A DNA stretch of 64,000 bases from a virus. Both the position numbers and the translations under genes were made by a program. Within the stretch, counting starts at the first letter, position 1, and every line of letters begins with the position of its first letter. Positions 1-64,000 of the stretch are shown piece after piece. The notes under the pieces were generated by a model. The model worked only from the letters and a program-made list of their open reading frames with translations, had not been told where the DNA came from and did not search any database. The stretch is taken from positions 1 to 64,000 of IMG/VR virus record IMGVR_UViG_3300021962_000035. One strand, 5' to 3'.

Positions 1-2
1 CT

Positions 3-555
3 CAGGGAGCACAAGGTAACACAGGAGCACAAGGTGCTGCAGGAACCAACGGAGCACAAGGAGCTCAAGGAGCACAGGGTAACACAGGAGCACAAGGTGC
101 TGCAGGAACCAACGGAGCTCAGGGAGCACAAGGTGCTGCAGGATCTTCAGGATCTAGCGGAGCACAGGGAGCACAGGGAGCACAGGGAGCACAGGGTAAC
201 ACAGGAGCACAGGGAGCACAAGGTGCTGCAGGAACCTCAGGATCTTCAGGATCTAGCGGAGCACAGGGAGCTCAGGGAGCTCAGGGAGCACAAGGTAACA
301 CAGGAGCACAAGGTGCTGCAGGAACCAACGGAGCACAAGGAGCTCAAGGAGCACAGGGTAACACAGGAGCACAAGGTGCTGCAGGAACCAACGGAGCTCA
401 GGGAGCTCAAGGTAACACCGGAGCACAAGGAGCTGCAGGAACCAACGGAGCACAAGGAGCTCAGGGTAACACCGGAGCACAAGGAGCTGCAGGAACCAAC
501 GGAGCACAAGGAGCTGCAGGAGCACAAGGAACAGAAGGTAATGACGGAGCAAACA
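3..555 (+). repeat. Collagen-like Gly-X-Y coding repeat, block 1
   Basis: This is tandem DNA repetition built on 9-base units encoding Gly-Ala-Gln and related triplets. A frequent 27-base unit encodes [10 protein letters not shown] short variant encodes GSSGSSG. All three forward frames and much of the reverse strand stay open because of the repetition. The repeat could expand or contract by recombination. Confidence 0.85.
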
Positions 556-1685
556 GCGGTAGATGGAGATTCTCAACAGCATTAACATCACCCAACAACC
601 CCGGTGCAACCCAGTTTATAAGTGATGTTACAGGCATTGCTTCTATAGGAAGACTCAGTATATCAACTACTTCCATAGCGGCCAACTACGCTGCTTGGTT
701 ATCCTCAATAATCGCTAACCGTACGGTCCTTCAGGTTATAGAGGTTGCTACAAATAGCACTTTAGGTGTATTCAACGTAACAGCCGTTACTAACAATGGT
801 AGCTACTATGATCTTACAGTAACAAACACAGTAGCTAGTGGCGCTTTAACTAATGCAAGAAATTATACGATAGCAATAGTTAATAACGGAGCACAGGGAG
901 CACAGGGAGCAGCTGGAACTAACGGAGCACAGGGAGCACAGGGAGCACAGGGAACTGCAGGAACAAATGGAGCACAAGGAGCTGCAGGAACAAATGGAGC
1001 ACAAGGAGCTGCAGGAACTAACGGAGCACAAGGTGCTGCAGGAACCAACGGAGCACAAGGTGCTGCAGGAACCAACGGAGCACAAGGAGCACAAGGAGCA
1101 CAAGGAGCTACTGGAACTGGAGCACAAGGAGCACAAGGAGCTGGCGGAACTAACGGAACCAATGGAGCACAGGGAGCACAAGGAGCAGCAGGTGGTGGTC
1201 TATCGGGGGGTAGTACACCTAAGCTTGCTTATTGGACAGGTGCTTCTTCTCTAGGTAATTCCGATGTGACGCAAAATACTTTAGCAAACGGAGGTATAAT
1301 CGTAACCACCGCTCTGGAAGTAGGTACTATAGGTACCCACGCAAACGTTACCGGTAGAATAGACGCGGCAAATGATATAGTTGCTTATTCAACTTCTGAT
1401 AAAGAACTGAAAGAAAACTTTGTAAGAATATCTAACGCTTTAAAGAAAGTTGAATCTATATCCGGTTATGAGTTTGATTGGAAACTTGAGCATAAGCACG
1501 AGCACGGTTTCGAAGGACATGACGTAGGTGTAATGGCACAGGAGATAGAAACGGTTCTTCCTGAAGTGGTTAGCACTAAATTTAATGGATACAAAGGCGT
1601 TAAATATGAAAAGATCGTTCCGCTCTTAATTGAAGCTATTAAAGAACTTTCTGCTCAAGTAGATGAACTTAGAAAAAACAAATAA
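3..1685 (+). CDS. Collagen-like tail fibre with C-terminal S74 chaperone (5' partial)
   Basis: The frame is open from the window edge, so the true start lies upstream; 560 codons are visible. Two Gly-X-Y blocks (repeating [12 protein letters not shown] triplets) flank a globular insert of about 110 residues (bases 556-887). The last 140 residues form an intramolecular chaperone/peptidase S74 domain: SDKELKEN near the start, then GVMAQEIE and LPEVV, then a terminal helix. In this family the chaperone trimerises the fibre and cuts itself off just before the Ser of the S-D-x-x-L-K motif (Ser codon at 1395). The protein is probably a trimeric distal tail fibre that contacts the host. It is followed 8 bases later by another adhesin-like gene. 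The repeats contain no Pro or Lys. The S74 identification is firm; the receptor is unknown. Confidence 0.85.
888..1199 (+). repeat. Collagen-like Gly-X-Y coding repeat, block 2
   Basis: This is a second Gly-X-Y block in the same gene and frame, again dominated by GAQ, GAA and GTN triplets, ending in a Gly-rich hinge (GGG) before the S74 region. It is close enough to block 1 in sequence that recombination between them would delete the globular insert. Confidence 0.85.
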
Positions 1686-1693
1686 TAAACAAT

Positions 1694-2929
1694 ATGGCAT
1701 TACCAAATTCAGCAGCATATAGACAATCCAATTCTTTCTTAGCTGGAACTTTTATACCAAACGGTTCCACCGTAGCATACGCTCCTGCTTATGCAGGTGG
1801 TGGTGCTACTGGTGCAGTCTTTCCTAATCTTGGTGCAGGTTACGGATCAACAACATGGAGAAATGGAGTTGAAATAGGGGGAACCGCAAACGGATCTTCA
1901 AACCAGGCCATTTACTACACGATATATTCTGACACCTACACTCAAGGAACAACAACTCAGCCGAACGCTTTGCCTGTTGTTTGGGGAGTTACTACAGGAA
2001 ACTCAACAACAGATATTCTTAATCTAGTTAATAAACTTCCTGCGATGTACCCGACCACTAAGCACACAACTTATGCTCAGGCCGTTACTTGGCTTAACAC
2101 CGGAGGTTATTTCTTGGCCAACAGAAATTATCCGGCTATAATGTATAATGAGAGCACCCCAATGATCTCAGCTTTTGATCCTTCATTTTCCGCTTCTTAC
2201 CCTTTAACAGGAACTGCTATAAAGGATTTAACTGGAAACGCTACCTCCGCAGGTACTCTACAAGGATCTGCTTCTTGGGATTCAACCGATAAAAACTCTA
2301 TATTATTACCCACTAGCTCGAGTATTGCTTTACCTCAAAATATTTTTAGCAATTACGTTCTTGAAAGTAATAGCGCTAACCGTTTAACTTTTAGCGTATG
2401 GTTTTATTTAACAACACTTCCTGGTACTAATCTCATAGCAACTTTATTTAACCTTACTGATAATAGGGCAGGGACTACAAATAGACCTGGAGCTATTCCT
2501 CAATCAACAGAATGCTGGATGGCGCTTTATGTAAATAGCGCCGGAGAGATTCGTTTGGAGGGCGATCCTCAGTGTAGCGGAGCAGCGGTTACCACAGCAA
2601 GTAAACTTACAACTACCCCAGTAACAACAGGGTCTTGGCATAATATAACTTTTACCGCAGATTTCACAACAACTAACTCTAATATAAAAGTTTGTTATGA
2701 TGGTGTTATAGGCGGGACCGTTACATATATTTGGCCTGTTAGTGGTCCTGTTGCAAACACACCTAACGGAGTAGGTCTACTAGGATGCTCCGCTACGAAT
2801 TCTACTGGAATAATTCTTAATGGTACTGGTATGAATGGAAAGATAGGAGCATCTTACATTTACTATGATGAGATTAACGATACACAGAAAGCTGATCTCT
2901 ATAGCAAGACCCTTCCGATCTACCCTTAA
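1694..2929 (+). CDS. Tail fibre/adhesin with LamG-like C-terminal domain
   Basis: 411 residues, beginning 8 bases after the fibre gene. The first 170 residues are rich in Gly, Ala, Thr and Asn and contain a stretch typical of fibre attachment regions. Residues from about 175 to the end look like a concanavalin/LamG-type jelly roll: LTFSVWFYL strand, then GSWHNITFTADF, then MNGKIGASYIYYDEI, which is the usual LamG order (F-x-V-W-F, W-H-x-I, G-x-I-x-x-x-x-I-Y). Such domains bind glycans. It is likely a receptor-binding or fibre-tip protein working with the collagen-like fibre upstream. The LamG call is a pattern judgement and the exact role is inferred. Confidence 0.6.
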   Translation: MALPNSAAYRQSNSFLAGTFIPNGSTVAYAPAYAGGGATGAVFPNLGAGYGSTTWRNGVEIGGTANGSSNQAIYYTIYSDTYTQGTTTQPNALPVVWGVTTGNSTTDILNLVNKLPAMYPTTKHTTYAQAVTWLNTGGYFLANRNYPAIMYNESTPMISAFDPSFSASYPLTGTAIKDLTGNATSAGTLQGSASWDSTDKNSILLPTSSSIALPQNIFSNYVLESNSANRLTFSVWFYLTTLPGTNLIATLFNLTDNRAGTTNRPGAIPQSTECWMALYVNSAGEIRLEGDPQCSGAAVTTASKLTTTPVTTGSWHNITFTADFTTTNSNIKVCYDGVIGGTVTYIWPVSGPVANTPNGVGLLGCSATNSTGIILNGTGMNGKIGASYIYYDEINDTQKADLYSKTLPIYP

Positions 2930-2996
2930 ATAATAATCAAATTTACGGAACTTAAGCTTGTAGCTGTGGTATAATTTATAAATTTAATTGTAAATT

Positions 2997-3575
2997 ATGC
3001 AGGTACAGTGTTTAATAGTTGACGACTTTTACAGCAACGTTGACGAGGTTAGAAATTTTGCTTTGCAGCAAGATTTTAGCGTGAATGGAAACTATCCAGG
3101 ACACAGAACGGATTCATTCATTACTGATAGTGCTAAGGATCTAATACAGGATATTATTAGACCTTTTGCAGGAAATGTTATCTGGTGGGGAGATGACTAT
3201 ACAGGGGCTTTCCAATACACAACAGCATCAGATAGATCATGGATCCACTCAGATTACACCACCAACTGGGCAGGAGTTTTATATTTAACTCCGGATGCAC
3301 CCATATCTGCAGGAACCGGACTTTTCAAATTGAAAGAAAACGGTTTAAGAAGCTGGAAGAATTCAGATCACACAGACGAGGAAAATAGAAACGCTCTTCA
3401 TAATAAATATTCTCAGGACTACACAAAATGGGAGATGGTTGATAAGATCGGAAACGTTTATAATAGATTAGTTCTTTACAGAGGGGATTTATTCCATGTC
3501 TCTCTAGATTACTTTGGCGATAGCAAAGAAAATGGAAGACTATTTCAATTATTCTTTTTTAATACAGAGAGATAA
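2997..3575 (+). CDS. 2OG-Fe(II) oxygenase-like protein (DUF6445-like)
   Basis: 192 residues. An iron-binding triad can be read: His-x-Asp in WIHSDYT near residue 83, a distal His in DLFHVS, and an Arg in NGRLFQLFFF that would bind 2-oxoglutarate. The strand pattern (AGVLYLTP, GTGLFK, LVLYRGDLF) fits the double-stranded beta-helix fold of 2-oxoglutarate dioxygenases, most like the small phage/bacterial DUF6445 group. The reaction would be hydroxylation of a protein or small molecule. The next gene, a glycosyltransferase, starts on the last base of this stop codon (TAATG), so the two are translationally coupled. The substrate is unknown. Confidence 0.65.
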   Translation: MQVQCLIVDDFYSNVDEVRNFALQQDFSVNGNYPGHRTDSFITDSAKDLIQDIIRPFAGNVIWWGDDYTGAFQYTTASDRSWIHSDYTTNWAGVLYLTPDAPISAGTGLFKLKENGLRSWKNSDHTDEENRNALHNKYSQDYTKWEMVDKIGNVYNRLVLYRGDLFHVSLDYFGDSKENGRLFQLFFFNTER

Positions 3576-4837
3576 TGATAACAAAAAAACCTAGCGCTAT
3601 TGTTTACGGGTGGCCTATTAAAGGATCCGTTACACTCCAGTCGGATATCTATTTTGAAGAAAGACTTTATGACGAAGTCACAGTATACTCCCTAGATTAC
3701 ACCGGAAATGTCATAGATGATTATACTAAACACAAGCCTGATCTAATCATATCCATAATAGAGGATATCAACGTTCCCGATGAGAGATTAAGGGAAATAA
3801 GTTTTGTTTACAATTTTCAGGTCCCGGGTAATGTTTTAGCTAATGATATTGTAGCACAATCCACATTCAGAAACTGCTCTTTGTCCAGACCTAAATTTTC
3901 TATATTCACACCAACATATGATACCAACCCACTTAGATTGAAAAGACTTTATGAAAGTTTAAAGGCTCAAACTATGGGAAATTGGGAATGGGTTGTTTTG
4001 GACGATACTCCAGGAAAAACTACGTGGGAGCTTATAAACGAAATAGCAGAGAAAGATTATAGGGTTAAACCTCACAAAATGTTACCGACTAGCGGAGGAA
4101 ACATTGGGCTAGTTAAACGTAGAGCAGCTATGCTCTGTGAAGGTGATTGGTTATTCGAATTAGATCACGACGACGCACTTATAAGTAATTGTTTAGAAAT
4201 GTGTTCATCTGCAGCTAGCGTTTATAAGGATGCTGGGTTCATATACACAGATTGCTGCGAACTCTACGAAGACGGTGAATTTAAAAGCTATGATTATGAC
4301 AGATCAGGTAACTGGTACGGCAGAGAGGATAACTACTACTGTTGGGGATATGCTGGACACACGATGGTTGTAGCAGACGGGAAAGAATATTTAGCTCATC
4401 ACACTGCAGATATAAATCCAAGGACGATTAGATTTAATATAGGAATGCCAAACCATGCTAGAATGTGGAGAAGGGATGTCTATCATAGAATAGGCGGACA
4501 CAATCCAAAATTCCCTGTAGCGGACGATTTTGAGCTCATTATAAGGACTTTTCTTAATACCCGTATGGTACATGTTAAAGAGATGCTATATCTCCAATAC
4601 AGCGATAGAAACACCACTACAAGCAATAATTCAATTGACATAAATAGGAGAGCTAGATTAATAAGGGATTACTACAATCCGAAAATACATCAAAGAATAT
4701 TGGACCTTGGTGGGGTTGATTGGGATTGGGATCCAGAAACAGCTACTAGTCCTAGACTACAACACGAAGGGGGAGAAAAATTAAAATTCGGAATTGAGGA
4801 ATCGTATCTAAATTACATATATGCTAAGGAGAAGTAA
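3575..4837 (+). CDS. Glycosyltransferase family 2 with N-terminal extension
   Basis: 420 residues. Residues 1-105 form an extra domain of unknown function. From about residue 107 a GT-A fold begins (FSIFTPTYDTNP, then LKAQTMGNWEWVVLDD), followed by the acidic metal-binding motif in LFELDHDDAL. These are features of GT2 enzymes that transfer a sugar from a nucleotide donor. Its ATG overlaps the stop of the oxygenase-like gene, and its own end overlaps the next glycosyltransferase by 17 bases, so the three form one translational unit. It may decorate virion proteins or host surface glycans; acceptor and donor cannot be read from sequence. Confidence 0.8.
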   Translation: MITKKPSAIVYGWPIKGSVTLQSDIYFEERLYDEVTVYSLDYTGNVIDDYTKHKPDLIISIIEDINVPDERLREISFVYNFQVPGNVLANDIVAQSTFRNCSLSRPKFSIFTPTYDTNPLRLKRLYESLKAQTMGNWEWVVLDDTPGKTTWELINEIAEKDYRVKPHKMLPTSGGNIGLVKRRAAMLCEGDWLFELDHDDALISNCLEMCSSAASVYKDAGFIYTDCCELYEDGEFKSYDYDRSGNWYGREDNYYCWGYAGHTMVVADGKEYLAHHTADINPRTIRFNIGMPNHARMWRRDVYHRIGGHNPKFPVADDFELIIRTFLNTRMVHVKEMLYLQYSDRNTTTSNNSIDINRRARLIRDYYNPKIHQRILDLGGVDWDWDPETATSPRLQHEGGEKLKFGIEESYLNYIYAKEK

Positions 4838-6023
4838 AATATGTTTAAATGCTATGGTAGCAAACGAATCCAGAACTATTCTAAGAATGCTGGAATCTTG
4901 CTATCAATATGTGGATTATTGGGTTATCCAGGACAATGGATCTACTGACGGAACACAGGATCTAATCAGAAACTTTTTTGCGGAGAAACAAATACCTGGG
5001 TTTCTTTACGAAACTAAATGGGAATATCCGGGATGGAATAGGGATCATACTTTGCAAACGTGTTTAAAATCAGATCATGGATGTGATTGGATTTTAAGGA
5101 TGGATGCAGATGAACAACTTGTTGTTGATGCTGATTTTGACTGGAACATTTTAAATGATCATTCAATTCAGAGCTTTAATATAACAGCTGATGGCGGGGG
5201 CAGTGTTTACTTCAGAACTTGGTTATGGAATGCAAGACTTCCGTGGTTATTCAAGCATGATAAAAGACACGAGGTAATTCTTTTGCCTGAGTCTGGATCT
5301 AATGACGAAGGATTTCAAAGAGTAAATCTACCTAGATCATTTAGACATATTATAACTAATGATGGACAAACTTGGGCTTCACCAACTAAGTTTTTAAAGG
5401 ATGCTCTGGAGCTAGAATCCGATCAAGTAACAAGCGGTAAAGTATTAGAAGACACATATCATCTTTGGTATATCGGAAAAAGCTATTCTGATTGCTATGA
5501 AGATTCGGATAACTTTCCATTTAAAAGAGCTCACTCAATAGAGTATGCAAGAAGGGCAATATTTTATTTTGAACAGTATCTAAATGTTATGCATGACTGG
5601 GAAAATAAGAAAACTGGGCATTTCCAAAATGAAATGTCCTACCTTGGTATGTGCTTAATAGCTAACGCGTACAGATTTATGGAAGATAAAGAAACTGCAC
5701 TTTTTTATCTTGCGAACGCCGAGCAATTCTGTCCCGAAAGAAATGAACATCTAATGTGGATGACTGAAATTTTTCTATCTATCGGAGACTATGATTCCAT
5801 GCTTGGATGCACCAGAAGATTGACAGATCCTGCTAGAAAAAATCCATTTCCTAATAGATGTTTTCTTTTAACCAATTCTGCTTACCCTGATACCGGAACA
5901 TATGTTCACGATCTTCATAAAATTGCAAATCACAAAAACGAGATAGTAGATGTGATTCCTACGGAAGACATCCAACCAAATAAAGTATTAACATCAGCCC
6001 AAGGGCCTTCATTCTTAAAATAA
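4821..6023 (+). CDS. Glycosyltransferase family 2
   Basis: 400 residues. The N-terminus reads ICLNAMVANES, then YWVIQDNGSTDGT, then WILRMDADEQ: the nucleotide-sugar site and DxD motif of GT2 enzymes, here resembling the SunS/TPR-containing type. The C-terminal third (residues 235-340) is helical and TPR-like. The start at 4821 keeps the first beta strand complete; an in-frame ATG at 4851 would cut into it. The gene overlaps the upstream glycosyltransferase by 17 bases. Members of this subgroup often glycosylate peptides or proteins, which fits a virion-modification role, but that is inference. Confidence 0.8.
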   Translation: MLRRSKICLNAMVANESRTILRMLESCYQYVDYWVIQDNGSTDGTQDLIRNFFAEKQIPGFLYETKWEYPGWNRDHTLQTCLKSDHGCDWILRMDADEQLVVDADFDWNILNDHSIQSFNITADGGGSVYFRTWLWNARLPWLFKHDKRHEVILLPESGSNDEGFQRVNLPRSFRHIITNDGQTWASPTKFLKDALELESDQVTSGKVLEDTYHLWYIGKSYSDCYEDSDNFPFKRAHSIEYARRAIFYFEQYLNVMHDWENKKTGHFQNEMSYLGMCLIANAYRFMEDKETALFYLANAEQFCPERNEHLMWMTEIFLSIGDYDSMLGCTRRLTDPARKNPFPNRCFLLTNSAYPDTGTYVHDLHKIANHKNEIVDVIPTEDIQPNKVLTSAQGPSFLK

Positions 6024-6036
6024 AAATAAAATAAAT

Positions 6037-6312
6037 ATGTCAGAACAAATTAAATTACCAGAAGAACTCTTAATGGAAATTCAAAAATTAAGAGATGAGC
6101 TAACACAGAATGTGATTAGAATCGGAAGACTTAATGTAGAAGCTGCTTTCCACAGAAAAGATTTAGAATTGGTTGAGCAAGAGCTTAAAGCTCTTTATGA
6201 CTATGCCGAGGATATTTCTATTAGAGAGTCAGAACTTCAACAAAAAGTTATTTCCGAATACGGAAACGGAAAACTTGATTTCGAATCGGGTATGTTTACT
6301 AAAGAAGCTTAA
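6037..6312 (+). CDS. Small coiled-coil protein
   Basis: 91 residues, highly charged and almost entirely helical, with heptad-like spacing of Leu/Ile from residue 8 to 65. It sits between two glycosyltransferase genes and is preceded by an AT-rich AAATAAAT leader without a Shine-Dalgarno sequence. No family was recognised. It could be a chaperone or trimerisation partner for a fibre or for the neighbouring enzymes. Confidence 0.65.
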   Translation: MSEQIKLPEELLMEIQKLRDELTQNVIRIGRLNVEAAFHRKDLELVEQELKALYDYAEDISIRESELQQKVISEYGNGKLDFESGMFTKEA

Positions 6313-6321
6313 TCTATCTTA

Positions 6322-7278
6322 GTGGACAGAAAAAGGATATTATACGTCTCTCCACATTTTTCGACCGGAGGACTTCCACAATACTTGCTTAAAAAAATAG
6401 AATCTTTTAATGATTCTAGCGATATCTATTGTGTAGAATACTCGTATTATGGAGATGCTTATGTGGTCCAAAGAAATAAAGTTATCTCTATTTTAGGTGA
6501 TCGATTTATATCTTTGGGAGACGATAAGTCCAAGTTAATTGATATAATTTCTATCATTTCTCCAGACATTATACATTTTGAGGAGATAGTAGAAACTTTT
6601 ATTGATAATAATATTCTAAAATCAATTTACAGTAAGGAAAGAAATTATTTTATTTGCGAGACTTGTCACAGTTCACAAATAGATCCTTCTGTTAAAATTT
6701 ATAAACCTGATAAGTTTGTTATGGTTTCTAAATGGATTAGAGATAAGTTTAGTATACTAGGAATACCTAGCGAACTTCTCGAATATCCTATAGAGAATAA
6801 GAAACCTGATAGGAGTTTAGCTTTATCTGATCTTGGCTTAGATCCAAATAAGAAGCACATCGTAAATGTTGGGTTATTTACGCCAGGAAAAAATCAGGGT
6901 GAACTGATTAGATATGCTAAAGCTTTGGAGAAGTTTCCCATAGAATTTCATTTTATAGGAAATCAAGCTCCTAATTTTTCTGGTTACTGGGAACCTTTAA
7001 TGAGGGATCTACCCATAAATTGTAGAATTTGGGGTGAAAGAAACGATGTTGATACATTTTATCAAGCTGCGGATCTTTTCGTTTTTACTTCCGTTTTTGA
7101 ACTTAATCCTCTTTGTATAAAGGAATCACTCTCCTGGAAAACACCGGTTATTTTTAGAAATCTTGATACCTATAGTAATTCATATAACGATAATAATTTA
7201 TCACATTATCTGACTGAGGATTTAGAAAAAAATGTGTATAAGATACTAGAGATTCTTGGGTTTATTAAACAAATGTAA
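6322..7278 (+). CDS. Glycosyltransferase family 4-like (GT-B)
   Basis: 318 residues from a GTG start at 6322. The N-terminus has the GT-B opening (RILYVSPHFSTGGLPQ, with the Gly-rich loop). The C-terminal half has HIVNVGLFTPGKNQ, FHFIGNQAP and the donor-binding segment FVFTSVFELNPLCIKESL, where the two Glu residues have the E-x7-E type spacing of GT4 enzymes. The product is somewhat short for GT4 (usually 350-400 residues), as the acceptor-binding N-domain is compact. It is part of the 3575-8465 glycosylation cluster. Confidence 0.75.
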   Translation: MDRKRILYVSPHFSTGGLPQYLLKKIESFNDSSDIYCVEYSYYGDAYVVQRNKVISILGDRFISLGDDKSKLIDIISIISPDIIHFEEIVETFIDNNILKSIYSKERNYFICETCHSSQIDPSVKIYKPDKFVMVSKWIRDKFSILGIPSELLEYPIENKKPDRSLALSDLGLDPNKKHIVNVGLFTPGKNQGELIRYAKALEKFPIEFHFIGNQAPNFSGYWEPLMRDLPINCRIWGERNDVDTFYQAADLFVFTSVFELNPLCIKESLSWKTPVIFRNLDTYSNSYNDNNLSHYLTEDLEKNVYKILEILGFIKQM

Positions 7279-7283
7279 AGTCG

Positions 7284-8465
7284 ATGCAGATACACAAAGA
7301 GTCAATATTGGTCTATAACGATCTGAAAAAAGCAGATTATCCTATATTTAAACATAAGGTAAGCATCAAAATATGGTTTGATTTTTCGCCAAAGGTTTTA
7401 ATTTCTTTTGGCGACTATAATCTGGAACCGTATACTATTAAAATGTTTGACGGAAACGGTAACCTTTTCCACATTAGTGAAATAGAAACTGGATTCTTTA
7501 CTTACGCATATAGAAGATGGATAACTGACACAACTATATTTGTTTATGATAGTAACGGATTAGAGGTATCAAGGTTTAATCTTATTGAGAAAATAAAATC
7601 AGGTAAAGTTATAGTAGCACTTGAAAGTAGTTCTTTAGGAGATACTATTGCTTGGATTCCTTATGTTAATAAATTTGCTGAGGATCATAATTGTTCTGAT
7701 ATTACAGTCACCACATTTTGGAATCACCTTTTCGAGGGTGAATATGATAGACTACAATTTAAGCATCCGGGATATCGTACCGAAGAGATTGACGTTATTA
7801 TAGGAGTTGGGTGGTATATTGAGGAGGACGTAAATTATCACAAAGTAGATCCCAGAATTTGTCCATTACAGAAAGTTGCCGCTGATATACTGGGGGTAGA
7901 GTATGTCGGTGAAATAAAGCCTAGGATAAAAAAAACAATTAAAGAAAGACCTACTGATAAAAAATATATCTGCATTGGGACTGAATCTACTGCTGCTGCT
8001 AAACATTGGAATCATCCCAACGGATGGCAGGGATTAGTTGATAGTTTTAAAGAAATAGGATACGAGGTTATACTTATTCACACACAGGGAAATTTCTTAT
8101 CTGGTGTTATTGACAAAACTGGAGATTTACCTATAGAGGATAGAATAAGTGATATACTCAATTCTGAATTTTTTATTGGGATAAGCTCTGGACTTTCCTG
8201 GTTGTCATGGGGACTAAATATACCTGTAGTTTTGATATCTGGGTTTACGCATAAATTTTGTGAGTTCTCTGACAAAACTCTTAGAATAATTAATGAGGAT
8301 AGGTGTCACGGGTGTTTTAATAAAATTGATTACAAATTTGATAGGGGAGACTGGATGTGGTGTCCCGTGCATAAAGATACTGATAGGCATTTTGAGTGCA
8401 CTAAATCCATAACACCCGATCAAGTATTTTCTCTAATTAAGAATTGGGAATTCTTTAAAGGATAG
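7284..8465 (+). CDS. TibC/Aah-like protein O-heptosyltransferase
   Basis: 393 residues. The N-terminal 110 residues form a beta-rich domain; then a GT9-type GT-B core follows (VALESSSLGDTIAWIPYV, then ICIGTESTAAAKHWNH, then FFIGISSGLSWLSW). Near the C-terminus four cysteines (C341, C344, C360, C372) sit in a CxxC-x15-C-x11-C arrangement, matching the iron-binding finger of autotransporter strand-loop-strand O-heptosyltransferases, in which it supports a dodecameric enzyme. Known family members hyperglycosylate Ser residues of bacterial autotransporter adhesins. Here the enzyme lies in a phage tail-fibre cluster, so a fibre or a host adhesin is the likely acceptor. Family assignment is fairly strong; the sugar and the acceptor are inferred. 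Confidence 0.75.
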   Translation: MQIHKESILVYNDLKKADYPIFKHKVSIKIWFDFSPKVLISFGDYNLEPYTIKMFDGNGNLFHISEIETGFFTYAYRRWITDTTIFVYDSNGLEVSRFNLIEKIKSGKVIVALESSSLGDTIAWIPYVNKFAEDHNCSDITVTTFWNHLFEGEYDRLQFKHPGYRTEEIDVIIGVGWYIEEDVNYHKVDPRICPLQKVAADILGVEYVGEIKPRIKKTIKERPTDKKYICIGTESTAAAKHWNHPNGWQGLVDSFKEIGYEVILIHTQGNFLSGVIDKTGDLPIEDRISDILNSEFFIGISSGLSWLSWGLNIPVVLISGFTHKFCEFSDKTLRIINEDRCHGCFNKIDYKFDRGDWMWCPVHKDTDRHFECTKSITPDQVFSLIKNWEFFKG

Positions 8466-8492
8466 CAGCAAACTTCCCTTATTTATTTAGAA

Positions 8493-8505
8493 GGATATAT
8501 AAAAG
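8493..8505 (+). promoter_or_regulatory. Putative late promoter motif (GATATATA class)
   Basis: GGATATATAAAAG lies 20 bases before the ATG at 8525. The GATATATA core recurs before at least eight other mostly structural genes in this window, at similar distances. Confidence 0.5.
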
Positions 8506-8524
8506 AAAGATATCCACTAAAAGA

Positions 8525-11014
8525 ATGAGTTTTAATCCAGAGGACAAGTTTCCCAAAGAAGGAACCCCAGTTTATAACGGTAGCGGAGAGCAATACGATC
8601 TCACTGATACCCGGTATAAATATCACGACGGTCTCGATAACACTACGAAGATCAAAGATTCTTCAGTGGACGATCTCTTTGCCACCACTGATGCTGCTGA
8701 AGCTAGAGCCATCCAGATCGGATGCGGGGGATATCACACGGTCGTAATAAAAGGCAATACTTACTACAAGCCTTGCTCAACAGCAGATTACTATGCTACT
8801 AGAATAGAGCAGCTTGATAGTGCCTTAAACTTCACGTACATAGGTAATTACAGGATATTATCATGGGATAACCCATTCCTGTATGTAACTAAGTTTAAGG
8901 GATGGATTATTGATACTGGTGGAAGCAATAATAACGGACCTTCTTTAAATGCTGACGATATAGCTATAGATTTTAGGTATAGCATCGACGGTAAAACATG
9001 GTCACTTTGGACAAACGTCGGAACTGCATTAGGAGGTCTAACCAATGAATTTTCTGACTTATTTGAAATAACACTTGATCCTAATAATAAATTCTATCCT
9101 GAATTTAGATTCACATCAGTCCTAGTTAATGATGATGGTACAATCATATACAACACGGAAGAACCCATAGATCCGAGTATAGTTATCGTTAATTTTGATT
9201 TAGATCTTGAGTATGCTGATACTCCAGAGGTGGTTATCTATAAACCTGCAGCGATATGTTCCAATGAAATTTCAGTCAGACCTATCATATTTAGTGATTG
9301 TAATTTCACATTCAATCCTTATGCAGTAAACAGAGCTCTGAATCTATATCAGGATCTTAGCCAAATGGTTAATAAAGTGTTTGGGTTAGAAGCTAATTAC
9401 TATTCTGTTCAACCACAGGGGAGAGGAAAGGATGTCATATTGAGAGAATATACTTTATTTAATGTTGTTGCGGAGAAATGTATTAAGATTCTTGTTCCTC
9501 AGAACCAGTTCCCTGATAATAAAATAAACTTTGATCCTTTCGGACTGCAATTTGAAAATCCTTTTGAGATCCAGATAGATCGAAGATATTTTGAAAGTAT
9601 ATTTGGTAAAGGCTCTCAGCCCAGGAAAAGAGATATCATATATTTCCCTATTACCAATAGAATATATGAAATAAATTCAACCTATCTTTTCAGAGATTTT
9701 ATGAACGCTCCTGTTTATTTTAAAATAGAGCTTCAAAAATACAGCCCTAGAAGTAACACATACTTCCAAGATCCTGCTTATAAGGAGGAACTTGAAGGTA
9801 TAGCAGTAACAACCCAAGAACTATTTGGCGATGAAGTTAAAGCGGAGGAATTAAAATCATCTAAGCCTCAGCAGTACGCAACTACGATAACCCAAATGTC
9901 TCAGGATCCTATCAGATCTTATGTTTACAAAGACTTGCCTATTATAGAATATGATCTCAACAACAACTGGACTATAGTTCTAAATAACTATTACGATCTA
10001 TCTGAAGCTTTTGCTGACGTGTCAGAATTCCAGTATGATCCTAGTAGATATAAAAATGCAATAAGATATAAAATGCTTCCCGAGCTTAAAACTGGAGGTG
10101 AGCTTGCTTACACTTGCTGGTTTAGTCTAAGAGATTTTTATGACAACAGCAAAATGACGAAGCGCGGATATCCGATATTAAATGCAACCCTAGAAAGCTA
10201 TGATTCAGATTATTTGTTCTTTAGTACATACCCTAATAGACACAGATTAGAAAAATGGCAGTCTTACGCCTCAAATCCTGAAGGATATGTTGCCGTAAAG
10301 GGCGATAAATTACACTCAGGCGGTTATGAAGTTCTTAATGTAATTGATGAATATAGATTTGTTGTTAAAAACAACTCCACTACATTCTCTCAAGGAACTA
10401 TAGTTTGGAAAGTACAAAAAGCCCAAAACAGAAATTTAATAAGCGGTCTTTATCTTGATTCTAACGAGGACATGAAGGGAATAAGAATTGATCTTATTCA
10501 CTCTGGCGTGATTGATGAAAACACCAATCCTTTCTTAGGACAGGGAAGTTTGGTTATAAGATTAAATGACACCATAATAAATTCACCTTTACAATTTACT
10601 CCTGAGTATGGAGATTGGTATGGAGTTGTTGTTAATGTTTCTAATATCTATAAACAAATTGCAGCTAACGTCTGGGCATTAAGCTATGATCCAGTTGATC
10701 CGAACGAGCAGACAAGTAAATTGAATAAGGTTCATGAAGAAGTTAGGATGTTCACTGATCCTATAATATTCTCTGCCCCATCAAACATAAATACAGATAA
10801 GAATAGTCCTTTCTACGGAACAGAAAATAATGCTTATAAAGTATTTACCGGACCAATATATTTAAGTAATATAAGATTATTTAAAAACATGATTGATGTT
10901 GACAATCAATCAACAGTGTTAAACCAGAACATCGTAAGAGATGCTCAATTAGCACATATAATTGATAACGCTAAACCATTGCTGAACATACCTAAGTTCG
11001 CTAGAAATAGATAA
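8525..11014 (+). CDS. Large virion structural protein with LamG-like C-terminal region
   Basis: 829 residues with no signal peptide or membrane segment. The N-terminal 100 residues look like a virion attachment region. The middle (about 100-420) is beta-rich. The last 330 residues carry LamG-like strands (LAYTCWFSLRDF, GDWYGVVVNVSN, GPIYLSNIRLFKN). It is transcribed from its own GATATATA motif and sits just before the terminase genes, where T4 has neck and tail-completion genes. It may be a neck or whisker-type fibre or a baseplate-associated adhesin. No homologue was recognised with confidence. Confidence 0.6.
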   Translation: MSFNPEDKFPKEGTPVYNGSGEQYDLTDTRYKYHDGLDNTTKIKDSSVDDLFATTDAAEARAIQIGCGGYHTVVIKGNTYYKPCSTADYYATRIEQLDSALNFTYIGNYRILSWDNPFLYVTKFKGWIIDTGGSNNNGPSLNADDIAIDFRYSIDGKTWSLWTNVGTALGGLTNEFSDLFEITLDPNNKFYPEFRFTSVLVNDDGTIIYNTEEPIDPSIVIVNFDLDLEYADTPEVVIYKPAAICSNEISVRPIIFSDCNFTFNPYAVNRALNLYQDLSQMVNKVFGLEANYYSVQPQGRGKDVILREYTLFNVVAEKCIKILVPQNQFPDNKINFDPFGLQFENPFEIQIDRRYFESIFGKGSQPRKRDIIYFPITNRIYEINSTYLFRDFMNAPVYFKIELQKYSPRSNTYFQDPAYKEELEGIAVTTQELFGDEVKAEELKSSKPQQYATTITQMSQDPIRSYVYKDLPIIEYDLNNNWTIVLNNYYDLSEAFADVSEFQYDPSRYKNAIRYKMLPELKTGGELAYTCWFSLRDFYDNSKMTKRGYPILNATLESYDSDYLFFSTYPNRHRLEKWQSYASNPEGYVAVKGDKLHSGGYEVLNVIDEYRFVVKNNSTTFSQGTIVWKVQKAQNRNLISGLYLDSNEDMKGIRIDLIHSGVIDENTNPFLGQGSLVIRLNDTIINSPLQFTPEYGDWYGVVVNVSNIYKQIAANVWALSYDPVDPNEQTSKLNKVHEEVRMFTDPIIFSAPSNINTDKNSPFYGTENNAYKVFTGPIYLSNIRLFKNMIDVDNQSTVLNQNIVRDAQLAHIIDNAKPLLNIPKFARNR

Positions 11015-11017
11015 AAT

Positions 11018-11803
11018 ATGCCAAGAAGAAAACCGAAACCGGAAAAGGTAATTCAAGAGAAAATAAAAGAGAATCTTGATGCCATAATAATGGAGGAATC
11101 ATTAGATTCAGTTTCACTAGATTCCGATGATTTACCTAGACTGAAGACTTCAGAGCTAATGAATTTTGCAGACGAAAAACTTAGTGCTCTCACTGAAGCT
11201 AGGGCATTGATGGATTCTGTTGCAAAATTTTACGTGGATCCGGGCGCTCACGGGCACGTGGAGCTTCTAGATTTGAAGAAAAAAGTTGATGCGATGAACG
11301 TCTCCGCGATGATGTTTCAAATGAAATCAGCTCAACATGCTATTACTAAATTACTCGAGGAAATAGATTTAGGGAACATGCACCCCAGAATTTTTGAAGT
11401 TCTTGCACAGCTACAGTCGCAAATAATGCAAATGCCTAAGGATTATCAGACTTATCTGGAAAAAATGGAACAGAGCTACAAGAGAGTCAACACAGAGCTG
11501 GAAGAGAAAAGGCACTCCGGAGGTGTTATGATGGATCAGCAGACAGGACTAGAAGGGGAGACTAATACTTTCTATCCTTCAAATACTGACGGATCTGGAA
11601 TAAGATCTAGAGGTACAAGAGGAATAATGGAAGGTCTAAGGGACATTTTGGGAACCGAGATTGTTGATGTTAAACCAGTAGAGGTTAACCCAAATGCGGT
11701 TGTTAACGCCAGAGACAAGAAACTAATTGATGACCAACTCCGTCCACAAAGTGATGATGAGGATCAAACCGATTTTATCATTGAGGACGATATAATAGAA
11801 TAA
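11018..11803 (+). CDS. Candidate small terminase subunit (gp16 position)
   Basis: 261 residues. The central region (about 40-165) is helical and amphipathic; the N-terminus is basic (PRRKPKPEK) and the C-terminus acidic (ending in FIIEDDIIE). It ends one base before the ATG of the large terminase, the position of T4 gene 16. The helical core with flexible charged ends is consistent with an oligomeric DNA-recognition small terminase that hands DNA to gp17. It is longer than T4 gp16 (164 residues). The assignment is by position and architecture rather than by a diagnostic motif. Confidence 0.5.
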   Translation: MPRRKPKPEKVIQEKIKENLDAIIMEESLDSVSLDSDDLPRLKTSELMNFADEKLSALTEARALMDSVAKFYVDPGAHGHVELLDLKKKVDAMNVSAMMFQMKSAQHAITKLLEEIDLGNMHPRIFEVLAQLQSQIMQMPKDYQTYLEKMEQSYKRVNTELEEKRHSGGVMMDQQTGLEGETNTFYPSNTDGSGIRSRGTRGIMEGLRDILGTEIVDVKPVEVNPNAVVNARDKKLIDDQLRPQSDDEDQTDFIIEDDIIE

Positions 11804-11804
11804 T

Positions 11805-13646
11805 ATGTTTTCAGAAGCAGTACAGAAAGAAGATTCACAAACGGAGAGTAGTTATTGGACAACCTCCAGAATAAATGAACTTCTTAGAAGAGTTGATGAG
11901 GAAGGGCTTGACTATAAAAGTGTAGACAACCCATTCCATGACAACAACCCCGAATTAAAAAGGGCAAATATTCTTTGGGAATATACACCGGAGGAAATCC
12001 TAGAAATGCGCAAGTGTGCGGAGGATGTTACTTATTTTGCTAAGTATTGCCAGGTTATGACCGATGAGGGTTTGAACTACATCAAGCTTAGAGATTATCA
12101 GACCTCAGTTCTTAGAGAGTACCAAGCCAACAGATTTAATATATTTTTAGCACCTAGACAGGTTGGTAAATCTATTACCTCTTCGGTAATTCTTGTTTGG
12201 TATCTGTTATTCAATCACGATAAAAATGCGATGATTTTGGCTAACGTGGGCGATACCGCAGAAGAGCTAATGGACAAGATCAAAGCAATCATCAAGGGAC
12301 TTCCGTTCTTCCTTAAACCTGGTATGGTTGTAAATAACGTGATGTCCATGAGGTTTGACAACGGATGTAGAATCTTAGCTAAGACCACAACTAAAACATC
12401 CGGTATCGGTTTTACTATACACTTCTTATACATGGATGAGTTTGCTCACATTAATCCAAACTTTATAGAAGCCTTTTTTAGATCAACTTACCCAACCGTA
12501 TCATCGTCAAAGGTCTCCAGAATCATAATCACTTCCACCCCTAATGGGATGAATAAGTTTTATGAGATATACCAGGGGGCTCTAATGGGAGAGAATAGCT
12601 TCAATCCAATCAGAGTAGATTGGTGGCAGGTTCCCGGAAGAGATGAGGCATGGAAACAAAAAGAGATTGGGAACTTAGGTAGCGAAGAACTTTTTAATCA
12701 GGAATACGGTAACCAGTTTTTAAGCTCTTCTTCCTTGCTTCTCGGGTCAAATGAATTAAAGAAGATCAAAACAAACGAGGTTGAATATGAATGGAAGGAG
12801 ATAGATTGCTTACATTATGAAGAGTCCTTAAATTATGAGAATCTTCTATGGCATCCTAAATTTAACATCGATAATGCAAATTCACCTGGAAAAAAATTCG
12901 TTTTCTCTATTGATATAAGTGCTGGTGTAAAAGGTGATTTCACCGTTGTTAATATCTTCAAAGTTACTCCACTTCCTAAGAAAATGATAGAATCTATACA
13001 GGAATATGAAGACGAATCCGATTTTTTCGGTCTGGTTCAGGTAGGTGTTTTCAGAGATAACGAGATAAAACTTGAGGAACTTGTTAAATTATTAAGGGGA
13101 TTAATAAAAGTTGTTGGCATCGATAGGGTTAAGCTAGCTATAGAAATGAACTTTAAAGGGGAGCTTCTATACGAAAAGTTGATGACGGACGATGACTATT
13201 ATGACGAGATGTTCTTGTTTACTAAGCATTCTGAATCCGCAAGAGTTTTAAAACCTGGCATCAAGTACAACGAAAAGAATAAGATGAAGTATTGCGAACT
13301 TCTCAGAAGTCTTATAAGAGAGGGGAAGATCCTCGTAAATGATAAAAAATGGACCATCCCGGAGCTTTTTACATTCGGACTAAATAACAGGGGAACATAT
13401 TCCAGTCAAACCGGACACGATGACGTGGCTATGACTTTAGTGAACTTACCTGGTCTTTTCGACGGTTATGATTTCAATCAGATGGTAGGTGATGTGTTTG
13501 ACGAGTTAGAAAACGATTACAAGCAACTGATATCTGCAAAACTTGAGGTGGGAATGCCAGGAGAAACTGATGAATTCGGATACGGAAACAAAGGTCCTTC
13601 AACTAAGGATGGCAGAAGCTATGGTGATTTTAATAAATTGCTTTAA
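11805..13646 (+). CDS. Terminase large subunit (gp17-like)
   Basis: 613 residues, matching T4 gp17 (610). The ATPase domain has a Walker A motif APRQVGKS (residues 116-123) and a Walker B motif FLYMDEFAHI (Asp211/Glu212), followed by the coupling motif ITSTPNG. The C-terminal RNase H-like nuclease shows its first acidic residue in FSIDISAG, a second in AIEMNFKG and a third in TGHDDVAM. The enzyme cuts concatemeric phage DNA and pumps it into the prohead through the portal. Partners encoded here are the candidate small terminase and the two portal proteins. Confidence 0.95.
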   Translation: MFSEAVQKEDSQTESSYWTTSRINELLRRVDEEGLDYKSVDNPFHDNNPELKRANILWEYTPEEILEMRKCAEDVTYFAKYCQVMTDEGLNYIKLRDYQTSVLREYQANRFNIFLAPRQVGKSITSSVILVWYLLFNHDKNAMILANVGDTAEELMDKIKAIIKGLPFFLKPGMVVNNVMSMRFDNGCRILAKTTTKTSGIGFTIHFLYMDEFAHINPNFIEAFFRSTYPTVSSSKVSRIIITSTPNGMNKFYEIYQGALMGENSFNPIRVDWWQVPGRDEAWKQKEIGNLGSEELFNQEYGNQFLSSSSLLLGSNELKKIKTNEVEYEWKEIDCLHYEESLNYENLLWHPKFNIDNANSPGKKFVFSIDISAGVKGDFTVVNIFKVTPLPKKMIESIQEYEDESDFFGLVQVGVFRDNEIKLEELVKLLRGLIKVVGIDRVKLAIEMNFKGELLYEKLMTDDDYYDEMFLFTKHSESARVLKPGIKYNEKNKMKYCELLRSLIREGKILVNDKKWTIPELFTFGLNNRGTYSSQTGHDDVAMTLVNLPGLFDGYDFNQMVGDVFDELENDYKQLISAKLEVGMPGETDEFGYGNKGPSTKDGRSYGDFNKLL

Positions 13647-13681
13647 AGCTATGCTGGATCTAATATTCTACTTTCTATTTC

Positions 13682-13689
13682 GATATATA
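13682..13689 (+). promoter_or_regulatory. Putative late promoter motif
   Basis: CGATATATAG lies in the 73-base gap between terminase and sheath genes, 30 bases before the sheath ATG. It belongs to the recurrent GATATATA class. Confidence 0.45.
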
Positions 13690-13719
13690 GTACAGAAGCA
13701 AAAAATATCTTAAAAAATA

Positions 13720-16700
13720 ATGGCAAATAAGGTTAAAATAGACTATTCCCAGTTTAAAGCCTCAGGGGTTTATACCCTTGAATTTGACGCGTCACAAAGT
13801 GTCATACTAACATCTCAAACGATTAGATTGGTTGTTGGCTTCTCTAACAAGGGGCCTTTCAATACTCCGGTTTATATACCAGATCCAACGACAATGATTT
13901 CTGTTTTTGGAGACATTGATAGATCCTTAGAAAATAAAGGATCTTTCTTCCATAGATCGATACTAACGTGTCTAAACACTGGTCCTGTTTTCGCATTGAA
14001 TCTATTAAAACTTAATGATGATGTTGATAGCGCTAGTCCGGACGAAGTTACGTATAGAGCTTACTCTTTGGACACTGAACAATATAATGGTGTTGTAACT
14101 TCTGAGTTATACTCATCTTATTATAACAAAGAGAGATTCTGGTTTGCAGATCCTAATTATTTCCTAGCTACTCTAAGCACATCGGATACAGGAAAACTTT
14201 TCAGCTTAACCAACTTAGGTAAATCCCCTATGAGTGTTATCATTAGAAAATCTACAGATTCTTCTAAGCCATTAAAGGGATATGATATCTTTGCTATAGA
14301 CTGGTATGGTGCTAATAATGTGCCTACGTTCATGCACCCTTACGACTATATGTCTGATTATTTCATCGACGTTATAGCAGTTTCTGGAGATTGGACAGAT
14401 TATCAAGCATTAGCTTTAGATCCTAAATGGTCAGCGTTCTTTACCAATAACGGATTCATTAAGAGCAAAATTGATGCTTTCCTTAGCGATCAGGACGTAA
14501 ACATCGTTACATCAGTAACTGGATGTATTATCCCTGACTTCGTGGATCTTAACGGGGTTAATCAATACATTCAGACTTTAGTAAATGCTAACTCTCCAGC
14601 GACAGGATTATTCTGTGCTATAGATGAACAAGCATTCGACGACATCTGTGCTAATCCATATACAATCGATTTAGTGGGTAACCACCTTATTGACGAATTA
14701 ACTGGAGATAGAGATTTAGCTAATCCTAGGATTAATTTCTTAAGCTACGACCAGGCTTTAGTTGCAGATTACCTTTATACACAAAACGTGGTTGGGGTTA
14801 CCGGTTCAGGAGCAACTGCATTTATCGGACCTACTGGTTTAAGCGGTCCAGCAAACGGTACTAAAGTAGGTACACTATTTACCCTTGATGCTGGTACAAC
14901 TGCAGGTGTTGTTTACCAATCATTTGCAGCATACGATCCTAATGCTTATGACGGAGGGTTACACTATCTTCAGACTTTAGGAACAGGAGGAACAGCAGGA
15001 TATTTCCAAAATGCTTCTCAAAAGAACGCATTAAAATCTTTCTTGACTGTTAATTCTTCGGACGATCAGAAATTTATAGTTGGTGTTGTTAATGGTATAT
15101 CCGGTGCTACTGGAGCTTTAATCAACCAATTTGCATTGCATGATCTGATTAAACTTAAAGTTACCGGAACACAGGATGTTGGAGGTGAGCTTAGAATATT
15201 CTTTACTCACCCTCTAGATACTTCTTTCTACAGATCACAAGGTATTACTGTATCCCCTGTTTATACAATCAATTCATATAATACGGGTGCTTCTGGAAGT
15301 AATAAGCCTTTCTATAGCAACGCTTACCAATTCGGTAACTCTGATTATTTGGATATCGTTAGTGAAGTTACCCCTAACGGTGTAACTGGACCTAACGCAC
15401 CTCTTGGAGTTTCCAACGTACTACAAGGATATAATGCTTCTACGTTATTCCAAAATGTTAAATACAATGAGTTGGCAGACGGAGATCAAATTTGGTTAAA
15501 CTCAGCAGGAACAAGTCTTCAGTACTTGTCATTTGAATCTACCGTAGATAGGGATCAATTTAACTATGTTAACACAAGATCTCACTCTAACGTATCACTT
15601 GCAGGGAACACAATAAATAACATAACTGGATTTGCTACTGCTTATGCTTCGGATAACATCGGAACACCAGTAACTTCACAGAAAATAGACATAGTTTCTC
15701 AGGAAGGTTCAATTAACTCATTTGTTAACTGTACGAAGATTGATACCACTTCATTCTACGTAGTTGAGGATTCAAACGGAAACGTTCCTCTATCCGTTGG
15801 AGATTTGGTAGTTTGTACAGACCTTGACATCTGCGTTCCTACCACAGGAAATCAACAAAGCAGATTAGCTAAGATTACTTCAGTTGCTTCTACAACAACT
15901 TCAGGAACTTACAAAGCTATCTGTTCTAGACCGGTACTTTACTATTCTGGTGATGGATCAGGATCAAGAGTTCAGAAGTTTAAATCAATCTCTCAGTTCA
16001 CTAGATCTTTTGATTTCACATACCTTTCTGGATTCACCATGAAAGAATCTCATAGACCTAACGGATCTGATGCTAGAGTCTCTGAAATACTTGATGTTAT
16101 GTACGACACTAACATCGCTAAGACATTAGCTTCTAAAGACGTTATTTCTTTCAGATACATTGTAGATACATTCTCTGGACAAATTTTACCTAACTCTAAA
16201 TACCAGTTAAGTAGATTAGCAATGCTTAGACAGCAATCACTTGCGCTTATAAACGCTCCATCGATGGCTCAATTCCAAGCTAGCACCGATCCTAGATTTA
16301 CTAATGCGCCTACAGCTTCTAATCCTTACCCAAGTTTAAATACTGCTTATATCGCAGACGGAGGTAACTTATCATTAAATCCTTCTTACACATTTAGCTT
16401 ACCTAGTGAAGCAGAAGGTGCTAAATTCGCTGCATTCTATGCTCCTTATATCACTATCAGAGAGTCTAATAGAAACGTGAACGTTCCACCAGCTGCTATG
16501 GTATCTAATAACTTTGTTAGAAAATTCGCTACAGGAGAACCTTATGCAATCATCGCAGGTCAGAAAAGAGGAATCTTAAGCGGAGGTGGTAACATCGTAG
16601 GAGTAGAATACGACTTCACTGACGAGGACAGAGCAAACTTAGAACCATTCGGAATTAATCCTATCATTAAGAGAAGAGGAGTTGGAGTGGTAATCTTCGG

Positions 16701-17073
16701 TAACCAAACAGCTTACCAACAAGTTAACTCTGCATTCAACTTAGTTCACGTAAGAGACTTGTTAATAAGTATCGAAAGCGACGTACAGTCTATCCTTTCA
16801 AACTACTTATTTGATTTCAATGATGATTCTATCAGACTTGAAATTAAGACATTGGTTGATAACTACTTGGACGGAGTAAGAGCAGGTGGTGGAATCTACA
16901 ACTACCAAACTGTTATGGATGCTTCTAATAATACACCAGCAATTATCGATATGAACATGGGAGTTATAGATGTTATTATCGAACCTGCTAGAGGTATTCA
17001 GAAATTCATTAACAGAATTACTGTTACAAGAACAGGAGGTATTGCAGCAGGAGGCTTTATCCAATTCGTATAA
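13720..17073 (+). CDS. Tail sheath protein (gp18-like), enlarged
   Basis: 1117 residues, against 659 in T4. The N-terminus has the sheath opening (VYTLEFDASQSV, then VVGFSNKGPFNTPVYI, then LLKLND). The C-terminal 220 residues carry the conserved core fold: YAIIAGQKRGIL, then NPIIKRRGVGVVIFGNQTAY, then VHVRDLLISIES, and the closing strand IQKFINRITVTR. The centre (roughly residues 270-730) is an insertion rich in Gly, Ser and Thr and probably forms surface domains on the sheath. The sheath contracts to drive the tube through the envelope. It is followed directly by the tube genes, as in T4. Confidence 0.93.
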   Translation: MANKVKIDYSQFKASGVYTLEFDASQSVILTSQTIRLVVGFSNKGPFNTPVYIPDPTTMISVFGDIDRSLENKGSFFHRSILTCLNTGPVFALNLLKLNDDVDSASPDEVTYRAYSLDTEQYNGVVTSELYSSYYNKERFWFADPNYFLATLSTSDTGKLFSLTNLGKSPMSVIIRKSTDSSKPLKGYDIFAIDWYGANNVPTFMHPYDYMSDYFIDVIAVSGDWTDYQALALDPKWSAFFTNNGFIKSKIDAFLSDQDVNIVTSVTGCIIPDFVDLNGVNQYIQTLVNANSPATGLFCAIDEQAFDDICANPYTIDLVGNHLIDELTGDRDLANPRINFLSYDQALVADYLYTQNVVGVTGSGATAFIGPTGLSGPANGTKVGTLFTLDAGTTAGVVYQSFAAYDPNAYDGGLHYLQTLGTGGTAGYFQNASQKNALKSFLTVNSSDDQKFIVGVVNGISGATGALINQFALHDLIKLKVTGTQDVGGELRIFFTHPLDTSFYRSQGITVSPVYTINSYNTGASGSNKPFYSNAYQFGNSDYLDIVSEVTPNGVTGPNAPLGVSNVLQGYNASTLFQNVKYNELADGDQIWLNSAGTSLQYLSFESTVDRDQFNYVNTRSHSNVSLAGNTINNITGFATAYASDNIGTPVTSQKIDIVSQEGSINSFVNCTKIDTTSFYVVEDSNGNVPLSVGDLVVCTDLDICVPTTGNQQSRLAKITSVASTTTSGTYKAICSRPVLYYSGDGSGSRVQKFKSISQFTRSFDFTYLSGFTMKESHRPNGSDARVSEILDVMYDTNIAKTLASKDVISFRYIVDTFSGQILPNSKYQLSRLAMLRQQSLALINAPSMAQFQASTDPRFTNAPTASNPYPSLNTAYIADGGNLSLNPSYTFSLPSEAEGAKFAAFYAPYITIRESNRNVNVPPAAMVSNNFVRKFATGEPYAIIAGQKRGILSGGGNIVGVEYDFTDEDRANLEPFGINPIIKRRGVGVVIFGNQTAYQQVNSAFNLVHVRDLLISIESDVQSILSNYLFDFNDDSIRLEIKTLVDNYLDGVRAGGGIYNYQTVMDASNNTPAIIDMNMGVIDVIIEPARGIQKFINRITVTRTGGIAAGGFIQFV

Positions 17074-17092
17074 TACGAATTGGAGCCTTTTG
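17052..17092 (+). terminator. Hairpin overlapping the sheath stop codon
   Basis: CCAATTCGTAT (17061-17071) and ATACGAATTGG (17073-17083) form an 11-bp perfect inverted repeat with a one-base centre. An outer AGGCT/AGCCT pair flanks it with a 4-base bulge, and TTTT follows. It spans the TAA of the sheath gene. It could be an attenuating terminator or an mRNA-stabilising hairpin between the sheath and tube genes. Confidence 0.5.
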
Positions 17093-17119
17093 GGCAACTA
17101 AGATAAATATAAACTGAAT

Positions 17120-17674
17120 ATGGCAGGATTATCACATTATCAAAATTCATTATCAGCAATAAACAAGTTCGAACCTGTTTACCTGAATCAGTTCGAGGTT
17201 ACCGTTATACCTCCTTCTGCTGTTGCTGGCGGAGAGATCCTACTACAACACGTTACGAAGGTTGGTGGACTTACATTAGACAAAAACCCAGGATTGGTTA
17301 CCCAAAAATATAAGTTTGCTAAAAGGAACTATGCTGGAGCTAAGCCCGATAACACTTATATGGATTTAAGTTTAAGCTTTACCGTCAACTTAAATGATGA
17401 TAACTCAATGTATGTTTTTAAAACATTGAGACAATGGAGTGACTTAATCTACAATCCTTTAACAGGTGCGATGGGACTTAAGAATGATTATACTGGTACT
17501 ATCGTGGTTTCGATTTTTAATAAACAAGGGGACGTTTTCAGAAGAATAACATGCAGAGATTGTTATCCAACTAAAGCCATAAATGAAATGAATCTTAACT
17601 ACACATCAACTGATATATTCAAGATTGATGATATGACATGGGCAGTTGATTACTGGGAGGATTTATTCTTATAA
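17120..17674 (+). CDS. Tail tube protein, copy 1 (gp19-like)
   Basis: 184 residues, against 163 in T4 gp19. Diagnostic tube-family features include LSLSFTVNLNDDNSMYVF, LRQWSDLIYNPLTGAMG and the terminal DYWEDLF. The protein polymerises into hexameric rings that form the inner tail tube, guided by the tape measure and surrounded by the sheath. A paralogue follows 17 bases downstream and shares the same blocks. Confidence 0.9.
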   Translation: MAGLSHYQNSLSAINKFEPVYLNQFEVTVIPPSAVAGGEILLQHVTKVGGLTLDKNPGLVTQKYKFAKRNYAGAKPDNTYMDLSLSFTVNLNDDNSMYVFKTLRQWSDLIYNPLTGAMGLKNDYTGTIVVSIFNKQGDVFRRITCRDCYPTKAINEMNLNYTSTDIFKIDDMTWAVDYWEDLFL

Positions 17675-17691
17675 AAAAACACAAAAAATAA

Positions 17692-18267
17692 ATGGCAGGT
17701 TTACCACATTTTACAAACTCTAAAGCCGCGATAAACAACTACGAACCGGTTTATCTTAACCAATTCGAGGTTTTGATCAACCCACCTTCGGGTATAGTAG
17801 ATGCTAGCACGACTTTCAAAGGAGAGTCTATTTTAACTCAACAGGTTAAGTCCATTGCTGGATTAACTGTAGACATCTTAGCAAACGGAAACGTTGAACA
17901 AATGTACAAATTTGCTCAAAGAAGATACGCTGCAGGCGAGCCTACAACAACCGATATGACTTTAACTATGGAATTTGAAGTCAACCTAAATGATGCTAAC
18001 TCTATGAGTGTTTATAAGATACTTAGACAATGGAGCGATTTAATCTATAACCCCTTAACTGGAGCAATGGGTATTAAGAGTGATTATGTTGGGTCTATGG
18101 TTATTTCGGTTTTCAGCAAAAGAGGGGATGTTTTCAGAAGAATCAGAATTCCTTCTTGCTTTTTGAGCACAGCTATTAACGATATGCAGTTGGATTACGA
18201 GAATCCTGCTATCTACACAGTATCAGCTTCTTGGATCTGTGATTACTGGGAAGATTTATTCATCTAA
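17692..18267 (+). CDS. Tail tube protein, copy 2 (gp19-like)
   Basis: 191 residues and a paralogue of the preceding gene: both open with MAGL(S/P)H, share VYLNQFEV, the LRQWSDLIYNPLTGAMG block and end in DYWEDLF(L/I). This copy has a small insertion after residue 35 and a different peptide around residues 60-75. One copy may build the shaft and the other the baseplate-proximal or terminal rings, or the two may alternate. A strong terminator follows. Confidence 0.9.
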   Translation: MAGLPHFTNSKAAINNYEPVYLNQFEVLINPPSGIVDASTTFKGESILTQQVKSIAGLTVDILANGNVEQMYKFAQRRYAAGEPTTTDMTLTMEFEVNLNDANSMSVYKILRQWSDLIYNPLTGAMGIKSDYVGSMVISVFSKRGDVFRRIRIPSCFLSTAINDMQLDYENPAIYTVSASWICDYWEDLFI

Positions 18268-18288
18268 TATTAATTTCAATAATAATCG

Positions 18289-18318
18289 AAAGGAGACAAG
18301 GAATTTGTCTCCTTTTTT
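18289..18318 (+). terminator. Rho-independent terminator after tube genes
   Basis: An 11-bp stem (AAAGGAGACAA / TTGTCTCCTTT) with a 5-base loop, followed by T residues. Confidence 0.9.
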
Positions 18319-18355
18319 GTTTTCTGTTATATAATAAGAAAAACAAATTAAATAC

Positions 18356-19444
18356 ATGGATAATAATATTTCACCAGAGGAAATACTTAGAAGAAAAGAA
18401 ATAGCAGGGGGATTAGTATATGATGATCCTGTTAGGGAACCAGTTACACAAAGAGAGCCCGAAAATCCTGTTACTCCTCCAGAAACTAAATTCGAGCAAC
18501 CCGTAATAAGGGAGGTAAGAGAAGTAAGGGAAGTAAGAGAAACTGCACCTCAGGATAAACCGATATCTTCCTTAGGTAAGTCACAGGCTTCTAGTAGACC
18601 GCTTTCTTTTGAAATGGGATGGAAAAATATTCCGGTTGACATCTTACCTTCCAAGGGAGACTTTTATCCTGAGGGCACAAAAATAGCCATACGAGCAGCG
18701 GAGGTTAGAGAGATAAGGCACTTCTCTACCATTGACGAAGATGATAAATTGGACATTGAAGAAAAACTAACTCATATAATTGATAGATGCTCTAGAATGG
18801 AGTTTCCTGGTGAAGGTGTGGTTTCTTATAAGGATCTTAAACAAGAAGACAGATTCTTTATAATTATGGCTATTCGAGATCTTACCTTTGTTAAGGGTGA
18901 GAATTCTATAATACTGAAACCACAAAAGACTTGTAAACAGACAATGGACTGCCCCTTTAATGATGGCATAGAATTAAGAACTGGTGCTTTGAGTTCGTAT
19001 GAGCTAGACGAACAGGTATCTAAATACTATAATCCAGAAACTAGAAGCTTTGTCTTTAACATAAAGAAAATAGAGAAGGTTATAGAACTATTTATACCTA
19101 GCATTGGAGTAACCCAGGAAATAACTTCTTTTGTGACTGAATGCTCCAGAAAGAAAGTTGAAATCGACGAGGGTTTTTTAGCCATAGCACCATTTCTCTT
19201 TAATGACTGGAGGGATCTAAGTTACGAAAAAATCCTCATGAAAATGAGGGAAAGTGATTACTGGACCAAAGAAGAATTTAGCTTATATTTTGAACTTTCA
19301 GAAAGAATCAAAATGGGCACAATGTTAGACGCTAAACAAAAATGCCCAGTTTGCGGTGATGAGGAGGTCACCGCGAAGATCACCTTTCCCAACGGGATCA
19401 GATCTCTTTTCCTTATTTCAGATATCTTTAGAGAACTTCTTTGA
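18356..19444 (+). CDS. gp26-like baseplate/tail-assembly protein
   Basis: 362 residues. Residues 1-80 are a disordered charged linker with VREVREV repeats. From about residue 85 the protein resembles the T4 baseplate hub family around gp26 (VDILPSKGDFYPEGTKIAIRA, here cited in part; then EDRFFIIMAIRDLTF). Cysteine pairs (CPVC near the end; C-x5-C in the middle) may bind zinc. The frame ends at TGA 19442-19444 in the context CTT CTT TGA, and coding potential continues in the +1 frame. Its position between tube and tape-measure-like genes is that of the tail-assembly chaperone in other phages. The family call is moderately sure. Confidence 0.65.
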   Translation: MDNNISPEEILRRKEIAGGLVYDDPVREPVTQREPENPVTPPETKFEQPVIREVREVREVRETAPQDKPISSLGKSQASSRPLSFEMGWKNIPVDILPSKGDFYPEGTKIAIRAAEVREIRHFSTIDEDDKLDIEEKLTHIIDRCSRMEFPGEGVVSYKDLKQEDRFFIIMAIRDLTFVKGENSIILKPQKTCKQTMDCPFNDGIELRTGALSSYELDEQVSKYYNPETRSFVFNIKKIEKVIELFIPSIGVTQEITSFVTECSRKKVEIDEGFLAIAPFLFNDWRDLSYEKILMKMRESDYWTKEEFSLYFELSERIKMGTMLDAKQKCPVCGDEEVTAKITFPNGIRSLFLISDIFRELL

Positions 19445-19616
19445 TATTAAGTTTAGATTGTGGAAGGAACACGGTCTAGATCCGGAGTGGATAGAAAGTA
19501 TACCCTTCTATGAATATCAAATCTGGATCGATAAACTTAACGAGGTCATAGAACAGGATAATGCTCAGGCTAAAGCAGAGGGAGGAATTAAAGAGGTGTT
19601 TAGTTTCAGTAAGTAA
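19356..19616 (+). CDS. Second-frame extension of the gp26-like protein (likely recoded product or gp51-like protein)
   Basis: The open frame spans 19356-19616 and overlaps the upstream gene by 89 bases. Only the part after about 19440 looks like a real protein: FDIKFRLWKEHGLDPEW, then IPFYEYQIWIDKLNE. The earlier part is Arg/Ser/Pro-rich, unlike its neighbours. No ATG exists at the boundary; TTG 19458 is the nearest alternative start. The join CTT TGA to CTT-T-GAT resembles the +1 site of release-factor-2 mRNA, and a -2 slip would give the same frame. In T4 a separate gene, 51, follows gene 26. A programmed frameshift is the favoured reading but is unproven. Confidence 0.6.
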   Translation: MMRRSPRRSPFPTGSDLFSLFQISLENFFDIKFRLWKEHGLDPEWIESIPFYEYQIWIDKLNEVIEQDNAQAKAEGGIKEVFSFSK

Positions 19617-19625
19617 TCTTATTGA

Positions 19626-19634
19626 AATATATAG
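19626..19634 (+). promoter_or_regulatory. Possible late promoter motif (weak match)
   Basis: AATATATAG within TTGAAATATATAGACATAA, about 20 bases before the ATG at 19653. It matches the ATATATA core but lacks the preceding GG. Confidence 0.3.
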
Positions 19635-19652
19635 ACATAATATCCAAACTAA

Positions 19653-21347
19653 ATGGCAGATCCTAATCAGAAATTATTTTCACAAATAGCGGATTTGGGT
19701 AGGAATATCAATTCACTATCCGAGTCTATTAAGAAAAATACATCCGCTACGGAGTCTCTTTTTTCTGCAACAGAGAAATCTGATAAAAAAGAAAAAGAAT
19801 CAGCTACGGCCCCTAATAAGGGTGCTACGGCTAATCCTAAGGAAGGGGAGAAGAACGAAGGTGCAATAAAGGACCTAACCAAAGTTATAAGTAAGCTTCT
19901 AGGAGAGGGTGGACCTCTAATGAGTAAAATAGCAGGGATATCAAAGAACTCTGGTGGTGATGGATCAAACAAAGATTTTACTAATATTGCAGGTGGATTA
20001 AAAGGAATAATTAAGGCATTTCAGGAAGGCGGGGTTGCTCAGAAAGAAGGAAAATACCTGGTTGGCGAGAACGGACCGGAGGTGGTTAAGCTTCCTAAAG
20101 GTGCAGGTGTTATACCAATTAATATTAAGGACTTAATGGAGGGGCTAAAAAAAGTTCCAGAGTTCAGTTCCATTTTGAAAAACAGCAAGAATGATAGTTT
20201 AGATTTTTTCGGTAATTCGGGTAATCCTGGATTAATAGATTCCGATGGAATGATTATGAATCTGAGAAGACTGTCAGACAAATACTCAAAGCTAGGGGAT
20301 GATGCTAAGGACGATGAGACTAGAAAATCTATGGATTCCATGATGGAAACTATTGATTCTCTAATGGAAGCGGGTAGAGATGGAATCGATGAAGAAGTTT
20401 CTAAGATAGATGCTGAGTCTGCAACTCTTGCTAATAAAAATAAATTGAGCGGAGAAGACTTACAAAAAAGAGATAAACTGTGGGACGAGATATTAAAGAA
20501 CGTAACTAAGGATAATGATTACTATAACATACTGACAATATCTAAAGCTAAACTTCTAGCAACCCAATCGCTAACAAAAGGCGAGGCAAAAAAACCAGAG
20601 GAATCTGTTTCTGAAGTTAAACAGCAAGCGGAGGATCTTAAAAAATCAGAGGAAGTTGTAAATCCTACCGAAGTAAAGAAAGAAAAGAAGGGACTATTCT
20701 CAAAATCGAAGAAGGAGAAACAGCCGGAGAAGGTTGAAAGCTTAGAAAGCTTAGCAGCCAAAGAACCTATTTTTGGTAATAAAACGGAGGAGGTGAATAA
20801 TGATAATTCTAAGCAGGAGAATAAAAAGCCATCTTTGCTTTCCAAAGTGGGAAAGAGTGCAGAGGGAGCTTTATTTTCAGCAGCTGGTGCGGCTACTGAT
20901 AAACTTGGTATTGCTAGTCCTCTGGCTAAGAAAGGGCTTGGAGCTCTTAAAAAGTCAATAGGCAATAAAGGGAAAGAGAGTGAACCTAAATCTGCTGAGA
21001 ATAAAACGGAGCTTTCTAAAGGGACCGCTAAAACCCCTTCATTGGTTAGCGATGTTAAAAAGCTTGCACCGACTGCTAAAAATGAATCCAAGGCTGAAAG
21101 TAAGGAAGCACCGGAGAGTAAATCTTCTCCGAAGGCTACCAGCTCCGAATCTACACCCAAGGAAACACCTAAATCTGAATCTTCTAAAAAATCTGAATCA
21201 AAGGGAGAAAGCACTTCCGAACTCGGAACTTCTAAGGATGTTCAGGATATAAAGAATGCCCTCACTAGGATAGCTTCTATACTAGAAGGCACATTAACCG
21301 TTTCCCCCATAGAATCTCCATTTAGACCTGATTCTAGAAGGATCTAA
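19653..21347 (+). CDS. Tape-measure-like tail protein, Lys/Ser-rich
   Basis: 564 residues, close to T4 gp29 (590). Residues 120-165 contain FQEGGVAQKEGKYLVGENGP followed by EVVKLPKGAGVIPI, a motif frequent near the ends of tape-measure proteins. The N-terminal 60 residues and residues 200-300 are helical; the last 250 residues are low-complexity and rich in Lys, Ser, Glu and Pro, with an amphipathic helix at the end (VQDIKNALTRIASILEGT). Its place after tube and assembly genes supports a tail role. The GG..GE.GPE motif lies unusually early in the chain, so it could instead be a baseplate hub or accessory protein. Confidence 0.5.
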   Translation: MADPNQKLFSQIADLGRNINSLSESIKKNTSATESLFSATEKSDKKEKESATAPNKGATANPKEGEKNEGAIKDLTKVISKLLGEGGPLMSKIAGISKNSGGDGSNKDFTNIAGGLKGIIKAFQEGGVAQKEGKYLVGENGPEVVKLPKGAGVIPINIKDLMEGLKKVPEFSSILKNSKNDSLDFFGNSGNPGLIDSDGMIMNLRRLSDKYSKLGDDAKDDETRKSMDSMMETIDSLMEAGRDGIDEEVSKIDAESATLANKNKLSGEDLQKRDKLWDEILKNVTKDNDYYNILTISKAKLLATQSLTKGEAKKPEESVSEVKQQAEDLKKSEEVVNPTEVKKEKKGLFSKSKKEKQPEKVESLESLAAKEPIFGNKTEEVNNDNSKQENKKPSLLSKVGKSAEGALFSAAGAATDKLGIASPLAKKGLGALKKSIGNKGKESEPKSAENKTELSKGTAKTPSLVSDVKKLAPTAKNESKAESKEAPESKSSPKATSSESTPKETPKSESSKKSESKGESTSELGTSKDVQDIKNALTRIASILEGTLTVSPIESPFRPDSRRI

Positions 21348-21388
21348 AAATTTATCAAAAAATATTTTTTTTCCTCGATTCTATTTCT

Positions 21389-21396
21389 TATGTTTG
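21389..21396 (+). promoter_or_regulatory. Bacteroidota-type promoter (-7 TATGTTTG)
   Basis: TATGTTTG matches TAnnTTTG and lies 16 bases before the ATG of the dCMP deaminase. A T-rich block (21364-21372) occupies the -33 position. Confidence 0.55.
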
Positions 21397-21412
21397 TAGA
21401 AATTATAAACTA

Positions 21413-22018
21413 ATGGAGTTATCTACCCTATTGAATTATTCGGGCCGAGAAATTGTTTCCTCTGATTTTGATTTTTTAAATCCTGATTTTTTAAACATCA
21501 ATAACTGGAGCGTCAAAAAAACTGGAAGCTCGTTTGACATATCGTGGGATCACTCCGATATCATGAAGGAAAGTCCTTTGTATTGGGAAAATTCAAAGGC
21601 AATGAAAAACGACTTTATCTACTTACAGATGGCTAAAACCTGGGGAAAAAACTCGCATTGTAAAAGAATGCAGGTTGGATGCCTAATGGTAAAAGGCAAA
21701 TCGATAATCTCCGACGGTTATAATGGTTCTCCAACGGGATTTCCCAATATCTGCGAGGATGAAAATATGGTGACACTTCCGTATGTTCTCCATGCTGAAG
21801 CAAATGCGATAACCAAACTAGCAAAAAGTACACAGAGCTCAGATGGCTCTACTTTATACGTTACATTATCCCCGTGTTTTGAATGCTCAAAACTGATCAT
21901 ACAATCCGGGATAAAAAGAGTAGTTTTTTCGGGTGTTTACAGAAAACCTGAATCCCTTCCTTTTCTGATAGAGGCTGGGATTGAATTATACAGAATTAAC
22001 CAATTTGACCAAATTTAA
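21413..22018 (+). CDS. dCMP deaminase
   Basis: 201 residues. The zinc site is complete: His127-Ala-Glu129 (HAEANAI) and PCFEC with Cys155 and Cys158. The stretch MQVGCLMVKGKSIISDGYNG and the GSPTGFPNICED loop are typical of deoxycytidylate deaminases. The enzyme converts dCMP to dUMP for thymidylate synthesis during phage DNA replication. An N-terminal extension of about 60 residues precedes the catalytic domain. The gene has its own host-type promoter and is followed by a sigma-factor gene after 3 bases, so both may be made early. Confidence 0.93.
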   Translation: MELSTLLNYSGREIVSSDFDFLNPDFLNINNWSVKKTGSSFDISWDHSDIMKESPLYWENSKAMKNDFIYLQMAKTWGKNSHCKRMQVGCLMVKGKSIISDGYNGSPTGFPNICEDENMVTLPYVLHAEANAITKLAKSTQSSDGSTLYVTLSPCFECSKLIIQSGIKRVVFSGVYRKPESLPFLIEAGIELYRINQFDQI

Positions 22019-22021
22019 CAA

Positions 22022-22627
22022 ATGCAAAAAGAGACCAACATCCAAAAACTAGCAGAAGACTTTATTCTAACAAAAACAGACAAATCATTCGGAGACTTAT
22101 TTAATCGTTTAAAACCTGGTGTATCCAACCATTGTTTTCTGATTCTGAAAGATCCTGAACTAGCGGAAGACGCATTTCTTAACACCATGTCTAAGATATG
22201 GCTTAAGATAGATCAGTACGATATGGAAAGGGGTAACTTTTCCACATGGTGCTATAACATAGCCAGAAACGAATCCCTGCTTTTAATGAAGTCTAGAAAA
22301 AGACTGATCAATCACGAGGATCTTGATTTAGAGTATCTTTCGTCCAAAAATACCATAGGTGATCTGGGAGGGTTTTATACCATTGAAGACGATCCGGCTT
22401 ACGGATTTTTTAGTGAAGAAAATACAATTGACTCTGTATACGAATCGGTGCTAGACGAGATTAGATCATTACCTGAAACTTACCGTGATATCATGATAGA
22501 TCGGGAAATCAATGGTATGAAGTACAAGGATATTGCCGAAAAGTACGGAATTAAGAAAAGATCAATCGCAACAAGGATTAGAAGAGCTAGAGGGAGAATC
22601 AGAAAAAAGATGGACGGGAAACATTAA
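22022..22627 (+). CDS. Sigma-70 family (ECF-like) sigma factor
   Basis: 201 residues. Region 2 is visible as DAFLNTMSKIWLKIDQYD followed by FSTWCYNIARNESLL; region 4 is the C-terminal helix-turn-helix (LPETYRDIMIDREINGM, then YKDIAEKYGIKKRSIATRI, then RRARGRIRKKM). A 50-residue acidic linker separates them, as in ECF factors. It would redirect host RNA polymerase to phage promoters. It is separate from the gp55-like late sigma factor at 29525. Co-transcription with the deaminase from a host-type promoter suggests early or middle expression. Confidence 0.88.
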   Translation: MQKETNIQKLAEDFILTKTDKSFGDLFNRLKPGVSNHCFLILKDPELAEDAFLNTMSKIWLKIDQYDMERGNFSTWCYNIARNESLLLMKSRKRLINHEDLDLEYLSSKNTIGDLGGFYTIEDDPAYGFFSEENTIDSVYESVLDEIRSLPETYRDIMIDREINGMKYKDIAEKYGIKKRSIATRIRRARGRIRKKMDGKH

Positions 22628-22660
22628 CCAGAAATCTAGGTATAAAAAATAAAGAATAAT

Positions 22661-23107
22661 ATGTGGTTAGCTATATTAAAATTTTTCAAGGTTTGGAAGG
22701 ATATTAAAATATATCGTGATTACCTTAAAATAGTGGAGAACGAATCTAAGAACTCCCCACTATGGGCTAGAAAAAATCTAAGAGCAGATTGGTTCGGTAG
22801 GATTTATACTGTCGTAAATCTTCCCCCTGAAGTTATCTTTTCTGCGGACCTTCCTAAAGAGTCTAGACCTTCGTTTGTGATGAACGAGCTCAAATCAACA
22901 AATGAGTACCTGAAGTCTCTTAATTTGGAAGAGATAATAACTCTAGGCATAGAACCGGTAAAAGGAACCAACGAGGAATCTTATCTTGTGGTTTATCAAT
23001 ACGTTTTCAGAGAATTAAGCTGGATTTGGATATTCCGATTCATCTTAGAAATAGGCTTAATTATATTCGCTATAGTTAATAGAAGTTACCTAATTAATTT
23101 GTTTTAA
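22661..23107 (+). CDS. Hypothetical membrane-anchored protein
   Basis: 148 residues. A soluble, charged N-terminal part (1-115) is followed by a hydrophobic C-terminal helix (about residues 122-143, WIWIFRFILEIGLIIFAIV), so it is probably tail-anchored in the inner membrane. The last base of its stop is the first base of the downstream nuclease ATG (TAATG), suggesting coupled translation. No family was recognised. Confidence 0.7.
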   Translation: MWLAILKFFKVWKDIKIYRDYLKIVENESKNSPLWARKNLRADWFGRIYTVVNLPPEVIFSADLPKESRPSFVMNELKSTNEYLKSLNLEEIITLGIEPVKGTNEESYLVVYQYVFRELSWIWIFRFILEIGLIIFAIVNRSYLINLF

Positions 23108-23913
23108 TGGATCCTAGACTGATAAGTGCTAAGAAAGAGATAGAGAAGAAGCTCGAGGTATTCAATGACAGGAATTTCTCATTCGACGAACCCTCCCATG
23201 TATATAGATACAATTCGGCTAAGTTCGATTCGGTAACAACTTTCCTTAAAACATTTAAAGTTCCCTTTGACCGTGAATATTGGTCCAAAAGGAAAGCTGA
23301 AGAAAGGGGCGTGGACGTTTCGGTTGTTCTGAATGAGTGGCAGGGAAAGGCCGATGTAGCTAATAGTTTAGGTACTAAAGTACATAAGTGGATAGAAGAT
23401 TTCTGGAGTGGAAATGCACCGGCAGTTCCAGAGGACGAAGTTCTGAGAGAAAGAGTCGATAAATTTATGGAGATCTATGATAAGAGGTTAAGTGTATTGC
23501 TTCCCCTTAAATCGGAGCTAAAGATATTTTCAAGAAAATGGAGATTGGCGGGAACGATAGATCAGCCATTTCTTTTCTGGGCCGATGATCTAGACATGCC
23601 ATTTCTTATAATAGGCGACTGGAAGACTAATGGCGATTTTAAACACGATGATCACCCTAAGGGAAGATATAAAAAATTGCTTAGGCCATTCTCACATCTT
23701 TATGAAAATAGCCACAACGAGTATTCTATACAGATTTCACTATACAGATTAATCTTAGAGGAGGAAGCTAACATACAAACCCACGATGGATTTTTATGTC
23801 ACTTGGGTCCAGAAGGTCCAGCTAAGCTGTATAGGACGAAAGATTTGCGTGAGCCGTTAAGAGCATATCTAAATGACAATAGAGCAGATTTCGATATTTT
23901 TTCTATAGATTAG
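23107..23913 (+). CDS. PD-(D/E)XK nuclease, RecB/Cas4-like
   Basis: 268 residues. Motifs of the RecB-type nuclease fold appear in order: GTKVHKWIEDF (conserved His and Glu), LAGTIDQPF (catalytic Asp), IIGDWKTNG (the D-x-K motif) and YSIQISLYRLIL (the Q-x-x-x-Y motif). Such phage enzymes act as exonucleases or structure-specific endonucleases in recombination and repair. There is no iron-sulfur cysteine cluster like that of Cas4. Its ATG overlaps the upstream stop. Confidence 0.85.
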   Translation: MDPRLISAKKEIEKKLEVFNDRNFSFDEPSHVYRYNSAKFDSVTTFLKTFKVPFDREYWSKRKAEERGVDVSVVLNEWQGKADVANSLGTKVHKWIEDFWSGNAPAVPEDEVLRERVDKFMEIYDKRLSVLLPLKSELKIFSRKWRLAGTIDQPFLFWADDLDMPFLIIGDWKTNGDFKHDDHPKGRYKKLLRPFSHLYENSHNEYSIQISLYRLILEEEANIQTHDGFLCHLGPEGPAKLYRTKDLREPLRAYLNDNRADFDIFSID

Positions 23914-23961
23914 AAACATTTCGAGAAAGGGTAACTAAAAAAAATAAATATAAAAAATAAT

Positions 23962-24492
23962 ATGGCAAAGAAAAATTCCGAAAAAATTTCACTAGATCTA
24001 CAAAGTGGTCCTGGAGCATCATCAGCTATCGACTTTGATACATTGAACCAAGAGTCAGGTCTTTCTATAGATAAGGATCTTGTTGATTCTTTAGAAATCC
24101 AGATCAAAGCTAAGAAGGATGAAATCCAAACTAAGGTTTATGCGGTTTCTCTTAATGATGAGCTTTTAAATAGCTACGAGTACTTCATGGTTAACGAAGC
24201 TGAATGGAATGCTACAGAAGCTTTGGGTGTGAAAGAAGTTAATAAGCAGATTCAAAAAATCAAAAAAGAAGGAGTTAAAAGTGGTGTTGTTTATATGCCA
24301 GCTTTACCCCTTGAAGCAAGTCACTACTTTATCTCTAAAGGTAAAGGTAAAGGCTTAGCTAGCGCTGAGACTTTTATTAGCTTATATAAGCCTTTCGACC
24401 AAGCATTAGGAGATGCTAAGAAAGACGTTGCAGAGATCAAAGATCTTGAAAAACAGCTAGCAGCTGCTATGCAGGGGGTTTCACTAGGCTAA
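23962..24492 (+). CDS. Hypothetical protein, possibly abundant
   Basis: 176 residues, no recognised family. The N-terminal 35 residues are Ser/Gly/Asp-rich and probably disordered; residues 40-176 are mixed alpha/beta with coiled-coil-like ends (IQIKAKKDEIQ, AEIKDLEKQLAAAM). It has an AT-rich leader (AATAAATATAAAAAATAAT) and its own strong terminator, so it is likely a monocistronic, well-expressed protein. A late role is plausible. Confidence 0.7.
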   Translation: MAKKNSEKISLDLQSGPGASSAIDFDTLNQESGLSIDKDLVDSLEIQIKAKKDEIQTKVYAVSLNDELLNSYEYFMVNEAEWNATEALGVKEVNKQIQKIKKEGVKSGVVYMPALPLEASHYFISKGKGKGLASAETFISLYKPFDQALGDAKKDVAEIKDLEKQLAAAMQGVSLG

Positions 24493-24512
24493 AAATATAA
24501 CATACCATAAAT

Positions 24513-24546
24513 AAAACCGGGTTCCTTGAAAGAATCCGGTTTTTTT
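24513..24546 (+). terminator. Rho-independent terminator
   Basis: AAAACCGGGTTC pairs with GAATCCGGTTTT (one G-U pair) around a 7-base loop, followed by T residues. Confidence 0.88.
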
Positions 24547-24562
24547 GTTGAGTTTGATTGTG

Positions 24563-24570
24563 GATATATA
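24563..24570 (+). promoter_or_regulatory. Putative late promoter motif
   Basis: TGGATATATAAAG, 23 bases before the ATG at 24594 and directly after a terminator. It is one of the best matches to the recurrent motif. Confidence 0.55.
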
Positions 24571-24593
24571 AAGAAACTAAAAAAAACAGCTAT

Positions 24594-24893
24594 ATGAAAA
24601 CATTAGAAAAAATCAAAGAATATTCTTGGGCAATAACCCTAGTTCTAGTCCTTATGATTCTATTAAGACAATGTGGTGTTAACAGAGATATAGACAGAAT
24701 GGAGAAGCAGTCCAAAATACAAAGCGCTTACATAGATTCTATTTGCACAAAGAAAGAAGTTCAGAAGATTATGGAAATAGAGGGATTAAAAGCAGAAAAA
24801 AGAATGATCCAATCCACTGACAGAAAAATTATGGACGTTAACCGTCAGTCACAGATTGATCTAGAGATTAAAAAATTAGAAAATTCTAAATAA
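24594..24893 (+). CDS. Small single-pass membrane protein
   Basis: 99 residues from ATG 24594; an upstream in-frame TTG (24558) would put the promoter motif inside the gene and is rejected. A single transmembrane helix (about residues 12-25, AITLVLVLMILL) is followed by a charged helical region rich in Lys and Glu. Its stop overlaps the ATG of a multi-span membrane protein (TAATG). Together they could form a lysis, exclusion or membrane-remodelling pair; no function can be read directly. Confidence 0.7.
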   Translation: MKTLEKIKEYSWAITLVLVLMILLRQCGVNRDIDRMEKQSKIQSAYIDSICTKKEVQKIMEIEGLKAEKRMIQSTDRKIMDVNRQSQIDLEIKKLENSK

Positions 24894-25528
24894 TGGGAAA
24901 GAAAACGACGAGTTATTTTATAATAGGTACGTTCGTTACTCTATATTTGCTTGTTTCGGTAATTTCTACCATACACGTAATAGATTTCTTTAAGCTATCC
25001 AATCCAGATTGGTTAGCTATAAGTTTAGCTGTTGCTTTTGAGGTTGGTGCCGCAGCTTCCCTTGCTTCCCTTATAACTTTGGATAAGATGAATAAGGGCA
25101 TAGTTTGGGGTCTTTTTATAATATTGACACTCATGCAAGCTATGGGTAACACCTATTACGCATACACCCACCTGAGAGATTTTCAGGGATGGATAGAGTT
25201 ATTCGGCCTTACTGAAGAAGATTTAATCTATCAAAAGAGGGTTCTTTCTATAGTAAGTGGAGCAATCCTTCCGGTTGTTGCATTAGGGTTTATAAAATCC
25301 CTAGTAGATTACATTAAACCCACAGAGGAGGAATTAGTTACCGCAGAAGAAAAAGAAGAACCAGCTACGGAAGAAATCGTGGATACGGTAGAGGAGCAAA
25401 CCTCTCTTGATCCGATTATAGACTCAAACGTGGGTTCAGAGCCTTTACCTAGACCAGAAGCTATGGAGTCGATAAATACAGGAAGATATGAGACATCAGT
25501 TCATGTCGACCCAATGAAAATAAGCTAA
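24893..25528 (+). CDS. Multi-span membrane protein with acidic C-terminal tail
   Basis: 211 residues. Four hydrophobic segments can be seen (about residues 8-27, 39-59, 66-85 and 119-139), followed by an acidic tail of 65 residues rich in Glu and Thr. It is translationally coupled to the preceding single-pass protein. Size and topology would fit a holin-like, superinfection-exclusion or host-membrane protein. The family is unknown. Confidence 0.7.
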   Translation: MGKKTTSYFIIGTFVTLYLLVSVISTIHVIDFFKLSNPDWLAISLAVAFEVGAAASLASLITLDKMNKGIVWGLFIILTLMQAMGNTYYAYTHLRDFQGWIELFGLTEEDLIYQKRVLSIVSGAILPVVALGFIKSLVDYIKPTEEELVTAEEKEEPATEEIVDTVEEQTSLDPIIDSNVGSEPLPRPEAMESINTGRYETSVHVDPMKIS

Positions 25529-25534
25529 CAAGGA

Positions 25535-26209
25535 GTGTCAGACCAAAATACAACAACATATAATTTTGACGGGGGATCGGCACTTTCAAGTGGCCCTGAC
25601 TCTTTGTCAGCAGGATCAGCAGGATATGCTCTTAATCCGATGGCAGGGGCAACCGGTGGATTCGATACTGTCTATACCAATATAGCAATAACTAGAGCAA
25701 ATTTACCTAGAATAGATGCTACATTTAAAGAGTTTAACGAGAAGCCTGAACTTAAATTTATAAAGGAGTCTTTTGTTGTAACGCAGAAAGCCAACACCCT
25801 TGATTATCTTAATGTTGCTGACTTTTTTCATCCACTCCAAAGTTTTTCTGATTTCCAAAAGCAAACCTTTGAAATAGGTCCACAAAACAGTGTTAATATA
25901 GACACTGGGGGTTTAGAAGGAACCTCGGGAGAAGCATCGATGATAGTTGCTAGAGCTTACTATCTGCCTGAAGCGGATTCTGATGAAAGACTGCTTTTCT
26001 GGGACTATAAAAACGGCGGAAGAAATACAATGGGCAAACTAATGATCCTAACGGGTGCAGTTAAGGCAGGCACTAACTGGAGAGGATGGGATATGGATCC
26101 ATTTTCAACCTACGGACATACTGGACCGGCTGATGTGGGAGCGGGTGGTATTTCTTTCACCAATCCAACTAACAGGGTCGTAAAATTGACTATAATAACA
26201 GCTAATTAA
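25535..26209 (+). CDS. Virion-like protein A of a paralogous pair
   Basis: 224 residues from a GTG start with AAGGA just upstream. The N-terminus is Gly/Ser-rich and the rest is beta-rich. The segment LLFWDYKNGG..MGKLMILTG and the closing GGISFTNPTNRVVKLTI match YIQWTYLND..MGELTVLSG and GGIVFCNPHTDIDVKLEI in the next gene, so both share a fold. Likely a small decoration, fibre-tip or neck protein. No named family was recognised. Confidence 0.65.
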   Translation: MSDQNTTTYNFDGGSALSSGPDSLSAGSAGYALNPMAGATGGFDTVYTNIAITRANLPRIDATFKEFNEKPELKFIKESFVVTQKANTLDYLNVADFFHPLQSFSDFQKQTFEIGPQNSVNIDTGGLEGTSGEASMIVARAYYLPEADSDERLLFWDYKNGGRNTMGKLMILTGAVKAGTNWRGWDMDPFSTYGHTGPADVGAGGISFTNPTNRVVKLTIITAN

Positions 26210-26213
26210 TAAA

Positions 26214-26699
26214 ATGGCAACTAGACCGATAACATGTCCGTATGACGAAGGAACAGGATTCAGATTCTATAGAGGAAATTTAGTTCTTGACGAGGGCAAC
26301 ACCAATAAACTTCCGATATATCTTGAGATGGACGATCTTCTGGAGGAATCAGTTTCTTTCAGTAAGAGTAGGGTAATGCTAAAGGCAGGTAAGTGTTATT
26401 TGTTAAGTCAAACCGATATAGGGGACAACCTAGGGTATGTTTCTTTTATAGCAGTTAAGGCGGTTTACCCCTCAACCACAGTCGAGTCTAGAAAATATAT
26501 CCAGTGGACATATTTGAATGATACCTATTATATGGGGGAACTTACGGTACTCTCAGGCAAAAGCATATCGGCGAGCGACTCTATCTATGAAGGATGGCTA
26601 CTATCTAAACCCGGGGTATATTCAAATTTAGGAGGAATAGTTTTCTGTAACCCACACACAGATATAGACGTTAAATTAGAAATCTTAGTCTGCAAGTGA
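26214..26699 (+). CDS. Virion-like protein B of a paralogous pair
   Basis: 161 residues, starting 4 bases after its paralogue's stop. It is predicted to be all-beta (alternating hydrophobic strands, few helices) and shares the MGxLxxLxG and GGIxFxNP blocks with the upstream protein, lacking only that protein's Gly/Ser-rich N-terminal part. The pair may form hetero-oligomers on the virion surface. Function unknown. Confidence 0.65.
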   Translation: MATRPITCPYDEGTGFRFYRGNLVLDEGNTNKLPIYLEMDDLLEESVSFSKSRVMLKAGKCYLLSQTDIGDNLGYVSFIAVKAVYPSTTVESRKYIQWTYLNDTYYMGELTVLSGKSISASDSIYEGWLLSKPGVYSNLGGIVFCNPHTDIDVKLEILVCK

Positions 26700-26752
26700 T
26701 AAAATAGGGGCACAGATTAAATATATAGTAAAAAGTTTTTGTCCATAGCATG

Positions 26753-26760
26753 GATATATA
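26753..26760 (+). promoter_or_regulatory. Putative late promoter motif
   Basis: TGGATATATAAAAAG, 24 bases before the ATG at 26785. A weaker ATATATAG (26731-26738) lies just upstream. Confidence 0.55.
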
Positions 26761-26784
26761 AAAAGATTAAAAAAACAAAAGACC

Positions 26785-29289
26785 ATGGATTTTATAAACC
26801 AAGTTAAAAAACTGAAAGAACTAACAAAATCACCAGAGGTTAGACAAATTTGCGAGAGTTATCTTAGCGGATCCTCTGAGATGACCGAATCACAGGTTCT
26901 TGCCGCTCTTAACGAGCAAGCTTCAGCAGAAGCAACACCAGAAATGAAAAGCCACTGGGATTCTATAAAAAATGAGCAAATGGAGGAATCTAAAAAGAGA
27001 GCTTCAGCTTTAATGGAATCTTGGGGAGGTTTAAGAGGCAATGCTTCTTTAAATAATTCTGGTTCTTATATCGGAAACGAAAAGAAAGAAGAAACTAGCA
27101 AATCTCTTTTAGAGAGCCTAAATAACTTAGAAACAAACGACGATAGCACAAGATCTTTCGTTGAAGCTCAGGGACTTAGAAACTTAGGAGTTCTTGAATC
27201 AATCGGAAAAATCAAAGGCCTTTCTATTTACGAATACCCTAAGGTTAAAATCGTTTGTGAGCAGTATGCAAATATCATTGCAAATAAGAGCGTACCAGAA
27301 TTTTCAGTTATTCACAACTTCGTTGCTGAATTAGAATCTTTCAAATGGGACGTTACGGTTTTACCTATCATCGAAAATCTTAAAGAGAAGATTAATAAAT
27401 TCTCGAGAGAAATAGAAGTTTCTAAAGTTTTAGAATCTATTAAACAAAGTGGAAACAACAGTTTCTATTCTGAGCTTAGTGAATCATTAAGCAACTGGCT
27501 AATTTCTGAAAGCAAATCTTCAGGTTTACTTTCTAAAGAAATCTCAAAATGGTCTTTTAATCCAGTTGTTAGAAATTTAATCAATTACTTAAATGTTAAC
27601 GAGGCATCAGATTCTAGAAAATTGGAAATCCCTGTTAATGCTCAAGGAGAATCAAAAGTGGGAAGAATCTACTCACCAATCTTAATCGAGGGAGATAAAA
27701 CTATCTTTGCTATCGGAAATAGCTTATTTGAAGCTCAGGGAGAATCACTAAGAAAATTAAGCACAAAAGAAGTTGGATCTGTACCAGCTGATTATATCAG
27801 TTTGGTTAACTCTGCTCTTAGACCTTATGTTAAGATCAACGAAAACGGAATCTTAATCCAATTAGGAAAGAAATATGTTAGCTTGGTAGAAGAAAATGAA
27901 GGTGTTTCAGTTTACTTAGGTAAATCTAAACTAAACTTCAGAAGCGTAGGAGAATTGGCTAAAGTATTAGGCTTAGAATCTGCTTCACACTTTGCAGTTA
28001 ATGAATCTCAAGTAGTTGGTGATATCATCAATCTTTACGTAAACTTCTCTAACATCGTTGAGTTAGACTTTGCTAAAAATATAACTTCTAATATCTACGA
28101 AGGAGTTTCAGTTAACCTTATTAAATGGAACAGCGAAATTTACCTTCAAAGAATCAACGAAGGTATGAGAGAGAATTCAGTTTATAAAGTAAACGGATCT
28201 CAAGCGGTTAAAATGGTTAAGGATTATTTGAGATATGATATCTCTGAAGGTTTAACTGAATTCTTAGAAGGTGAGCAAAAACTTAAGTCTATCATGATTA
28301 ATGACAGAACTAAAGTACTAGAGAACATTTCTAGAATAGAAGATCAAATCAATAAGGTTGAGGGTCTAATGGAAAACAATCCTTTATATGCTTCTTCAAA
28401 GGAAATGAAATCCGCTCACGCTTTACTTAATAACGAACTTTCAGTATTAAGAGAAAAATGGAATCAGATCAATATTGAATTAAGTAAGATCGAGGATTCA
28501 CCAGAATATGAAACATTGTCTGAAGATGAGAAATTCAATATTGGTGACTATATCAAAGTTAAAGAATCTGGCGAAACTGGAAAGATCATTTCAGTAGATG
28601 CTTCATCAGGAAGATATACAGTTCTTTTGGATACCGGTAAAACTTCAGATTTCCTAGTTAATGAAATCTCTGATCTAGAAGAAGCTTTAAGCCAAGCAGC
28701 AGAAAAGAATTCTGATGATAAAGGAGAAGAGGAAGAAGGCGGAGAAGTTAAAGAGTCAGAAATCTCTAGAACCCTTGAAAAATCTGGTTTAAGCTTAGAG
28801 GAGCAAAAAGCTTTATTAAAAACTTTCTCTGACGGACACGGATTCACTAAAGCACCTAAGGGAGAAGGAGACGAAATCGAGATGGAACTCGATCATATGC
28901 ACGGTTACAATCTTACAGTTAACGAAGCTAAGGCTAAAGCAGATGCTATGGCTAAAGCACCAGGAAACAATAAGAAAGAAAAAGGTAAAGTGGAAGGCGA
29001 AGATGATTTAGCTGAAGGTCCAGAAACTAAGGATAAAACTGAATTTGAGGGTAAAGACGCAGATGGTAAGAACAAAGAAATCGGATACAATCTTAGAGAA
29101 GGAGTAGATGCTAATTTAGTAGAAGCACCGGAAAAAGGTAAAGCTGCTAAGGAGACAAAACATGTAACATCTTTAGATAAATTCATGAATTTAGCGGAAG
29201 CCCCAGGATCAGAAGGTGATATAGATTTCGAAGTAAATGATGAGATGGGTTACAACCTAGACGAATCTGACGATTTAAAAAAAAACTAA
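26785..29289 (+). CDS. Large virion-associated protein, KOW-like domain, frameshifted C-terminus
   Basis: 834 residues in the main frame. The first 90 residues include AALNEQAS, an (L)-x-E site like those used by prohead proteases. The middle is helical with Ser/Glu/Lys-rich segments. Around residues 588-622 a KOW/SH3-like fold is visible (FNIGDYIKVKESGETGKII, then YTVLLDTGK). The acidic C-terminal 200 residues contain three (M/I)GYNL or HGYNL elements. The stop at 29287 follows A AAA AAC, and coding character continues in the -1 frame up to a terminator. It has its own GATATATA motif. Internal head protein or scaffold-associated factor are possible roles. Confidence 0.65.
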   Translation: MDFINQVKKLKELTKSPEVRQICESYLSGSSEMTESQVLAALNEQASAEATPEMKSHWDSIKNEQMEESKKRASALMESWGGLRGNASLNNSGSYIGNEKKEETSKSLLESLNNLETNDDSTRSFVEAQGLRNLGVLESIGKIKGLSIYEYPKVKIVCEQYANIIANKSVPEFSVIHNFVAELESFKWDVTVLPIIENLKEKINKFSREIEVSKVLESIKQSGNNSFYSELSESLSNWLISESKSSGLLSKEISKWSFNPVVRNLINYLNVNEASDSRKLEIPVNAQGESKVGRIYSPILIEGDKTIFAIGNSLFEAQGESLRKLSTKEVGSVPADYISLVNSALRPYVKINENGILIQLGKKYVSLVEENEGVSVYLGKSKLNFRSVGELAKVLGLESASHFAVNESQVVGDIINLYVNFSNIVELDFAKNITSNIYEGVSVNLIKWNSEIYLQRINEGMRENSVYKVNGSQAVKMVKDYLRYDISEGLTEFLEGEQKLKSIMINDRTKVLENISRIEDQINKVEGLMENNPLYASSKEMKSAHALLNNELSVLREKWNQINIELSKIEDSPEYETLSEDEKFNIGDYIKVKESGETGKIISVDASSGRYTVLLDTGKTSDFLVNEISDLEEALSQAAEKNSDDKGEEEEGGEVKESEISRTLEKSGLSLEEQKALLKTFSDGHGFTKAPKGEGDEIEMELDHMHGYNLTVNEAKAKADAMAKAPGNNKKEKGKVEGEDDLAEGPETKDKTEFEGKDADGKNKEIGYNLREGVDANLVEAPEKGKAAKETKHVTSLDKFMNLAEAPGSEGDIDFEVNDEMGYNLDESDDLKKN
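29280..29286 (+). promoter_or_regulatory. Slippery heptamer A AAA AAC (candidate -1 frameshift site)
   Basis: The zero-frame codons read AAA AAC TAA. The heptamer A AAA AAC has the X XXY YYZ form that allows -1 slippage just before the stop. The A-run is nine bases long (29277-29285), so a sequencing indel is the alternative. Confidence 0.5.
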
Positions 29290-29444
29290 GTCGTAACTTC
29301 TATTTCGCTCCGAAATTTGATAGTCAGAAGACTCCAGGAAAAGAATTTGTTGATTCGTCTGCAGGTAAATTAAGCAAGGCACCAACAGGTAAGGAACAAG
29401 AGGAACAAGAGGAAGAATCTGATTCTAAGGAAGACTCTAAATAA
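29287..29444 (+). other. Coding extension in the -1 frame (52 residues)
   Basis: After a -1 slip the reading is LSRNFYFAPKFDSQKTPG and onward to a Lys/Glu/Ser-rich end, closing at TAA 29442-29444. It has no start codon of its own. Composition and the SAGKLSKAPTGK segment match the upstream protein's tail, and the terminator lies after this end rather than after the zero-frame stop. Confidence 0.6.
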
Positions 29445-29459
29445 TATAAAAAAATAACT

Positions 29460-29492
29460 GAGAACGTAGTTAAGCTACGTTCTCTTTTTTTT
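29460..29492 (+). terminator. Rho-independent terminator
   Basis: A perfect 10-bp stem (GAGAACGTAG / CTACGTTCTC) with loop TTAAG and eight T residues. Confidence 0.92.
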
Positions 29493-29524
29493 GAAATATT
29501 TCTATTTTTTTCGACTAGAAAGAA

Positions 29525-29914
29525 ATGACCAACCTTCAAAATAATAAAGAATTAATGGCAAAAGACTATGTTAGAAATAGTGATCTTATCGTCGCTGTTA
29601 TAGAATCGAAAAAAGCGGGTAAACTTACCCCTGAGACTATAAGAATGTTTACCCTAATGATCCAGGGTATATCCAAAAAAATGGCCTATAAAGATCCAGA
29701 GGACAAAGAGGATTGCATGGCTTTTGCTATGGAAGATCTTTGTAAATATTGGGATAGATTCAATCCAGAAAAATCCAACAATCCCTTTGCTTACTTTACC
29801 CAGATAGCAAAGAATGGATTTGCAAAGGGATGGAAAAAATTACACCCACCAAAAAGTCCTAAAACTATCCCATTCAGCTACATAACAGGTGACGATAATT
29901 CGTATAACGTATAA
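29525..29914 (+). CDS. Late sigma factor (gp55-like)
   Basis: 129 residues, against 185 in T4 gp55. The gp55 signature is seen in order: DYVRNSDLIVAVIESKK, then MFTLMIQGISKKMAYKD, then DCMAFAMEDLCKYWDRFNP, then NNPFAYFTQIAKNGFAKGWKK. gp55 replaces the host sigma factor on RNA polymerase and recognises the -10-like TATAAATA box of late promoters. The GATATATA motif repeated in this window is a natural candidate target. The C-terminal part that in T4 ends with the sliding-clamp-binding peptide is shortened here, so coupling of late transcription to the clamp may differ. Confidence 0.85.
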   Translation: MTNLQNNKELMAKDYVRNSDLIVAVIESKKAGKLTPETIRMFTLMIQGISKKMAYKDPEDKEDCMAFAMEDLCKYWDRFNPEKSNNPFAYFTQIAKNGFAKGWKKLHPPKSPKTIPFSYITGDDNSYNV

Positions 29915-29922
29915 AAGTTATC

Positions 29923-30408
29923 ATGACGGATATAAAAAAAGTAAAACCTAATGGGGATTACAAATCCGGAAAATTTGAACCCTCTAACCCAGATAAGTAT
30001 ATTGGAGATATCCACAACATAATATACAGATCTTCCTGGGAATATCGATTCTGTGTTTATTGCGATACTAATGAATCCATAATGAAATGGAGTTCTGAAC
30101 CTATAGCTATCAAGTACATCAATCCTCTGGACAAAAAGGAACATGATTACAATGTAGATTTTTATATAAAAGTTCTAAAAGAGTCTGGCGAAGAACAACA
30201 GTGGATAATAGAGATCAAGCCGGAGAGGCAGACTCAAAAGCCCATTTATGAGGGTACTATGACCCTTGCTAAGCTAAAATCATATAATCACAACATGCAG
30301 GTTTGGATAACGAACCAAGCAAAATTCAAAGCAGCTAAAGAATGGGCTGGGAAAAGAGGATTTAGATTCGGTGTGGTCGATGAAAAATTCCTATTTAAAA
30401 GTAAATGA
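29923..30408 (+). CDS. Head completion nuclease (gp4-like)
   Basis: 161 residues (T4 gp4: 150). Hallmarks: IYRSSWEYRFCVYCD, then MKWSSEPIAIKYINP, then HDYNVDFYI, then QWIIEIKP, giving the E...D...E-x-K order of a TnsA/PD-(D/E)XK-type fold. In T4, gp4 acts after packaging to finish the head so that a tail can join. It is followed by an overlapping gene and then the portal genes. Confidence 0.9.
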   Translation: MTDIKKVKPNGDYKSGKFEPSNPDKYIGDIHNIIYRSSWEYRFCVYCDTNESIMKWSSEPIAIKYINPLDKKEHDYNVDFYIKVLKESGEEQQWIIEIKPERQTQKPIYEGTMTLAKLKSYNHNMQVWITNQAKFKAAKEWAGKRGFRFGVVDEKFLFKSK

Positions 30409-31010
30409 AATATTCAGAATCTGTATTACAATACAAGAAAGAATTCAACAGTATTGCAGAGCTAGTAAAGAATACTGATGATGTGTTTTCCGAGAAATAT
30501 TTCTCCGGAGGAAATTCGGAGAAGAGTTTTTCCCCTCCTTTTATACCCGGAGAAATATATGCCTTTCCCTATCCCACTGACAGCGAGTTGTCAGATAAGA
30601 GAAAGTTTATAGACAGAAATCCTATAGTATTATGCACAGATTCTTACCCGACACCGGAAAATGGTGTGATATTAAGAGGTATCGATCTTGTCGTAACACC
30701 TCCGGAGTATAGAATGAAAATAGTGGGAAAGGTTTATGATAACTTTTCTTCCATGATAGAAAAAAATCAGAATTACTATACAAAAGGTGGAGCTATATCT
30801 CCCTTGCCTTTAACTAATATCAATCTTAAGAATATGCTTGCTAATACCGGATATGAGTTTTCTCTGTTTGGATTCAAGACAAGGTTCATCAGAGAAATAC
30901 ATGTTTTGGACTTAGAAGACTGGTATAAATTACCTTATCTGAGAAGGGGCGATGTAGAGGGCTTAGATCTGCAGGGGATATATAAGGAATACCAATCGAA
31001 ATTAATTTAA
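30405..31010 (+). CDS. Virion/assembly protein of unknown function between gp4 and portal
   Basis: 201 residues, overlapping the gp4-like gene by 4 bases (ATGA). A beta-barrel-like stretch FIPGEIYAFPYPT, then DRNPIVLCTDSY, then ILRGIDLVVTPPEYR, vaguely recalls SH3-like/MazF-type barrels; the C-terminus is helical with LEDWYKLPYLRRGD. In T4, gene 53 (baseplate wedge, 196 residues) follows gene 4, but the sequence does not show gp53 features, and a better gp53-like candidate lies at 63436. Likely head or neck completion; no firm family. Confidence 0.6.
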   Translation: MKYSESVLQYKKEFNSIAELVKNTDDVFSEKYFSGGNSEKSFSPPFIPGEIYAFPYPTDSELSDKRKFIDRNPIVLCTDSYPTPENGVILRGIDLVVTPPEYRMKIVGKVYDNFSSMIEKNQNYYTKGGAISPLPLTNINLKNMLANTGYEFSLFGFKTRFIREIHVLDLEDWYKLPYLRRGDVEGLDLQGIYKEYQSKLI

Positions 31011-31042
31011 GTTTTGATAGTAGAATAACTAAAACATACTAA

Positions 31043-32656
31043 ATGGCCGGTTTTGTAGACAATAATGATCCATCTCAATCCCCTGTTATACAGAGGATCA
31101 GGGAATCAGTGAGGAAACTGAGTACTTTTGGTATGAAGTATGATGACATGGTCATCAGAAATTCACAAGCTGTTGGTGTTACTGAGGCTGCTTTTTTAAA
31201 TAAGAACAAAGCTAATGTAGAGGACGAAAGCATGCTTTGGACCTTAGCAAAGCAGGATATCACAACAAAGCAGTTCATTTCATATTTCGATAAAGACTAT
31301 AAGGGCAAAAGGGATTATCTAAGAAAATTCTCGCTTAATCCCGAGATAGAATGGGTTCTAGATACGATATGTGACGAAGCCATTTCTTACGATCCCGCTA
31401 ATTTCTTTGCATACCCGGATTTCATAGATCTTTCAGACATAAATGAAAAGCTAAAAGAGGATCTTTATGAGAATTATAAAAAGCTTTATGACATCTGGGG
31501 ATTTACCGACGACATTACTGGATGGCAGTACTTTAGACAATTTTTAGTTGACGGATTTTTATGCTTTGAGATAATCTACGATAACGAGGGTAAATATATC
31601 ATAGGATTTAAAGAATTGGATCCTGTTACTATAATACCGAGTGTAGAGAAACAGGTAGACGGAACTTTTGTTAATACCTGGACCCAATTCCCACAAGACC
31701 CGAAAAGGAGAAGAATACTTTACGATCCGCAGATAATCTATATTTCTTATGCTAAAGGAAATGCAATCTCTAGGGTAAGTTATATCGAGAGGCTAATTAG
31801 ACCGTATAACATTCTGAGAATTATAGAATACACTAGAGTTATCTGGTCTGTTATGAATTCATCTTTTAGATTAAAGATGACAGTTCCTATCGGTACTAAA
31901 TCACCTCAAAAGGGTATGCAAACCTTGGGTGAACTTATGAGTATCTATAAGGAGGATGTCCAGCTTAATGATGAGAGCGGGGAATTACTAATTGACGGTA
32001 AACCTAAGATCCAGTTTTATAAAAACTATCTTATGCCCTCTGGTGTTAATGGTACGCCTACCATAGAACCTGTTACCACTGAGGGACCTAATCTAAATGA
32101 TCCTGCACCTTTGTCTTACTTCTTTGATAAGTTCGTGCAAGAATCTAAAGTTCCGCCTTCAAGGTTTCACACTCCAGACGGTGGAAACACTTCTCCATAT
32201 TCAAACGGAGCGGAAGGATTAGATAAGGAAGAAATAAGATTTGCTAAGTTTGTAGAAAGACTTAGATCAATTTTCCAGGAGATATTAACAAAGCCACTTT
32301 GGATTCAAATGGCTAAAAAATATCCTAACCTGGAGAAGGACTTCTTATTTAAGAGCCAATTGGGACTAGATTATTTCTCTGATAATCCATTTAAGATCAA
32401 TCAGGAGATGGATATTATTAATAAAAGGAAAGAATCCGTTACTGCTATGACAGGATTACTCGGAGACGAAGAGAAGCCATATTTCTCTACCGCTTTCCTT
32501 ATTGAGACTTTCCTTGGTATGTCCAGACAGGATATAATAGCAAATAAGGAAGCCATGGAGAGAAAAGCTAAGGAGAAGGAAAAAGCAGAGAAGAAAGAAG
32601 GCGGGGAAGAAGGCGGGGAAGAAAAAGAAGGGGAAGCACCAGAAGTAACACTATAA
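31043..32656 (+). CDS. Portal protein, copy 1 (gp20-like)
   Basis: 537 residues (T4 gp20: 524). Portal-family blocks include FSLNPEIEWVLDTICDEAI, QYFRQFLVDGFLCFEII, FKELDPVTI, YISYAKGNAISRVSYIERL, SPQKGMQTLGELM and ERLRSIFQEILTKPLW. It would form the dodecameric vertex through which DNA enters. The C-terminus is a Lys/Glu/Gly-rich tail ending GEAPEVTL. A complete second portal gene follows 9 bases downstream. Confidence 0.93.
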   Translation: MAGFVDNNDPSQSPVIQRIRESVRKLSTFGMKYDDMVIRNSQAVGVTEAAFLNKNKANVEDESMLWTLAKQDITTKQFISYFDKDYKGKRDYLRKFSLNPEIEWVLDTICDEAISYDPANFFAYPDFIDLSDINEKLKEDLYENYKKLYDIWGFTDDITGWQYFRQFLVDGFLCFEIIYDNEGKYIIGFKELDPVTIIPSVEKQVDGTFVNTWTQFPQDPKRRRILYDPQIIYISYAKGNAISRVSYIERLIRPYNILRIIEYTRVIWSVMNSSFRLKMTVPIGTKSPQKGMQTLGELMSIYKEDVQLNDESGELLIDGKPKIQFYKNYLMPSGVNGTPTIEPVTTEGPNLNDPAPLSYFFDKFVQESKVPPSRFHTPDGGNTSPYSNGAEGLDKEEIRFAKFVERLRSIFQEILTKPLWIQMAKKYPNLEKDFLFKSQLGLDYFSDNPFKINQEMDIINKRKESVTAMTGLLGDEEKPYFSTAFLIETFLGMSRQDIIANKEAMERKAKEKEKAEKKEGGEEGGEEKEGEAPEVTL

Positions 32657-32665
32657 AAATAAGAG

Positions 32666-34291
32666 ATGGCAGGATTTTTAGATTTTTTAAGACCTAACGA
32701 GTCAGCTTTAGGTAACATACTGAGAAGCCTTGGTAAAGTATCCAAGTTCGGTATGCAGTATGATGACATGGTCGTTAGAAATTCTCAGGCCGTAGGTAAA
32801 ACAGAAAGTTATTTCTTTAATCAGCAAGGAACTGGATTTACCCAGGATGACGCTTTTTACTGGACAGCTTCTTACCAGGATACCAAGGTAAGAAAATACA
32901 TCGCATACTTCGATAAGGACTATGTAGAAAAAAGAAACTTCTTAAGAAAATTTTCACTAAATGGAGAAATTGAATTTATTATTGATACGATTACAGACGA
33001 ATCTATCACTTATGACGATAGAAATTATTTTGCTAATCCTTCTTTCCTTAATTTAGATCTAAAGGAGAAGGTATTAAATAAGATATCTCTACATTATAAT
33101 AGGCTGTACAATATATTTGGGTTCCAAAATTCCGTACTTGCTTGGCAGTATTTCAAACAATTTTTAATTGACGGATTTCTCGCATTTGAGATTATCTATG
33201 ACAACAAAGGAAAAGAGATAATCGGATTTAAAGAGCTTGATCCATCTTCTCTACAACCCGCTGTTGAAAAGATAGGGGAAAATGAATACCAACAATTTTG
33301 GATTCAGTATCCAAAAAATCCTCAAATGACTAGGAAACTAACAAATGAGCAAATCATTTATATTTCTTATGCTAAGGGTAATAGCGTATCTAGGGTTAGC
33401 TATATAGAAAGACTCGTTAGATCCTACAACATTCTAAGAATCATGGAGAATTCCAGAATCATCTGGAATGTTATGAATGCTTCTTATAGATTGAAGTTTA
33501 TTATTCCTACTGGTAGCCAATCTCCTCAAAAAGCTATGCAGACTTTAGGCCAGCTAATGTCTAACTACAAGGAGGATATTACCATTAATGACGCTTCAGG
33601 TGAATTAACGGTAAATGGAAGACCTAAGGTTCAGTTTTATAAAAACTATCTATTTCCTGAACAGAATGGTCAATCACCTCAGATAGAATCATTAAATCCT
33701 AATGGTCCGGATTTTAATGTTATGGATAATGTTCTTTATTTCTATAACAAGTTAAAAATGGATTCCAAAATACCTTATGCTAGATTTGCTTCAAGGGCTG
33801 CTGGTCCTGTTAATTATCAGATAGGTATAGATCAGTTGGAAAGAGACGAGATAAGGTTTGAGAAATTCCTAAGAAGATTAAGATCTATTTTCCAGGAGAT
33901 ACTTGTCAAGCCCCTTTATATTCAAATGTGCTTAGATTTTCCTGAGTTGTCAAGAGATAGAAGCTTTAAAGCAAATCTGGGATTGGATTTTCACAGAGAA
34001 AGTGAGTTTGAAGAAATGGTTCAACTTACCAACTTTACTAAGAGAAGCGAATTCATAAAAGGCTTAGGCGAGCTTAAAGTTAAGGTCGGAGAGGAAGAGA
34101 AAGCATACTTTGATAATGATTATCTTATACAAAGATTCCTTGGGTTAACTCCGGATCAAATAGCTACAAACGAAAGCTATTTGAAAAAAGAAGCAAAAGC
34201 TGCTCCTAAGAAAGAGGAAGGCGGAGCTGAAGGCGAGGCCGCTCCAGCGGAGGGCGAGGGCGAAGGAGAAGCTCCGGAGGTAACTCTATAA
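32666..34291 (+). CDS. Portal protein, copy 2 (gp20-like paralogue)
   Basis: 541 residues and clearly paralogous to the preceding protein across its whole length: YDDMVVRNSQAVG, YISYAKGNSVSRVSYIERL, SYNILRIMENSRIIWNVMN, SPQKAMQTLGQLM, LRRLRSIFQEILVKPLY, and the same terminal GEAPEVTL. Divergence is spread over the length and no frame is broken, so both look functional. The C-terminal residues before the tail differ (Ala/Glu/Gly-rich here). The two could form mixed portal rings or be used at different assembly stages. Confidence 0.92.
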   Translation: MAGFLDFLRPNESALGNILRSLGKVSKFGMQYDDMVVRNSQAVGKTESYFFNQQGTGFTQDDAFYWTASYQDTKVRKYIAYFDKDYVEKRNFLRKFSLNGEIEFIIDTITDESITYDDRNYFANPSFLNLDLKEKVLNKISLHYNRLYNIFGFQNSVLAWQYFKQFLIDGFLAFEIIYDNKGKEIIGFKELDPSSLQPAVEKIGENEYQQFWIQYPKNPQMTRKLTNEQIIYISYAKGNSVSRVSYIERLVRSYNILRIMENSRIIWNVMNASYRLKFIIPTGSQSPQKAMQTLGQLMSNYKEDITINDASGELTVNGRPKVQFYKNYLFPEQNGQSPQIESLNPNGPDFNVMDNVLYFYNKLKMDSKIPYARFASRAAGPVNYQIGIDQLERDEIRFEKFLRRLRSIFQEILVKPLYIQMCLDFPELSRDRSFKANLGLDFHRESEFEEMVQLTNFTKRSEFIKGLGELKVKVGEEEKAYFDNDYLIQRFLGLTPDQIATNESYLKKEAKAAPKKEEGGAEGEAAPAEGEGEGEAPEVTL

Positions 34292-34460
34292 TTCCGTAAT
34301 CCATCGTTTATTTGACTTATAGGCACTCTTTATAATTTATTAATCAAACATATGCAATTTACCGCAGGTTTCAAAATAGGGCGGTTAAAATAGCAAAAGG
34401 AAGGGTTTAAATGCTTCTAACAATTTGTCCTTAATATTTTTTTTAACCGGGATCATTTCT

Positions 34461-34468
34461 TATATTTG
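34461..34468 (+). promoter_or_regulatory. Bacteroidota-type promoter (-7 TATATTTG)
   Basis: TATATTTG, matching TAnnTTTG, 17 bases before the ligase ATG; a T-rich block at 34436-34444 lies at the -33 position. The 194-base gap 34292-34485 holds this promoter and no other feature that could be identified. Confidence 0.6.
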
Positions 34469-34485
34469 CAGAAAAATAATAAGAA

Positions 34486-35832
34486 ATGGTATTCGATGAA
34501 ATGGTAAACAACATCAAGATTCTTAAAGTTTTAGAATCTTTGACCGGCGAGGGATCGCAAAAAGCAAAGCAATCATTAATCAAGACGTCGATCAATCCTA
34601 AAATGGAGTACATTCTCGACACTTGTTTTAACCCCTTTGTTACTACAAAGCTTCACAAGCTAAATTTCCCAGAAAAATCTAATTCAGAAAATCCCAATTT
34701 ATGGGAAGATTTCAAAGATCTGGTTGAGGATCTGAAGAAAGCACCTGCTGCAAATGATTCCCTTAGATCTAGGGCAGAGGTCCTACTCGGAGCTAGGTTA
34801 TCTGAGAACGAGTCAGAGGACACTGAATTGAGAAAAAACCTAATGAAAATCCTTACCAAAAGGATGAACATAGGGATTGGTGCAAAATTAATTAACAAAG
34901 CAGTAGGCAGGGAATTGATTCCTGATCCTTCTCTTATGTTGGCTACTGACGATCATAAAGTGATCGAAAAGTGGGACAAGATCTACTGTGAGGAAAAATA
35001 CGATGGCGTACGTGTAATAGCTATCTACAAGAATGGTGAAATCACATACTTTACTCGTGCATTCAACGAACTTGATGCTACTTGCTTTCCGAAGATAACT
35101 TTCGATTTAAAACTCTGCATGATAAACTCTGGACTATCAGGTAACTGGTTTTTCGATGGAGAATTAACCGATTTGAACAGAAAATCCGTTAGCGGTAAAG
35201 TAACACAAATTCTTAAAGGTACGGCAAGCGATAAAATCGAAAGCGGATTTCTTTTTAATGTTTTCGATTTTGATGAACTCATTACTCTAGATAAGGGAAG
35301 CGGGGTTCTAGAATATGTTGATCGTAGAGATACGTTAGAAAAAATCACTAGCGGATTATCGGAGGATTCTCCGGTGAAGCTTGCTCAAATGTGGGAATTG
35401 TCAGATCCTTCTGAAATCACTGCCATCTATAAAAAAATAGTAGATATTGGCGGCGAAGGAGTTATCTGCAAGGATAACGGAGTTTATGAATGCAAGAGAT
35501 CTAAATCTTGGGTTAAATTCAAGGAAGTTAACGAGTGCGATCTTGAAATAACTGGATGGTATCCAGGAGAGGGAAAAAGAGAGGGTCTTATCGGAGGATT
35601 TATTTGCACAGACCTTTCAAAAACACTTAATGTTAAGATTGGATCTGGTTTCAATGATAACGATCTTAAGGAACTTAGTAAAGATCCGGATTCACACATC
35701 GGAAAGATTGCAGCAATACAATACAACGTAACGATCACGGATAAACACGAGAACAGATCTTTATTCTTGCCTCGATTTGTCGAGGTTCGTCACGATAAAA
35801 ATTCTGCTGATGATCTTTCTAGTAAATTTTAA
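34486..35832 (+). CDS. ATP-dependent DNA ligase (gp30-like)
   Basis: 448 residues (T4 gp30: 487). The adenylation motif is KYDGVR with Lys171. Further nucleotidyltransferase motifs follow: WFFDGELT (motif III), FLFNVFDFDE, GGEGVICKD (motif IV) and WVKFKE (motif V), then an OB-fold with GWYPGEGKREGLIGGF. The N-terminal 130 residues form the helical DNA-binding domain. It seals nicks during replication and recombination. It heads the DNA-metabolism block and has a host-type promoter. Confidence 0.95.
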   Translation: MVFDEMVNNIKILKVLESLTGEGSQKAKQSLIKTSINPKMEYILDTCFNPFVTTKLHKLNFPEKSNSENPNLWEDFKDLVEDLKKAPAANDSLRSRAEVLLGARLSENESEDTELRKNLMKILTKRMNIGIGAKLINKAVGRELIPDPSLMLATDDHKVIEKWDKIYCEEKYDGVRVIAIYKNGEITYFTRAFNELDATCFPKITFDLKLCMINSGLSGNWFFDGELTDLNRKSVSGKVTQILKGTASDKIESGFLFNVFDFDELITLDKGSGVLEYVDRRDTLEKITSGLSEDSPVKLAQMWELSDPSEITAIYKKIVDIGGEGVICKDNGVYECKRSKSWVKFKEVNECDLEITGWYPGEGKREGLIGGFICTDLSKTLNVKIGSGFNDNDLKELSKDPDSHIGKIAAIQYNVTITDKHENRSLFLPRFVEVRHDKNSADDLSSKF

Positions 35833-35865
35833 GAAACAACTTCTTTTTTTAACTCTAGAAATAAT

Positions 35866-36810
35866 ATGATACAAGAACTCTTAACAGAAAAACTACGCCC
35901 AAAGGAGCTTAGACATATGATACTTCCGCAGAGGATATCTAAGATATTCGAGAACGGTCTAGGTCATAATGTCTTATTAAGCGGACCCCCAGGATGTGGC
36001 AAAACTACACTGGCTAAAATATTAGCAACAGGATATCCTAGCATATTCATAAATGTCTCTGATGAAAGCTCGGTAGAAACGATACGGGTAAAAATAAATG
36101 ACTTCTGTTCCACCATATCCGTGATGGACGGTAAATCATCTAAGAAGATTGTCATTTTAGATGAGTTTGACGGAGCTTCGGATCAATTCTATAAAGCACT
36201 AAGGGGAACAATCGAAAAGTTCGCTAGCAACGCTAGATTCATTGCTACGTGCAACTATATCAACAAGGTTCCGGATGCAATCCAAAGTAGATTCGAAGTT
36301 ATAGATTTCAATCCAGTAAACAGTGACGAAGAAAATGCTCTTAAGTCAGAATGGAATAGGAGAATTGGTTTAATTCTAGGTAAAATTGGAATAACCATAG
36401 ATTCAGATTCGCTGAACGAGTTTCAGAAGAATTATTATCCCGATTTCAGATCAGCTTTGAATAAGATTCAGACCTGGATGATAGAGGGAGTTAAAAATGT
36501 AGATTCCGCTAAGATTAACGAGCTAGGTTGGTCTTATGAAGATCTTTATACCCTTATAACCACTTCTAAGGATCCAGTGAAAAACTACCAGAGTATCGCA
36601 GGAGAATACCAAGGAAAGGTTGACGAAGTTATGTCAGCTCTGGGTGAAGAGTTTATAAACTGGATAATTAACAACAAGCCGGAATTGAAGAAAATAATCC
36701 CAGCAGTAATCGTATTAGTTGCAGATCACCAAGCTCAGAGAACCCAGGTTATTGATCCTATGGTTTCTTTATTGTCTCTAGTTTTTCAAATACAGAAACT
36801 AACGGATTAA
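35866..36810 (+). CDS. Sliding clamp loader large subunit (gp44-like)
   Basis: 314 residues (T4 gp44: 319). AAA+ motifs: Walker A GPPGCGKT (residues 40-47), Walker B VILDEFDG (Asp99/Glu100), sensor ARFIATCNY and the SRF arginine finger (IQSRFEVIDF). It opens and loads the gp45-type clamp on primer-template DNA. In T4 it is followed by gp62; here guanylate kinase follows after one base, and no clear gp62 was recognised. Confidence 0.93.
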   Translation: MIQELLTEKLRPKELRHMILPQRISKIFENGLGHNVLLSGPPGCGKTTLAKILATGYPSIFINVSDESSVETIRVKINDFCSTISVMDGKSSKKIVILDEFDGASDQFYKALRGTIEKFASNARFIATCNYINKVPDAIQSRFEVIDFNPVNSDEENALKSEWNRRIGLILGKIGITIDSDSLNEFQKNYYPDFRSALNKIQTWMIEGVKNVDSAKINELGWSYEDLYTLITTSKDPVKNYQSIAGEYQGKVDEVMSALGEEFINWIINNKPELKKIIPAVIVLVADHQAQRTQVIDPMVSLLSLVFQIQKLTD

Positions 36811-36811
36811 T

Positions 36812-37336
36812 ATGAATGACAGCTGGAGGAGAATAATCATAGCAGGTAAAGGTGGTTCGGGGAAGGATCACCTAGTTAAGCAATTGAGGGTGGAAGGCTT
36901 AATCTATTCGGTCTCTCACACATCCAGACCCCCGAGAGAAGGAGAATTCAATGGCGTTGATTATTACTTCGTTACTTACGAAGAAGCCATTGAAAGAGCC
37001 AACGGGGGAGATTTTTATGAATGGGTAGAATTTAACAAGTGGTTCTATGGAACATCTATGGATGAATTCTATAGAGCAAATCTTTTTATCATGACACCCA
37101 CAGGAATATCAAAACTAAAACCAGAGGACAGAAAAGAATCCTTTATAATATTCATCGATATTGACGAAAGCATTTTAAGGGAAAGATTAATGGGGAGAAG
37201 AGATGCAGACAAAGCGGAAAGAAGAATTGAAGCTGATAGAGAAGATTTTAAAAACTTTTCTGATTTTGACTGTATAATAACAAACCCCAATTTTACAGTA
37301 AACGAGGTAATGGAAAAAATAAGAAGAAATGATTAA
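36812..37336 (+). CDS. Guanylate kinase-like nucleotide kinase
   Basis: 174 residues. P-loop GKGGSGKD (residues 12-19), then the GMP-binding signature YSVSHTSRPPREGEFNGVDYY (cited to show SHTSRPPR and GVDYYF), then FYEWVEFN and YGTSMDEF, all characteristic of guanylate kinase. The usual length is near 200 residues, so it is slightly short. It phosphorylates (d)GMP to (d)GDP for phage DNA synthesis. It overlaps the next gene by 8 bases. Confidence 0.88.
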   Translation: MNDSWRRIIIAGKGGSGKDHLVKQLRVEGLIYSVSHTSRPPREGEFNGVDYYFVTYEEAIERANGGDFYEWVEFNKWFYGTSMDEFYRANLFIMTPTGISKLKPEDRKESFIIFIDIDESILRERLMGRRDADKAERRIEADREDFKNFSDFDCIITNPNFTVNEVMEKIRRND

Positions 37337-38477
37337 TATACTTATAGACGGTAACTACATATTCCACAAGACCTTTGGCATATTCGCAGGATATGGATCA
37401 AATGTCGATCCAGGAAAGGTACTTAAAAGCAAATCAGATCAATCTATGTTTATTAGAAAGATTGCTACTGATCTTTGTGCTTCGTTAAAAATGCTTCCCG
37501 TTGGAGGCAGATTGATTTTCACATCAGATAGCAGAAGCTGGAGGAAGGATGTGGAAATAGAAGATGGAGGATATAAATCTGGTAGGGTGAAGGACGAAAA
37601 TGTTGATTGGAGCATATTTTTTGATCTTATGCAATCGTTTGGCTCTCATCTCGAAAAAATGGGATTCATTTTTTCTAAAATCGAAGGTGCCGAGGGAGAT
37701 GATCTACTTCTTTACTGGTCTCAGAAATTCAATGACGAGGGCGAAAGCTGTATTATTATAAGTGGAGATAAGGATCTACATCAGCTTGCTAGAATGAAGG
37801 GCCCGGACGTTTGGACTGCCACTTGGAATAGTAATTCTAAGAAAAATGTCCTTTCAGTCCCTACTGGATGGAAAGAGAATTGGTTAAATGAATCTAGAAG
37901 TGAAGTTAGCATTTTTAACATGAGCTCTACAATTTCTCCAGAGAAAGAAAGACTAAAAGATTTTCTTAAGAAAGTTGATATTGAAGAGATAGACAGTTTT
38001 CCTTTTATATTCAATAAAATCCTAGTTGGAGATAAAGGTGACTCTGTACCTAGTGTATGGGAATTCGAGTCTAATGGAAAGATCAGTAGATTTACACCTA
38101 AAAGTGCAGAGAAAATATATGCGATGTTTCTAGAATCCAGTTGGAGAAATCTCCCTATAAGATCACTGATAGAGGACGAGGATTTTCTGGGATGGATTTC
38201 CCCATTGATATTAAAGATAGGGAAGGGAGTAGACAGTACAGAAAACAGAGCTAAGGTTAAACACAATTTTCTTAGAAATCTCAAGTTAATGTGGCTCGAT
38301 GATATGGTGATTCCTGAGAGTGTTTCTATGAACTGTAAATTGGAAACATCAAGGGGGATTAAGCTAGAAAAGAAAGCAGTAACACTTGACCGAATAAAAA
38401 TATTAGAAGGAACAGAATGGATATCTACTGCAGGCCAGCCTAAAGGTTTTGATCCGTTCGAGCACTTTTTAAAATAA
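37329..38477 (+). CDS. 5'-3' exonuclease / RNase H (FEN family, T4 Rnh-like)
   Basis: 382 residues. FEN-type acidic motifs: NILIDGNYIFH (Asp7), KIEGAEGDDLLLYW, IISGDKDLHQLA and KILVGDKGDSVPSV, the last being the helix-hairpin-helix region. In T4 the orthologue (305 residues) removes RNA primers and flaps during lagging-strand synthesis. Extra residues lie between the third and fourth motifs and at the C-terminus. It sits in the operon with ligase and clamp loader, consistent with Okazaki-fragment processing. Confidence 0.88.
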   Translation: MINILIDGNYIFHKTFGIFAGYGSNVDPGKVLKSKSDQSMFIRKIATDLCASLKMLPVGGRLIFTSDSRSWRKDVEIEDGGYKSGRVKDENVDWSIFFDLMQSFGSHLEKMGFIFSKIEGAEGDDLLLYWSQKFNDEGESCIIISGDKDLHQLARMKGPDVWTATWNSNSKKNVLSVPTGWKENWLNESRSEVSIFNMSSTISPEKERLKDFLKKVDIEEIDSFPFIFNKILVGDKGDSVPSVWEFESNGKISRFTPKSAEKIYAMFLESSWRNLPIRSLIEDEDFLGWISPLILKIGKGVDSTENRAKVKHNFLRNLKLMWLDDMVIPESVSMNCKLETSRGIKLEKKAVTLDRIKILEGTEWISTAGQPKGFDPFEHFLK

Positions 38478-38481
38478 AATT

Positions 38482-38901
38482 ATGCAACTTTTTGACGTCA
38501 TAAAACTCATATTTAACAATAAACCTAAAGAGTGGAAATCTGTAGGTAAGATAGACAAGTCTAGGAATTTTTTTATGATTAATCGTATTATGTCTATCCA
38601 GTTTCCGATACAGGCTAATCAGTTCAATAAGTTGAAGGTAGTTCCCGCACCGGTAGTTGATTGGTGGCACGATACCTTATCTGCAAGATTTTCAAAACCA
38701 CCTACTTGGTTATACACCAAAACCAAAAAAGCAGAATCGATTAAAACGGAGGAAACTAAATCTTTAGAAGCAGTAGAATCTTTTATAAGAGATAAATACA
38801 GAATATCCAAAAGGGACCTTGAAACACTTAAAAGGTTTTATCCTGATAAGTACTCTTCATGGGCATCGGACATATCCGACCAAGCGGGACTTCAAAAATA
38901 G
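38482..38901 (+). CDS. Hypothetical protein in replication operon
   Basis: 139 residues, basic. The segment FMINRIMSIQFPIQANQFN and the aromatic pair VDWWHDTL stand out; a basic C-terminal helix-rich part follows. It begins 4 bases after the FEN-type nuclease. The place of T4 gp62 (clamp-loader small subunit, 187 residues) is otherwise unfilled, and this protein is a weak candidate by position only. Confidence 0.65.
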   Translation: MQLFDVIKLIFNNKPKEWKSVGKIDKSRNFFMINRIMSIQFPIQANQFNKLKVVPAPVVDWWHDTLSARFSKPPTWLYTKTKKAESIKTEETKSLEAVESFIRDKYRISKRDLETLKRFYPDKYSSWASDISDQAGLQK

Positions 38902-38917
38902 ATAATATATAAGGGAT

Positions 38918-39472
38918 ATGGCGAAGCAAAGTAATAAATTGATCGACAAGGTTATTAGCAGCTTGGATTGGGATTCCATTCTTGAGGTTAATAGATGTTT
39001 TAAAATAGGGGTAGGAGAAGGCACATCGGTCATCCCGGGATTAAAGAGGAAGGTTTTTAGTGATTCGCTTACAAAGACCGACATAAAATCAGAATTGAAG
39101 ATACTTCTTAAATACGCTATCCAAAATGATATAGCTGAACTTTTTTACGGGCCTTGGATGATCTTTTGGGTAAACGGTGAATGGGTAGAAATTCAAAGAG
39201 AGGACGATGATGACGATGATGATGATGATGACCACGACACCAAAGCTGGAATCAATTTTAATTTTGATTCAAGTCTAGAAGTTATTTATTCACCACAAAG
39301 AATCCATATAGTAGGTAATTCCGATAAGAATGACCTAACACACGACGAGTCCGATGTCACTCGTTTAGAGGCTATGCTTAAGAAAGCTTTAGATTCAGAA
39401 AACTATGAACTGGCCTCAAAAATAAAAGATCTTCTAGCGCTCCAGAATGGAGAGGCCGCTGAAGATAAATAG
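38918..39472 (+). CDS. Hypothetical protein with poly-Asp stretch and UVR-like motif
   Basis: 184 residues. The N-terminal half is a compact alpha/beta domain (MIFWVNGEWVEIQ). Ten consecutive Asp residues follow (codons 39203-39232). The C-terminus, RLEAMLKKALDSENYELASKI, matches the UvrB/UvrC-type UVR helical hairpin used for protein-protein contacts. The UV-damage endonuclease gene lies shortly downstream, but a functional link is only suggested by proximity. Confidence 0.65.
   Translation: MAKQSNKLIDKVISSLDWDSILEVNRCFKIGVGEGTSVIPGLKRKVFSDSLTKTDIKSELKILLKYAIQNDIAELFYGPWMIFWVNGEWVEIQREDDDDDDDDDDHDTKAGINFNFDSSLEVIYSPQRIHIVGNSDKNDLTHDESDVTRLEAMLKKALDSENYELASKIKDLLALQNGEAAEDK
39203..39232 (+). 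repeat. GAY trinucleotide repeat encoding ten Asp
   Basis: Ten GAC/GAT codons in a row within the UVR-motif protein; a slippage-prone simple repeat. Confidence 0.85.
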
Positions 39473-39476
39473 TCTA

Positions 39477-39965
39477 ATGAAATACATCAAATCAATAAAC
39501 GAAGATTTCGGTGGCGAAAGTGGAGCATTTGGTGACACTTACGGTTACGGAGGAGCAAATGGGGTTTTAAAGATAAACTACAAGCCATTTAGCGATTTAT
39601 CGGTTTCCGTAGGTACTGATCCTAATATGAAGACTGATGTAAAGGGATCTGAATACAAAATAGGAGATGTTGTAATAGCTGAGCCTCTAGATTCCAAAAG
39701 CAAAGTTACAGGAGTAATAGTTAGATCTTTCAGAAAACCTGATAATATAGAGTTCAGATATTTTATCCAGGTTTATAACAAGGGTAAAAAAACTGAGAGA
39801 GTAATAGAGGTTAAATCAGACTCTATTAAGTTTGCTGAAGGTGGCGAACACGGAAATATGGCAACTGTAACTAAATACAAAAATAGCGAGATTGCAGACA
39901 AGAGCTATAATTCTAAGACAGTTTACAATTCATCCGAATTAGGCCTAGAAACAACTGGGGGCTAA
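39477..39965 (+). CDS. Hypothetical protein with short CTS-like leader
   Basis: 162 residues from ATG 39477; an in-frame ATG at 39447 lies inside the upstream gene and is less likely. The leader MKYIKSINE is followed by a Gly-rich segment (DFGGESGAFGDTYGYGG). Its (I)-N-E end resembles the capsid-targeting/cleavage leaders of other proteins here. A beta-rich domain follows (YKIGDVVIAEPLD, then FRYFIQVYNKGKK), KOW- or SH3-like. It may be an internal head protein; function unknown. Confidence 0.6.
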   Translation: MKYIKSINEDFGGESGAFGDTYGYGGANGVLKINYKPFSDLSVSVGTDPNMKTDVKGSEYKIGDVVIAEPLDSKSKVTGVIVRSFRKPDNIEFRYFIQVYNKGKKTERVIEVKSDSIKFAEGGEHGNMATVTKYKNSEIADKSYNSKTVYNSSELGLETTGG

Positions 39966-40016
39966 TTTTACGGAAACTTAAAGACCTTTTATCAGTACAA
40001 TCTTAAAAAGGATTAG

Positions 40017-40919
40017 ATGATATCAGGACAAACTCCACCAAAAATATCTTATATAGGACCTCACACAGAATCTGGTGATTTGAGGTCTCAGATAAATTCA
40101 TACGAGGAGATGCTTTATGTCATTTTAAATAACATAAAGCTTAATATAGAAATCGACATAAAGATCACATGCATTGATGTATGTGATTTTTCATATTCGC
40201 CAAATTTCTTTAGAGAGGTTATAGAGGAGGAATCTGAAAAGATCTCTTCCATTATAGATGAGATAAATTCATTCATTGCTAAAAACGATGTAAAGATACT
40301 CTTTTCTGTTAATAGAGAATATTTTCTAGGCACCCAATTGGAAAACGTAAAGAGCTCAACACTAGCTCTCTTTTCTAGATTGTCTGAGATTCTTGACCTC
40401 ATAGGTGTAAACTATCCTTCTATAATGGTCAGGGTTGGCTCAGCATACGGGAATAGAAGAAATACTATGGATCTATTTTGTGAAAGACTTTCAGATCTGG
40501 ATCAGTGTGTTATAGACAAACTTTGTGTTATGAATGACGACAAGCCTAGCTTATTTTCTGTTACCGATCTTCTGTCCGGGATATACTACAAGGCAGGGAT
40601 ACCAATTTGCTTTAGACTTCTACCCCACCAATTTAACGACGGAGGATTGAGCATAAGAGAAGCTTTGTTTCTTTCCTGTTCTACCTGGAAGGCAGGACGG
40701 AAACCCTTCTTCATTCATTCAGAATCTTTAGAATGTGATGAAATTGGATACCCGCTCACTTCAAAGACTTCGGAATACCTTAAAAGTAGAATACCAACTT
40801 TCGGATTGGATATAGACGTGATAATAGATTCACCAGCAAGAGAGGATTCGTGTCTAAAATATAGAATGGATTATAGAGGACTTCCTCCTATAGTAATAAA
40901 CAAAAACCCTAAGAAATAA
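40017..40919 (+). CDS. UV-damage endonuclease (UvdE-like)
   Basis: 300 residues forming a TIM-barrel pattern. UVDE family features include MVRVGSAYGNRRNTM, KLCVMNDDKPSLFS (metal ligand region), GIPICFRLLPHQFND (conserved His) and STWKAGRKPFFIHSES. UVDE nicks DNA 5' to UV photoproducts in a damage-repair path independent of UvrABC. Phages with long environmental exposure carry repair endonucleases such as T4 DenV; UVDE is a different, less common solution. Some canonical metal ligands look substituted, so activity should be tested. Confidence 0.75.
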   Translation: MISGQTPPKISYIGPHTESGDLRSQINSYEEMLYVILNNIKLNIEIDIKITCIDVCDFSYSPNFFREVIEEESEKISSIIDEINSFIAKNDVKILFSVNREYFLGTQLENVKSSTLALFSRLSEILDLIGVNYPSIMVRVGSAYGNRRNTMDLFCERLSDLDQCVIDKLCVMNDDKPSLFSVTDLLSGIYYKAGIPICFRLLPHQFNDGGLSIREALFLSCSTWKAGRKPFFIHSESLECDEIGYPLTSKTSEYLKSRIPTFGLDIDVIIDSPAREDSCLKYRMDYRGLPPIVINKNPKK

Positions 40920-40942
40920 TTTTTTATTTCGCGATATTGTAT

Positions 40943-40950
40943 TATCTTTG
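40943..40950 (+). promoter_or_regulatory. Bacteroidota-type promoter (-7 TATCTTTG)
   Basis: TATCTTTG, 13 bases before ATG 40964, with T-rich sequence at 40919-40926 in the -33 position. Confidence 0.55.
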
Positions 40951-40963
40951 TAAAAAATAAGGA

Positions 40964-41671
40964 ATGTTCACTAAGGAATCTATTTATAAGTACCTGTATT
41001 TTGACGTTGAAACTGCAGGACTTTACCCCTCGTTAGAGGTAATGCACGATGAAAATCATAGATTATGGGAGCTCTGGAAAAAGAGAGAAGATTATTATAA
41101 GGGAGCTTATCCCACTTTGGCTTCTGCTTCTTCCGAGGAAATCTATAAACAAAAAGGAGGTCTGGAACCAGAATTTTCTAGAGTTGTTTGTGTTTCCTTC
41201 GGATCCTTTACTGACGATGGACAAGAAAGATTTGCATCGTTTTACGGCGAGGATGAGCATGATATTCTGACCAAGTCAGCTAAGGTACTAAATAATGCTG
41301 CTGCCAAGAATTGGAAATTGTGTGGACACAACATTAAAGGATTTGACGTTCCGTGTTTAGGCAAAAGAATGATCTATAATGGAATAAACCCTCCGACTAA
41401 TATAAGAATATGGGACAAGAAGCCATGGGAAATACCGTACGTGGATACTTCTGATATTTTTGCTTTCGGAAGCTGGACGCATCAAAAATATCTAAGTTTG
41501 GATCTTCTTTCATGTTCTCTTGGGGTAGAATCCCCTAAGCAGTTAATGGACGGATCCAAGGTAAATGATTCCTTTTGGACTGATAAAGACTATGAAGGCA
41601 TTAAGAAGTACTGCGAACTGGACGTAAGCACAGTTATGGAGGTTATGCTTAAAATATGCTTTGAAAGCTAA
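40964..41671 (+). CDS. DnaQ-like (DEDDy) 3'-5' exonuclease, PolB-type
   Basis: 235 residues. Exo motifs: YLYFDVETAGLYP (D-x-E), CGHNIKGFDVPCL (Exo II) and KYCELDVSTVMEV (Exo III, Y-x3-D form). The closest type is the stand-alone PolB-like exonuclease domain. It may proofread, degrade host DNA or process recombination ends. An insertion of about 40 residues with a Trp/Lys-rich helix lies after the first motif. It has its own host-type promoter with a very short leader. Confidence 0.88.
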   Translation: MFTKESIYKYLYFDVETAGLYPSLEVMHDENHRLWELWKKREDYYKGAYPTLASASSEEIYKQKGGLEPEFSRVVCVSFGSFTDDGQERFASFYGEDEHDILTKSAKVLNNAAAKNWKLCGHNIKGFDVPCLGKRMIYNGINPPTNIRIWDKKPWEIPYVDTSDIFAFGSWTHQKYLSLDLLSCSLGVESPKQLMDGSKVNDSFWTDKDYEGIKKYCELDVSTVMEVMLKICFES

Positions 41672-41695
41672 ATAAGCCATTTACGAATAACATCT

Positions 41696-41733
41696 AAAGC
41701 TTTTCTTTGATATATACAAGAAAAGCTTTTTTT
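41696..41733 (+). terminator. Rho-independent terminator with promoter-like loop
   Basis: AAAGCTTTTCTT (41696-41707) pairs with AAGAAAAGCTTT (41718-41729), a 12-bp stem; seven T residues end at 41733. The 10-base loop TGATATATAC contains the GATATATA motif. Confidence 0.85.
41709..41716 (+). promoter_or_regulatory. Putative late promoter motif inside a terminator loop
   Basis: GATATATA, 17 bases before the GTG start at 41734. In double-stranded DNA it would be readable as a promoter even though the RNA forms a terminator hairpin. Confidence 0.4.
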
Positions 41734-42540
41734 GTGGGTTCAGTTTTATCTTATAAAAAATTTATTAATGCTTCACCTATCCTGGAGAGACAAGTAAACC
41801 CGTTCTATCACGACGAACTAAATCCTGTTTTCTGGACGAAGAAAATGAAGGGTGATGATGTTGAATGGTTATTTGATCAGAGGGTAAGAAAAAAGCTCCT
41901 TAGAATAGCGGACGAATTCTTTGAAAAGTTTGAGGAGATTCTTAAACAAAAGGACATAGTAGATATCCAATTAACTGGATCTCTAGCAAACTTCAACTAC
42001 ACTAATCTATCTGACCTTGATGTCCATGTTATCGTCAACCTCGAAGGTATAGATGACGAAAATCCCAAGATACTTAAGACCGCACTAGACGGTATAAGAT
42101 TTATATGGAATCTAAGACACAACATATCAATCAGGGGATATGACGTGGAGCTATATGTGCAGGACGCAAAAGAGCCTCACGTAGCTTCTGGCCTGTTCTC
42201 CCTAATGAATAACGAATGGATAAAGAATCCTGTATTCGATCCGCCAGAGATAGATGAGATGGACGTGAACAAGAAGACAGATGCTATGGCATATGAAATA
42301 GAACAGCTCCACACGAGATTGATTGCTTCTACCGCACTTCCTCATAATGCCAAAGAGCTATATAATAGAGGTATGAAGTTAAAGGAGAAAATCATGAAGA
42401 TGAGGAAAGAGGGACTTGCAAAGGAGGGTGAATTCTCAATCGGTAATTTGGCATTTAAAAAGCTCAGAAATGAAGGATATATAGAGAAATTGATAGACCT
42501 GACTTCAGAGGCTTACGATAAAATCTACAACGAAAAATAG
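41734..42540 (+). CDS. Nucleotidyltransferase-fold protein with CTS-like leader
   Basis: 268 residues from GTG 41734; an upstream in-frame TTG (41707) falls within the terminator stem and is rejected. The pol-beta-type nucleotidyltransferase motif is visible: LTGSLANFNYTNLSDLDVHV, that is G-S followed by D-x-D, with a third acidic residue in YDVELYVQD. The C-terminal 100 residues are helical. The leader (SYKKFINASPILE) resembles T4 internal-protein capsid-targeting sequences. The substrate is unknown; such folds modify RNA, proteins or nucleotides. Confidence 0.75.
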   Translation: MGSVLSYKKFINASPILERQVNPFYHDELNPVFWTKKMKGDDVEWLFDQRVRKKLLRIADEFFEKFEEILKQKDIVDIQLTGSLANFNYTNLSDLDVHVIVNLEGIDDENPKILKTALDGIRFIWNLRHNISIRGYDVELYVQDAKEPHVASGLFSLMNNEWIKNPVFDPPEIDEMDVNKKTDAMAYEIEQLHTRLIASTALPHNAKELYNRGMKLKEKIMKMRKEGLAKEGEFSIGNLAFKKLRNEGYIEKLIDLTSEAYDKIYNEK

Positions 42541-42547
42541 GACAAAA

Positions 42548-45229
42548 ATGATAATACTTTTAGCAAAGGACGGTAAATATTCTATGGGAAATGACTTCCC
42601 GATATTTACTATTCCATTAGAAATGAAAGGTGCAACCAGTCAATCTTTAGAAGATTTTCAGTGGTGGGCTTACTCAAAAGACTTTAGAGAATGGCTTAAG
42701 AAAAATCCGAGAGAGTGGGTCGCAGATTCTGAGGATATGACCAAGTATGAAGATATTTCACAGATCATCAGAGAATCTAAAGGCGGGAGTGGTTATTCAT
42801 TAAACAAGGCAATCAGAGAGATAAACGAGTATATTGACCACGAAGAAAATAGAGTTTCTAATTTTTCAGACTTTTACTCTTCTGCAGTTTTTGAAGACGA
42901 TACAAAACAAAGTAATGCTAAAGAGGGAGAGGAAAAAGCGGTAAAACTGGCGTTCTCATATAATAAACTTCTATCTGACGGTAAGTTGGATAAGGAATAT
43001 TCCGTTATAGATCAAAAACCTGGTCAGGATAAAGCAGTATTTCTTTGTTTAGAGGATGCTGAATCAGGAGAAAATCTATTACAAACGATGGATGCCTACA
43101 AGATGGCTCCTATGGAGATTGAAAACCCTGATGCTAAATTTAGACTTTTTGAGATTAAGGATAGAATGATATCTGGACCTATACCAGACGATGCTACAGG
43201 TCCTAGTATAGCTCAAGAGGCTTTGAATAAAGGTCTTCAGTATGGAGTTTATGCAGTTGCTGCAGGAGGTATATTTGCTGGTATCAAATGGTTAGGTAGA
43301 GGCGTAGCTTTAAGACAGGCATATAAGGGACTCAAATTTTTAAGAACAGGTAAAGATGCAGCAGCAGCTGCTAGAGCGGCTAAAATCGCTAGAGACGGTA
43401 CTAGACTAGCAAGAGCTGGAAAGGGAATAAAAAGTCTTTGGGGATATGCTAGCCCGATGAAAGCTATTGCTTTCTGGGGAAGAATTGGTAAAGCTGGTAT
43501 AGAAGGAGCTAAACTTCAGAAAGCTCTTGGATCAATGGAGGGAGCAGGATTAGTTGCTAAGTCCGTTGGTATGGTTAAGGGATTCGTTACTGGTGCTAAA
43601 GCAGCAGCAGGAGCAACCAAAGCAGCAGAATGGACAAATCCTGTAGGTTGGGCACTTTTAGCTATAAATGCGATAGGTTCTACATGGAATTGGTATAGCG
43701 GTAATCAAGCACCTAGACTTGGTCAGGTGGAGGATTTTGCTAAAGATAGATTCGATCCTAAGGCTATAGATATAGGAGTTCCTATTACCATATGTTGGTC
43801 TCAGCCTGCTGGTGGATGGGGGATAGCAGTTTCTTTTCTCTGGAAAAATGAAACCAGAACCACTATGGAACTTATTAAGGTTGCTGAAAGAGGTGGTAAA
43901 TCAATATTCATATTGACCCAAATAAACGCTAAAGAAATTCAGAAACAAATAGCTGAATATGATATTACCCTTATAGCTTTTGATAATAGCGACGTGGTTG
44001 AGACCGGATTGATTGATAATGACGATCTTGATTTCGACATGTTTTGTAGTAAGCAAGATCTCAATTCTCTTTTCAACTATCAAGGATCTTGCGATTGGAG
44101 TTTGTTTGAGGATGAGTTCAATAATGCAAGCAGTAGTTTATTAATAAGCGATCCGAATGCACCAGATGAATACGAATTCCATTTTAGTGATTCTGAGGAC
44201 AACATAATAAATGTAGTGGGTAAAAAAGTTTCTACTGAAGATTTATCCAAATATTCTGAGGATGACTTAAATAGAATATTCGGTGTTACAATTTCAAAAG
44301 AGACCGAATCTAAAATAAAAGCTGGAGCTGAAAAAGCACCAGAGGAAACTGAGGAGCCTGAAGCAGAAACAGCTGAGGTTAGCGATAGCTTAAATCATGG
44401 ATGGGCTTCTGCTCTAAATGAATCTCAAGTTATAACAAGATTCTCTGATTTCAAAAAAGTAGCATATCAATTACACGAAGAAGAAGGAAACACTACAGCT
44501 AAGGGTAATCCAGAAGAGGGATCGGATGATGAGGATTCAAAATCTAGCAATATGCCAGCTTTAACCCCTGATCAGATGAGTGGACCTGCGGAGATTGCAA
44601 TATACCTTGTTACGGAGAGAGATTACGCAGATCCTAAATTAAGAGGAAAATATGAGACTGGAGAATTCACTAACTTTTTATTAGATCCTAAAGACTGGGA
44701 AGCTAGAAACGGGTCACCGGTAGACATTGATCCTAATACCGATGAAATCCTGGAGGATACCGTAAGAGGTCTTTACACTTATGTCGAGAAGAAGGAAGAG
44801 GACAAACCTATCGTAAAAGACGAAGTTCAGGACGCTGACGATTCGGATAAGGATGATAAAGAAGAAAAAGATAAGATAGAAGCTAAAAAGGATGACTATT
44901 ACATAACAGTTAGTCCTGAGGATGTTGAAATCAAGGACAGAAAAAGCTCAACAGTAATCAGAGATATGTCAATGGGGGGTGGAGTTAATTTATACGATAC
45001 CCTATTAACCTCGCAGGAAAAAGAAGCTTTAAAGATAGAAAACTGGAAGACTGTTACCTTCGCAAAAGAACTCCGTGACAACAAAGGGGATATCATAGAA
45101 GTTAAGTTTAAGAATAAATATGCTCCTTTTGGAGACAAGTCTAGAAAATATAGAGCAACAGATGGTGAAGCCTTTGAGATTGCTAAAAGATTCGTAGAAC
45201 AGACTAAGGACAGGATAAAGTACGAATAA
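42548..45229 (+). CDS. Large head-region protein with Ala/Gly-rich hydrophobic core
   Basis: 893 residues. The N-terminal part (1-225) is soluble. Residues about 230-385 are Ala/Gly/Lys-rich helices with membrane-like stretches (YGVYAVAAGGIFAGIKWL, NPVGWALLAINAIG), like pore-forming ejection or tape-measure segments. Acidic, Glu/Asp-rich linkers follow. Near residue 623 the sequence ALNE-SQVITRFSDFKKVAY contains an internal (L)-x-E site with a leader-like segment, so the protein may be cut by the prohead protease. It is directly followed by the protease and capsid genes. A DNA-injection or core role is likely but not proven. Confidence 0.6.
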   Translation: MIILLAKDGKYSMGNDFPIFTIPLEMKGATSQSLEDFQWWAYSKDFREWLKKNPREWVADSEDMTKYEDISQIIRESKGGSGYSLNKAIREINEYIDHEENRVSNFSDFYSSAVFEDDTKQSNAKEGEEKAVKLAFSYNKLLSDGKLDKEYSVIDQKPGQDKAVFLCLEDAESGENLLQTMDAYKMAPMEIENPDAKFRLFEIKDRMISGPIPDDATGPSIAQEALNKGLQYGVYAVAAGGIFAGIKWLGRGVALRQAYKGLKFLRTGKDAAAAARAAKIARDGTRLARAGKGIKSLWGYASPMKAIAFWGRIGKAGIEGAKLQKALGSMEGAGLVAKSVGMVKGFVTGAKAAAGATKAAEWTNPVGWALLAINAIGSTWNWYSGNQAPRLGQVEDFAKDRFDPKAIDIGVPITICWSQPAGGWGIAVSFLWKNETRTTMELIKVAERGGKSIFILTQINAKEIQKQIAEYDITLIAFDNSDVVETGLIDNDDLDFDMFCSKQDLNSLFNYQGSCDWSLFEDEFNNASSSLLISDPNAPDEYEFHFSDSEDNIINVVGKKVSTEDLSKYSEDDLNRIFGVTISKETESKIKAGAEKAPEETEEPEAETAEVSDSLNHGWASALNESQVITRFSDFKKVAYQLHEEEGNTTAKGNPEEGSDDEDSKSSNMPALTPDQMSGPAEIAIYLVTERDYADPKLRGKYETGEFTNFLLDPKDWEARNGSPVDIDPNTDEILEDTVRGLYTYVEKKEEDKPIVKDEVQDADDSDKDDKEEKDKIEAKKDDYYITVSPEDVEIKDRKSSTVIRDMSMGGGVNLYDTLLTSQEKEALKIENWKTVTFAKELRDNKGDIIEVKFKNKYAPFGDKSRKYRATDGEAFEIAKRFVEQTKDRIKYE

Positions 45230-45253
45230 GCAGAAAAAAATAAAATTTCTGTT

Positions 45254-45261
45254 GATATATA
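45254..45261 (+). promoter_or_regulatory. Putative late promoter motif
   Basis: TTGATATATAAG, 28 bases before the ATG at 45290 of the protease-scaffold gene. Confidence 0.5.
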
Positions 45262-45289
45262 AGTAACATAAAAAGTAGTAAAAAAGAGC

Positions 45290-47251
45290 ATGCCACAACT
45301 ACAATCATTAAACGAAAATATGGTATTCATCCTTGAGAGACAGAATTCCATACTAGAAGCGAAAAAGTCAGAATCTGACGATTACGTTCTAGAAGGTATT
45401 GCTGCTGTTTTCGGACAAGAGAACAACAACAATAGAATATACGAGGAGAAGGAATATTTACCGCACCTTGAATATTTGAAGGATAAGATCTCACAGAATA
45501 GACTGGTTGGTGAATTAGATCACCCAGAGAAATTCGATGTGTCTCTTAAGAACATCTCTCACATCATAACAGATCTTAACTACGATAAAGGTAACAGAGA
45601 GCTTAAGATTAAGGTTAAACTTTTAGATACCCCAGCGGGTAGAATAGCTAAGAACTTAGTTGATGCTGGAGTTCCTCTTTCTATTTCTTCAAGAGCAGCT
45701 GGTTCAGTAGGTAATGATAAAAAGGTGGCAATTAAGAAAATTTTTACTTACGATCTAGTAGCTGATCCTGGATTTAAGGACGCACAACTTGAAAGAGTGT
45801 ATGAAAGCCAAGGGTTTACATCTCAAGAATTCGAAGCAATGAAAAATAATAGCATATTAAATAGCTTAGAATGCTTAAATGAATCTTTAGGTATCGAAAA
45901 AGAATCTTCACTTAAGATATATAAAGTTGAAAATAACGAAGAATTCAACAAAATCGTGAATAAATCAGATAATAAAAATAAATCAGTCCTTATGGAGAAC
46001 AATGAATTTGTTACTGCGGAGGAGCTTAATCAGTATTCAGTCTTCTTGAAAAAAGAGATGGATTCGATGAAAGCCGCTATCGCAGAGGCTAAAAATCAAA
46101 AAGCATCGCTAACTGAATCTGAAGATTTAAGTAAAGCTAATGAAGCTCTTGAAGAAAGAGTTGCTAAGCTTGAAAAATATTCAGAGTATTTAGCTGAGAA
46201 TCTAGAAAATTCTATTAAATACGGTGAGTATTTAGCAGAAAACTTGGACAGCACTATCAACTACAGTAAATATTTAGCAGAAAACTTAGACAAGAATATT
46301 TCTTATTCTAAGTACTTAGCTGAAAACGTAGATAAGTCTATCTCTTATTCCGAGTATGTTGCTGAAAGCGTTGACAAGAACATCGAGTACTCTAAATACT
46401 TAGCAGAAAAATTGGATCAAAATATTCAATACTCAGAGTACTTAGCAGAAAACGTAGATAAAGGAATCGCTTATTCTGAATATCTTGGAGAAAACTTAGA
46501 TAAAGGAATCGCTTATACTGAATACGTTGCTGAAAAACTAAACAACGGAATCGAATACACTGAATACGTTGCTGAGAATTTAAACAAGGGCATCGAGTAC
46601 TCTGACTATCTTGCAGAGAACTTAAATAAAGGATTAGACTATTCTGAGTATCTTGCAGAGAAATTAAACAGAGGAATTGCTTATAGCGAATACATCGCTG
46701 AGTCAGTTTCTACTAAAATTCCATCTAATGGTACTGGAGTATTAAAAGAGAGTGTAAATCTATCTGCAGAAGCAGGTCTTAATGAATCTGGCTTTGCTGG
46801 AAACTATGATAACCTAACTTCACAGATTGATTCATTAATAGAATCGGTTAAGACACAAAAAACCGCTTCAAACATCAACGAAGCTGCTAAAGCAGTAAAC
46901 CCAGCCGAAACACAGAAGGCTAACGAAACAGCTCTTAACGAGTCAGAGAACACAACTAAAACAGGTCTTAAGTTTATTGACGAAATGCCAGCAGAATATG
47001 CTCCGGTATGGGAATCTTTATCAGAAGGACACCAAGCATCTATTGTTGCTCAGTCACACTTCTATAATTTAGATACCCCTTATCAGATCAAAAATTTCTG
47101 GTCAACTCGTCAGCTTGGAGCTAAACCAGTTGGAGTACAAAAACTTGACGAGAGTGAAAATGTAGCCGAGACTGCAAAAACACAAGCATATTCTTCAGAT
47201 TACATGAATTATATCGCTTCTGCACTTGAGCAAAAATTTCAAAAAAGATAA
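45290..47251 (+). CDS. Prohead protease-scaffold fusion (gp21-like + gp22-like)
   Basis: 653 residues. Residues about 25-185 form a gp21-type prohead protease: VGELDHPEKF (catalytic His78), LKIKVKLLDTPAGRIAKNL (cited in part) and SISSRAAGS (catalytic Ser133 or 134). T4 gp21 is 212 residues and separate from the scaffold gp22; here a long helical region follows in the same frame. It includes thirteen 14-residue repeats of the form YSEYLAENLDKxIx (residues about 297-478), then LNES/VNPAE-type sites and an acidic end. Several (L)-N-E sites suggest self-processing. An internal ATG at 45992 could start a scaffold-only product. Confidence 0.85.
   Translation: MPQLQSLNENMVFILERQNSILEAKKSESDDYVLEGIAAVFGQENNNNRIYEEKEYLPHLEYLKDKISQNRLVGELDHPEKFDVSLKNISHIITDLNYDKGNRELKIKVKLLDTPAGRIAKNLVDAGVPLSISSRAAGSVGNDKKVAIKKIFTYDLVADPGFKDAQLERVYESQGFTSQEFEAMKNNSILNSLECLNESLGIEKESSLKIYKVENNEEFNKIVNKSDNKNKSVLMENNEFVTAEELNQYSVFLKKEMDSMKAAIAEAKNQKASLTESEDLSKANEALEERVAKLEKYSEYLAENLENSIKYGEYLAENLDSTINYSKYLAENLDKNISYSKYLAENVDKSISYSEYVAESVDKNIEYSKYLAEKLDQNIQYSEYLAENVDKGIAYSEYLGENLDKGIAYTEYVAEKLNNGIEYTEYVAENLNKGIEYSDYLAENLNKGLDYSEYLAEKLNRGIAYSEYIAESVSTKIPSNGTGVLKESVNLSAEAGLNESGFAGNYDNLTSQIDSLIESVKTQKTASNINEAAKAVNPAETQKANETALNESENTTKTGLKFIDEMPAEYAPVWESLSEGHQASIVAQSHFYNLDTPYQIKNFWSTRQLGAKPVGVQKLDESENVAETAKTQAYSSDYMNYIASALEQKFQKR
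46178..46723 (+). repeat. Thirteen 42-base repeats encoding YSEYLAEN-type helices
   Basis: Each unit encodes 14 residues beginning Y-(S/T/G)-(E/K/D)-Y-(L/V/I)-(A/G)-E and ending with Asp/Asn-Lys-x-Ile. The length is exactly 13 x 42 bases. Codons vary between units, so protein-level selection keeps the repeat. Confidence 0.92.
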
Positions 47252-47276
47252 ATAAATAAAAAAAACAACTAAAATC

Positions 47277-49001
47277 ATGAAATTGATTAACGAACAAGAA
47301 ATCTATGAAACTTGGTCACCTCTTATCGAGAGCAAGGCTGGTATCACAGATGAAAGCAAAAAAGGTTGGTTGACTAAATATTGTCATTACCATTCATTAA
47401 ACGAGTCTGCTGGTGCATACAACTCATTAGGCGTTGTAAACGGTATGGGTACTGTAGCTCCTCCAGCATTCCCAGGCGCATCATTCGGTGGTGGCGCTGC
47501 TCTATCAACTGGCGCTAACGCTGGTTTCTACAACAACAGCTGGCAAGGTTCAGGAGATAAATTCCCTTCATTACTTCCATTAGCTATTCAGGTAGCTGCG
47601 AAGACTGTAGGTTTTGATATCGTTCCTGTTATCCCTATGTCAGGTCCAACTGGTATCTTATCTTACTTAGATTACGTATACGCAGGTGGTAAAGTTGCTG
47701 CTGCTGCTGCTTCTTCAGCTGCTGATCAGTTAGCTACTGCTCCTTCATTAATTAAATTCCCAGTTTACCAATCAGCAACTGGAACAGGTGTTACTGGTGC
47801 TACTGCTGGTACATTCACTGTAGGTGCTACTGCTTCTGTTGGTACTACTTTACTTTTAACTTTCGTAGGTCTATCAAGAATTGATGGTTACCCTATCTTC
47901 CAAGTTACTGGTTTAGCTTCAGGTTCTAACGTTGCTTCTTACATCAACGGTACTCCTGCACAAGTAGTTACTTCAGCAGGTGGTTCTGGTTTCTACACTG
48001 GAGCATCTTCAGTTAACTACGCTGCACAGCTAGTTAAAGCTTTAGAAGATCACATCCAAGGTTTCTCTGGTGCTGGTTTCAACAACGACCAAGCTTGGCA
48101 AGGTCCTTACGTTGATGGTACTAAAACTTACAACCCAATGTTAAGAGGTGTTGCTGAGTCTACTTACTACAACTCAATGGGTCTTTCAACTTTCACTAAA
48201 TTCGTAGAAGCTGAAACTTTCCAAGTTGCTGCATCAGTTACAACTGAGCAAATCCAAGACCTTAACAAACAATTCGGTATCGACGTTATTTCAATGATCG
48301 AGAACGCATTGGTTAACGAGGTTTCTCAAGCAATCAACAAGCACATCCTTTCAAGAACATTTGCTTTAGGTTGGTCTAACCACACTCAGTTCCTTAACAC
48401 TGAAAACCAAAACCTTAACTTGAACTTGATCATCGGTGGTGGTGCTGGTACTACAGCCGCTTACGTTAAGAAAGACGACACTACTCAAGCTATGACAATC
48501 CCTGCAGGTCCTGCATCAGGAGGTTATGAGAACTTATCAACTTTACAAAGAAGATTATTCTCAAGAATCCTTGCAGCTGCTAACGTGGTAGCTAACAGAG
48601 GTAGAAGAGGTCCTGCTAACTTCATCGTTACAAACGCTGCAGTTGCAAGTGCACTTCAAGATATCTCTCAGTTCACTTTCGCACCGTTCTCTAACACTTT
48701 AACTCAAAACAACGGTACTTTATACCCTGTAGGTTCGCTTGCTGGTATGACTGTATATGTTGATCAAAACATGAGCTACAATGATACAAGAGTTTGTATC
48801 GGTAGAAAAGGTGGAGACGACGAACCAGGTATCAAATTTATGCCTTACATGATGGCTGAATCTATTCAGACTATCTCTGAAGGTACAATGTCACCTAAAA
48901 TCGCAGTTAAATCAAGATACGCTCTAGTAGAAGCTGGTTTCTTACCAGAAACTATGTACTTGACATTCTATGTTAACGTACCTGCTGGTGGTTTAGCTTA
49001 A
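47277..49001 (+). CDS. Major capsid protein (gp23-like)
   Basis: 574 residues (T4 gp23: 521). HK97-fold, gp23-like features include FPSLLPLAIQVAAKTVGFDI, VIPMSGPTGILSYLDYVYA (cited in part), the EAETFQVAASVTTEQIQDL segment, and the C-terminal PEIMYLTFYVN-like closing strand (LPETMYLTFYVN). The N-terminal leader contains two protease-type sites, LINE (residue 6) and SLNE (residue 43); cutting after Glu43 would match T4 maturation. Codon choice is strongly biased to GCT, GGT, ACT and C-ending AAC/TAC/TTC, fitting very high expression. A strong terminator follows. Confidence 0.95.
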   Translation: MKLINEQEIYETWSPLIESKAGITDESKKGWLTKYCHYHSLNESAGAYNSLGVVNGMGTVAPPAFPGASFGGGAALSTGANAGFYNNSWQGSGDKFPSLLPLAIQVAAKTVGFDIVPVIPMSGPTGILSYLDYVYAGGKVAAAAASSAADQLATAPSLIKFPVYQSATGTGVTGATAGTFTVGATASVGTTLLLTFVGLSRIDGYPIFQVTGLASGSNVASYINGTPAQVVTSAGGSGFYTGASSVNYAAQLVKALEDHIQGFSGAGFNNDQAWQGPYVDGTKTYNPMLRGVAESTYYNSMGLSTFTKFVEAETFQVAASVTTEQIQDLNKQFGIDVISMIENALVNEVSQAINKHILSRTFALGWSNHTQFLNTENQNLNLNLIIGGGAGTTAAYVKKDDTTQAMTIPAGPASGGYENLSTLQRRLFSRILAAANVVANRGRRGPANFIVTNAAVASALQDISQFTFAPFSNTLTQNNGTLYPVGSLAGMTVYVDQNMSYNDTRVCIGRKGGDDEPGIKFMPYMMAESIQTISEGTMSPKIAVKSRYALVEAGFLPETMYLTFYVNVPAGGLA

Positions 49002-49021
49002 TCTTAACTAACCTAATAACT

Positions 49022-49051
49022 AAAACCCTAGGAGCAATCCTAGGGTTTTTT
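49022..49051 (+). terminator. Rho-independent terminator after capsid gene
   Basis: A perfect 12-bp stem AAAACCCTAGGA / TCCTAGGGTTTT with a GCAA tetraloop, then T residues. Confidence 0.93.
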
Positions 49052-49084
49052 GTGTAGTGTGGTTAAGGAATAAAAATGCTTAGG

Positions 49085-49092
49085 GATATATA
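49085..49092 (+). promoter_or_regulatory. Putative late promoter motif
   Basis: GGGATATATACAG, 26 bases before the ATG at 49119. Confidence 0.5.
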
Positions 49093-49118
49093 CAGTATAA
49101 AAATATTATTGTTTAGTA

Positions 49119-50261
49119 ATGAAGAATCTACCATCATTTAATGATTTCAAAAAATACGAGTATCTGATCGAAACTGCAAGTTCTGATCTTAGAGAAGAGT
49201 TCAACTCTTTAGAAACAGCAGAACCTAATCACACAGTAAATGAGGGAATTTTTGGGGATTACATCAAAAATTCACTTTCTAAATTTTTCTTAGGATCATT
49301 ATCTAGCGTTGGCATGATAGACAAGGCTAGAAAGATCTTGGTTGAACTTGAAATAGACGGGATCGAAAAAAGAGCAGCCTTTGAGGAGTCTGTTGATAAA
49401 CTAGAATCCCAAATAGATGGTTTAAGCTCTATAAACGATAAGGAAAGAATAACTGCATTAGAAAGGGATAGAGATTCAAAGATTAAGGAGTTCGAATCTT
49501 TCCTTAAATCTAATTCACTTAAGATTAAAAAAGCAAAGGATTTCATAACAAAAGCCATAGACAACAATACAAGAAGAAGAGAGTATTATGAAGCGGGAAG
49601 AGCAGACGATGAAATCGCTTTAGCTGAGCTTGAATATCAAATGGCTAAAGATAAAGCTGATGCAGAGGAGATTAAGAAATTTGAGGAAAGAATAATGAAG
49701 AAAAAGAAAGAGGCGGAGGAAAAAGCTCAAGATCTTAAGGATAAAATGGAGGATGACGAGAAATCTAAGAATCCTGAAAATGTTGAAGATTTATCAGTGG
49801 ATCCGGAGGCTGAAAAGAAGAAAGTTTCTAGCAGAAAAGCTAAGGATATAATAGAGAGAAAGAAAGATCTTGAGAAAGAAATTGCTGATCTAAAAGCGGA
49901 TATGGAAAGAAAAATTAATGTTTTGGAAAAGAGACTTAAATCCAATCCAGACAAGGTTAGTAAATCATATATTGAAAAAAGCAGAATAGAGTTACTTGAA
50001 ATTAGCTCAGCTTTAGATGCTAAGAGAAACCTCCTTAGATTGTTCAGAAACTTGGGCAAAACCGAAGGGGATATAGAGAAAAAGCTAAGTAAAGAGCAAG
50101 AGTTTACCCAGCTAGCTAATTTAATAAATCAGGGAATAGTTGATGGCGAGGATGCTAATTCAGGAACTAAGAAAATAATTTCTGATATTTTTGTTACATC
50201 TACCGGTACTATCGATCTTGGTAAATTGAGATCAGCAAAGAATAAACTAAACGACGAATAA
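49119..50261 (+). CDS. Coiled-coil internal-head-protein candidate
   Basis: 380 residues. The leader MKNLPSFNDFKKYEYLIE ends in a protease-type site; a second site is TVNE just before GIFGDYIKNSLSKFF. The rest is almost all coiled coil, rich in Lys and Glu (residues 65-350). The IFGDYIKN segment is echoed after NE sites in the next two large genes. It is transcribed from its own GATATATA motif after the capsid gene. Likely packaged in or associated with the prohead core; no enzyme motif. Confidence 0.65.
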   Translation: MKNLPSFNDFKKYEYLIETASSDLREEFNSLETAEPNHTVNEGIFGDYIKNSLSKFFLGSLSSVGMIDKARKILVELEIDGIEKRAAFEESVDKLESQIDGLSSINDKERITALERDRDSKIKEFESFLKSNSLKIKKAKDFITKAIDNNTRRREYYEAGRADDEIALAELEYQMAKDKADAEEIKKFEERIMKKKKEAEEKAQDLKDKMEDDEKSKNPENVEDLSVDPEAEKKKVSSRKAKDIIERKKDLEKEIADLKADMERKINVLEKRLKSNPDKVSKSYIEKSRIELLEISSALDAKRNLLRLFRNLGKTEGDIEKKLSKEQEFTQLANLINQGIVDGEDANSGTKKIISDIFVTSTGTIDLGKLRSAKNKLNDE

Positions 50262-51190
50262 TGACTTTAAAATTTAAAGATTGGAACAGCTTAAATGAAG
50301 CTGGCTTATTCGATCAGATTAAAAACTGGTTGAGCAGTACTTTTGGAGGGAGTATAGATGCACTTGATAAATTAGCCAACGAGTACAGATCAGCAGAACT
50401 TGAGTATGTTGAAAAGTGGGAAGATATCAATGTGGAGATCGATAAATTAGATCTCGAAAGATCCCAGACTAAAAGTGATCCCGCAGAGATTAAAAGAATA
50501 GACAGACTTATACAAAGAAATCATGAGCTGATGAATGCTCAGTCAAGATCTCACGAGAAAAAGACTGAAAGCATATTCGTTAAAGTTAGAGACGTTATCG
50601 GAGAAAATAAAAGAATTCGTTTCTATTGGGAAAAGCTGAAGACCAAGGTTGATGCTGACATCGCAGAGGAGATGTACAAAAGAGCTAAGAATTTAGCTGA
50701 TTCTTCACTTTCCGGATCTTTATATGCTAAATATAAAGCTGCTGTATTAAGAGCTAAACAGAAAGACACTGATTTCAGAAACAGATACGGTAACCTCATG
50801 ACTAAGGACATTGAGAATGCTGAAAGATTCAAAAAAGAAAAAATCACCAGAACAAGATCTGAAAGTGGAGAATCCGAAGCAGGAGGTGGCACAGATGCTT
50901 CTTTTGAATTTCTTTCGAAGTTACCTTTAGTAGATTTTACTAATGCAGTAAAAGATCTTTCGTCTAAGCAAGCTAAAAGCCTAGTTTCATTTCTTTTAAA
51001 AGAGAGAAATGACAGATACGTTGCAATGGATATGGAAAGAGATATTCTGAACAAAGAAGTTGAGAACGCAGAAAACAAGGATAAAGCTAGAGAATTCGCT
51101 TCTCAAAAAATTAAGGAGATCAGAGAGAAATATATGGACGAGATCAGAGATCTTAGATCTAAAATAACAATAGCAAGAAAATATGCTTAA
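50261..51190 (+). CDS. Coiled-coil internal-head-protein candidate
   Basis: 309 residues; the ATG overlaps the upstream stop. The leader MTLKFKDWNSLNE is followed by AGLFDQIKNWLSSTFGG, parallel to the preceding protein's NE-GIFGDYIKN. The remainder is long charged helices with a Ser/Gly-rich break around residues 205-215 (ESGESEAGGG). It is like T4 internal proteins in its leader and composition, though longer. No catalytic motif was seen. Confidence 0.65.
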   Translation: MTLKFKDWNSLNEAGLFDQIKNWLSSTFGGSIDALDKLANEYRSAELEYVEKWEDINVEIDKLDLERSQTKSDPAEIKRIDRLIQRNHELMNAQSRSHEKKTESIFVKVRDVIGENKRIRFYWEKLKTKVDADIAEEMYKRAKNLADSSLSGSLYAKYKAAVLRAKQKDTDFRNRYGNLMTKDIENAERFKKEKITRTRSESGESEAGGGTDASFEFLSKLPLVDFTNAVKDLSSKQAKSLVSFLLKERNDRYVAMDMERDILNKEVENAENKDKAREFASQKIKEIREKYMDEIRDLRSKITIARKYA

Positions 51191-51443
51191 GTTTAAGGAA
51201 TTTCTGATAAAAGAAGCTGATAGCGATAAGACAAAAGTTCAGGAGATTAAAACCAACATTTCCCAGAAATTTGACGAGATAAAAGGGGCTAAAGATTCCA
51301 AGAAAAAGGGTGACTTTAATTCTGAAATTGCTAGCATAAATAAGCAAGCTTCGATATACCAGGAAATCTCTGTTTTACTCAAATCACTTTCTGCAGAAAT
51401 GCAGAAATCTGAAGCGGAAGGAACTAAAGACAATATATACTAA
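51183..51443 (+). CDS. Small internal-head-protein candidate
   Basis: 86 residues, overlapping the previous gene by 8 bases. The leader MLKFKEFLIKE-AD is the closest in this window to the T4 internal-protein leader (M-K-T-Y-Q-E-F-I-x-E). The remainder is a Lys/Glu/Ser helical hairpin. Size and composition fit a small protein packed in the head and injected with DNA. Confidence 0.65.
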   Translation: MLKFKEFLIKEADSDKTKVQEIKTNISQKFDEIKGAKDSKKKGDFNSEIASINKQASIYQEISVLLKSLSAEMQKSEAEGTKDNIY

Positions 51444-51453
51444 AATTCAAATT

Positions 51454-53940
51454 ATGAATAACAATCCATACATTTACAATCCGGTAGCGAAGACCTTATT
51501 AGAGGAATATCACACAAGACTTTTAGAAAATGAGCAGGTTGATTCTTTGCTTGTTAAAGTCTGCGATAATGCTTTAAATGCTTTTAAGATATTAACATTC
51601 GATTTAGCCCCAAAGAGAGATAGAAATCCTGATGTTATTAGACTTAAACTTTCAGATGTTGCAGATTCTAAAACTGTAAAATCATTAACCGCAAAATTAA
51701 TAGATTATGCGGATGACAATGATTTGCTGGATTCTAGATTTGCTGAAACGAAAAGACTTTATTTAGACAGTCTTAAAAAATTCTGTGAGGCTTTAGATAG
51801 AGCATCGGAGATTTCTAAGTCTAAGGATGATGTTGTATTTAAGCAGTTTAAATTGTCTGCTACTAAGCTTCAAAATTCCATAGATAATATAGCTAAGCAA
51901 GCAGAGGATGAAGCTAAAAAACTAAACGATAGTGAAGGATTTGAATATGGAGATACCTTAAATGAATCTATCTTTACCGGATATAAAAACAGGGTTGAGA
52001 ATCTTAGAAAAAATCTTACCAACCTAATTAGTTCGTCAGAAGGCAAGGATCAAAAATCTGGATACGGTAAAGACTGGAAAAGAATTTTTCTGGATTTCGA
52101 TGAGCAAAGAAAGATATTAGATAACACCGAAGGTGGGGATAGAAATAGAAAGTCTTTAGAGGATCTCGAAAAAAAGGTAGAGAAAGCTCAGGAAGAATTC
52201 TATAATTCTATGATCCAAACAGCAAATAGAACTTTACAGAAGTTAGAAGATGACGAGGAAGTTTACACAACTTACTCGGACGTTACTAATTTGGTTAACC
52301 AAGCATTGGATCTAATGACTAGAGCTAAGACACAATACGGATTAGCTGTTAGAATAATAAAAGACGAAAACGAAGCAAAAGAAGTCGAAACAGCTAAGGC
52401 AGTATTTCCTCTTAAAAGAGGAGACACCGATTCTGACAGAAAGATTAAAGGAAGTGGATTGATCTTTGCCATCCAAACCGCTCTTTGTAATGGTATACCT
52501 TCGGCTGGTAAATTGATAAAATCTAAAGGAGGTCCAAATGGTAAATACGGTCCAGCAACGACTTCCGTTATTGCTACTATTCAAAAGTTAAGCGGCAATA
52601 AGAACGCTAATGGACAAATAGATCAAACTCTTTTAAAAGATATCATTTCTTCTGATTGGGTTTCCGCTAAGGATAAAAAAGCAATACAAACGGCTTTAAA
52701 TACTATAGGATCTAAAATGAACGAAAGCGTTTTCGCTTCCGGCCACGTGAAGAGTATATCTGAAATGTTTTCCCCTGTTTATGAAGGAAAAATCGTTATA
52801 AACAATTCTGAATTTGAAAAAGAACTACAAGTTCAGTATAAGGCAAATTCAGTTATTTCTCATTCTTCAGGCAAGGAAGGTGAATCATCTCATTCAGGGG
52901 GAAAATCTTCTTCAGGAGTTCGCTCTTTAGCTAAAAAGCTTAGACAGAATTATAATATAAAGGTGGAGTCTGACGATTTCGTTAAACAGGACGGATCTCT
53001 TAAATCTTCTTATAATACAGAATTCATAAAAGATTGGAATGCAGCTTTAGATAAAGCGAGTCCTGCTGAGGAATTCTCTTACTTCTTTGCAAATGGAGCA
53101 GTTTATAACATCAATCTAGCTTCGTCTTCTTTAAAAACTCCTTGTAACTGGACTAAGTGGGCAGAGACCAGACAGATTAAAACATTGGGTAATGAAGATG
53201 CAACCGAATTCCTTAGAAACTATCTTAAAGGCTGGACAACTTTTGGTATGATCCGACCTGAATGGAGATACGAAGGGATTAAGTCATTGCTTAAAAAGAA
53301 TTCTAATAATAACAGTTTGGATTTACATGGTCCTTTCGAAATGATGGAATCTTCTATAAAGAACAAAGAGATCCCTTTTGTTGATTATGACAATCTTAAG
53401 GGTGATATAGCTAGAGCATTTAATATAGCTCTACAAAAAAGCGATAAGAGACCTGATTTAGGTAAAGAGGAATTCGTTGCAATCAACAATTTCCTTATAA
53501 TGATAGCTAACTGTGTTACTTTCGACGGAAGTAAATTCATAAGCTGTATAAAATGGATCAACGATAACGTTTTAGGAGCTTCTACAGCTAAGAGAATCAC
53601 GGAAGATCAAGTATTCTTTGAAAATGGTCTTAATGATTCGACTGGACAAATTTTAACTTACGAAGGATCAAAAATCATCTCTGGTGATTATGATGCCATC
53701 AAGAGAAGAAAAACCACATCGAAAAGGCAGATGTCTTCTGCACTTGACGGAATAGGTATTCTCGCTGGAATGAGAGGATCTGGAAGTGACACAAAAATAA
53801 TCCTAGGTAACAATTGCTATTATATAGCTGCTGATGTATATCCTAGCATAGCAACACACGTTAAGAGGATGAATGCTACGGAATTTGGCGATGTGCCTCA
53901 ACAAGCACCTTTTAAATGCGTCAACACAGACACTAAATAA
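51454..53940 (+). CDS. Large virion protein with peptidoglycan-binding-like domain
   Basis: 828 residues. The N-terminal 280 residues are helical and contain TLNE-SIFTGYKNRVENL. Around residues 350-395 the pattern GGPNGKYGPATTSVIATIQK followed by GNKNANGQIDQTLL resembles a PG_binding_1 domain. A second site, KMNE-SVFASGHVK, follows near residue 424. The C-terminal 350 residues are a mixed globular domain of unknown type. The processing sites suggest maturation into at least three pieces. It may be an internal or ejected protein acting at the cell wall; the domain call is tentative. Confidence 0.6.
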   Translation: MNNNPYIYNPVAKTLLEEYHTRLLENEQVDSLLVKVCDNALNAFKILTFDLAPKRDRNPDVIRLKLSDVADSKTVKSLTAKLIDYADDNDLLDSRFAETKRLYLDSLKKFCEALDRASEISKSKDDVVFKQFKLSATKLQNSIDNIAKQAEDEAKKLNDSEGFEYGDTLNESIFTGYKNRVENLRKNLTNLISSSEGKDQKSGYGKDWKRIFLDFDEQRKILDNTEGGDRNRKSLEDLEKKVEKAQEEFYNSMIQTANRTLQKLEDDEEVYTTYSDVTNLVNQALDLMTRAKTQYGLAVRIIKDENEAKEVETAKAVFPLKRGDTDSDRKIKGSGLIFAIQTALCNGIPSAGKLIKSKGGPNGKYGPATTSVIATIQKLSGNKNANGQIDQTLLKDIISSDWVSAKDKKAIQTALNTIGSKMNESVFASGHVKSISEMFSPVYEGKIVINNSEFEKELQVQYKANSVISHSSGKEGESSHSGGKSSSGVRSLAKKLRQNYNIKVESDDFVKQDGSLKSSYNTEFIKDWNAALDKASPAEEFSYFFANGAVYNINLASSSLKTPCNWTKWAETRQIKTLGNEDATEFLRNYLKGWTTFGMIRPEWRYEGIKSLLKKNSNNNSLDLHGPFEMMESSIKNKEIPFVDYDNLKGDIARAFNIALQKSDKRPDLGKEEFVAINNFLIMIANCVTFDGSKFISCIKWINDNVLGASTAKRITEDQVFFENGLNDSTGQILTYEGSKIISGDYDAIKRRKTTSKRQMSSALDGIGILAGMRGSGSDTKIILGNNCYYIAADVYPSIATHVKRMNATEFGDVPQQAPFKCVNTDTK

Positions 53941-53941
53941 T

Positions 53942-53974
53942 AAAAACCCCGATCTAAAAAAGACCGGGGTTTTT
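53942..53974 (+). terminator. Rho-independent terminator
   Basis: AAAAACCCCG pairs with CGGGGTTTTT; a further 3-bp inner stem (TCT/AGA) follows one mismatch, and T residues close the site. Confidence 0.88.
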
Positions 53975-53998
53975 CGTGATTTCCCCGTACTAATTTAT

Positions 53999-54006
53999 TA
54001 TATTTG
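53999..54006 (+). promoter_or_regulatory. Bacteroidota-type promoter (-7 TATATTTG)
   Basis: TATATTTG directly after the terminator, 42 bases before ATG 54049. Confidence 0.55.
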
Positions 54007-54048
54007 CTAAGTGGAACATGTATTGTGTTCCGCTATAGAAAGAAATAT

Positions 54049-54609
54049 ATGGTATACGTATTCGAAGGCCCCAGAAATTCAGGCAAGACATTTTTATCCG
54101 GGTTCGTCTCGGACTCCTTTAATATACCGAGATTCCAGTTTAAATTTGCAAACTTTTTTAAAGATCTAAATTTAAAAAGTGTGGATAGCAAGGAAGCACA
54201 TGCATTCTCTCTAGGAAAAGAGTTTATGCTTATGCAGCTGGCTAAGGATCTTGAACATGAGTCTTTTATTCACGACAGAGGAATATTGACAGTTTTGGTT
54301 TGGGGATTACTTGAGGGTAGAATCACGGAAGATGAAGCTAGAGATCAGATAGAAATATTGAAGAAGTATTCTTTGTTGGATCAAATAACAATAATCTACA
54401 TTCAGGGCAATAACCCAGATAAGTCTGATAGAGATAAGGATCAATGGGATCATATCGATGGTGATCCTAGAGAAAGAGAAACCTACGTAAAGGTGATATC
54501 AATGTTCCAAGAAGCTGGTCTCGATAGAATATGGGTATTTATAAACGGATTTGATGATCAATCAGTGAGCAACATGGGTTCAATGTTTGAAGATATACTT
54601 TTTAATTAA
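54049..54609 (+). CDS. P-loop nucleotide/deoxynucleoside kinase-like protein
   Basis: 186 residues from ATG 54049; the in-frame TTG at 54004 lies inside the promoter box. The P-loop is FEGPRNSGKTFL (residues 5-16); SFIHDRGILTVLVWG has the D-R pair typical of thymidylate/deoxynucleoside kinases; a lid-like segment DPRERETYVKV follows. It probably phosphorylates a nucleotide or nucleoside for DNA synthesis. Exact substrate cannot be read. A host-type promoter and its position support early expression. Confidence 0.7.
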   Translation: MVYVFEGPRNSGKTFLSGFVSDSFNIPRFQFKFANFFKDLNLKSVDSKEAHAFSLGKEFMLMQLAKDLEHESFIHDRGILTVLVWGLLEGRITEDEARDQIEILKKYSLLDQITIIYIQGNNPDKSDRDKDQWDHIDGDPRERETYVKVISMFQEAGLDRIWVFINGFDDQSVSNMGSMFEDILFN

Positions 54610-54613
54610 AAAT

Positions 54614-56017
54614 ATGTGCGGAATATTATTAACAACTAGGGCAGAAAAAAATCCCAACATTTTAGACACGATAAAGCATAGAGGTATAGAGAGATCTATT
54701 GGAGAACTTGATAACGTTACCCTTTGTCATCATAGGCTACCTATTCAAACTTTAGATGGTGATGACTGGAATCAGCCAAGAGAGATATCTCCTGGAGTTT
54801 ATTTAATGTTCAATGGCGAGATTTTTAACTATGATCAGAACCTATATACTTCTGACACCGAATACTTGTGTAGCTTATTCTCCGGGTACAAAGGAGGTAA
54901 TTTAGAATTCTTTGCTGCCACATATACACCGCACATTCAAACTTGGGATGGATTTTGGGCTATAGTTATCTATGACTCCAATAACGGTAACGTTATCGCA
55001 TTTACCGATCCTTTGGGTAAGAAATGTCTGTATAAAAACGATCTAGGCGAAATCTGCTCTGAAATTAAAGGCCTTTACGGTCCTTTGGACGAGGTTGACG
55101 AAGCTTATATAAGCTCCGTTAGAAAATGGGGTTACAATAAAGATAATAGAACTCCGGTGAAAACAATCAAAAGGATTCTACCTAACATTTTATACTCCTA
55201 CAATATAGCATCCCCACTATTTGATAAGACCTTTGGTCCTTATTATAGAACATGGGAATCTCCTATTCCCGAACTGATTGATGCTGATTATGAAACCCAC
55301 ATGGAGTGGCTTTGGGACAAGATGTTTGAAAGCGTAGGAAACAGACTGGTTTCCAAGAACTATCCAATATCTTTATTAATCTCAGGGGGCTTAGATTCTT
55401 CCATAATTGCTGGTGTTTTGAACGAGATGAAAGCTAAGGTTACTTGGTTCAGCATAGAGAATGGTGAAACCCCCTTTGTAAACGATTTAAGCGCCCATTT
55501 AAGCACTCCTGTTAATTTTCTAGAGTATGATATGGATTCTAGTAAAAATGCGCTTATATACAAGCTATGGAACGAAACACCGGTGGATTTAGGATCTGTT
55601 ATACCCCAATATCACCTTTTTGAAGCGGTAAAGAAAAATAGCGGTTATAGAATAGTCCTAAGTGGTGACGGATCGGATGAACTTTTCGGAGGATACTCAA
55701 GAATACACGACTATGATTCACAGCAATCTGATGTTTTCGAGGAGCTCACCTATTACCATCTTCCAAGACTCGATAAGATGTCTATGGCTCACACCCTAGA
55801 GCTAAGAAGTCCCTTCCTAAATTTAGATATAGTAAGATTTGCATTGCACCTCCCTATAGAGTGGAGAACAGATAAAAAGATCTTAAAAGATACCTTTGGA
55901 CCGATGCTTCCTGATTCTATAGTGAATCGTAAAAAAGAAGCCCTCAAAAATCCAGAAATAAAAGAGGATAAGCTTAAATACCGACAAAAAGCGGTAGACC
56001 TTTTTTTAGAGCCCTAG
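54614..56017 (+). CDS. Asparagine synthetase (glutamine-hydrolysing, AsnB-like)
   Basis: 467 residues from ATG 54614, chosen because it exposes the catalytic Cys2 (MCGILL) of class II glutamine amidotransferases; an earlier in-frame ATG (54587) would bury it. The N-domain shows HRGIERS and YLMFNGEIFNY; the synthetase domain has the PP-loop SGGLDSSI and SGDGSDELFGGY. The usual bacterial length is 500-630, so this is a compact form. It makes Asn from Asp and Gln, or amidates another carboxylate as in some modification pathways. Unusual for a phage. Confidence 0.9.
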   Translation: MCGILLTTRAEKNPNILDTIKHRGIERSIGELDNVTLCHHRLPIQTLDGDDWNQPREISPGVYLMFNGEIFNYDQNLYTSDTEYLCSLFSGYKGGNLEFFAATYTPHIQTWDGFWAIVIYDSNNGNVIAFTDPLGKKCLYKNDLGEICSEIKGLYGPLDEVDEAYISSVRKWGYNKDNRTPVKTIKRILPNILYSYNIASPLFDKTFGPYYRTWESPIPELIDADYETHMEWLWDKMFESVGNRLVSKNYPISLLISGGLDSSIIAGVLNEMKAKVTWFSIENGETPFVNDLSAHLSTPVNFLEYDMDSSKNALIYKLWNETPVDLGSVIPQYHLFEAVKKNSGYRIVLSGDGSDELFGGYSRIHDYDSQQSDVFEELTYYHLPRLDKMSMAHTLELRSPFLNLDIVRFALHLPIEWRTDKKILKDTFGPMLPDSIVNRKKEALKNPEIKEDKLKYRQKAVDLFLEP

Positions 56018-56043
56018 AAGCTTAGATTAATATTTTCTCCGTG

Positions 56044-56051
56044 GATATATA
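56044..56051 (+). promoter_or_regulatory. Putative late promoter motif
   Basis: GTGGATATATAAAG, 20 bases before the ATG at 56072; the same 13 bases as the site at 24561. Confidence 0.55.
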
Positions 56052-56071
56052 AAGAAAATAACACAACACGG

Positions 56072-56743
56072 ATGTCCAAAATTATTAAAGATTTCGATTC
56101 TTTTTCCGACGATAGAGTAAATGAGGAATTTTCTTGGGAGGGAGTAGGTAACTTCTTCACCGGATTATTCGGTTTTGCCGGAGAGGGTCTTAGAAAAACT
56201 ATAAAGCAAAAGGTTGCTGCTAAATTAATGGAGCAATTAGGGGTTAAGGAAAACTCCAATATGTCCGCTATAGTACAGGAAGTTATAGATCAAATTCCAG
56301 TAAGCGATTATCCAAAATTATTAACCGGAGAAAACGCTAATGTCGAATACCTTGCACCTATTTTAGCAAAATCCCTCCAGGAATTTATCCAGAGAAAAGG
56401 ATTTGACAGTTTAGCTGAACAAATGGGAATAGAACCTAATGGATGGCTTTACTCAACCCTAAGAGAGGGTTTACAATCAGAAAGAGGCAGAGCAATTATA
56501 GAAAATGCCTTAATCGAAGCATTCGGCGGTCCAAATGCAAAAGGTTCTGTTGGTAGAGATGCTATATCTGCTTTGGATTCTAGCGATAAAAAAGAGTTAG
56601 TTGACGCAGCTAGAAATAAGGCTTCTCAGATTTATGGTAAGCCAAATACAGTATCCCAGTCAGGTCAAAGCAAAGGAGCGATGGATTACATTTCAACTTT
56701 CTGGAACTCTCTAATGGGAGACGATAAAGCTCAAACAACTTAA
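56072..56743 (+). CDS. Internal-head-protein candidate with CTS-like leader
   Basis: 223 residues. The leader MSKIIKDFDSFSDDRVNE ends at a protease-type site and is followed by an aromatic/Gly segment EFSWEGVGNFFTGLFGFAG that may be membrane-active. The rest is helical. Its own GATATATA motif lies just upstream. Likely a head protein delivered with the genome; no named family. Confidence 0.6.
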   Translation: MSKIIKDFDSFSDDRVNEEFSWEGVGNFFTGLFGFAGEGLRKTIKQKVAAKLMEQLGVKENSNMSAIVQEVIDQIPVSDYPKLLTGENANVEYLAPILAKSLQEFIQRKGFDSLAEQMGIEPNGWLYSTLREGLQSERGRAIIENALIEAFGGPNAKGSVGRDAISALDSSDKKELVDAARNKASQIYGKPNTVSQSGQSKGAMDYISTFWNSLMGDDKAQTT

Positions 56744-56753
56744 TATTAAAGAT

Positions 56754-57098
56754 ATGAACGTACAAAACGTAGCTCAAAGAGAATTACTGGACTTCAACCA
56801 GTTTCTTAAAAAAGTGCATGATAACGATTATAAGCCTTTATCACCAGCAAATCAATCTGAAGGAGGCTTAGAAAAATCTGGTCAATCACACATAAAAAGA
56901 GAACCTAGATATGACTATGCAGGATATGCAGATGCTGTTTTTGGACACCAATCTAAAATAGATGCTCCTGGATATAGAATAGATATCAACGGTAAGCCGG
57001 GTATGATGGACGTAGGTGGAATCGGTAACATTTCTAATATGGGCACTAACGAGTCTTTAAATAATGATTCATTTATTAAAAGATTAAGTGATTTTTAA
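56754..57098 (+). CDS. Small hypothetical virion-like protein
   Basis: 114 residues, polar, Gly/Asn/Ser-rich, probably partly disordered, with a helical leader (RELLDFNQFLKKVHD) and a DYAGYADAVFGHQ segment. It is separated by 10 bases from the preceding internal-protein candidate and ends before a bidirectional terminator. A TNESLN motif lies near the C-terminus. Function unknown. Confidence 0.6.
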   Translation: MNVQNVAQRELLDFNQFLKKVHDNDYKPLSPANQSEGGLEKSGQSHIKREPRYDYAGYADAVFGHQSKIDAPGYRIDINGKPGMMDVGGIGNISNMGTNESLNNDSFIKRLSDF

Positions 57099-57122
57099 AA
57101 ACAACCACCCAAAATAGATAGC

Positions 57123-57152
57123 AAAAAGAAAGAGCCTAATGGCTCTTTTTTT
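57123..57152. terminator. Bidirectional terminator between convergent genes
   Basis: AAAGAGCC (57129-57136) and GGCTCTTT (57141-57148) around TAAT, with an A-run on the left and a T-run on the right, so it can stop transcription from both sides. It lies between a plus-strand and the only minus-strand gene. Confidence 0.85.
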
Positions 57153-57879
57153 ATGTTCCTATTTGTTCAATAAATTTTTCCTTTGCTAACTTATAGATCT
57201 CAGAATTTTCTTCGAAGTTTTCGTAGATCTCTATAACATAGAATTTAGGTGAATATTTGGTGTCCGCCTTTATCTCATTTAGTATCTCGTGGTAGATGTA
57301 CTCGTAATTAAGAGAAAAGAATGAGTTTTTTAAATGGATCTTCTTCATTATAGAAACCTCCTTTTCACCCTCTGCAGTTTCCATTTTCACGTTAGACTTA
57401 AAAAAATAATTCAGTAGCTTATCAGTAACCATATTTCTGATTATAACTATTCCTGAATTTTCTACAGGATTATGGGTACTAAACTTGGATTGGATTTTAA
57501 AGATCTTTATCTTTGATTCCTCTTCTTTAAGTATTTCTAAACAAACCTCCGAATATTCATATAGCGTTTGTAGTGAATCTTCTATTATGGAATCCAGGGT
57601 TTCTTTTTGATCCGAGCTTAGACCGTCATATTCAAAAGAATCCAGATAATCACTGTCTTCCTTTTTTAGAGATTTTACTAAGGATTGTGATAGCGACTTA
57701 TCCCTCCTAAAATCATTCAGTATCCTGACTATTCTCGATATCTCCCTTAGTATCGAATAGCAGTTATCCTTATTTAGATCCTTGCTTGTCTCTTTTAGGT
57801 AATCTAATAAGACGTATTCTTTGTGCTCCGAGTCTAATGGCTCTTTTAAGAACCATATAGGACTTATACCCTTTGACAT
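57151..57879 (-). CDS. Hypothetical protein, sole minus-strand gene
   Basis: 242 residues, start ATG at 57879 on the minus strand. Helical, acidic, with a beta segment near residues 140-150 (SGIVIIRNMVTDKLLNYFF). No membrane segment or recognised domain. It runs against every other gene in the window and shares a bidirectional terminator with its convergent neighbour; a GAATATATAA box lies about 30 bases upstream of its start. Coding is supported by the length of the frame and by flanking signals. Confidence 0.7.
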   Translation of the reverse strand: MSKGISPIWFLKEPLDSEHKEYVLLDYLKETSKDLNKDNCYSILREISRIVRILNDFRRDKSLSQSLVKSLKKEDSDYLDSFEYDGLSSDQKETLDSIIEDSLQTLYEYSEVCLEILKEEESKIKIFKIQSKFSTHNPVENSGIVIIRNMVTDKLLNYFFKSNVKMETAEGEKEVSIMKKIHLKNSFFSLNYEYIYHEILNEIKADTKYSPKFYVIEIYENFEENSEIYKLAKEKFIEQIGT

Positions 57880-57907
57880 CCCTATGTTATTTAGTTAATA
57901 TACATAA

Positions 57908-57917
57908 TTATATATTC
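57908..57917 (-). promoter_or_regulatory. Possible late-type promoter for the minus-strand gene
   Basis: Read on the minus strand: GAATATATAA, about 28 bases before the start at 57879. It is divergent from the plus-strand motif at 57941. Confidence 0.35.
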
Positions 57918-57940
57918 TCTTCCGTAAAAAATAAAAAATG

Positions 57941-57948
57941 GATATATA
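57941..57948 (+). promoter_or_regulatory. Putative late promoter motif
   Basis: ATGGATATATAGAAG, 18 bases before the GTG start at 57967. Confidence 0.5.
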
Positions 57949-57966
57949 GAAGAAAAACCTAACAAA

Positions 57967-58410
57967 GTGGGAAGAATTTACGATTATTCTGCGTATAGCG
58001 CATCCAAAAAAGGAGGATCCAGAGGTGACTATTCCTTCGGAAGCGAGCTAAAGTATTCTGAGATAGACTTGTTTAATAGACCCGAAGAATATGCAGACCT
58101 AGATGATGCTAAAGCTTTTATAGAGTATAGCATAGATCTGATAGTAAAAAAATCTGGTATAGATGACTTTATATTTAATATAGATTCAATAGAACTAGAA
58201 TTTAAGATTGATGATTACCCTAACGATCCTAAAGAATTTGATATTGATTTAATTCCTGGTAAAACTATAGATTACAGCCAACTTAATGCGGAAAAGCTTT
58301 CTTCTATTATACCTACCTACCCGAATAATTTATCCATAGACATGAATAAATCTACGGACCCTAAGAATTTTAAAATTACCGCTTCCTTCGGAAGCGATTA
58401 TGTTGACTAA
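57967..58410 (+). CDS. Hypothetical protein
   Basis: 147 residues from a GTG start. Tyr/Ser/Gly-rich N-terminus (YDYSAYSASKKGGSRGDYSF), then an acidic alpha/beta domain rich in Asp and Ile (IDDFIFNIDSIELEFKID). It is preceded by a GATATATA motif and overlaps or abuts the next gene. No family recognised. Confidence 0.6.
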   Translation: MGRIYDYSAYSASKKGGSRGDYSFGSELKYSEIDLFNRPEEYADLDDAKAFIEYSIDLIVKKSGIDDFIFNIDSIELEFKIDDYPNDPKEFDIDLIPGKTIDYSQLNAEKLSSIIPTYPNNLSIDMNKSTDPKNFKITASFGSDYVD

Positions 58411-58411
58411 T

Positions 58412-59326
58412 ATGGTACTCGGATTTAATGATTATCAGAGATCCAAAATAAACGAGAGCGGATCTTATGCTGTCCCCGGAATAAAGGATTCTTGGGGGAG
58501 TGGATATGTGATCTCCGTTGTAGATGCAACCGACGGAAAGGAACAGCCAAAAGATAAGATAATCATACCAAAGAAGAATGAAAAATCTATAGCTTTATGC
58601 TACGTAGACAATGACGGAAATCAGTCTGAGTATGTGTGGATACCTATGGATGCTTGTTCAATGAAAAAATCCGATGTCGACGAAATAACTGAGATCCATC
58701 TGGATCCATACAAAAAGTGGATAACTTCAAGCGTGAATAAATCTAAGGTTGATGATTTAATTGAAGATTTTGCAGATCATTTGGAGACATCAAAAACCAC
58801 AGGGCAAGAAAGAATAAAACAAAATGCACAAGATGATGTAGAATTGCTAATGGATCTGATAGGTATACCTGGGTCCATAGAATCTTTCGAATCCTGCGGT
58901 GATTATATTTGGGATGCTAAACTGGACAACGGTATGTTGATCGAAATAACTAAAAGAAGCAAGGACGATCTTTTATCTAAATTTAAAATATATCTAAATG
59001 CTAGCGATCACCATCCTTGTGTTTACATAAATAACGATTCATTAGATAAGAAAACCTCATTCAAAATACCTGATATGAATGTAATCACCGTTCCCAAGGG
59101 ATTTACTGAGGTAAAGAATCCTGATCCTTACATAAAGTACCTTACCAGAAGATCTATGGATATCCACACTCCATCTGATCAAGAGTCCCTTTTCAAACAC
59201 TTCCAGAACTTAATATCATCAGGTTCAGGGGACAAGGAATTATTGAAAGATATAGTTTCTCTGCTTTCCGAATTTATGGATAAAAGAGATGTTGAAGAAG
59301 CATCGGGAAGCATTAATCAAGAATAA
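58412..59326 (+). CDS. Internal-head-protein candidate with CTS-like leader
   Basis: 304 residues from ATG 58412; an in-frame ATG at 58400 would overlap the preceding stop by 11 bases and is equally open. The leader MVLGFNDYQRSKINE ends in a protease-type site followed by SGSYAVPG. A small beta domain follows (VISVVDATDG, IALCYVDNDGNQSEYVW), then helices. No enzyme motif was recognised. Confidence 0.6.
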   Translation: MVLGFNDYQRSKINESGSYAVPGIKDSWGSGYVISVVDATDGKEQPKDKIIIPKKNEKSIALCYVDNDGNQSEYVWIPMDACSMKKSDVDEITEIHLDPYKKWITSSVNKSKVDDLIEDFADHLETSKTTGQERIKQNAQDDVELLMDLIGIPGSIESFESCGDYIWDAKLDNGMLIEITKRSKDDLLSKFKIYLNASDHHPCVYINNDSLDKKTSFKIPDMNVITVPKGFTEVKNPDPYIKYLTRRSMDIHTPSDQESLFKHFQNLISSGSGDKELLKDIVSLLSEFMDKRDVEEASGSINQE

Positions 59327-59371
59327 TCTTAATAGCCGAAACAAAGACCTTTCACATTTCTACAATTAGAT

Positions 59372-59641
59372 ATGGAAATAGGCGAGGATTTTGTTTTACC
59401 CTATGGTGAAAGACTTATTTTAAGTAAACCATCTGGATATTCTGTCGTCGAATATTCCCGTCATCCGGATAAAGATCTTGATAATATAGTGGAAGTTTGG
59501 AAATACGATAAGAGGAAGGGCAAGAAAGGAGAAGCTTCCTGGATAATCCTTAAAGATCTGTATTCCAACATAAGATCTCTGAGAGAAGAATATACACAGC
59601 AAACGTTGGAAACAATCCCTAAAAAATCAGATAAAAAATAA
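59372..59641 (+). CDS. Small hypothetical protein
   Basis: 89 residues, charged, with a beta-rich first half (FVLPYGERLILSKPSGYSVV) and a helical, basic second half. It lies 5 bases before the next gene. Nothing diagnostic seen. Confidence 0.55.
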   Translation: MEIGEDFVLPYGERLILSKPSGYSVVEYSRHPDKDLDNIVEVWKYDKRKGKKGEASWIILKDLYSNIRSLREEYTQQTLETIPKKSDKK

Positions 59642-59645
59642 TGCT

Positions 59646-60290
59646 ATGGGGATATTTTCTTCATTATTTAAGAAAGATAAAAAAAAGAAAAAAATGGAAA
59701 TAAACGAACAAACAATAAATGATGCTCGTTCATATTACGGTGCACATGATTTTCAGTGGATTAAGGGGGATGACGCAGGAAATACTGAAATATTTAAAAA
59801 CATATCCCTGAATGGAGATATCTCATTTATTGAATTTAATAGCGGTAAAAGAATAAACACGGAACTTCTGGAAGAATTTATGATAATGCTTCCAGCCCAA
59901 CCAAAACCCGTTGAAATCCCTCAGCCTCAATATAATCCACCGGTTCAAACCCACCAGTCCACCGTTACCTCCATCATATATGACGATGCAAAAAATGCTC
60001 AAATTGATTCACCGATATATAAGTTACTGAAAAAGCAGAAAAAGAACATGGTCGAGGTTTCAATAAAGATAAAATTGAATCTTCCTCCTAAAGATCTTTA
60101 CACTGTTCTTTCTGGCTCTTTTGAGGATGCAGAAAAGGAAATAATAGATTTTGTTTTGGATGGAGTTGATATAGAGAATATAAAAGCATCTCTATCCGAT
60201 TCTATCAAAAAATCTTATTACACTGACTCTAAACCGCAAGAGGGGGCAAAGAAAAGTACAAAACCACAAAAAGAAACCAATGAGCAATAA
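59646..60290 (+). CDS. Hypothetical protein with basic N-terminus
   Basis: 214 residues. The N-terminal MGIFSSLFKKDKKKKK is an amphipathic-plus-polylysine segment that could bind membrane or nucleic acid. A proline/glutamine-rich linker (residues 83-105) separates two small domains. The C-terminus overlaps the Nudix gene by 11 bases. Function unknown. Confidence 0.6.
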   Translation: MGIFSSLFKKDKKKKKMEINEQTINDARSYYGAHDFQWIKGDDAGNTEIFKNISLNGDISFIEFNSGKRINTELLEEFMIMLPAQPKPVEIPQPQYNPPVQTHQSTVTSIIYDDAKNAQIDSPIYKLLKKQKKNMVEVSIKIKLNLPPKDLYTVLSGSFEDAEKEIIDFVLDGVDIENIKASLSDSIKKSYYTDSKPQEGAKKSTKPQKETNEQ

Positions 60291-60867
60291 CGAAGAAAAA
60301 ATATTGACATCCACCCCAAGATTTGATGTTATCGAAAGGGACGGAAAGGTTGGAATAAGATCCACTGTAGAATCTGTGATAATACTTCCCTTTGTCACAG
60401 ATGATCAAGGCTTACCTCTAATGCTAGGAGTTCTTAAAGAAAAGAACCCTTTCAGAGAAGGAGGATATTCGGTTAGCTTGATATCAGGTACGTCAGAGGA
60501 CGAGGATCCAGATTTTCTAGAGACTGCAAAAAGAGAACTAAAGGAGGAATCTGGATTTGATGTTGAAGACAGTTCTAAGTGGTATTTTCTAGGAACAGTA
60601 ACAGCTTCTAAAATGGTGGATGCCGAGCATCCGTGTTTTGCTGTAGATGTTACGGGAATAAATAAAGGTGAAGCGACAACTGATGGATCTGAACAGGAAA
60701 GACTTTCTGAATTTATTTTTATCCCTGCTAACGATGTGGTTAAAGCTAAGGATGTCTTTGTACCTGCAATATTTTTAAAACTTTTTAAATTTGTTGTTGG
60801 TATGGATCTTTATAATAGAGACGATTCGACTTTTGGTAAATCAAAAGGATTTAGCGTAGAGATTTAA
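60280..60867 (+). CDS. Nudix hydrolase
   Basis: 195 residues. The Nudix box is readable as ETAKRELKEESGF (the R-E-x-x-E-E-x-G core, Glu residues binding metal) preceded by the Gly of ISGTSEDE, with a slightly longer spacing than the classic G-x5-E. Such enzymes hydrolyse nucleoside diphosphate linkages (ADP-ribose, NDP-sugars, dNTPs or capped RNA). T4 NudE acts on ADP-ribose and Ap3A. The substrate cannot be predicted here; NDP-sugars would fit the glycosylation genes only speculatively. Confidence 0.82.
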   Translation: MSNNEEKILTSTPRFDVIERDGKVGIRSTVESVIILPFVTDDQGLPLMLGVLKEKNPFREGGYSVSLISGTSEDEDPDFLETAKRELKEESGFDVEDSSKWYFLGTVTASKMVDAEHPCFAVDVTGINKGEATTDGSEQERLSEFIFIPANDVVKAKDVFVPAIFLKLFKFVVGMDLYNRDDSTFGKSKGFSVEI

Positions 60868-60879
60868 AATTTTTTAAGA

Positions 60880-61167
60880 ATGCAAAATAGAAGAGAAAGA
60901 AGAAAACTTCTTAGACAGTTTGGTCTCCTTAAACCAAACAAATCAAATAAAGCTTTATCCGGTCTGAGCAACATAGAATCTGGTAAAGAACTTCATAGAC
61001 AGAATCTCCAGGATATGAAGAACCAAGAAATATTAAGAAACAAAATTCAGAATCCAGAATCTGTGGAAAATCATGAGATATTTTTCTATAGAAACGAATC
61101 CACAGACTATGGTAATTTCCAGTCGATGCTAATTAATAAAGACTGGGAAAATCTTGAAAATGATTGA
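60880..61167 (+). CDS. Small hypothetical basic protein
   Basis: 95 residues; N-terminus NRRERRKLLRQFG is strongly basic, the rest Asn/Glu-rich and helical. The last 8 bases overlap the next gene. No family recognised. Confidence 0.55.
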   Translation: MQNRRERRKLLRQFGLLKPNKSNKALSGLSNIESGKELHRQNLQDMKNQEILRNKIQNPESVENHEIFFYRNESTDYGNFQSMLINKDWENLEND

Positions 61168-61507
61168 TTTAGTAGAAATGTCCAAAAGGATTAGTGTAAA
61201 TTTTTATATCTCCAGGCACTCTCCAAAGGAAGCTAGAAAGCGGTCCAGCTTTTCTAGTGATTTCTATGTGATCGATATCACCAAGATTATAAGGGATCTT
61301 GGATACGAGACAATCAGCATGACCCCCGAATCTGAATTCATATTAAACCATTCAATTCGTAATAAAATAACTCAGGGAATATATAGTACGAAGTGTGATA
61401 GTATACTCGTTTGCTATAGAAATATGCCCTCTGATTTTAGAGACAATCTAGAAGATTTCCTTGAGGAGTTCGTAGACACAATCGAATATTCTATCCACAA
61501 TTTGTAA
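61160..61507 (+). CDS. Small hypothetical protein
   Basis: 115 residues from ATG 61160, overlapping the previous stop (ATGATTGA). An in-frame TTG at 61154 is less likely. Mixed alpha/beta with an acidic C-terminal helix (DNLEDFLEEFVDTIEY). It precedes the baseplate genes and may be an assembly factor, by position only. Confidence 0.55.
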   Translation: MIDLVEMSKRISVNFYISRHSPKEARKRSSFSSDFYVIDITKIIRDLGYETISMTPESEFILNHSIRNKITQGIYSTKCDSILVCYRNMPSDFRDNLEDFLEEFVDTIEYSIHNL

Positions 61508-61527
61508 AAAAATTAGGATGATAGAAA

Positions 61528-63417
61528 ATGCCATCGTATAATAAGGAAGCTTTAGGTCTTCTTTGGGAAGCTTCCCGCCAAGGAACAGCCCAGGACATAG
61601 TTTCAGAAATGAGTAACCTGGGGTCCAATAACCCCTTTAAAGGACCAACTGCTAGGTCTCTCTTTTATGAGGCTGGAAGAAGAAATCCTGGTAAATATGG
61701 CCAATACCTATTCTATTCATTGGGTAGTGGTGGTAACGATTTTATCGATGCCTACTACAGATCGGAATCGCAAGACTATAACACTAGAGTTTCCTCTATA
61801 GAATCTAAAAATCCTAGCGCGGGTTTTTTAGTTAACGAGACTCTTACATTAGAAATGTCCAGTGATTTAAACACCGGAATCCTCAGTGGTCTTATTTCGG
61901 GATATGAAGGATCGATAGTAGGAGGATTATCTGCACCATATTACTGGAAAGATTTCCTTTATTGTAAACACTATGGAACCATTCCAAATAACTATATGAT
62001 AACTCTTAGGAGATATCCAACCCCAGTTTTAGATAATTTATCCATACCAGCATACAAGAAAGATTTAAAAAGCACTGAAGCATACACAGCGGGCGGAGTT
62101 GGAAGACCTGTTGCTCAAGCGGTTACATGGTTCGGCGGTAACACCTCTAATACTTTAAGCTCGCTAATCGGATTCACAACTGGGATTCAATGGGATGGTG
62201 CCAATCAACCGGACGTAAAAACCCAAGAAGCCTTTACAAAGGGATTCTTCCAGGACGGACCGGTAAAATGGATCGGTGGAGCTTTGCAAAAAATATCAGA
62301 TAAAGCGGGTAATGCTTTTGATATTGGAGCTGCCATTTTTAATGGAGCTATTGCCGCAACAGACGTTGATGAAACACTAACCAAATCAATCAGAGCTAAG
62401 AATTTTAGAGATAATGCCAAAGAAAGGGGAGGACTTTTAGGTGAATATATTTGGGTTCCTGTTGACGTTGTTTCGAATGGATATAAAAGAGGCATGGGAC
62501 TTACCTTTAGCTGGGATGCTCTGACCATTGTGTTTGAATATGAACTAAGTTCTGTTGGAGAAGTTAACAGTAAGGCGGCACTTTTGGATATCATGGGTAA
62601 TTTATTGTCCATTGGAACAAACTATGGTAATTTTTTAACCCCCGATATTAGATACAATAATCAATTTCCAGCTATAGGATTTCCGGGAGGAGAAAAAGGA
62701 CTTAATGATTTTTACAATGATCCTTTAGCTTGGATAACCACTTACGGTGCAAAGCTAGCAAATTTAACTGCTGGTTCTAGCTCATCCGAAAGTCAAGACC
62801 AAGGAAGCGAACCGGAAACCATCGGTGGAGCTGGGGATCAATTTTCTTCCGATCAATTAAATGCCATAAGAGATATTTATACAAAAATAGGTAAGGGAAC
62901 GGGAAGTCTAACAGAAGCTTTAGCACAATTGAAGAGTACTCTTGGTGACGACGCTTCTAGATTATTGAAATTTGCAGTGACCTCTGAATTTCTTTCCAGT
63001 TTCCAAGAGCCTGTGAGCTTTTTGACTGGAGCACCAATAGGGGAATGGCATTTGACTATCGGTAATCCATGTAACCCTATAGCAATGATAGGTAATCTAA
63101 TTTGTGATGGGGTTTCTATAGAATTTGGTGATGTACTAGGACCTGATGATTTCCCTACTACTTTAAAAGCCACCTTCACTTTAAAACACGCTAGAGATAG
63201 GGAGAGAGGGGAGATAGAAAGTATATTCAACCGAGGTGATGGAAGACTTTATCAGACCGCACAACCCACCTCTGCAAATCAACAAAGCTTTGATGCTGTT
63301 TCTGATGTTAACGGTAACAGATTCAGCGAAGAATATGTTAACCAGGCTTTAAACGGAGGAGCTTGGGGTTCACAACTTGATGGATTGGGTGATCAGCAAG
63401 GCCCAACAAATCCCTAA
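61528..63417 (+). CDS. Baseplate / tail-tube-cap protein (gp48/gp54-like region)
   Basis: 629 residues. The N-terminal 130 residues are helical and Gly/Ser-rich. The C-terminal region contains GEWHLTIGNPCNPIAMIGNL, then CDGVSIEFGDVLGPDDFP, then ATFTLKHARDRERGEIESI, ending FNRGDGRLY, which is a pattern of baseplate proteins that cap or initiate the tail tube in T4-like phages (gp48/gp54 type). A hydrophobic Ala/Gly stretch (residues 262-290) is unusual. The next gene carries a LysM-like wedge motif, so this is a baseplate cluster. Confidence 0.65.
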   Translation: MPSYNKEALGLLWEASRQGTAQDIVSEMSNLGSNNPFKGPTARSLFYEAGRRNPGKYGQYLFYSLGSGGNDFIDAYYRSESQDYNTRVSSIESKNPSAGFLVNETLTLEMSSDLNTGILSGLISGYEGSIVGGLSAPYYWKDFLYCKHYGTIPNNYMITLRRYPTPVLDNLSIPAYKKDLKSTEAYTAGGVGRPVAQAVTWFGGNTSNTLSSLIGFTTGIQWDGANQPDVKTQEAFTKGFFQDGPVKWIGGALQKISDKAGNAFDIGAAIFNGAIAATDVDETLTKSIRAKNFRDNAKERGGLLGEYIWVPVDVVSNGYKRGMGLTFSWDALTIVFEYELSSVGEVNSKAALLDIMGNLLSIGTNYGNFLTPDIRYNNQFPAIGFPGGEKGLNDFYNDPLAWITTYGAKLANLTAGSSSSESQDQGSEPETIGGAGDQFSSDQLNAIRDIYTKIGKGTGSLTEALAQLKSTLGDDASRLLKFAVTSEFLSSFQEPVSFLTGAPIGEWHLTIGNPCNPIAMIGNLICDGVSIEFGDVLGPDDFPTTLKATFTLKHARDRERGEIESIFNRGDGRLYQTAQPTSANQQSFDAVSDVNGNRFSEEYVNQALNGGAWGSQLDGLGDQQGPTNP

Positions 63418-63435
63418 ATAAAATAAATCAATAAA

Positions 63436-64000
63436 ATGGCACTGGAAATAGATACACTGACCAATAATAAAAGAATATTCAATCCGGATAGCACTTTAAA
63501 TTCTACCGGTAGCTATGGAGTATGGGATCTCACTAAAGCTTCCATGACTTATAATAATGTCTCTGTACAGATAAAAACATTTTTTGCAGTAACTGAGTAC
63601 TATCAGATGAGACCTGATATCATAGCTGCTATTAAGCTGGGTGATCAAGGAATGGTTGGGTCCTTGTTAAAATTCAATAGCGTAAGTAATCCTTTTGCTG
63701 TCAAGGAAGGCACTGTCTTTGCAATACCTGAATCATCAACTGTACAGGAGAGCTTTAGAACAAAACAAATTAAAGATCAAACGGCCGTTAGTTCGAATAC
63801 GAACACAAATCCAAATAACGTGTTTAAGAAAAACCAAGAACAGAAAAAATTCAAGGTTAGCGAGGGTAGGAAAAAATATTTGCAGGACAAAGTAAAAAAT
63901 AAGCCTGCAATGGATTTACCGCCTAATGTTCTTCAACCAGGGGAGAAAGTAATAGATAAAAAGAACGGATTCTTCATATTTGCACCTGATGCAGGTGGAG
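63436..64000 (+). CDS. Baseplate wedge-like protein with LysM-like domain (gp53-like, 3' partial)
   Basis: At least 188 residues, running off the window. The segment YYQMRPDIIAAIKLGDQGM, then LLKFNSVSNPFAVKEG and VFAIPE, matches the LysM-like arrangement seen in gp53-type wedge proteins (R-P-D/E-x-I-A-x-x-x-Y/L-G-x, then N-x-x-x-x-P). A Lys/Gln/Asn-rich linker follows. The motif is stronger evidence for a gp53-type wedge role than the gene at 30405. The C-terminus cannot be judged. Confidence 0.65.
   Translation, partial: MALEIDTLTNNKRIFNPDSTLNSTGSYGVWDLTKASMTYNNVSVQIKTFFAVTEYYQMRPDIIAAIKLGDQGMVGSLLKFNSVSNPFAVKEGTVFAIPESSTVQESFRTKQIKDQTAVSSNTNTNPNNVFKKNQEQKKFKVSEGRKKYLQDKVKNKPAMDLPPNVLQPGEKVIDKKNGFFIFAPDAGG

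Follow-up and report, generated by a model that had tools for sequence, protein, structure and literature searches.

In tailed phages and herpesviruses alike, the portal is regarded as a homododecamer, and why its symmetry is mismatched with the five-fold capsid and with the terminase motor has long been a puzzle. In T4, a capsid protein and its paralog, gp23 and gp24, coexist in one head; however, these paralogs occupy different lattice positions and do not form one ring at the packaging vertex. Among the T4 proteins of the connector, which was solved with C6 symmetry, the adaptor gp13 is a dodecamer and gp14 a hexamer (PMC12270204). In the tail tubes of T5 and P74-26, duplicated domains give rise to three-fold pseudo-hexamers (PMC5717097, PMC10034513). 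In the literature that we searched, which lay outside most subscription journals, we found no paired, heteromeric, or second portal.

Here, we present an analysis of two tandem portal genes in the first 64 kb (the window) of a 121,823-base virus record. Coordinates are those of the window unless another record is named, and all window features described below lie on the plus strand. Portal gene A (31043..32656; 537 codons) and portal gene B (32666..34291; 541 codons) have no internal stop codon and are separated by a 9-nt spacer (32657..32665), with B in the same frame as A. The two proteins align over 509 residues with 50% identity and 71% similarity (519 bits, E = 0), have the blocks YISYAKGN, SYIERL, and LRSIFQEIL in common, and both terminate in GEAPEVTL. 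The first-pass annotation had described two adjacent full-length portal frames of 537 and 541 residues, and its coordinates, motifs, and GEAPEVTL ends were all confirmed. Both proteins match the Pfam Portal_T4 family (PF07230; cut-off 22.9 bits), A with 200 bits over positions 7-432 and B with 226 bits over positions 6-433 of the 433-position profile, and both match the PHROG portal profile phrog_213. When A was modeled with AlphaFold (mean pLDDT 66, with a poorly modeled clip), chains of T4 gp20 were the best matches in the PDB (E 2.5e-18). The portal fold with wing, stem, clip, and crown was thus recovered for A by the model and for B by sequence, placing both in the family of T4 gp20 (PDB 3JA7, 6UZC, 9LU6) by HMM and, for A, also by fold. 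When A and B were joined as the single chain that their common frame would allow to be read, AlphaFold gave a pLDDT of 48.5 and a pTM of 0.34, scores too low to describe an A-B interface. On these matches, A and B are T4-type portal proteins encoded by intact genes. The difference from T4 lies in number: T4 has one gp20 gene and a homododecamer, whereas here two paralogs that are 50% apart always occur together.

The surroundings of the pair resemble those of gp20 in that the head-gene neighbors are similar (end protector, head closure, protease/scaffold, and gp23). Upstream of A are a late sigma factor, a head closure protein with a gp4-type nuclease fold (29923..30408; phrog_218, PF08722), and, directly adjacent, a gp2-type DNA end protector (30405..31010; weak match to phrog_429); the same order of end protector and portal is present in PTm1 and MA9V-2. 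About 11 kb downstream of the portals lie single-copy genes for a prohead protease that includes a repetitive scaffold-like region (45290..47251; PF03420, phrog_207) and the major capsid protein gp23 (47277..49001; PF07068, 134.6 bits). The protease carries a long run of near-identical, YSEYLAENLDKGIA-like repeats, and this fused stretch is probably a coiled scaffold core. In the interval from the portals to the capsid gene, a reading of the sequence alone suggests genes for a putative DNA ligase and for clamp-loader-like ATPase, nucleotide-kinase-like, and 5'-nuclease-like proteins (34486-38477). The tail module is upstream of the portals and comprises, in order, the neck or head closure protein Hc2 with a T4 neck-protein domain (8525..11014; phrog_679, PF11649), the large terminase (11805..13646; phrog_5989, phrog_2), the tail sheath (13720..17073; phrog_34521 with 414 bits, PF17482), and two tandem tail tube genes; the first three are single copy. 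At 1117 aa, the sheath protein is unusually large.

A search for homologous pairs in related genomes, as proposed in the first-pass annotation, extended the observation further than the window could show, to a large clade. Using A, B, and a divergent A as queries against viral contigs, we found relatives in two subclades. Altogether, A is followed by B in tandem in nearly 300 relative loci, all of them in huge phages that are uncultured; apparent exceptions were all at contig edges. Every contig with enough sequence had A and then B on the same strand, and lone matches were at contig edges or belonged outside the group. Full-length pairs numbered 196, of which 118 were distinct at the DNA level, and the spacer varied from 1 to 23 nt with 9 nt commonest. 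A further search from clade 2 recovered both portals in 72 of 80 loci; the other eight loci begin within B or just upstream of B. The 50% divergence together with the recurrence in many independent metagenomes rules out an assembly artefact or a recent duplication. Because two-portal contigs reach 434 kb, we conclude that the pair defines a clade of huge phages. Searches of bacterial and archaeal genomes found no relatives. Hosts of the nearest named relatives are Prevotella, Sphingomonas, Tenacibaculum, and Chryseobacterium, which makes it likely that the host range of the two-portal phages is mainly within Bacteroidota.

That one gp20 is the normal state, as the first-pass annotation held, is borne out by a survey of 50,697 phage records. 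A has matches in 1,825 of these, at 1,827 places in total, and a second place was present only in LR756501 and LR756503, each with a listed length of 735,411 bp. In LR756501, the extra match is a partial portal-like frame at 142317-142826 of that 735-kb record (an open frame of 342 aa that is 41% identical within residues 74-265 of the query), and weaker portal-like fragments are also present in LR756500 and LR756502. A search with the portal of the single-portal phage LR756502 recovered 80 contigs, each of which had one portal and no more; in 49 of these, the portal is flanked on both sides by 2 kb or more. The Lak phages together with LR756500, LR756501, LR756502, and LR756504 are the nearest outside relatives that we found in both the portal and the tube trees; these single-portal huge phages differ from the pair clade in having one portal and one tube each, the extra copy in LR756501 being only the partial fragment.

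In a maximum-likelihood tree of portals (IQ-TREE on a reduced set), A proteins of the two subclades group together (support 100), as do B proteins (92), and the pair clade as a whole has a support of 100. The Lak phages, LR756500, LR756501, LR756502, and LR756504, all with single portals, fall outside it, and the FastTree topology is in agreement. Because the A clade and the B clade each span both subclades, the data point to a single portal duplication; this topology is explained by a tandem duplication later than the divergence from the nearest single-portal phages that we found. Independent duplications in each subclade are not favored, as A and B are each a clade.

Both copies have been kept since. 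The median dN/dS of A is 0.021 and that of B 0.018 in the 29 usable pairs, beyond which synonymous sites saturate, and across 4000 random pairs, the dN values of the two portals have a correlation of 0.98. A and B are thus under strong purifying selection at matched rates, and both have persisted throughout the history of the clade. The first-pass annotation had called both genes complete and had named stop codons or a neutral substitution ratio in one copy across relatives as part of the grounds for abandoning its reading of the pair. Instead, the 118 distinct pairs with a dN/dS of ~0.02 for each copy argue that both genes are maintained and not decaying, and this ratio rules out that either is a pseudogene. 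Only two disrupted portals were present among all loci examined, an in-frame stop codon in copy A of L217 (6601-6603) and a frameshift in copy B of L177 (~8309), and both are possibly assembly errors. If the copies were interchangeable and mixed at random, the duplication would have been retained for output only; the tandem layout and the shared tail agree with this idea. However, divergence of ~50%, paralog-specific conserved residues, and the lack of loss in any lineage speak against it, and ~12 portal subunits suffice for a virion, making pressure on dosage unlikely; we regard retention for output as improbable.

In an all-against-all comparison of the proteins of the window, the portals were accompanied by one other full-length pair, the tail tube proteins T1 (17120..17674; 184 aa) and T2 (17692..18267; 191 aa), which are 55% identical. 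Both match phrog_45 and phrog_3629 (E 5e-6 to 4e-9), while their strongest profile match is phrog_32623, for which a function is not assigned. The tube pair (17120-18267) adjoins the sheath gene (13720-17073), which lies directly upstream, as tube genes of contractile tails do. In the entire 122-kb record, the portals and the tubes are the sole close full-length paralogs. The next tandem pair in that record (99905-103196, beyond the window) is 27% identical and had no Pfam match. In a 373-kb relative, in which the portal pair is intact, the tubes are the only close tandem pair seen, a repeat region aside.

The tube pair follows the portal pair. Two tandem tubes were found in the window and in all 22 of the two-portal relatives for which the context in the record is complete; in an additional two-portal record, which is not among the 22, the tube region is cut by the contig start (G038). 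Exactly one tube was found in 23 single-portal records, and in two others (G001 and G035) we found no tube. The records are not all independent, G006, G007, and G008 being near-identical. In the tube tree, T1 of both subclades group together (support 97), as do T2 (94), with supports of 97, 94, and 96 for the relevant nodes, and the single tubes fall outside T1/T2. Taken together, the portal and tube trees place both duplications on the same stem branch, each gene having duplicated once. Both tube copies are constrained, with dN/dS of 0.07 and 0.08. The tubes of T5 (pb6) and P74-26 likewise have two tube units per building block in a three-fold pseudo-hexamer and serve as our working model for T1 and T2; however, those units are fused in one chain and belong to siphophages, whereas T1 and T2 are separate genes beside a contractile sheath.

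Based on these observations, we propose that the ancestor of this T4-related huge-phage clade underwent one tandem duplication of the portal gene, and a duplication of the tube gene on the same branch, after which A and B would both have become part of a single portal vertex, in a hetero-oligomeric ring for which each is obligatory. In the simplest arrangement, A and B would alternate round the twelve positions (A6B6), lowering the symmetry from twelve-fold to six-fold (C6) and matching it to the neck gates and the tail, which are six-fold. In the same way, T1 and T2 would share the tube, in the simplest form as (T1T2)3 pseudo-hexamers. In keeping with an obligate ring, both paralogs are constrained, and both are kept in every complete locus. 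We infer that A and B co-assemble in one hetero-oligomeric ring with about an even chance of being right. The broader proposal that the entire DNA conduit is built of alternating paralogs, a six-fold A6B6 portal and a three-fold (T1T2)3 tube, is more tentative, and we put it somewhat below even. We know of no heteromeric portal, and an A6B6 ring would be the first. If the proposal is true, this lineage would have lowered the symmetry of its packaging vertex through gene duplication. Two portal subunits kept since one old duplication, with the tube duplicated on the same branch, amount to a natural experiment on whether the symmetry of the ring matters, and the clade supplies defined A and B sequences for a direct study of ring formation.

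Alternatively, the paralogs could form two homomeric portal populations, with an all-A or an all-B ring in each virion and hence two kinds of particles, and each protein does resemble a complete portal. The presence of the tube duplication in the same phages favors co-assembly over two separate portal populations, even though the portal and tube duplications are one event each on one branch, such that the coincidence counts as n = 1. Moreover, the terminase, capsid, sheath, and protease, and also the neck protein, are single in the window, and no other close paralogs are present in the record; with the first four of these single, two separate types of virions look unlikely. Nor do two populations readily explain the paired tube or why neither copy has been lost at any of nearly 300 loci. 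Altogether, we consider this alternative improbable.

How A and B differ also bears on whether they occupy one ring. Mapping alignment columns onto the T4 gp20 domains of PMC4493910, we found 18 columns in subclade 1 at which A and B each have a fixed residue but not the same one. Of these columns, nine are in the stem helices and channel loop, the region lining the DNA channel, which accounts for 49 of the 515 columns (hypergeometric 8e-6, and Fisher p = 0.0013 when conservation is equal; both values are descriptive, the domain grouping having been picked after the counts were seen). Separate subunits would allow neighboring positions to specialize, for instance at the channel constriction formed by the stem and channel loop. 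Across the whole clade, only eight sites are fixed differently, suggesting that the specialization of A and B is subtle. Of 100 positions at which five near single portals do not vary, 65 are kept in A and 75 in B; because these numbers are about equal, neither copy has lost the portal plan. This slight inequality is nevertheless what could be expected from a division of labor without co-assembly, in which one paralog would form the mature portal ring and the other would have a related but separate job, e.g., in prohead nucleation, at another stage, or as a minor or transient ring, with one tube paralog forming a special first or last ring. In contractile injection systems, Afp1/Afp5 illustrate such a use of one tube paralog as a special first or last ring. 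The higher score of B than of A against T4 gp20 (83 vs 46 bits) points in the same direction. In contrast, the full-length portal architecture and the same rate and constraint in both copies argue against separate jobs, and the behavior of the C-terminal tails, which change in parallel and are kept by one copy or the other in different lineages, is a poor fit to fixed roles. We therefore view a division of labor as unlikely.

The C-terminal tails of A (32630..32653) and B (34265..34288) are identical at the protein level in the window, but five of the eight GEAPEVTL codons differ, all synonymously. This argues that the shared tail of the window is not a recent DNA copy and excludes recent gene conversion as its sole cause. 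Across the clade, the tail is a short acidic stretch with hydrophobic-x-Leu at the end. A and B tails are more alike within a genome than between genomes (110 vs a shuffle mean of 78 and a maximum of 93 in 5000 shuffles, a comparison that leaves phylogeny in and includes only genomes with the tail on both copies). Examples of such parallel tails are PPQVTL in L040 and L041 and PAVTI in L045 and L048. In a set of 53, the tail was kept only on B in 20 cases, only on A in 10, and on neither in two. Some of the similarity could reflect local gene conversion, as the tail codons of A and B are identical at seven of seven positions in L045 and at six of seven in both L017 and L018. In T4 gp20, the last eight residues are disordered and located at the crown (PMC4493910). 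The first-pass annotation had suggested that the shared tail contacts the same partner, and the parallel change within genomes makes the tails look linked in this way; together with the retention of the tail by one copy or the other in different lineages, it is suggestive of a shared partner that either subunit can serve. Such a partner would be served more easily if A and B are in one ring. In the co-assembly model, the two tails would meet a common partner on the inside of the crown, which may be the scaffold core.

The two-portal clade may overlap with the published huge phages of freshwater Bacteroidetes that encode ribosomal protein S21 (bS21) (PMC9723584). The abstract of that paper uses the plural "portal vertex proteins," and the parts of the text available to us do not mention paralogous portals or tubes. 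As a general marker of the clade, bS21 was rejected, with a gene in one of 20 records searched, single-portal ones included. That gene, at 40696-40851 on the minus strand of a 348-kb record with two portals (G005), links the two-portal clade to the published bS21 phages.
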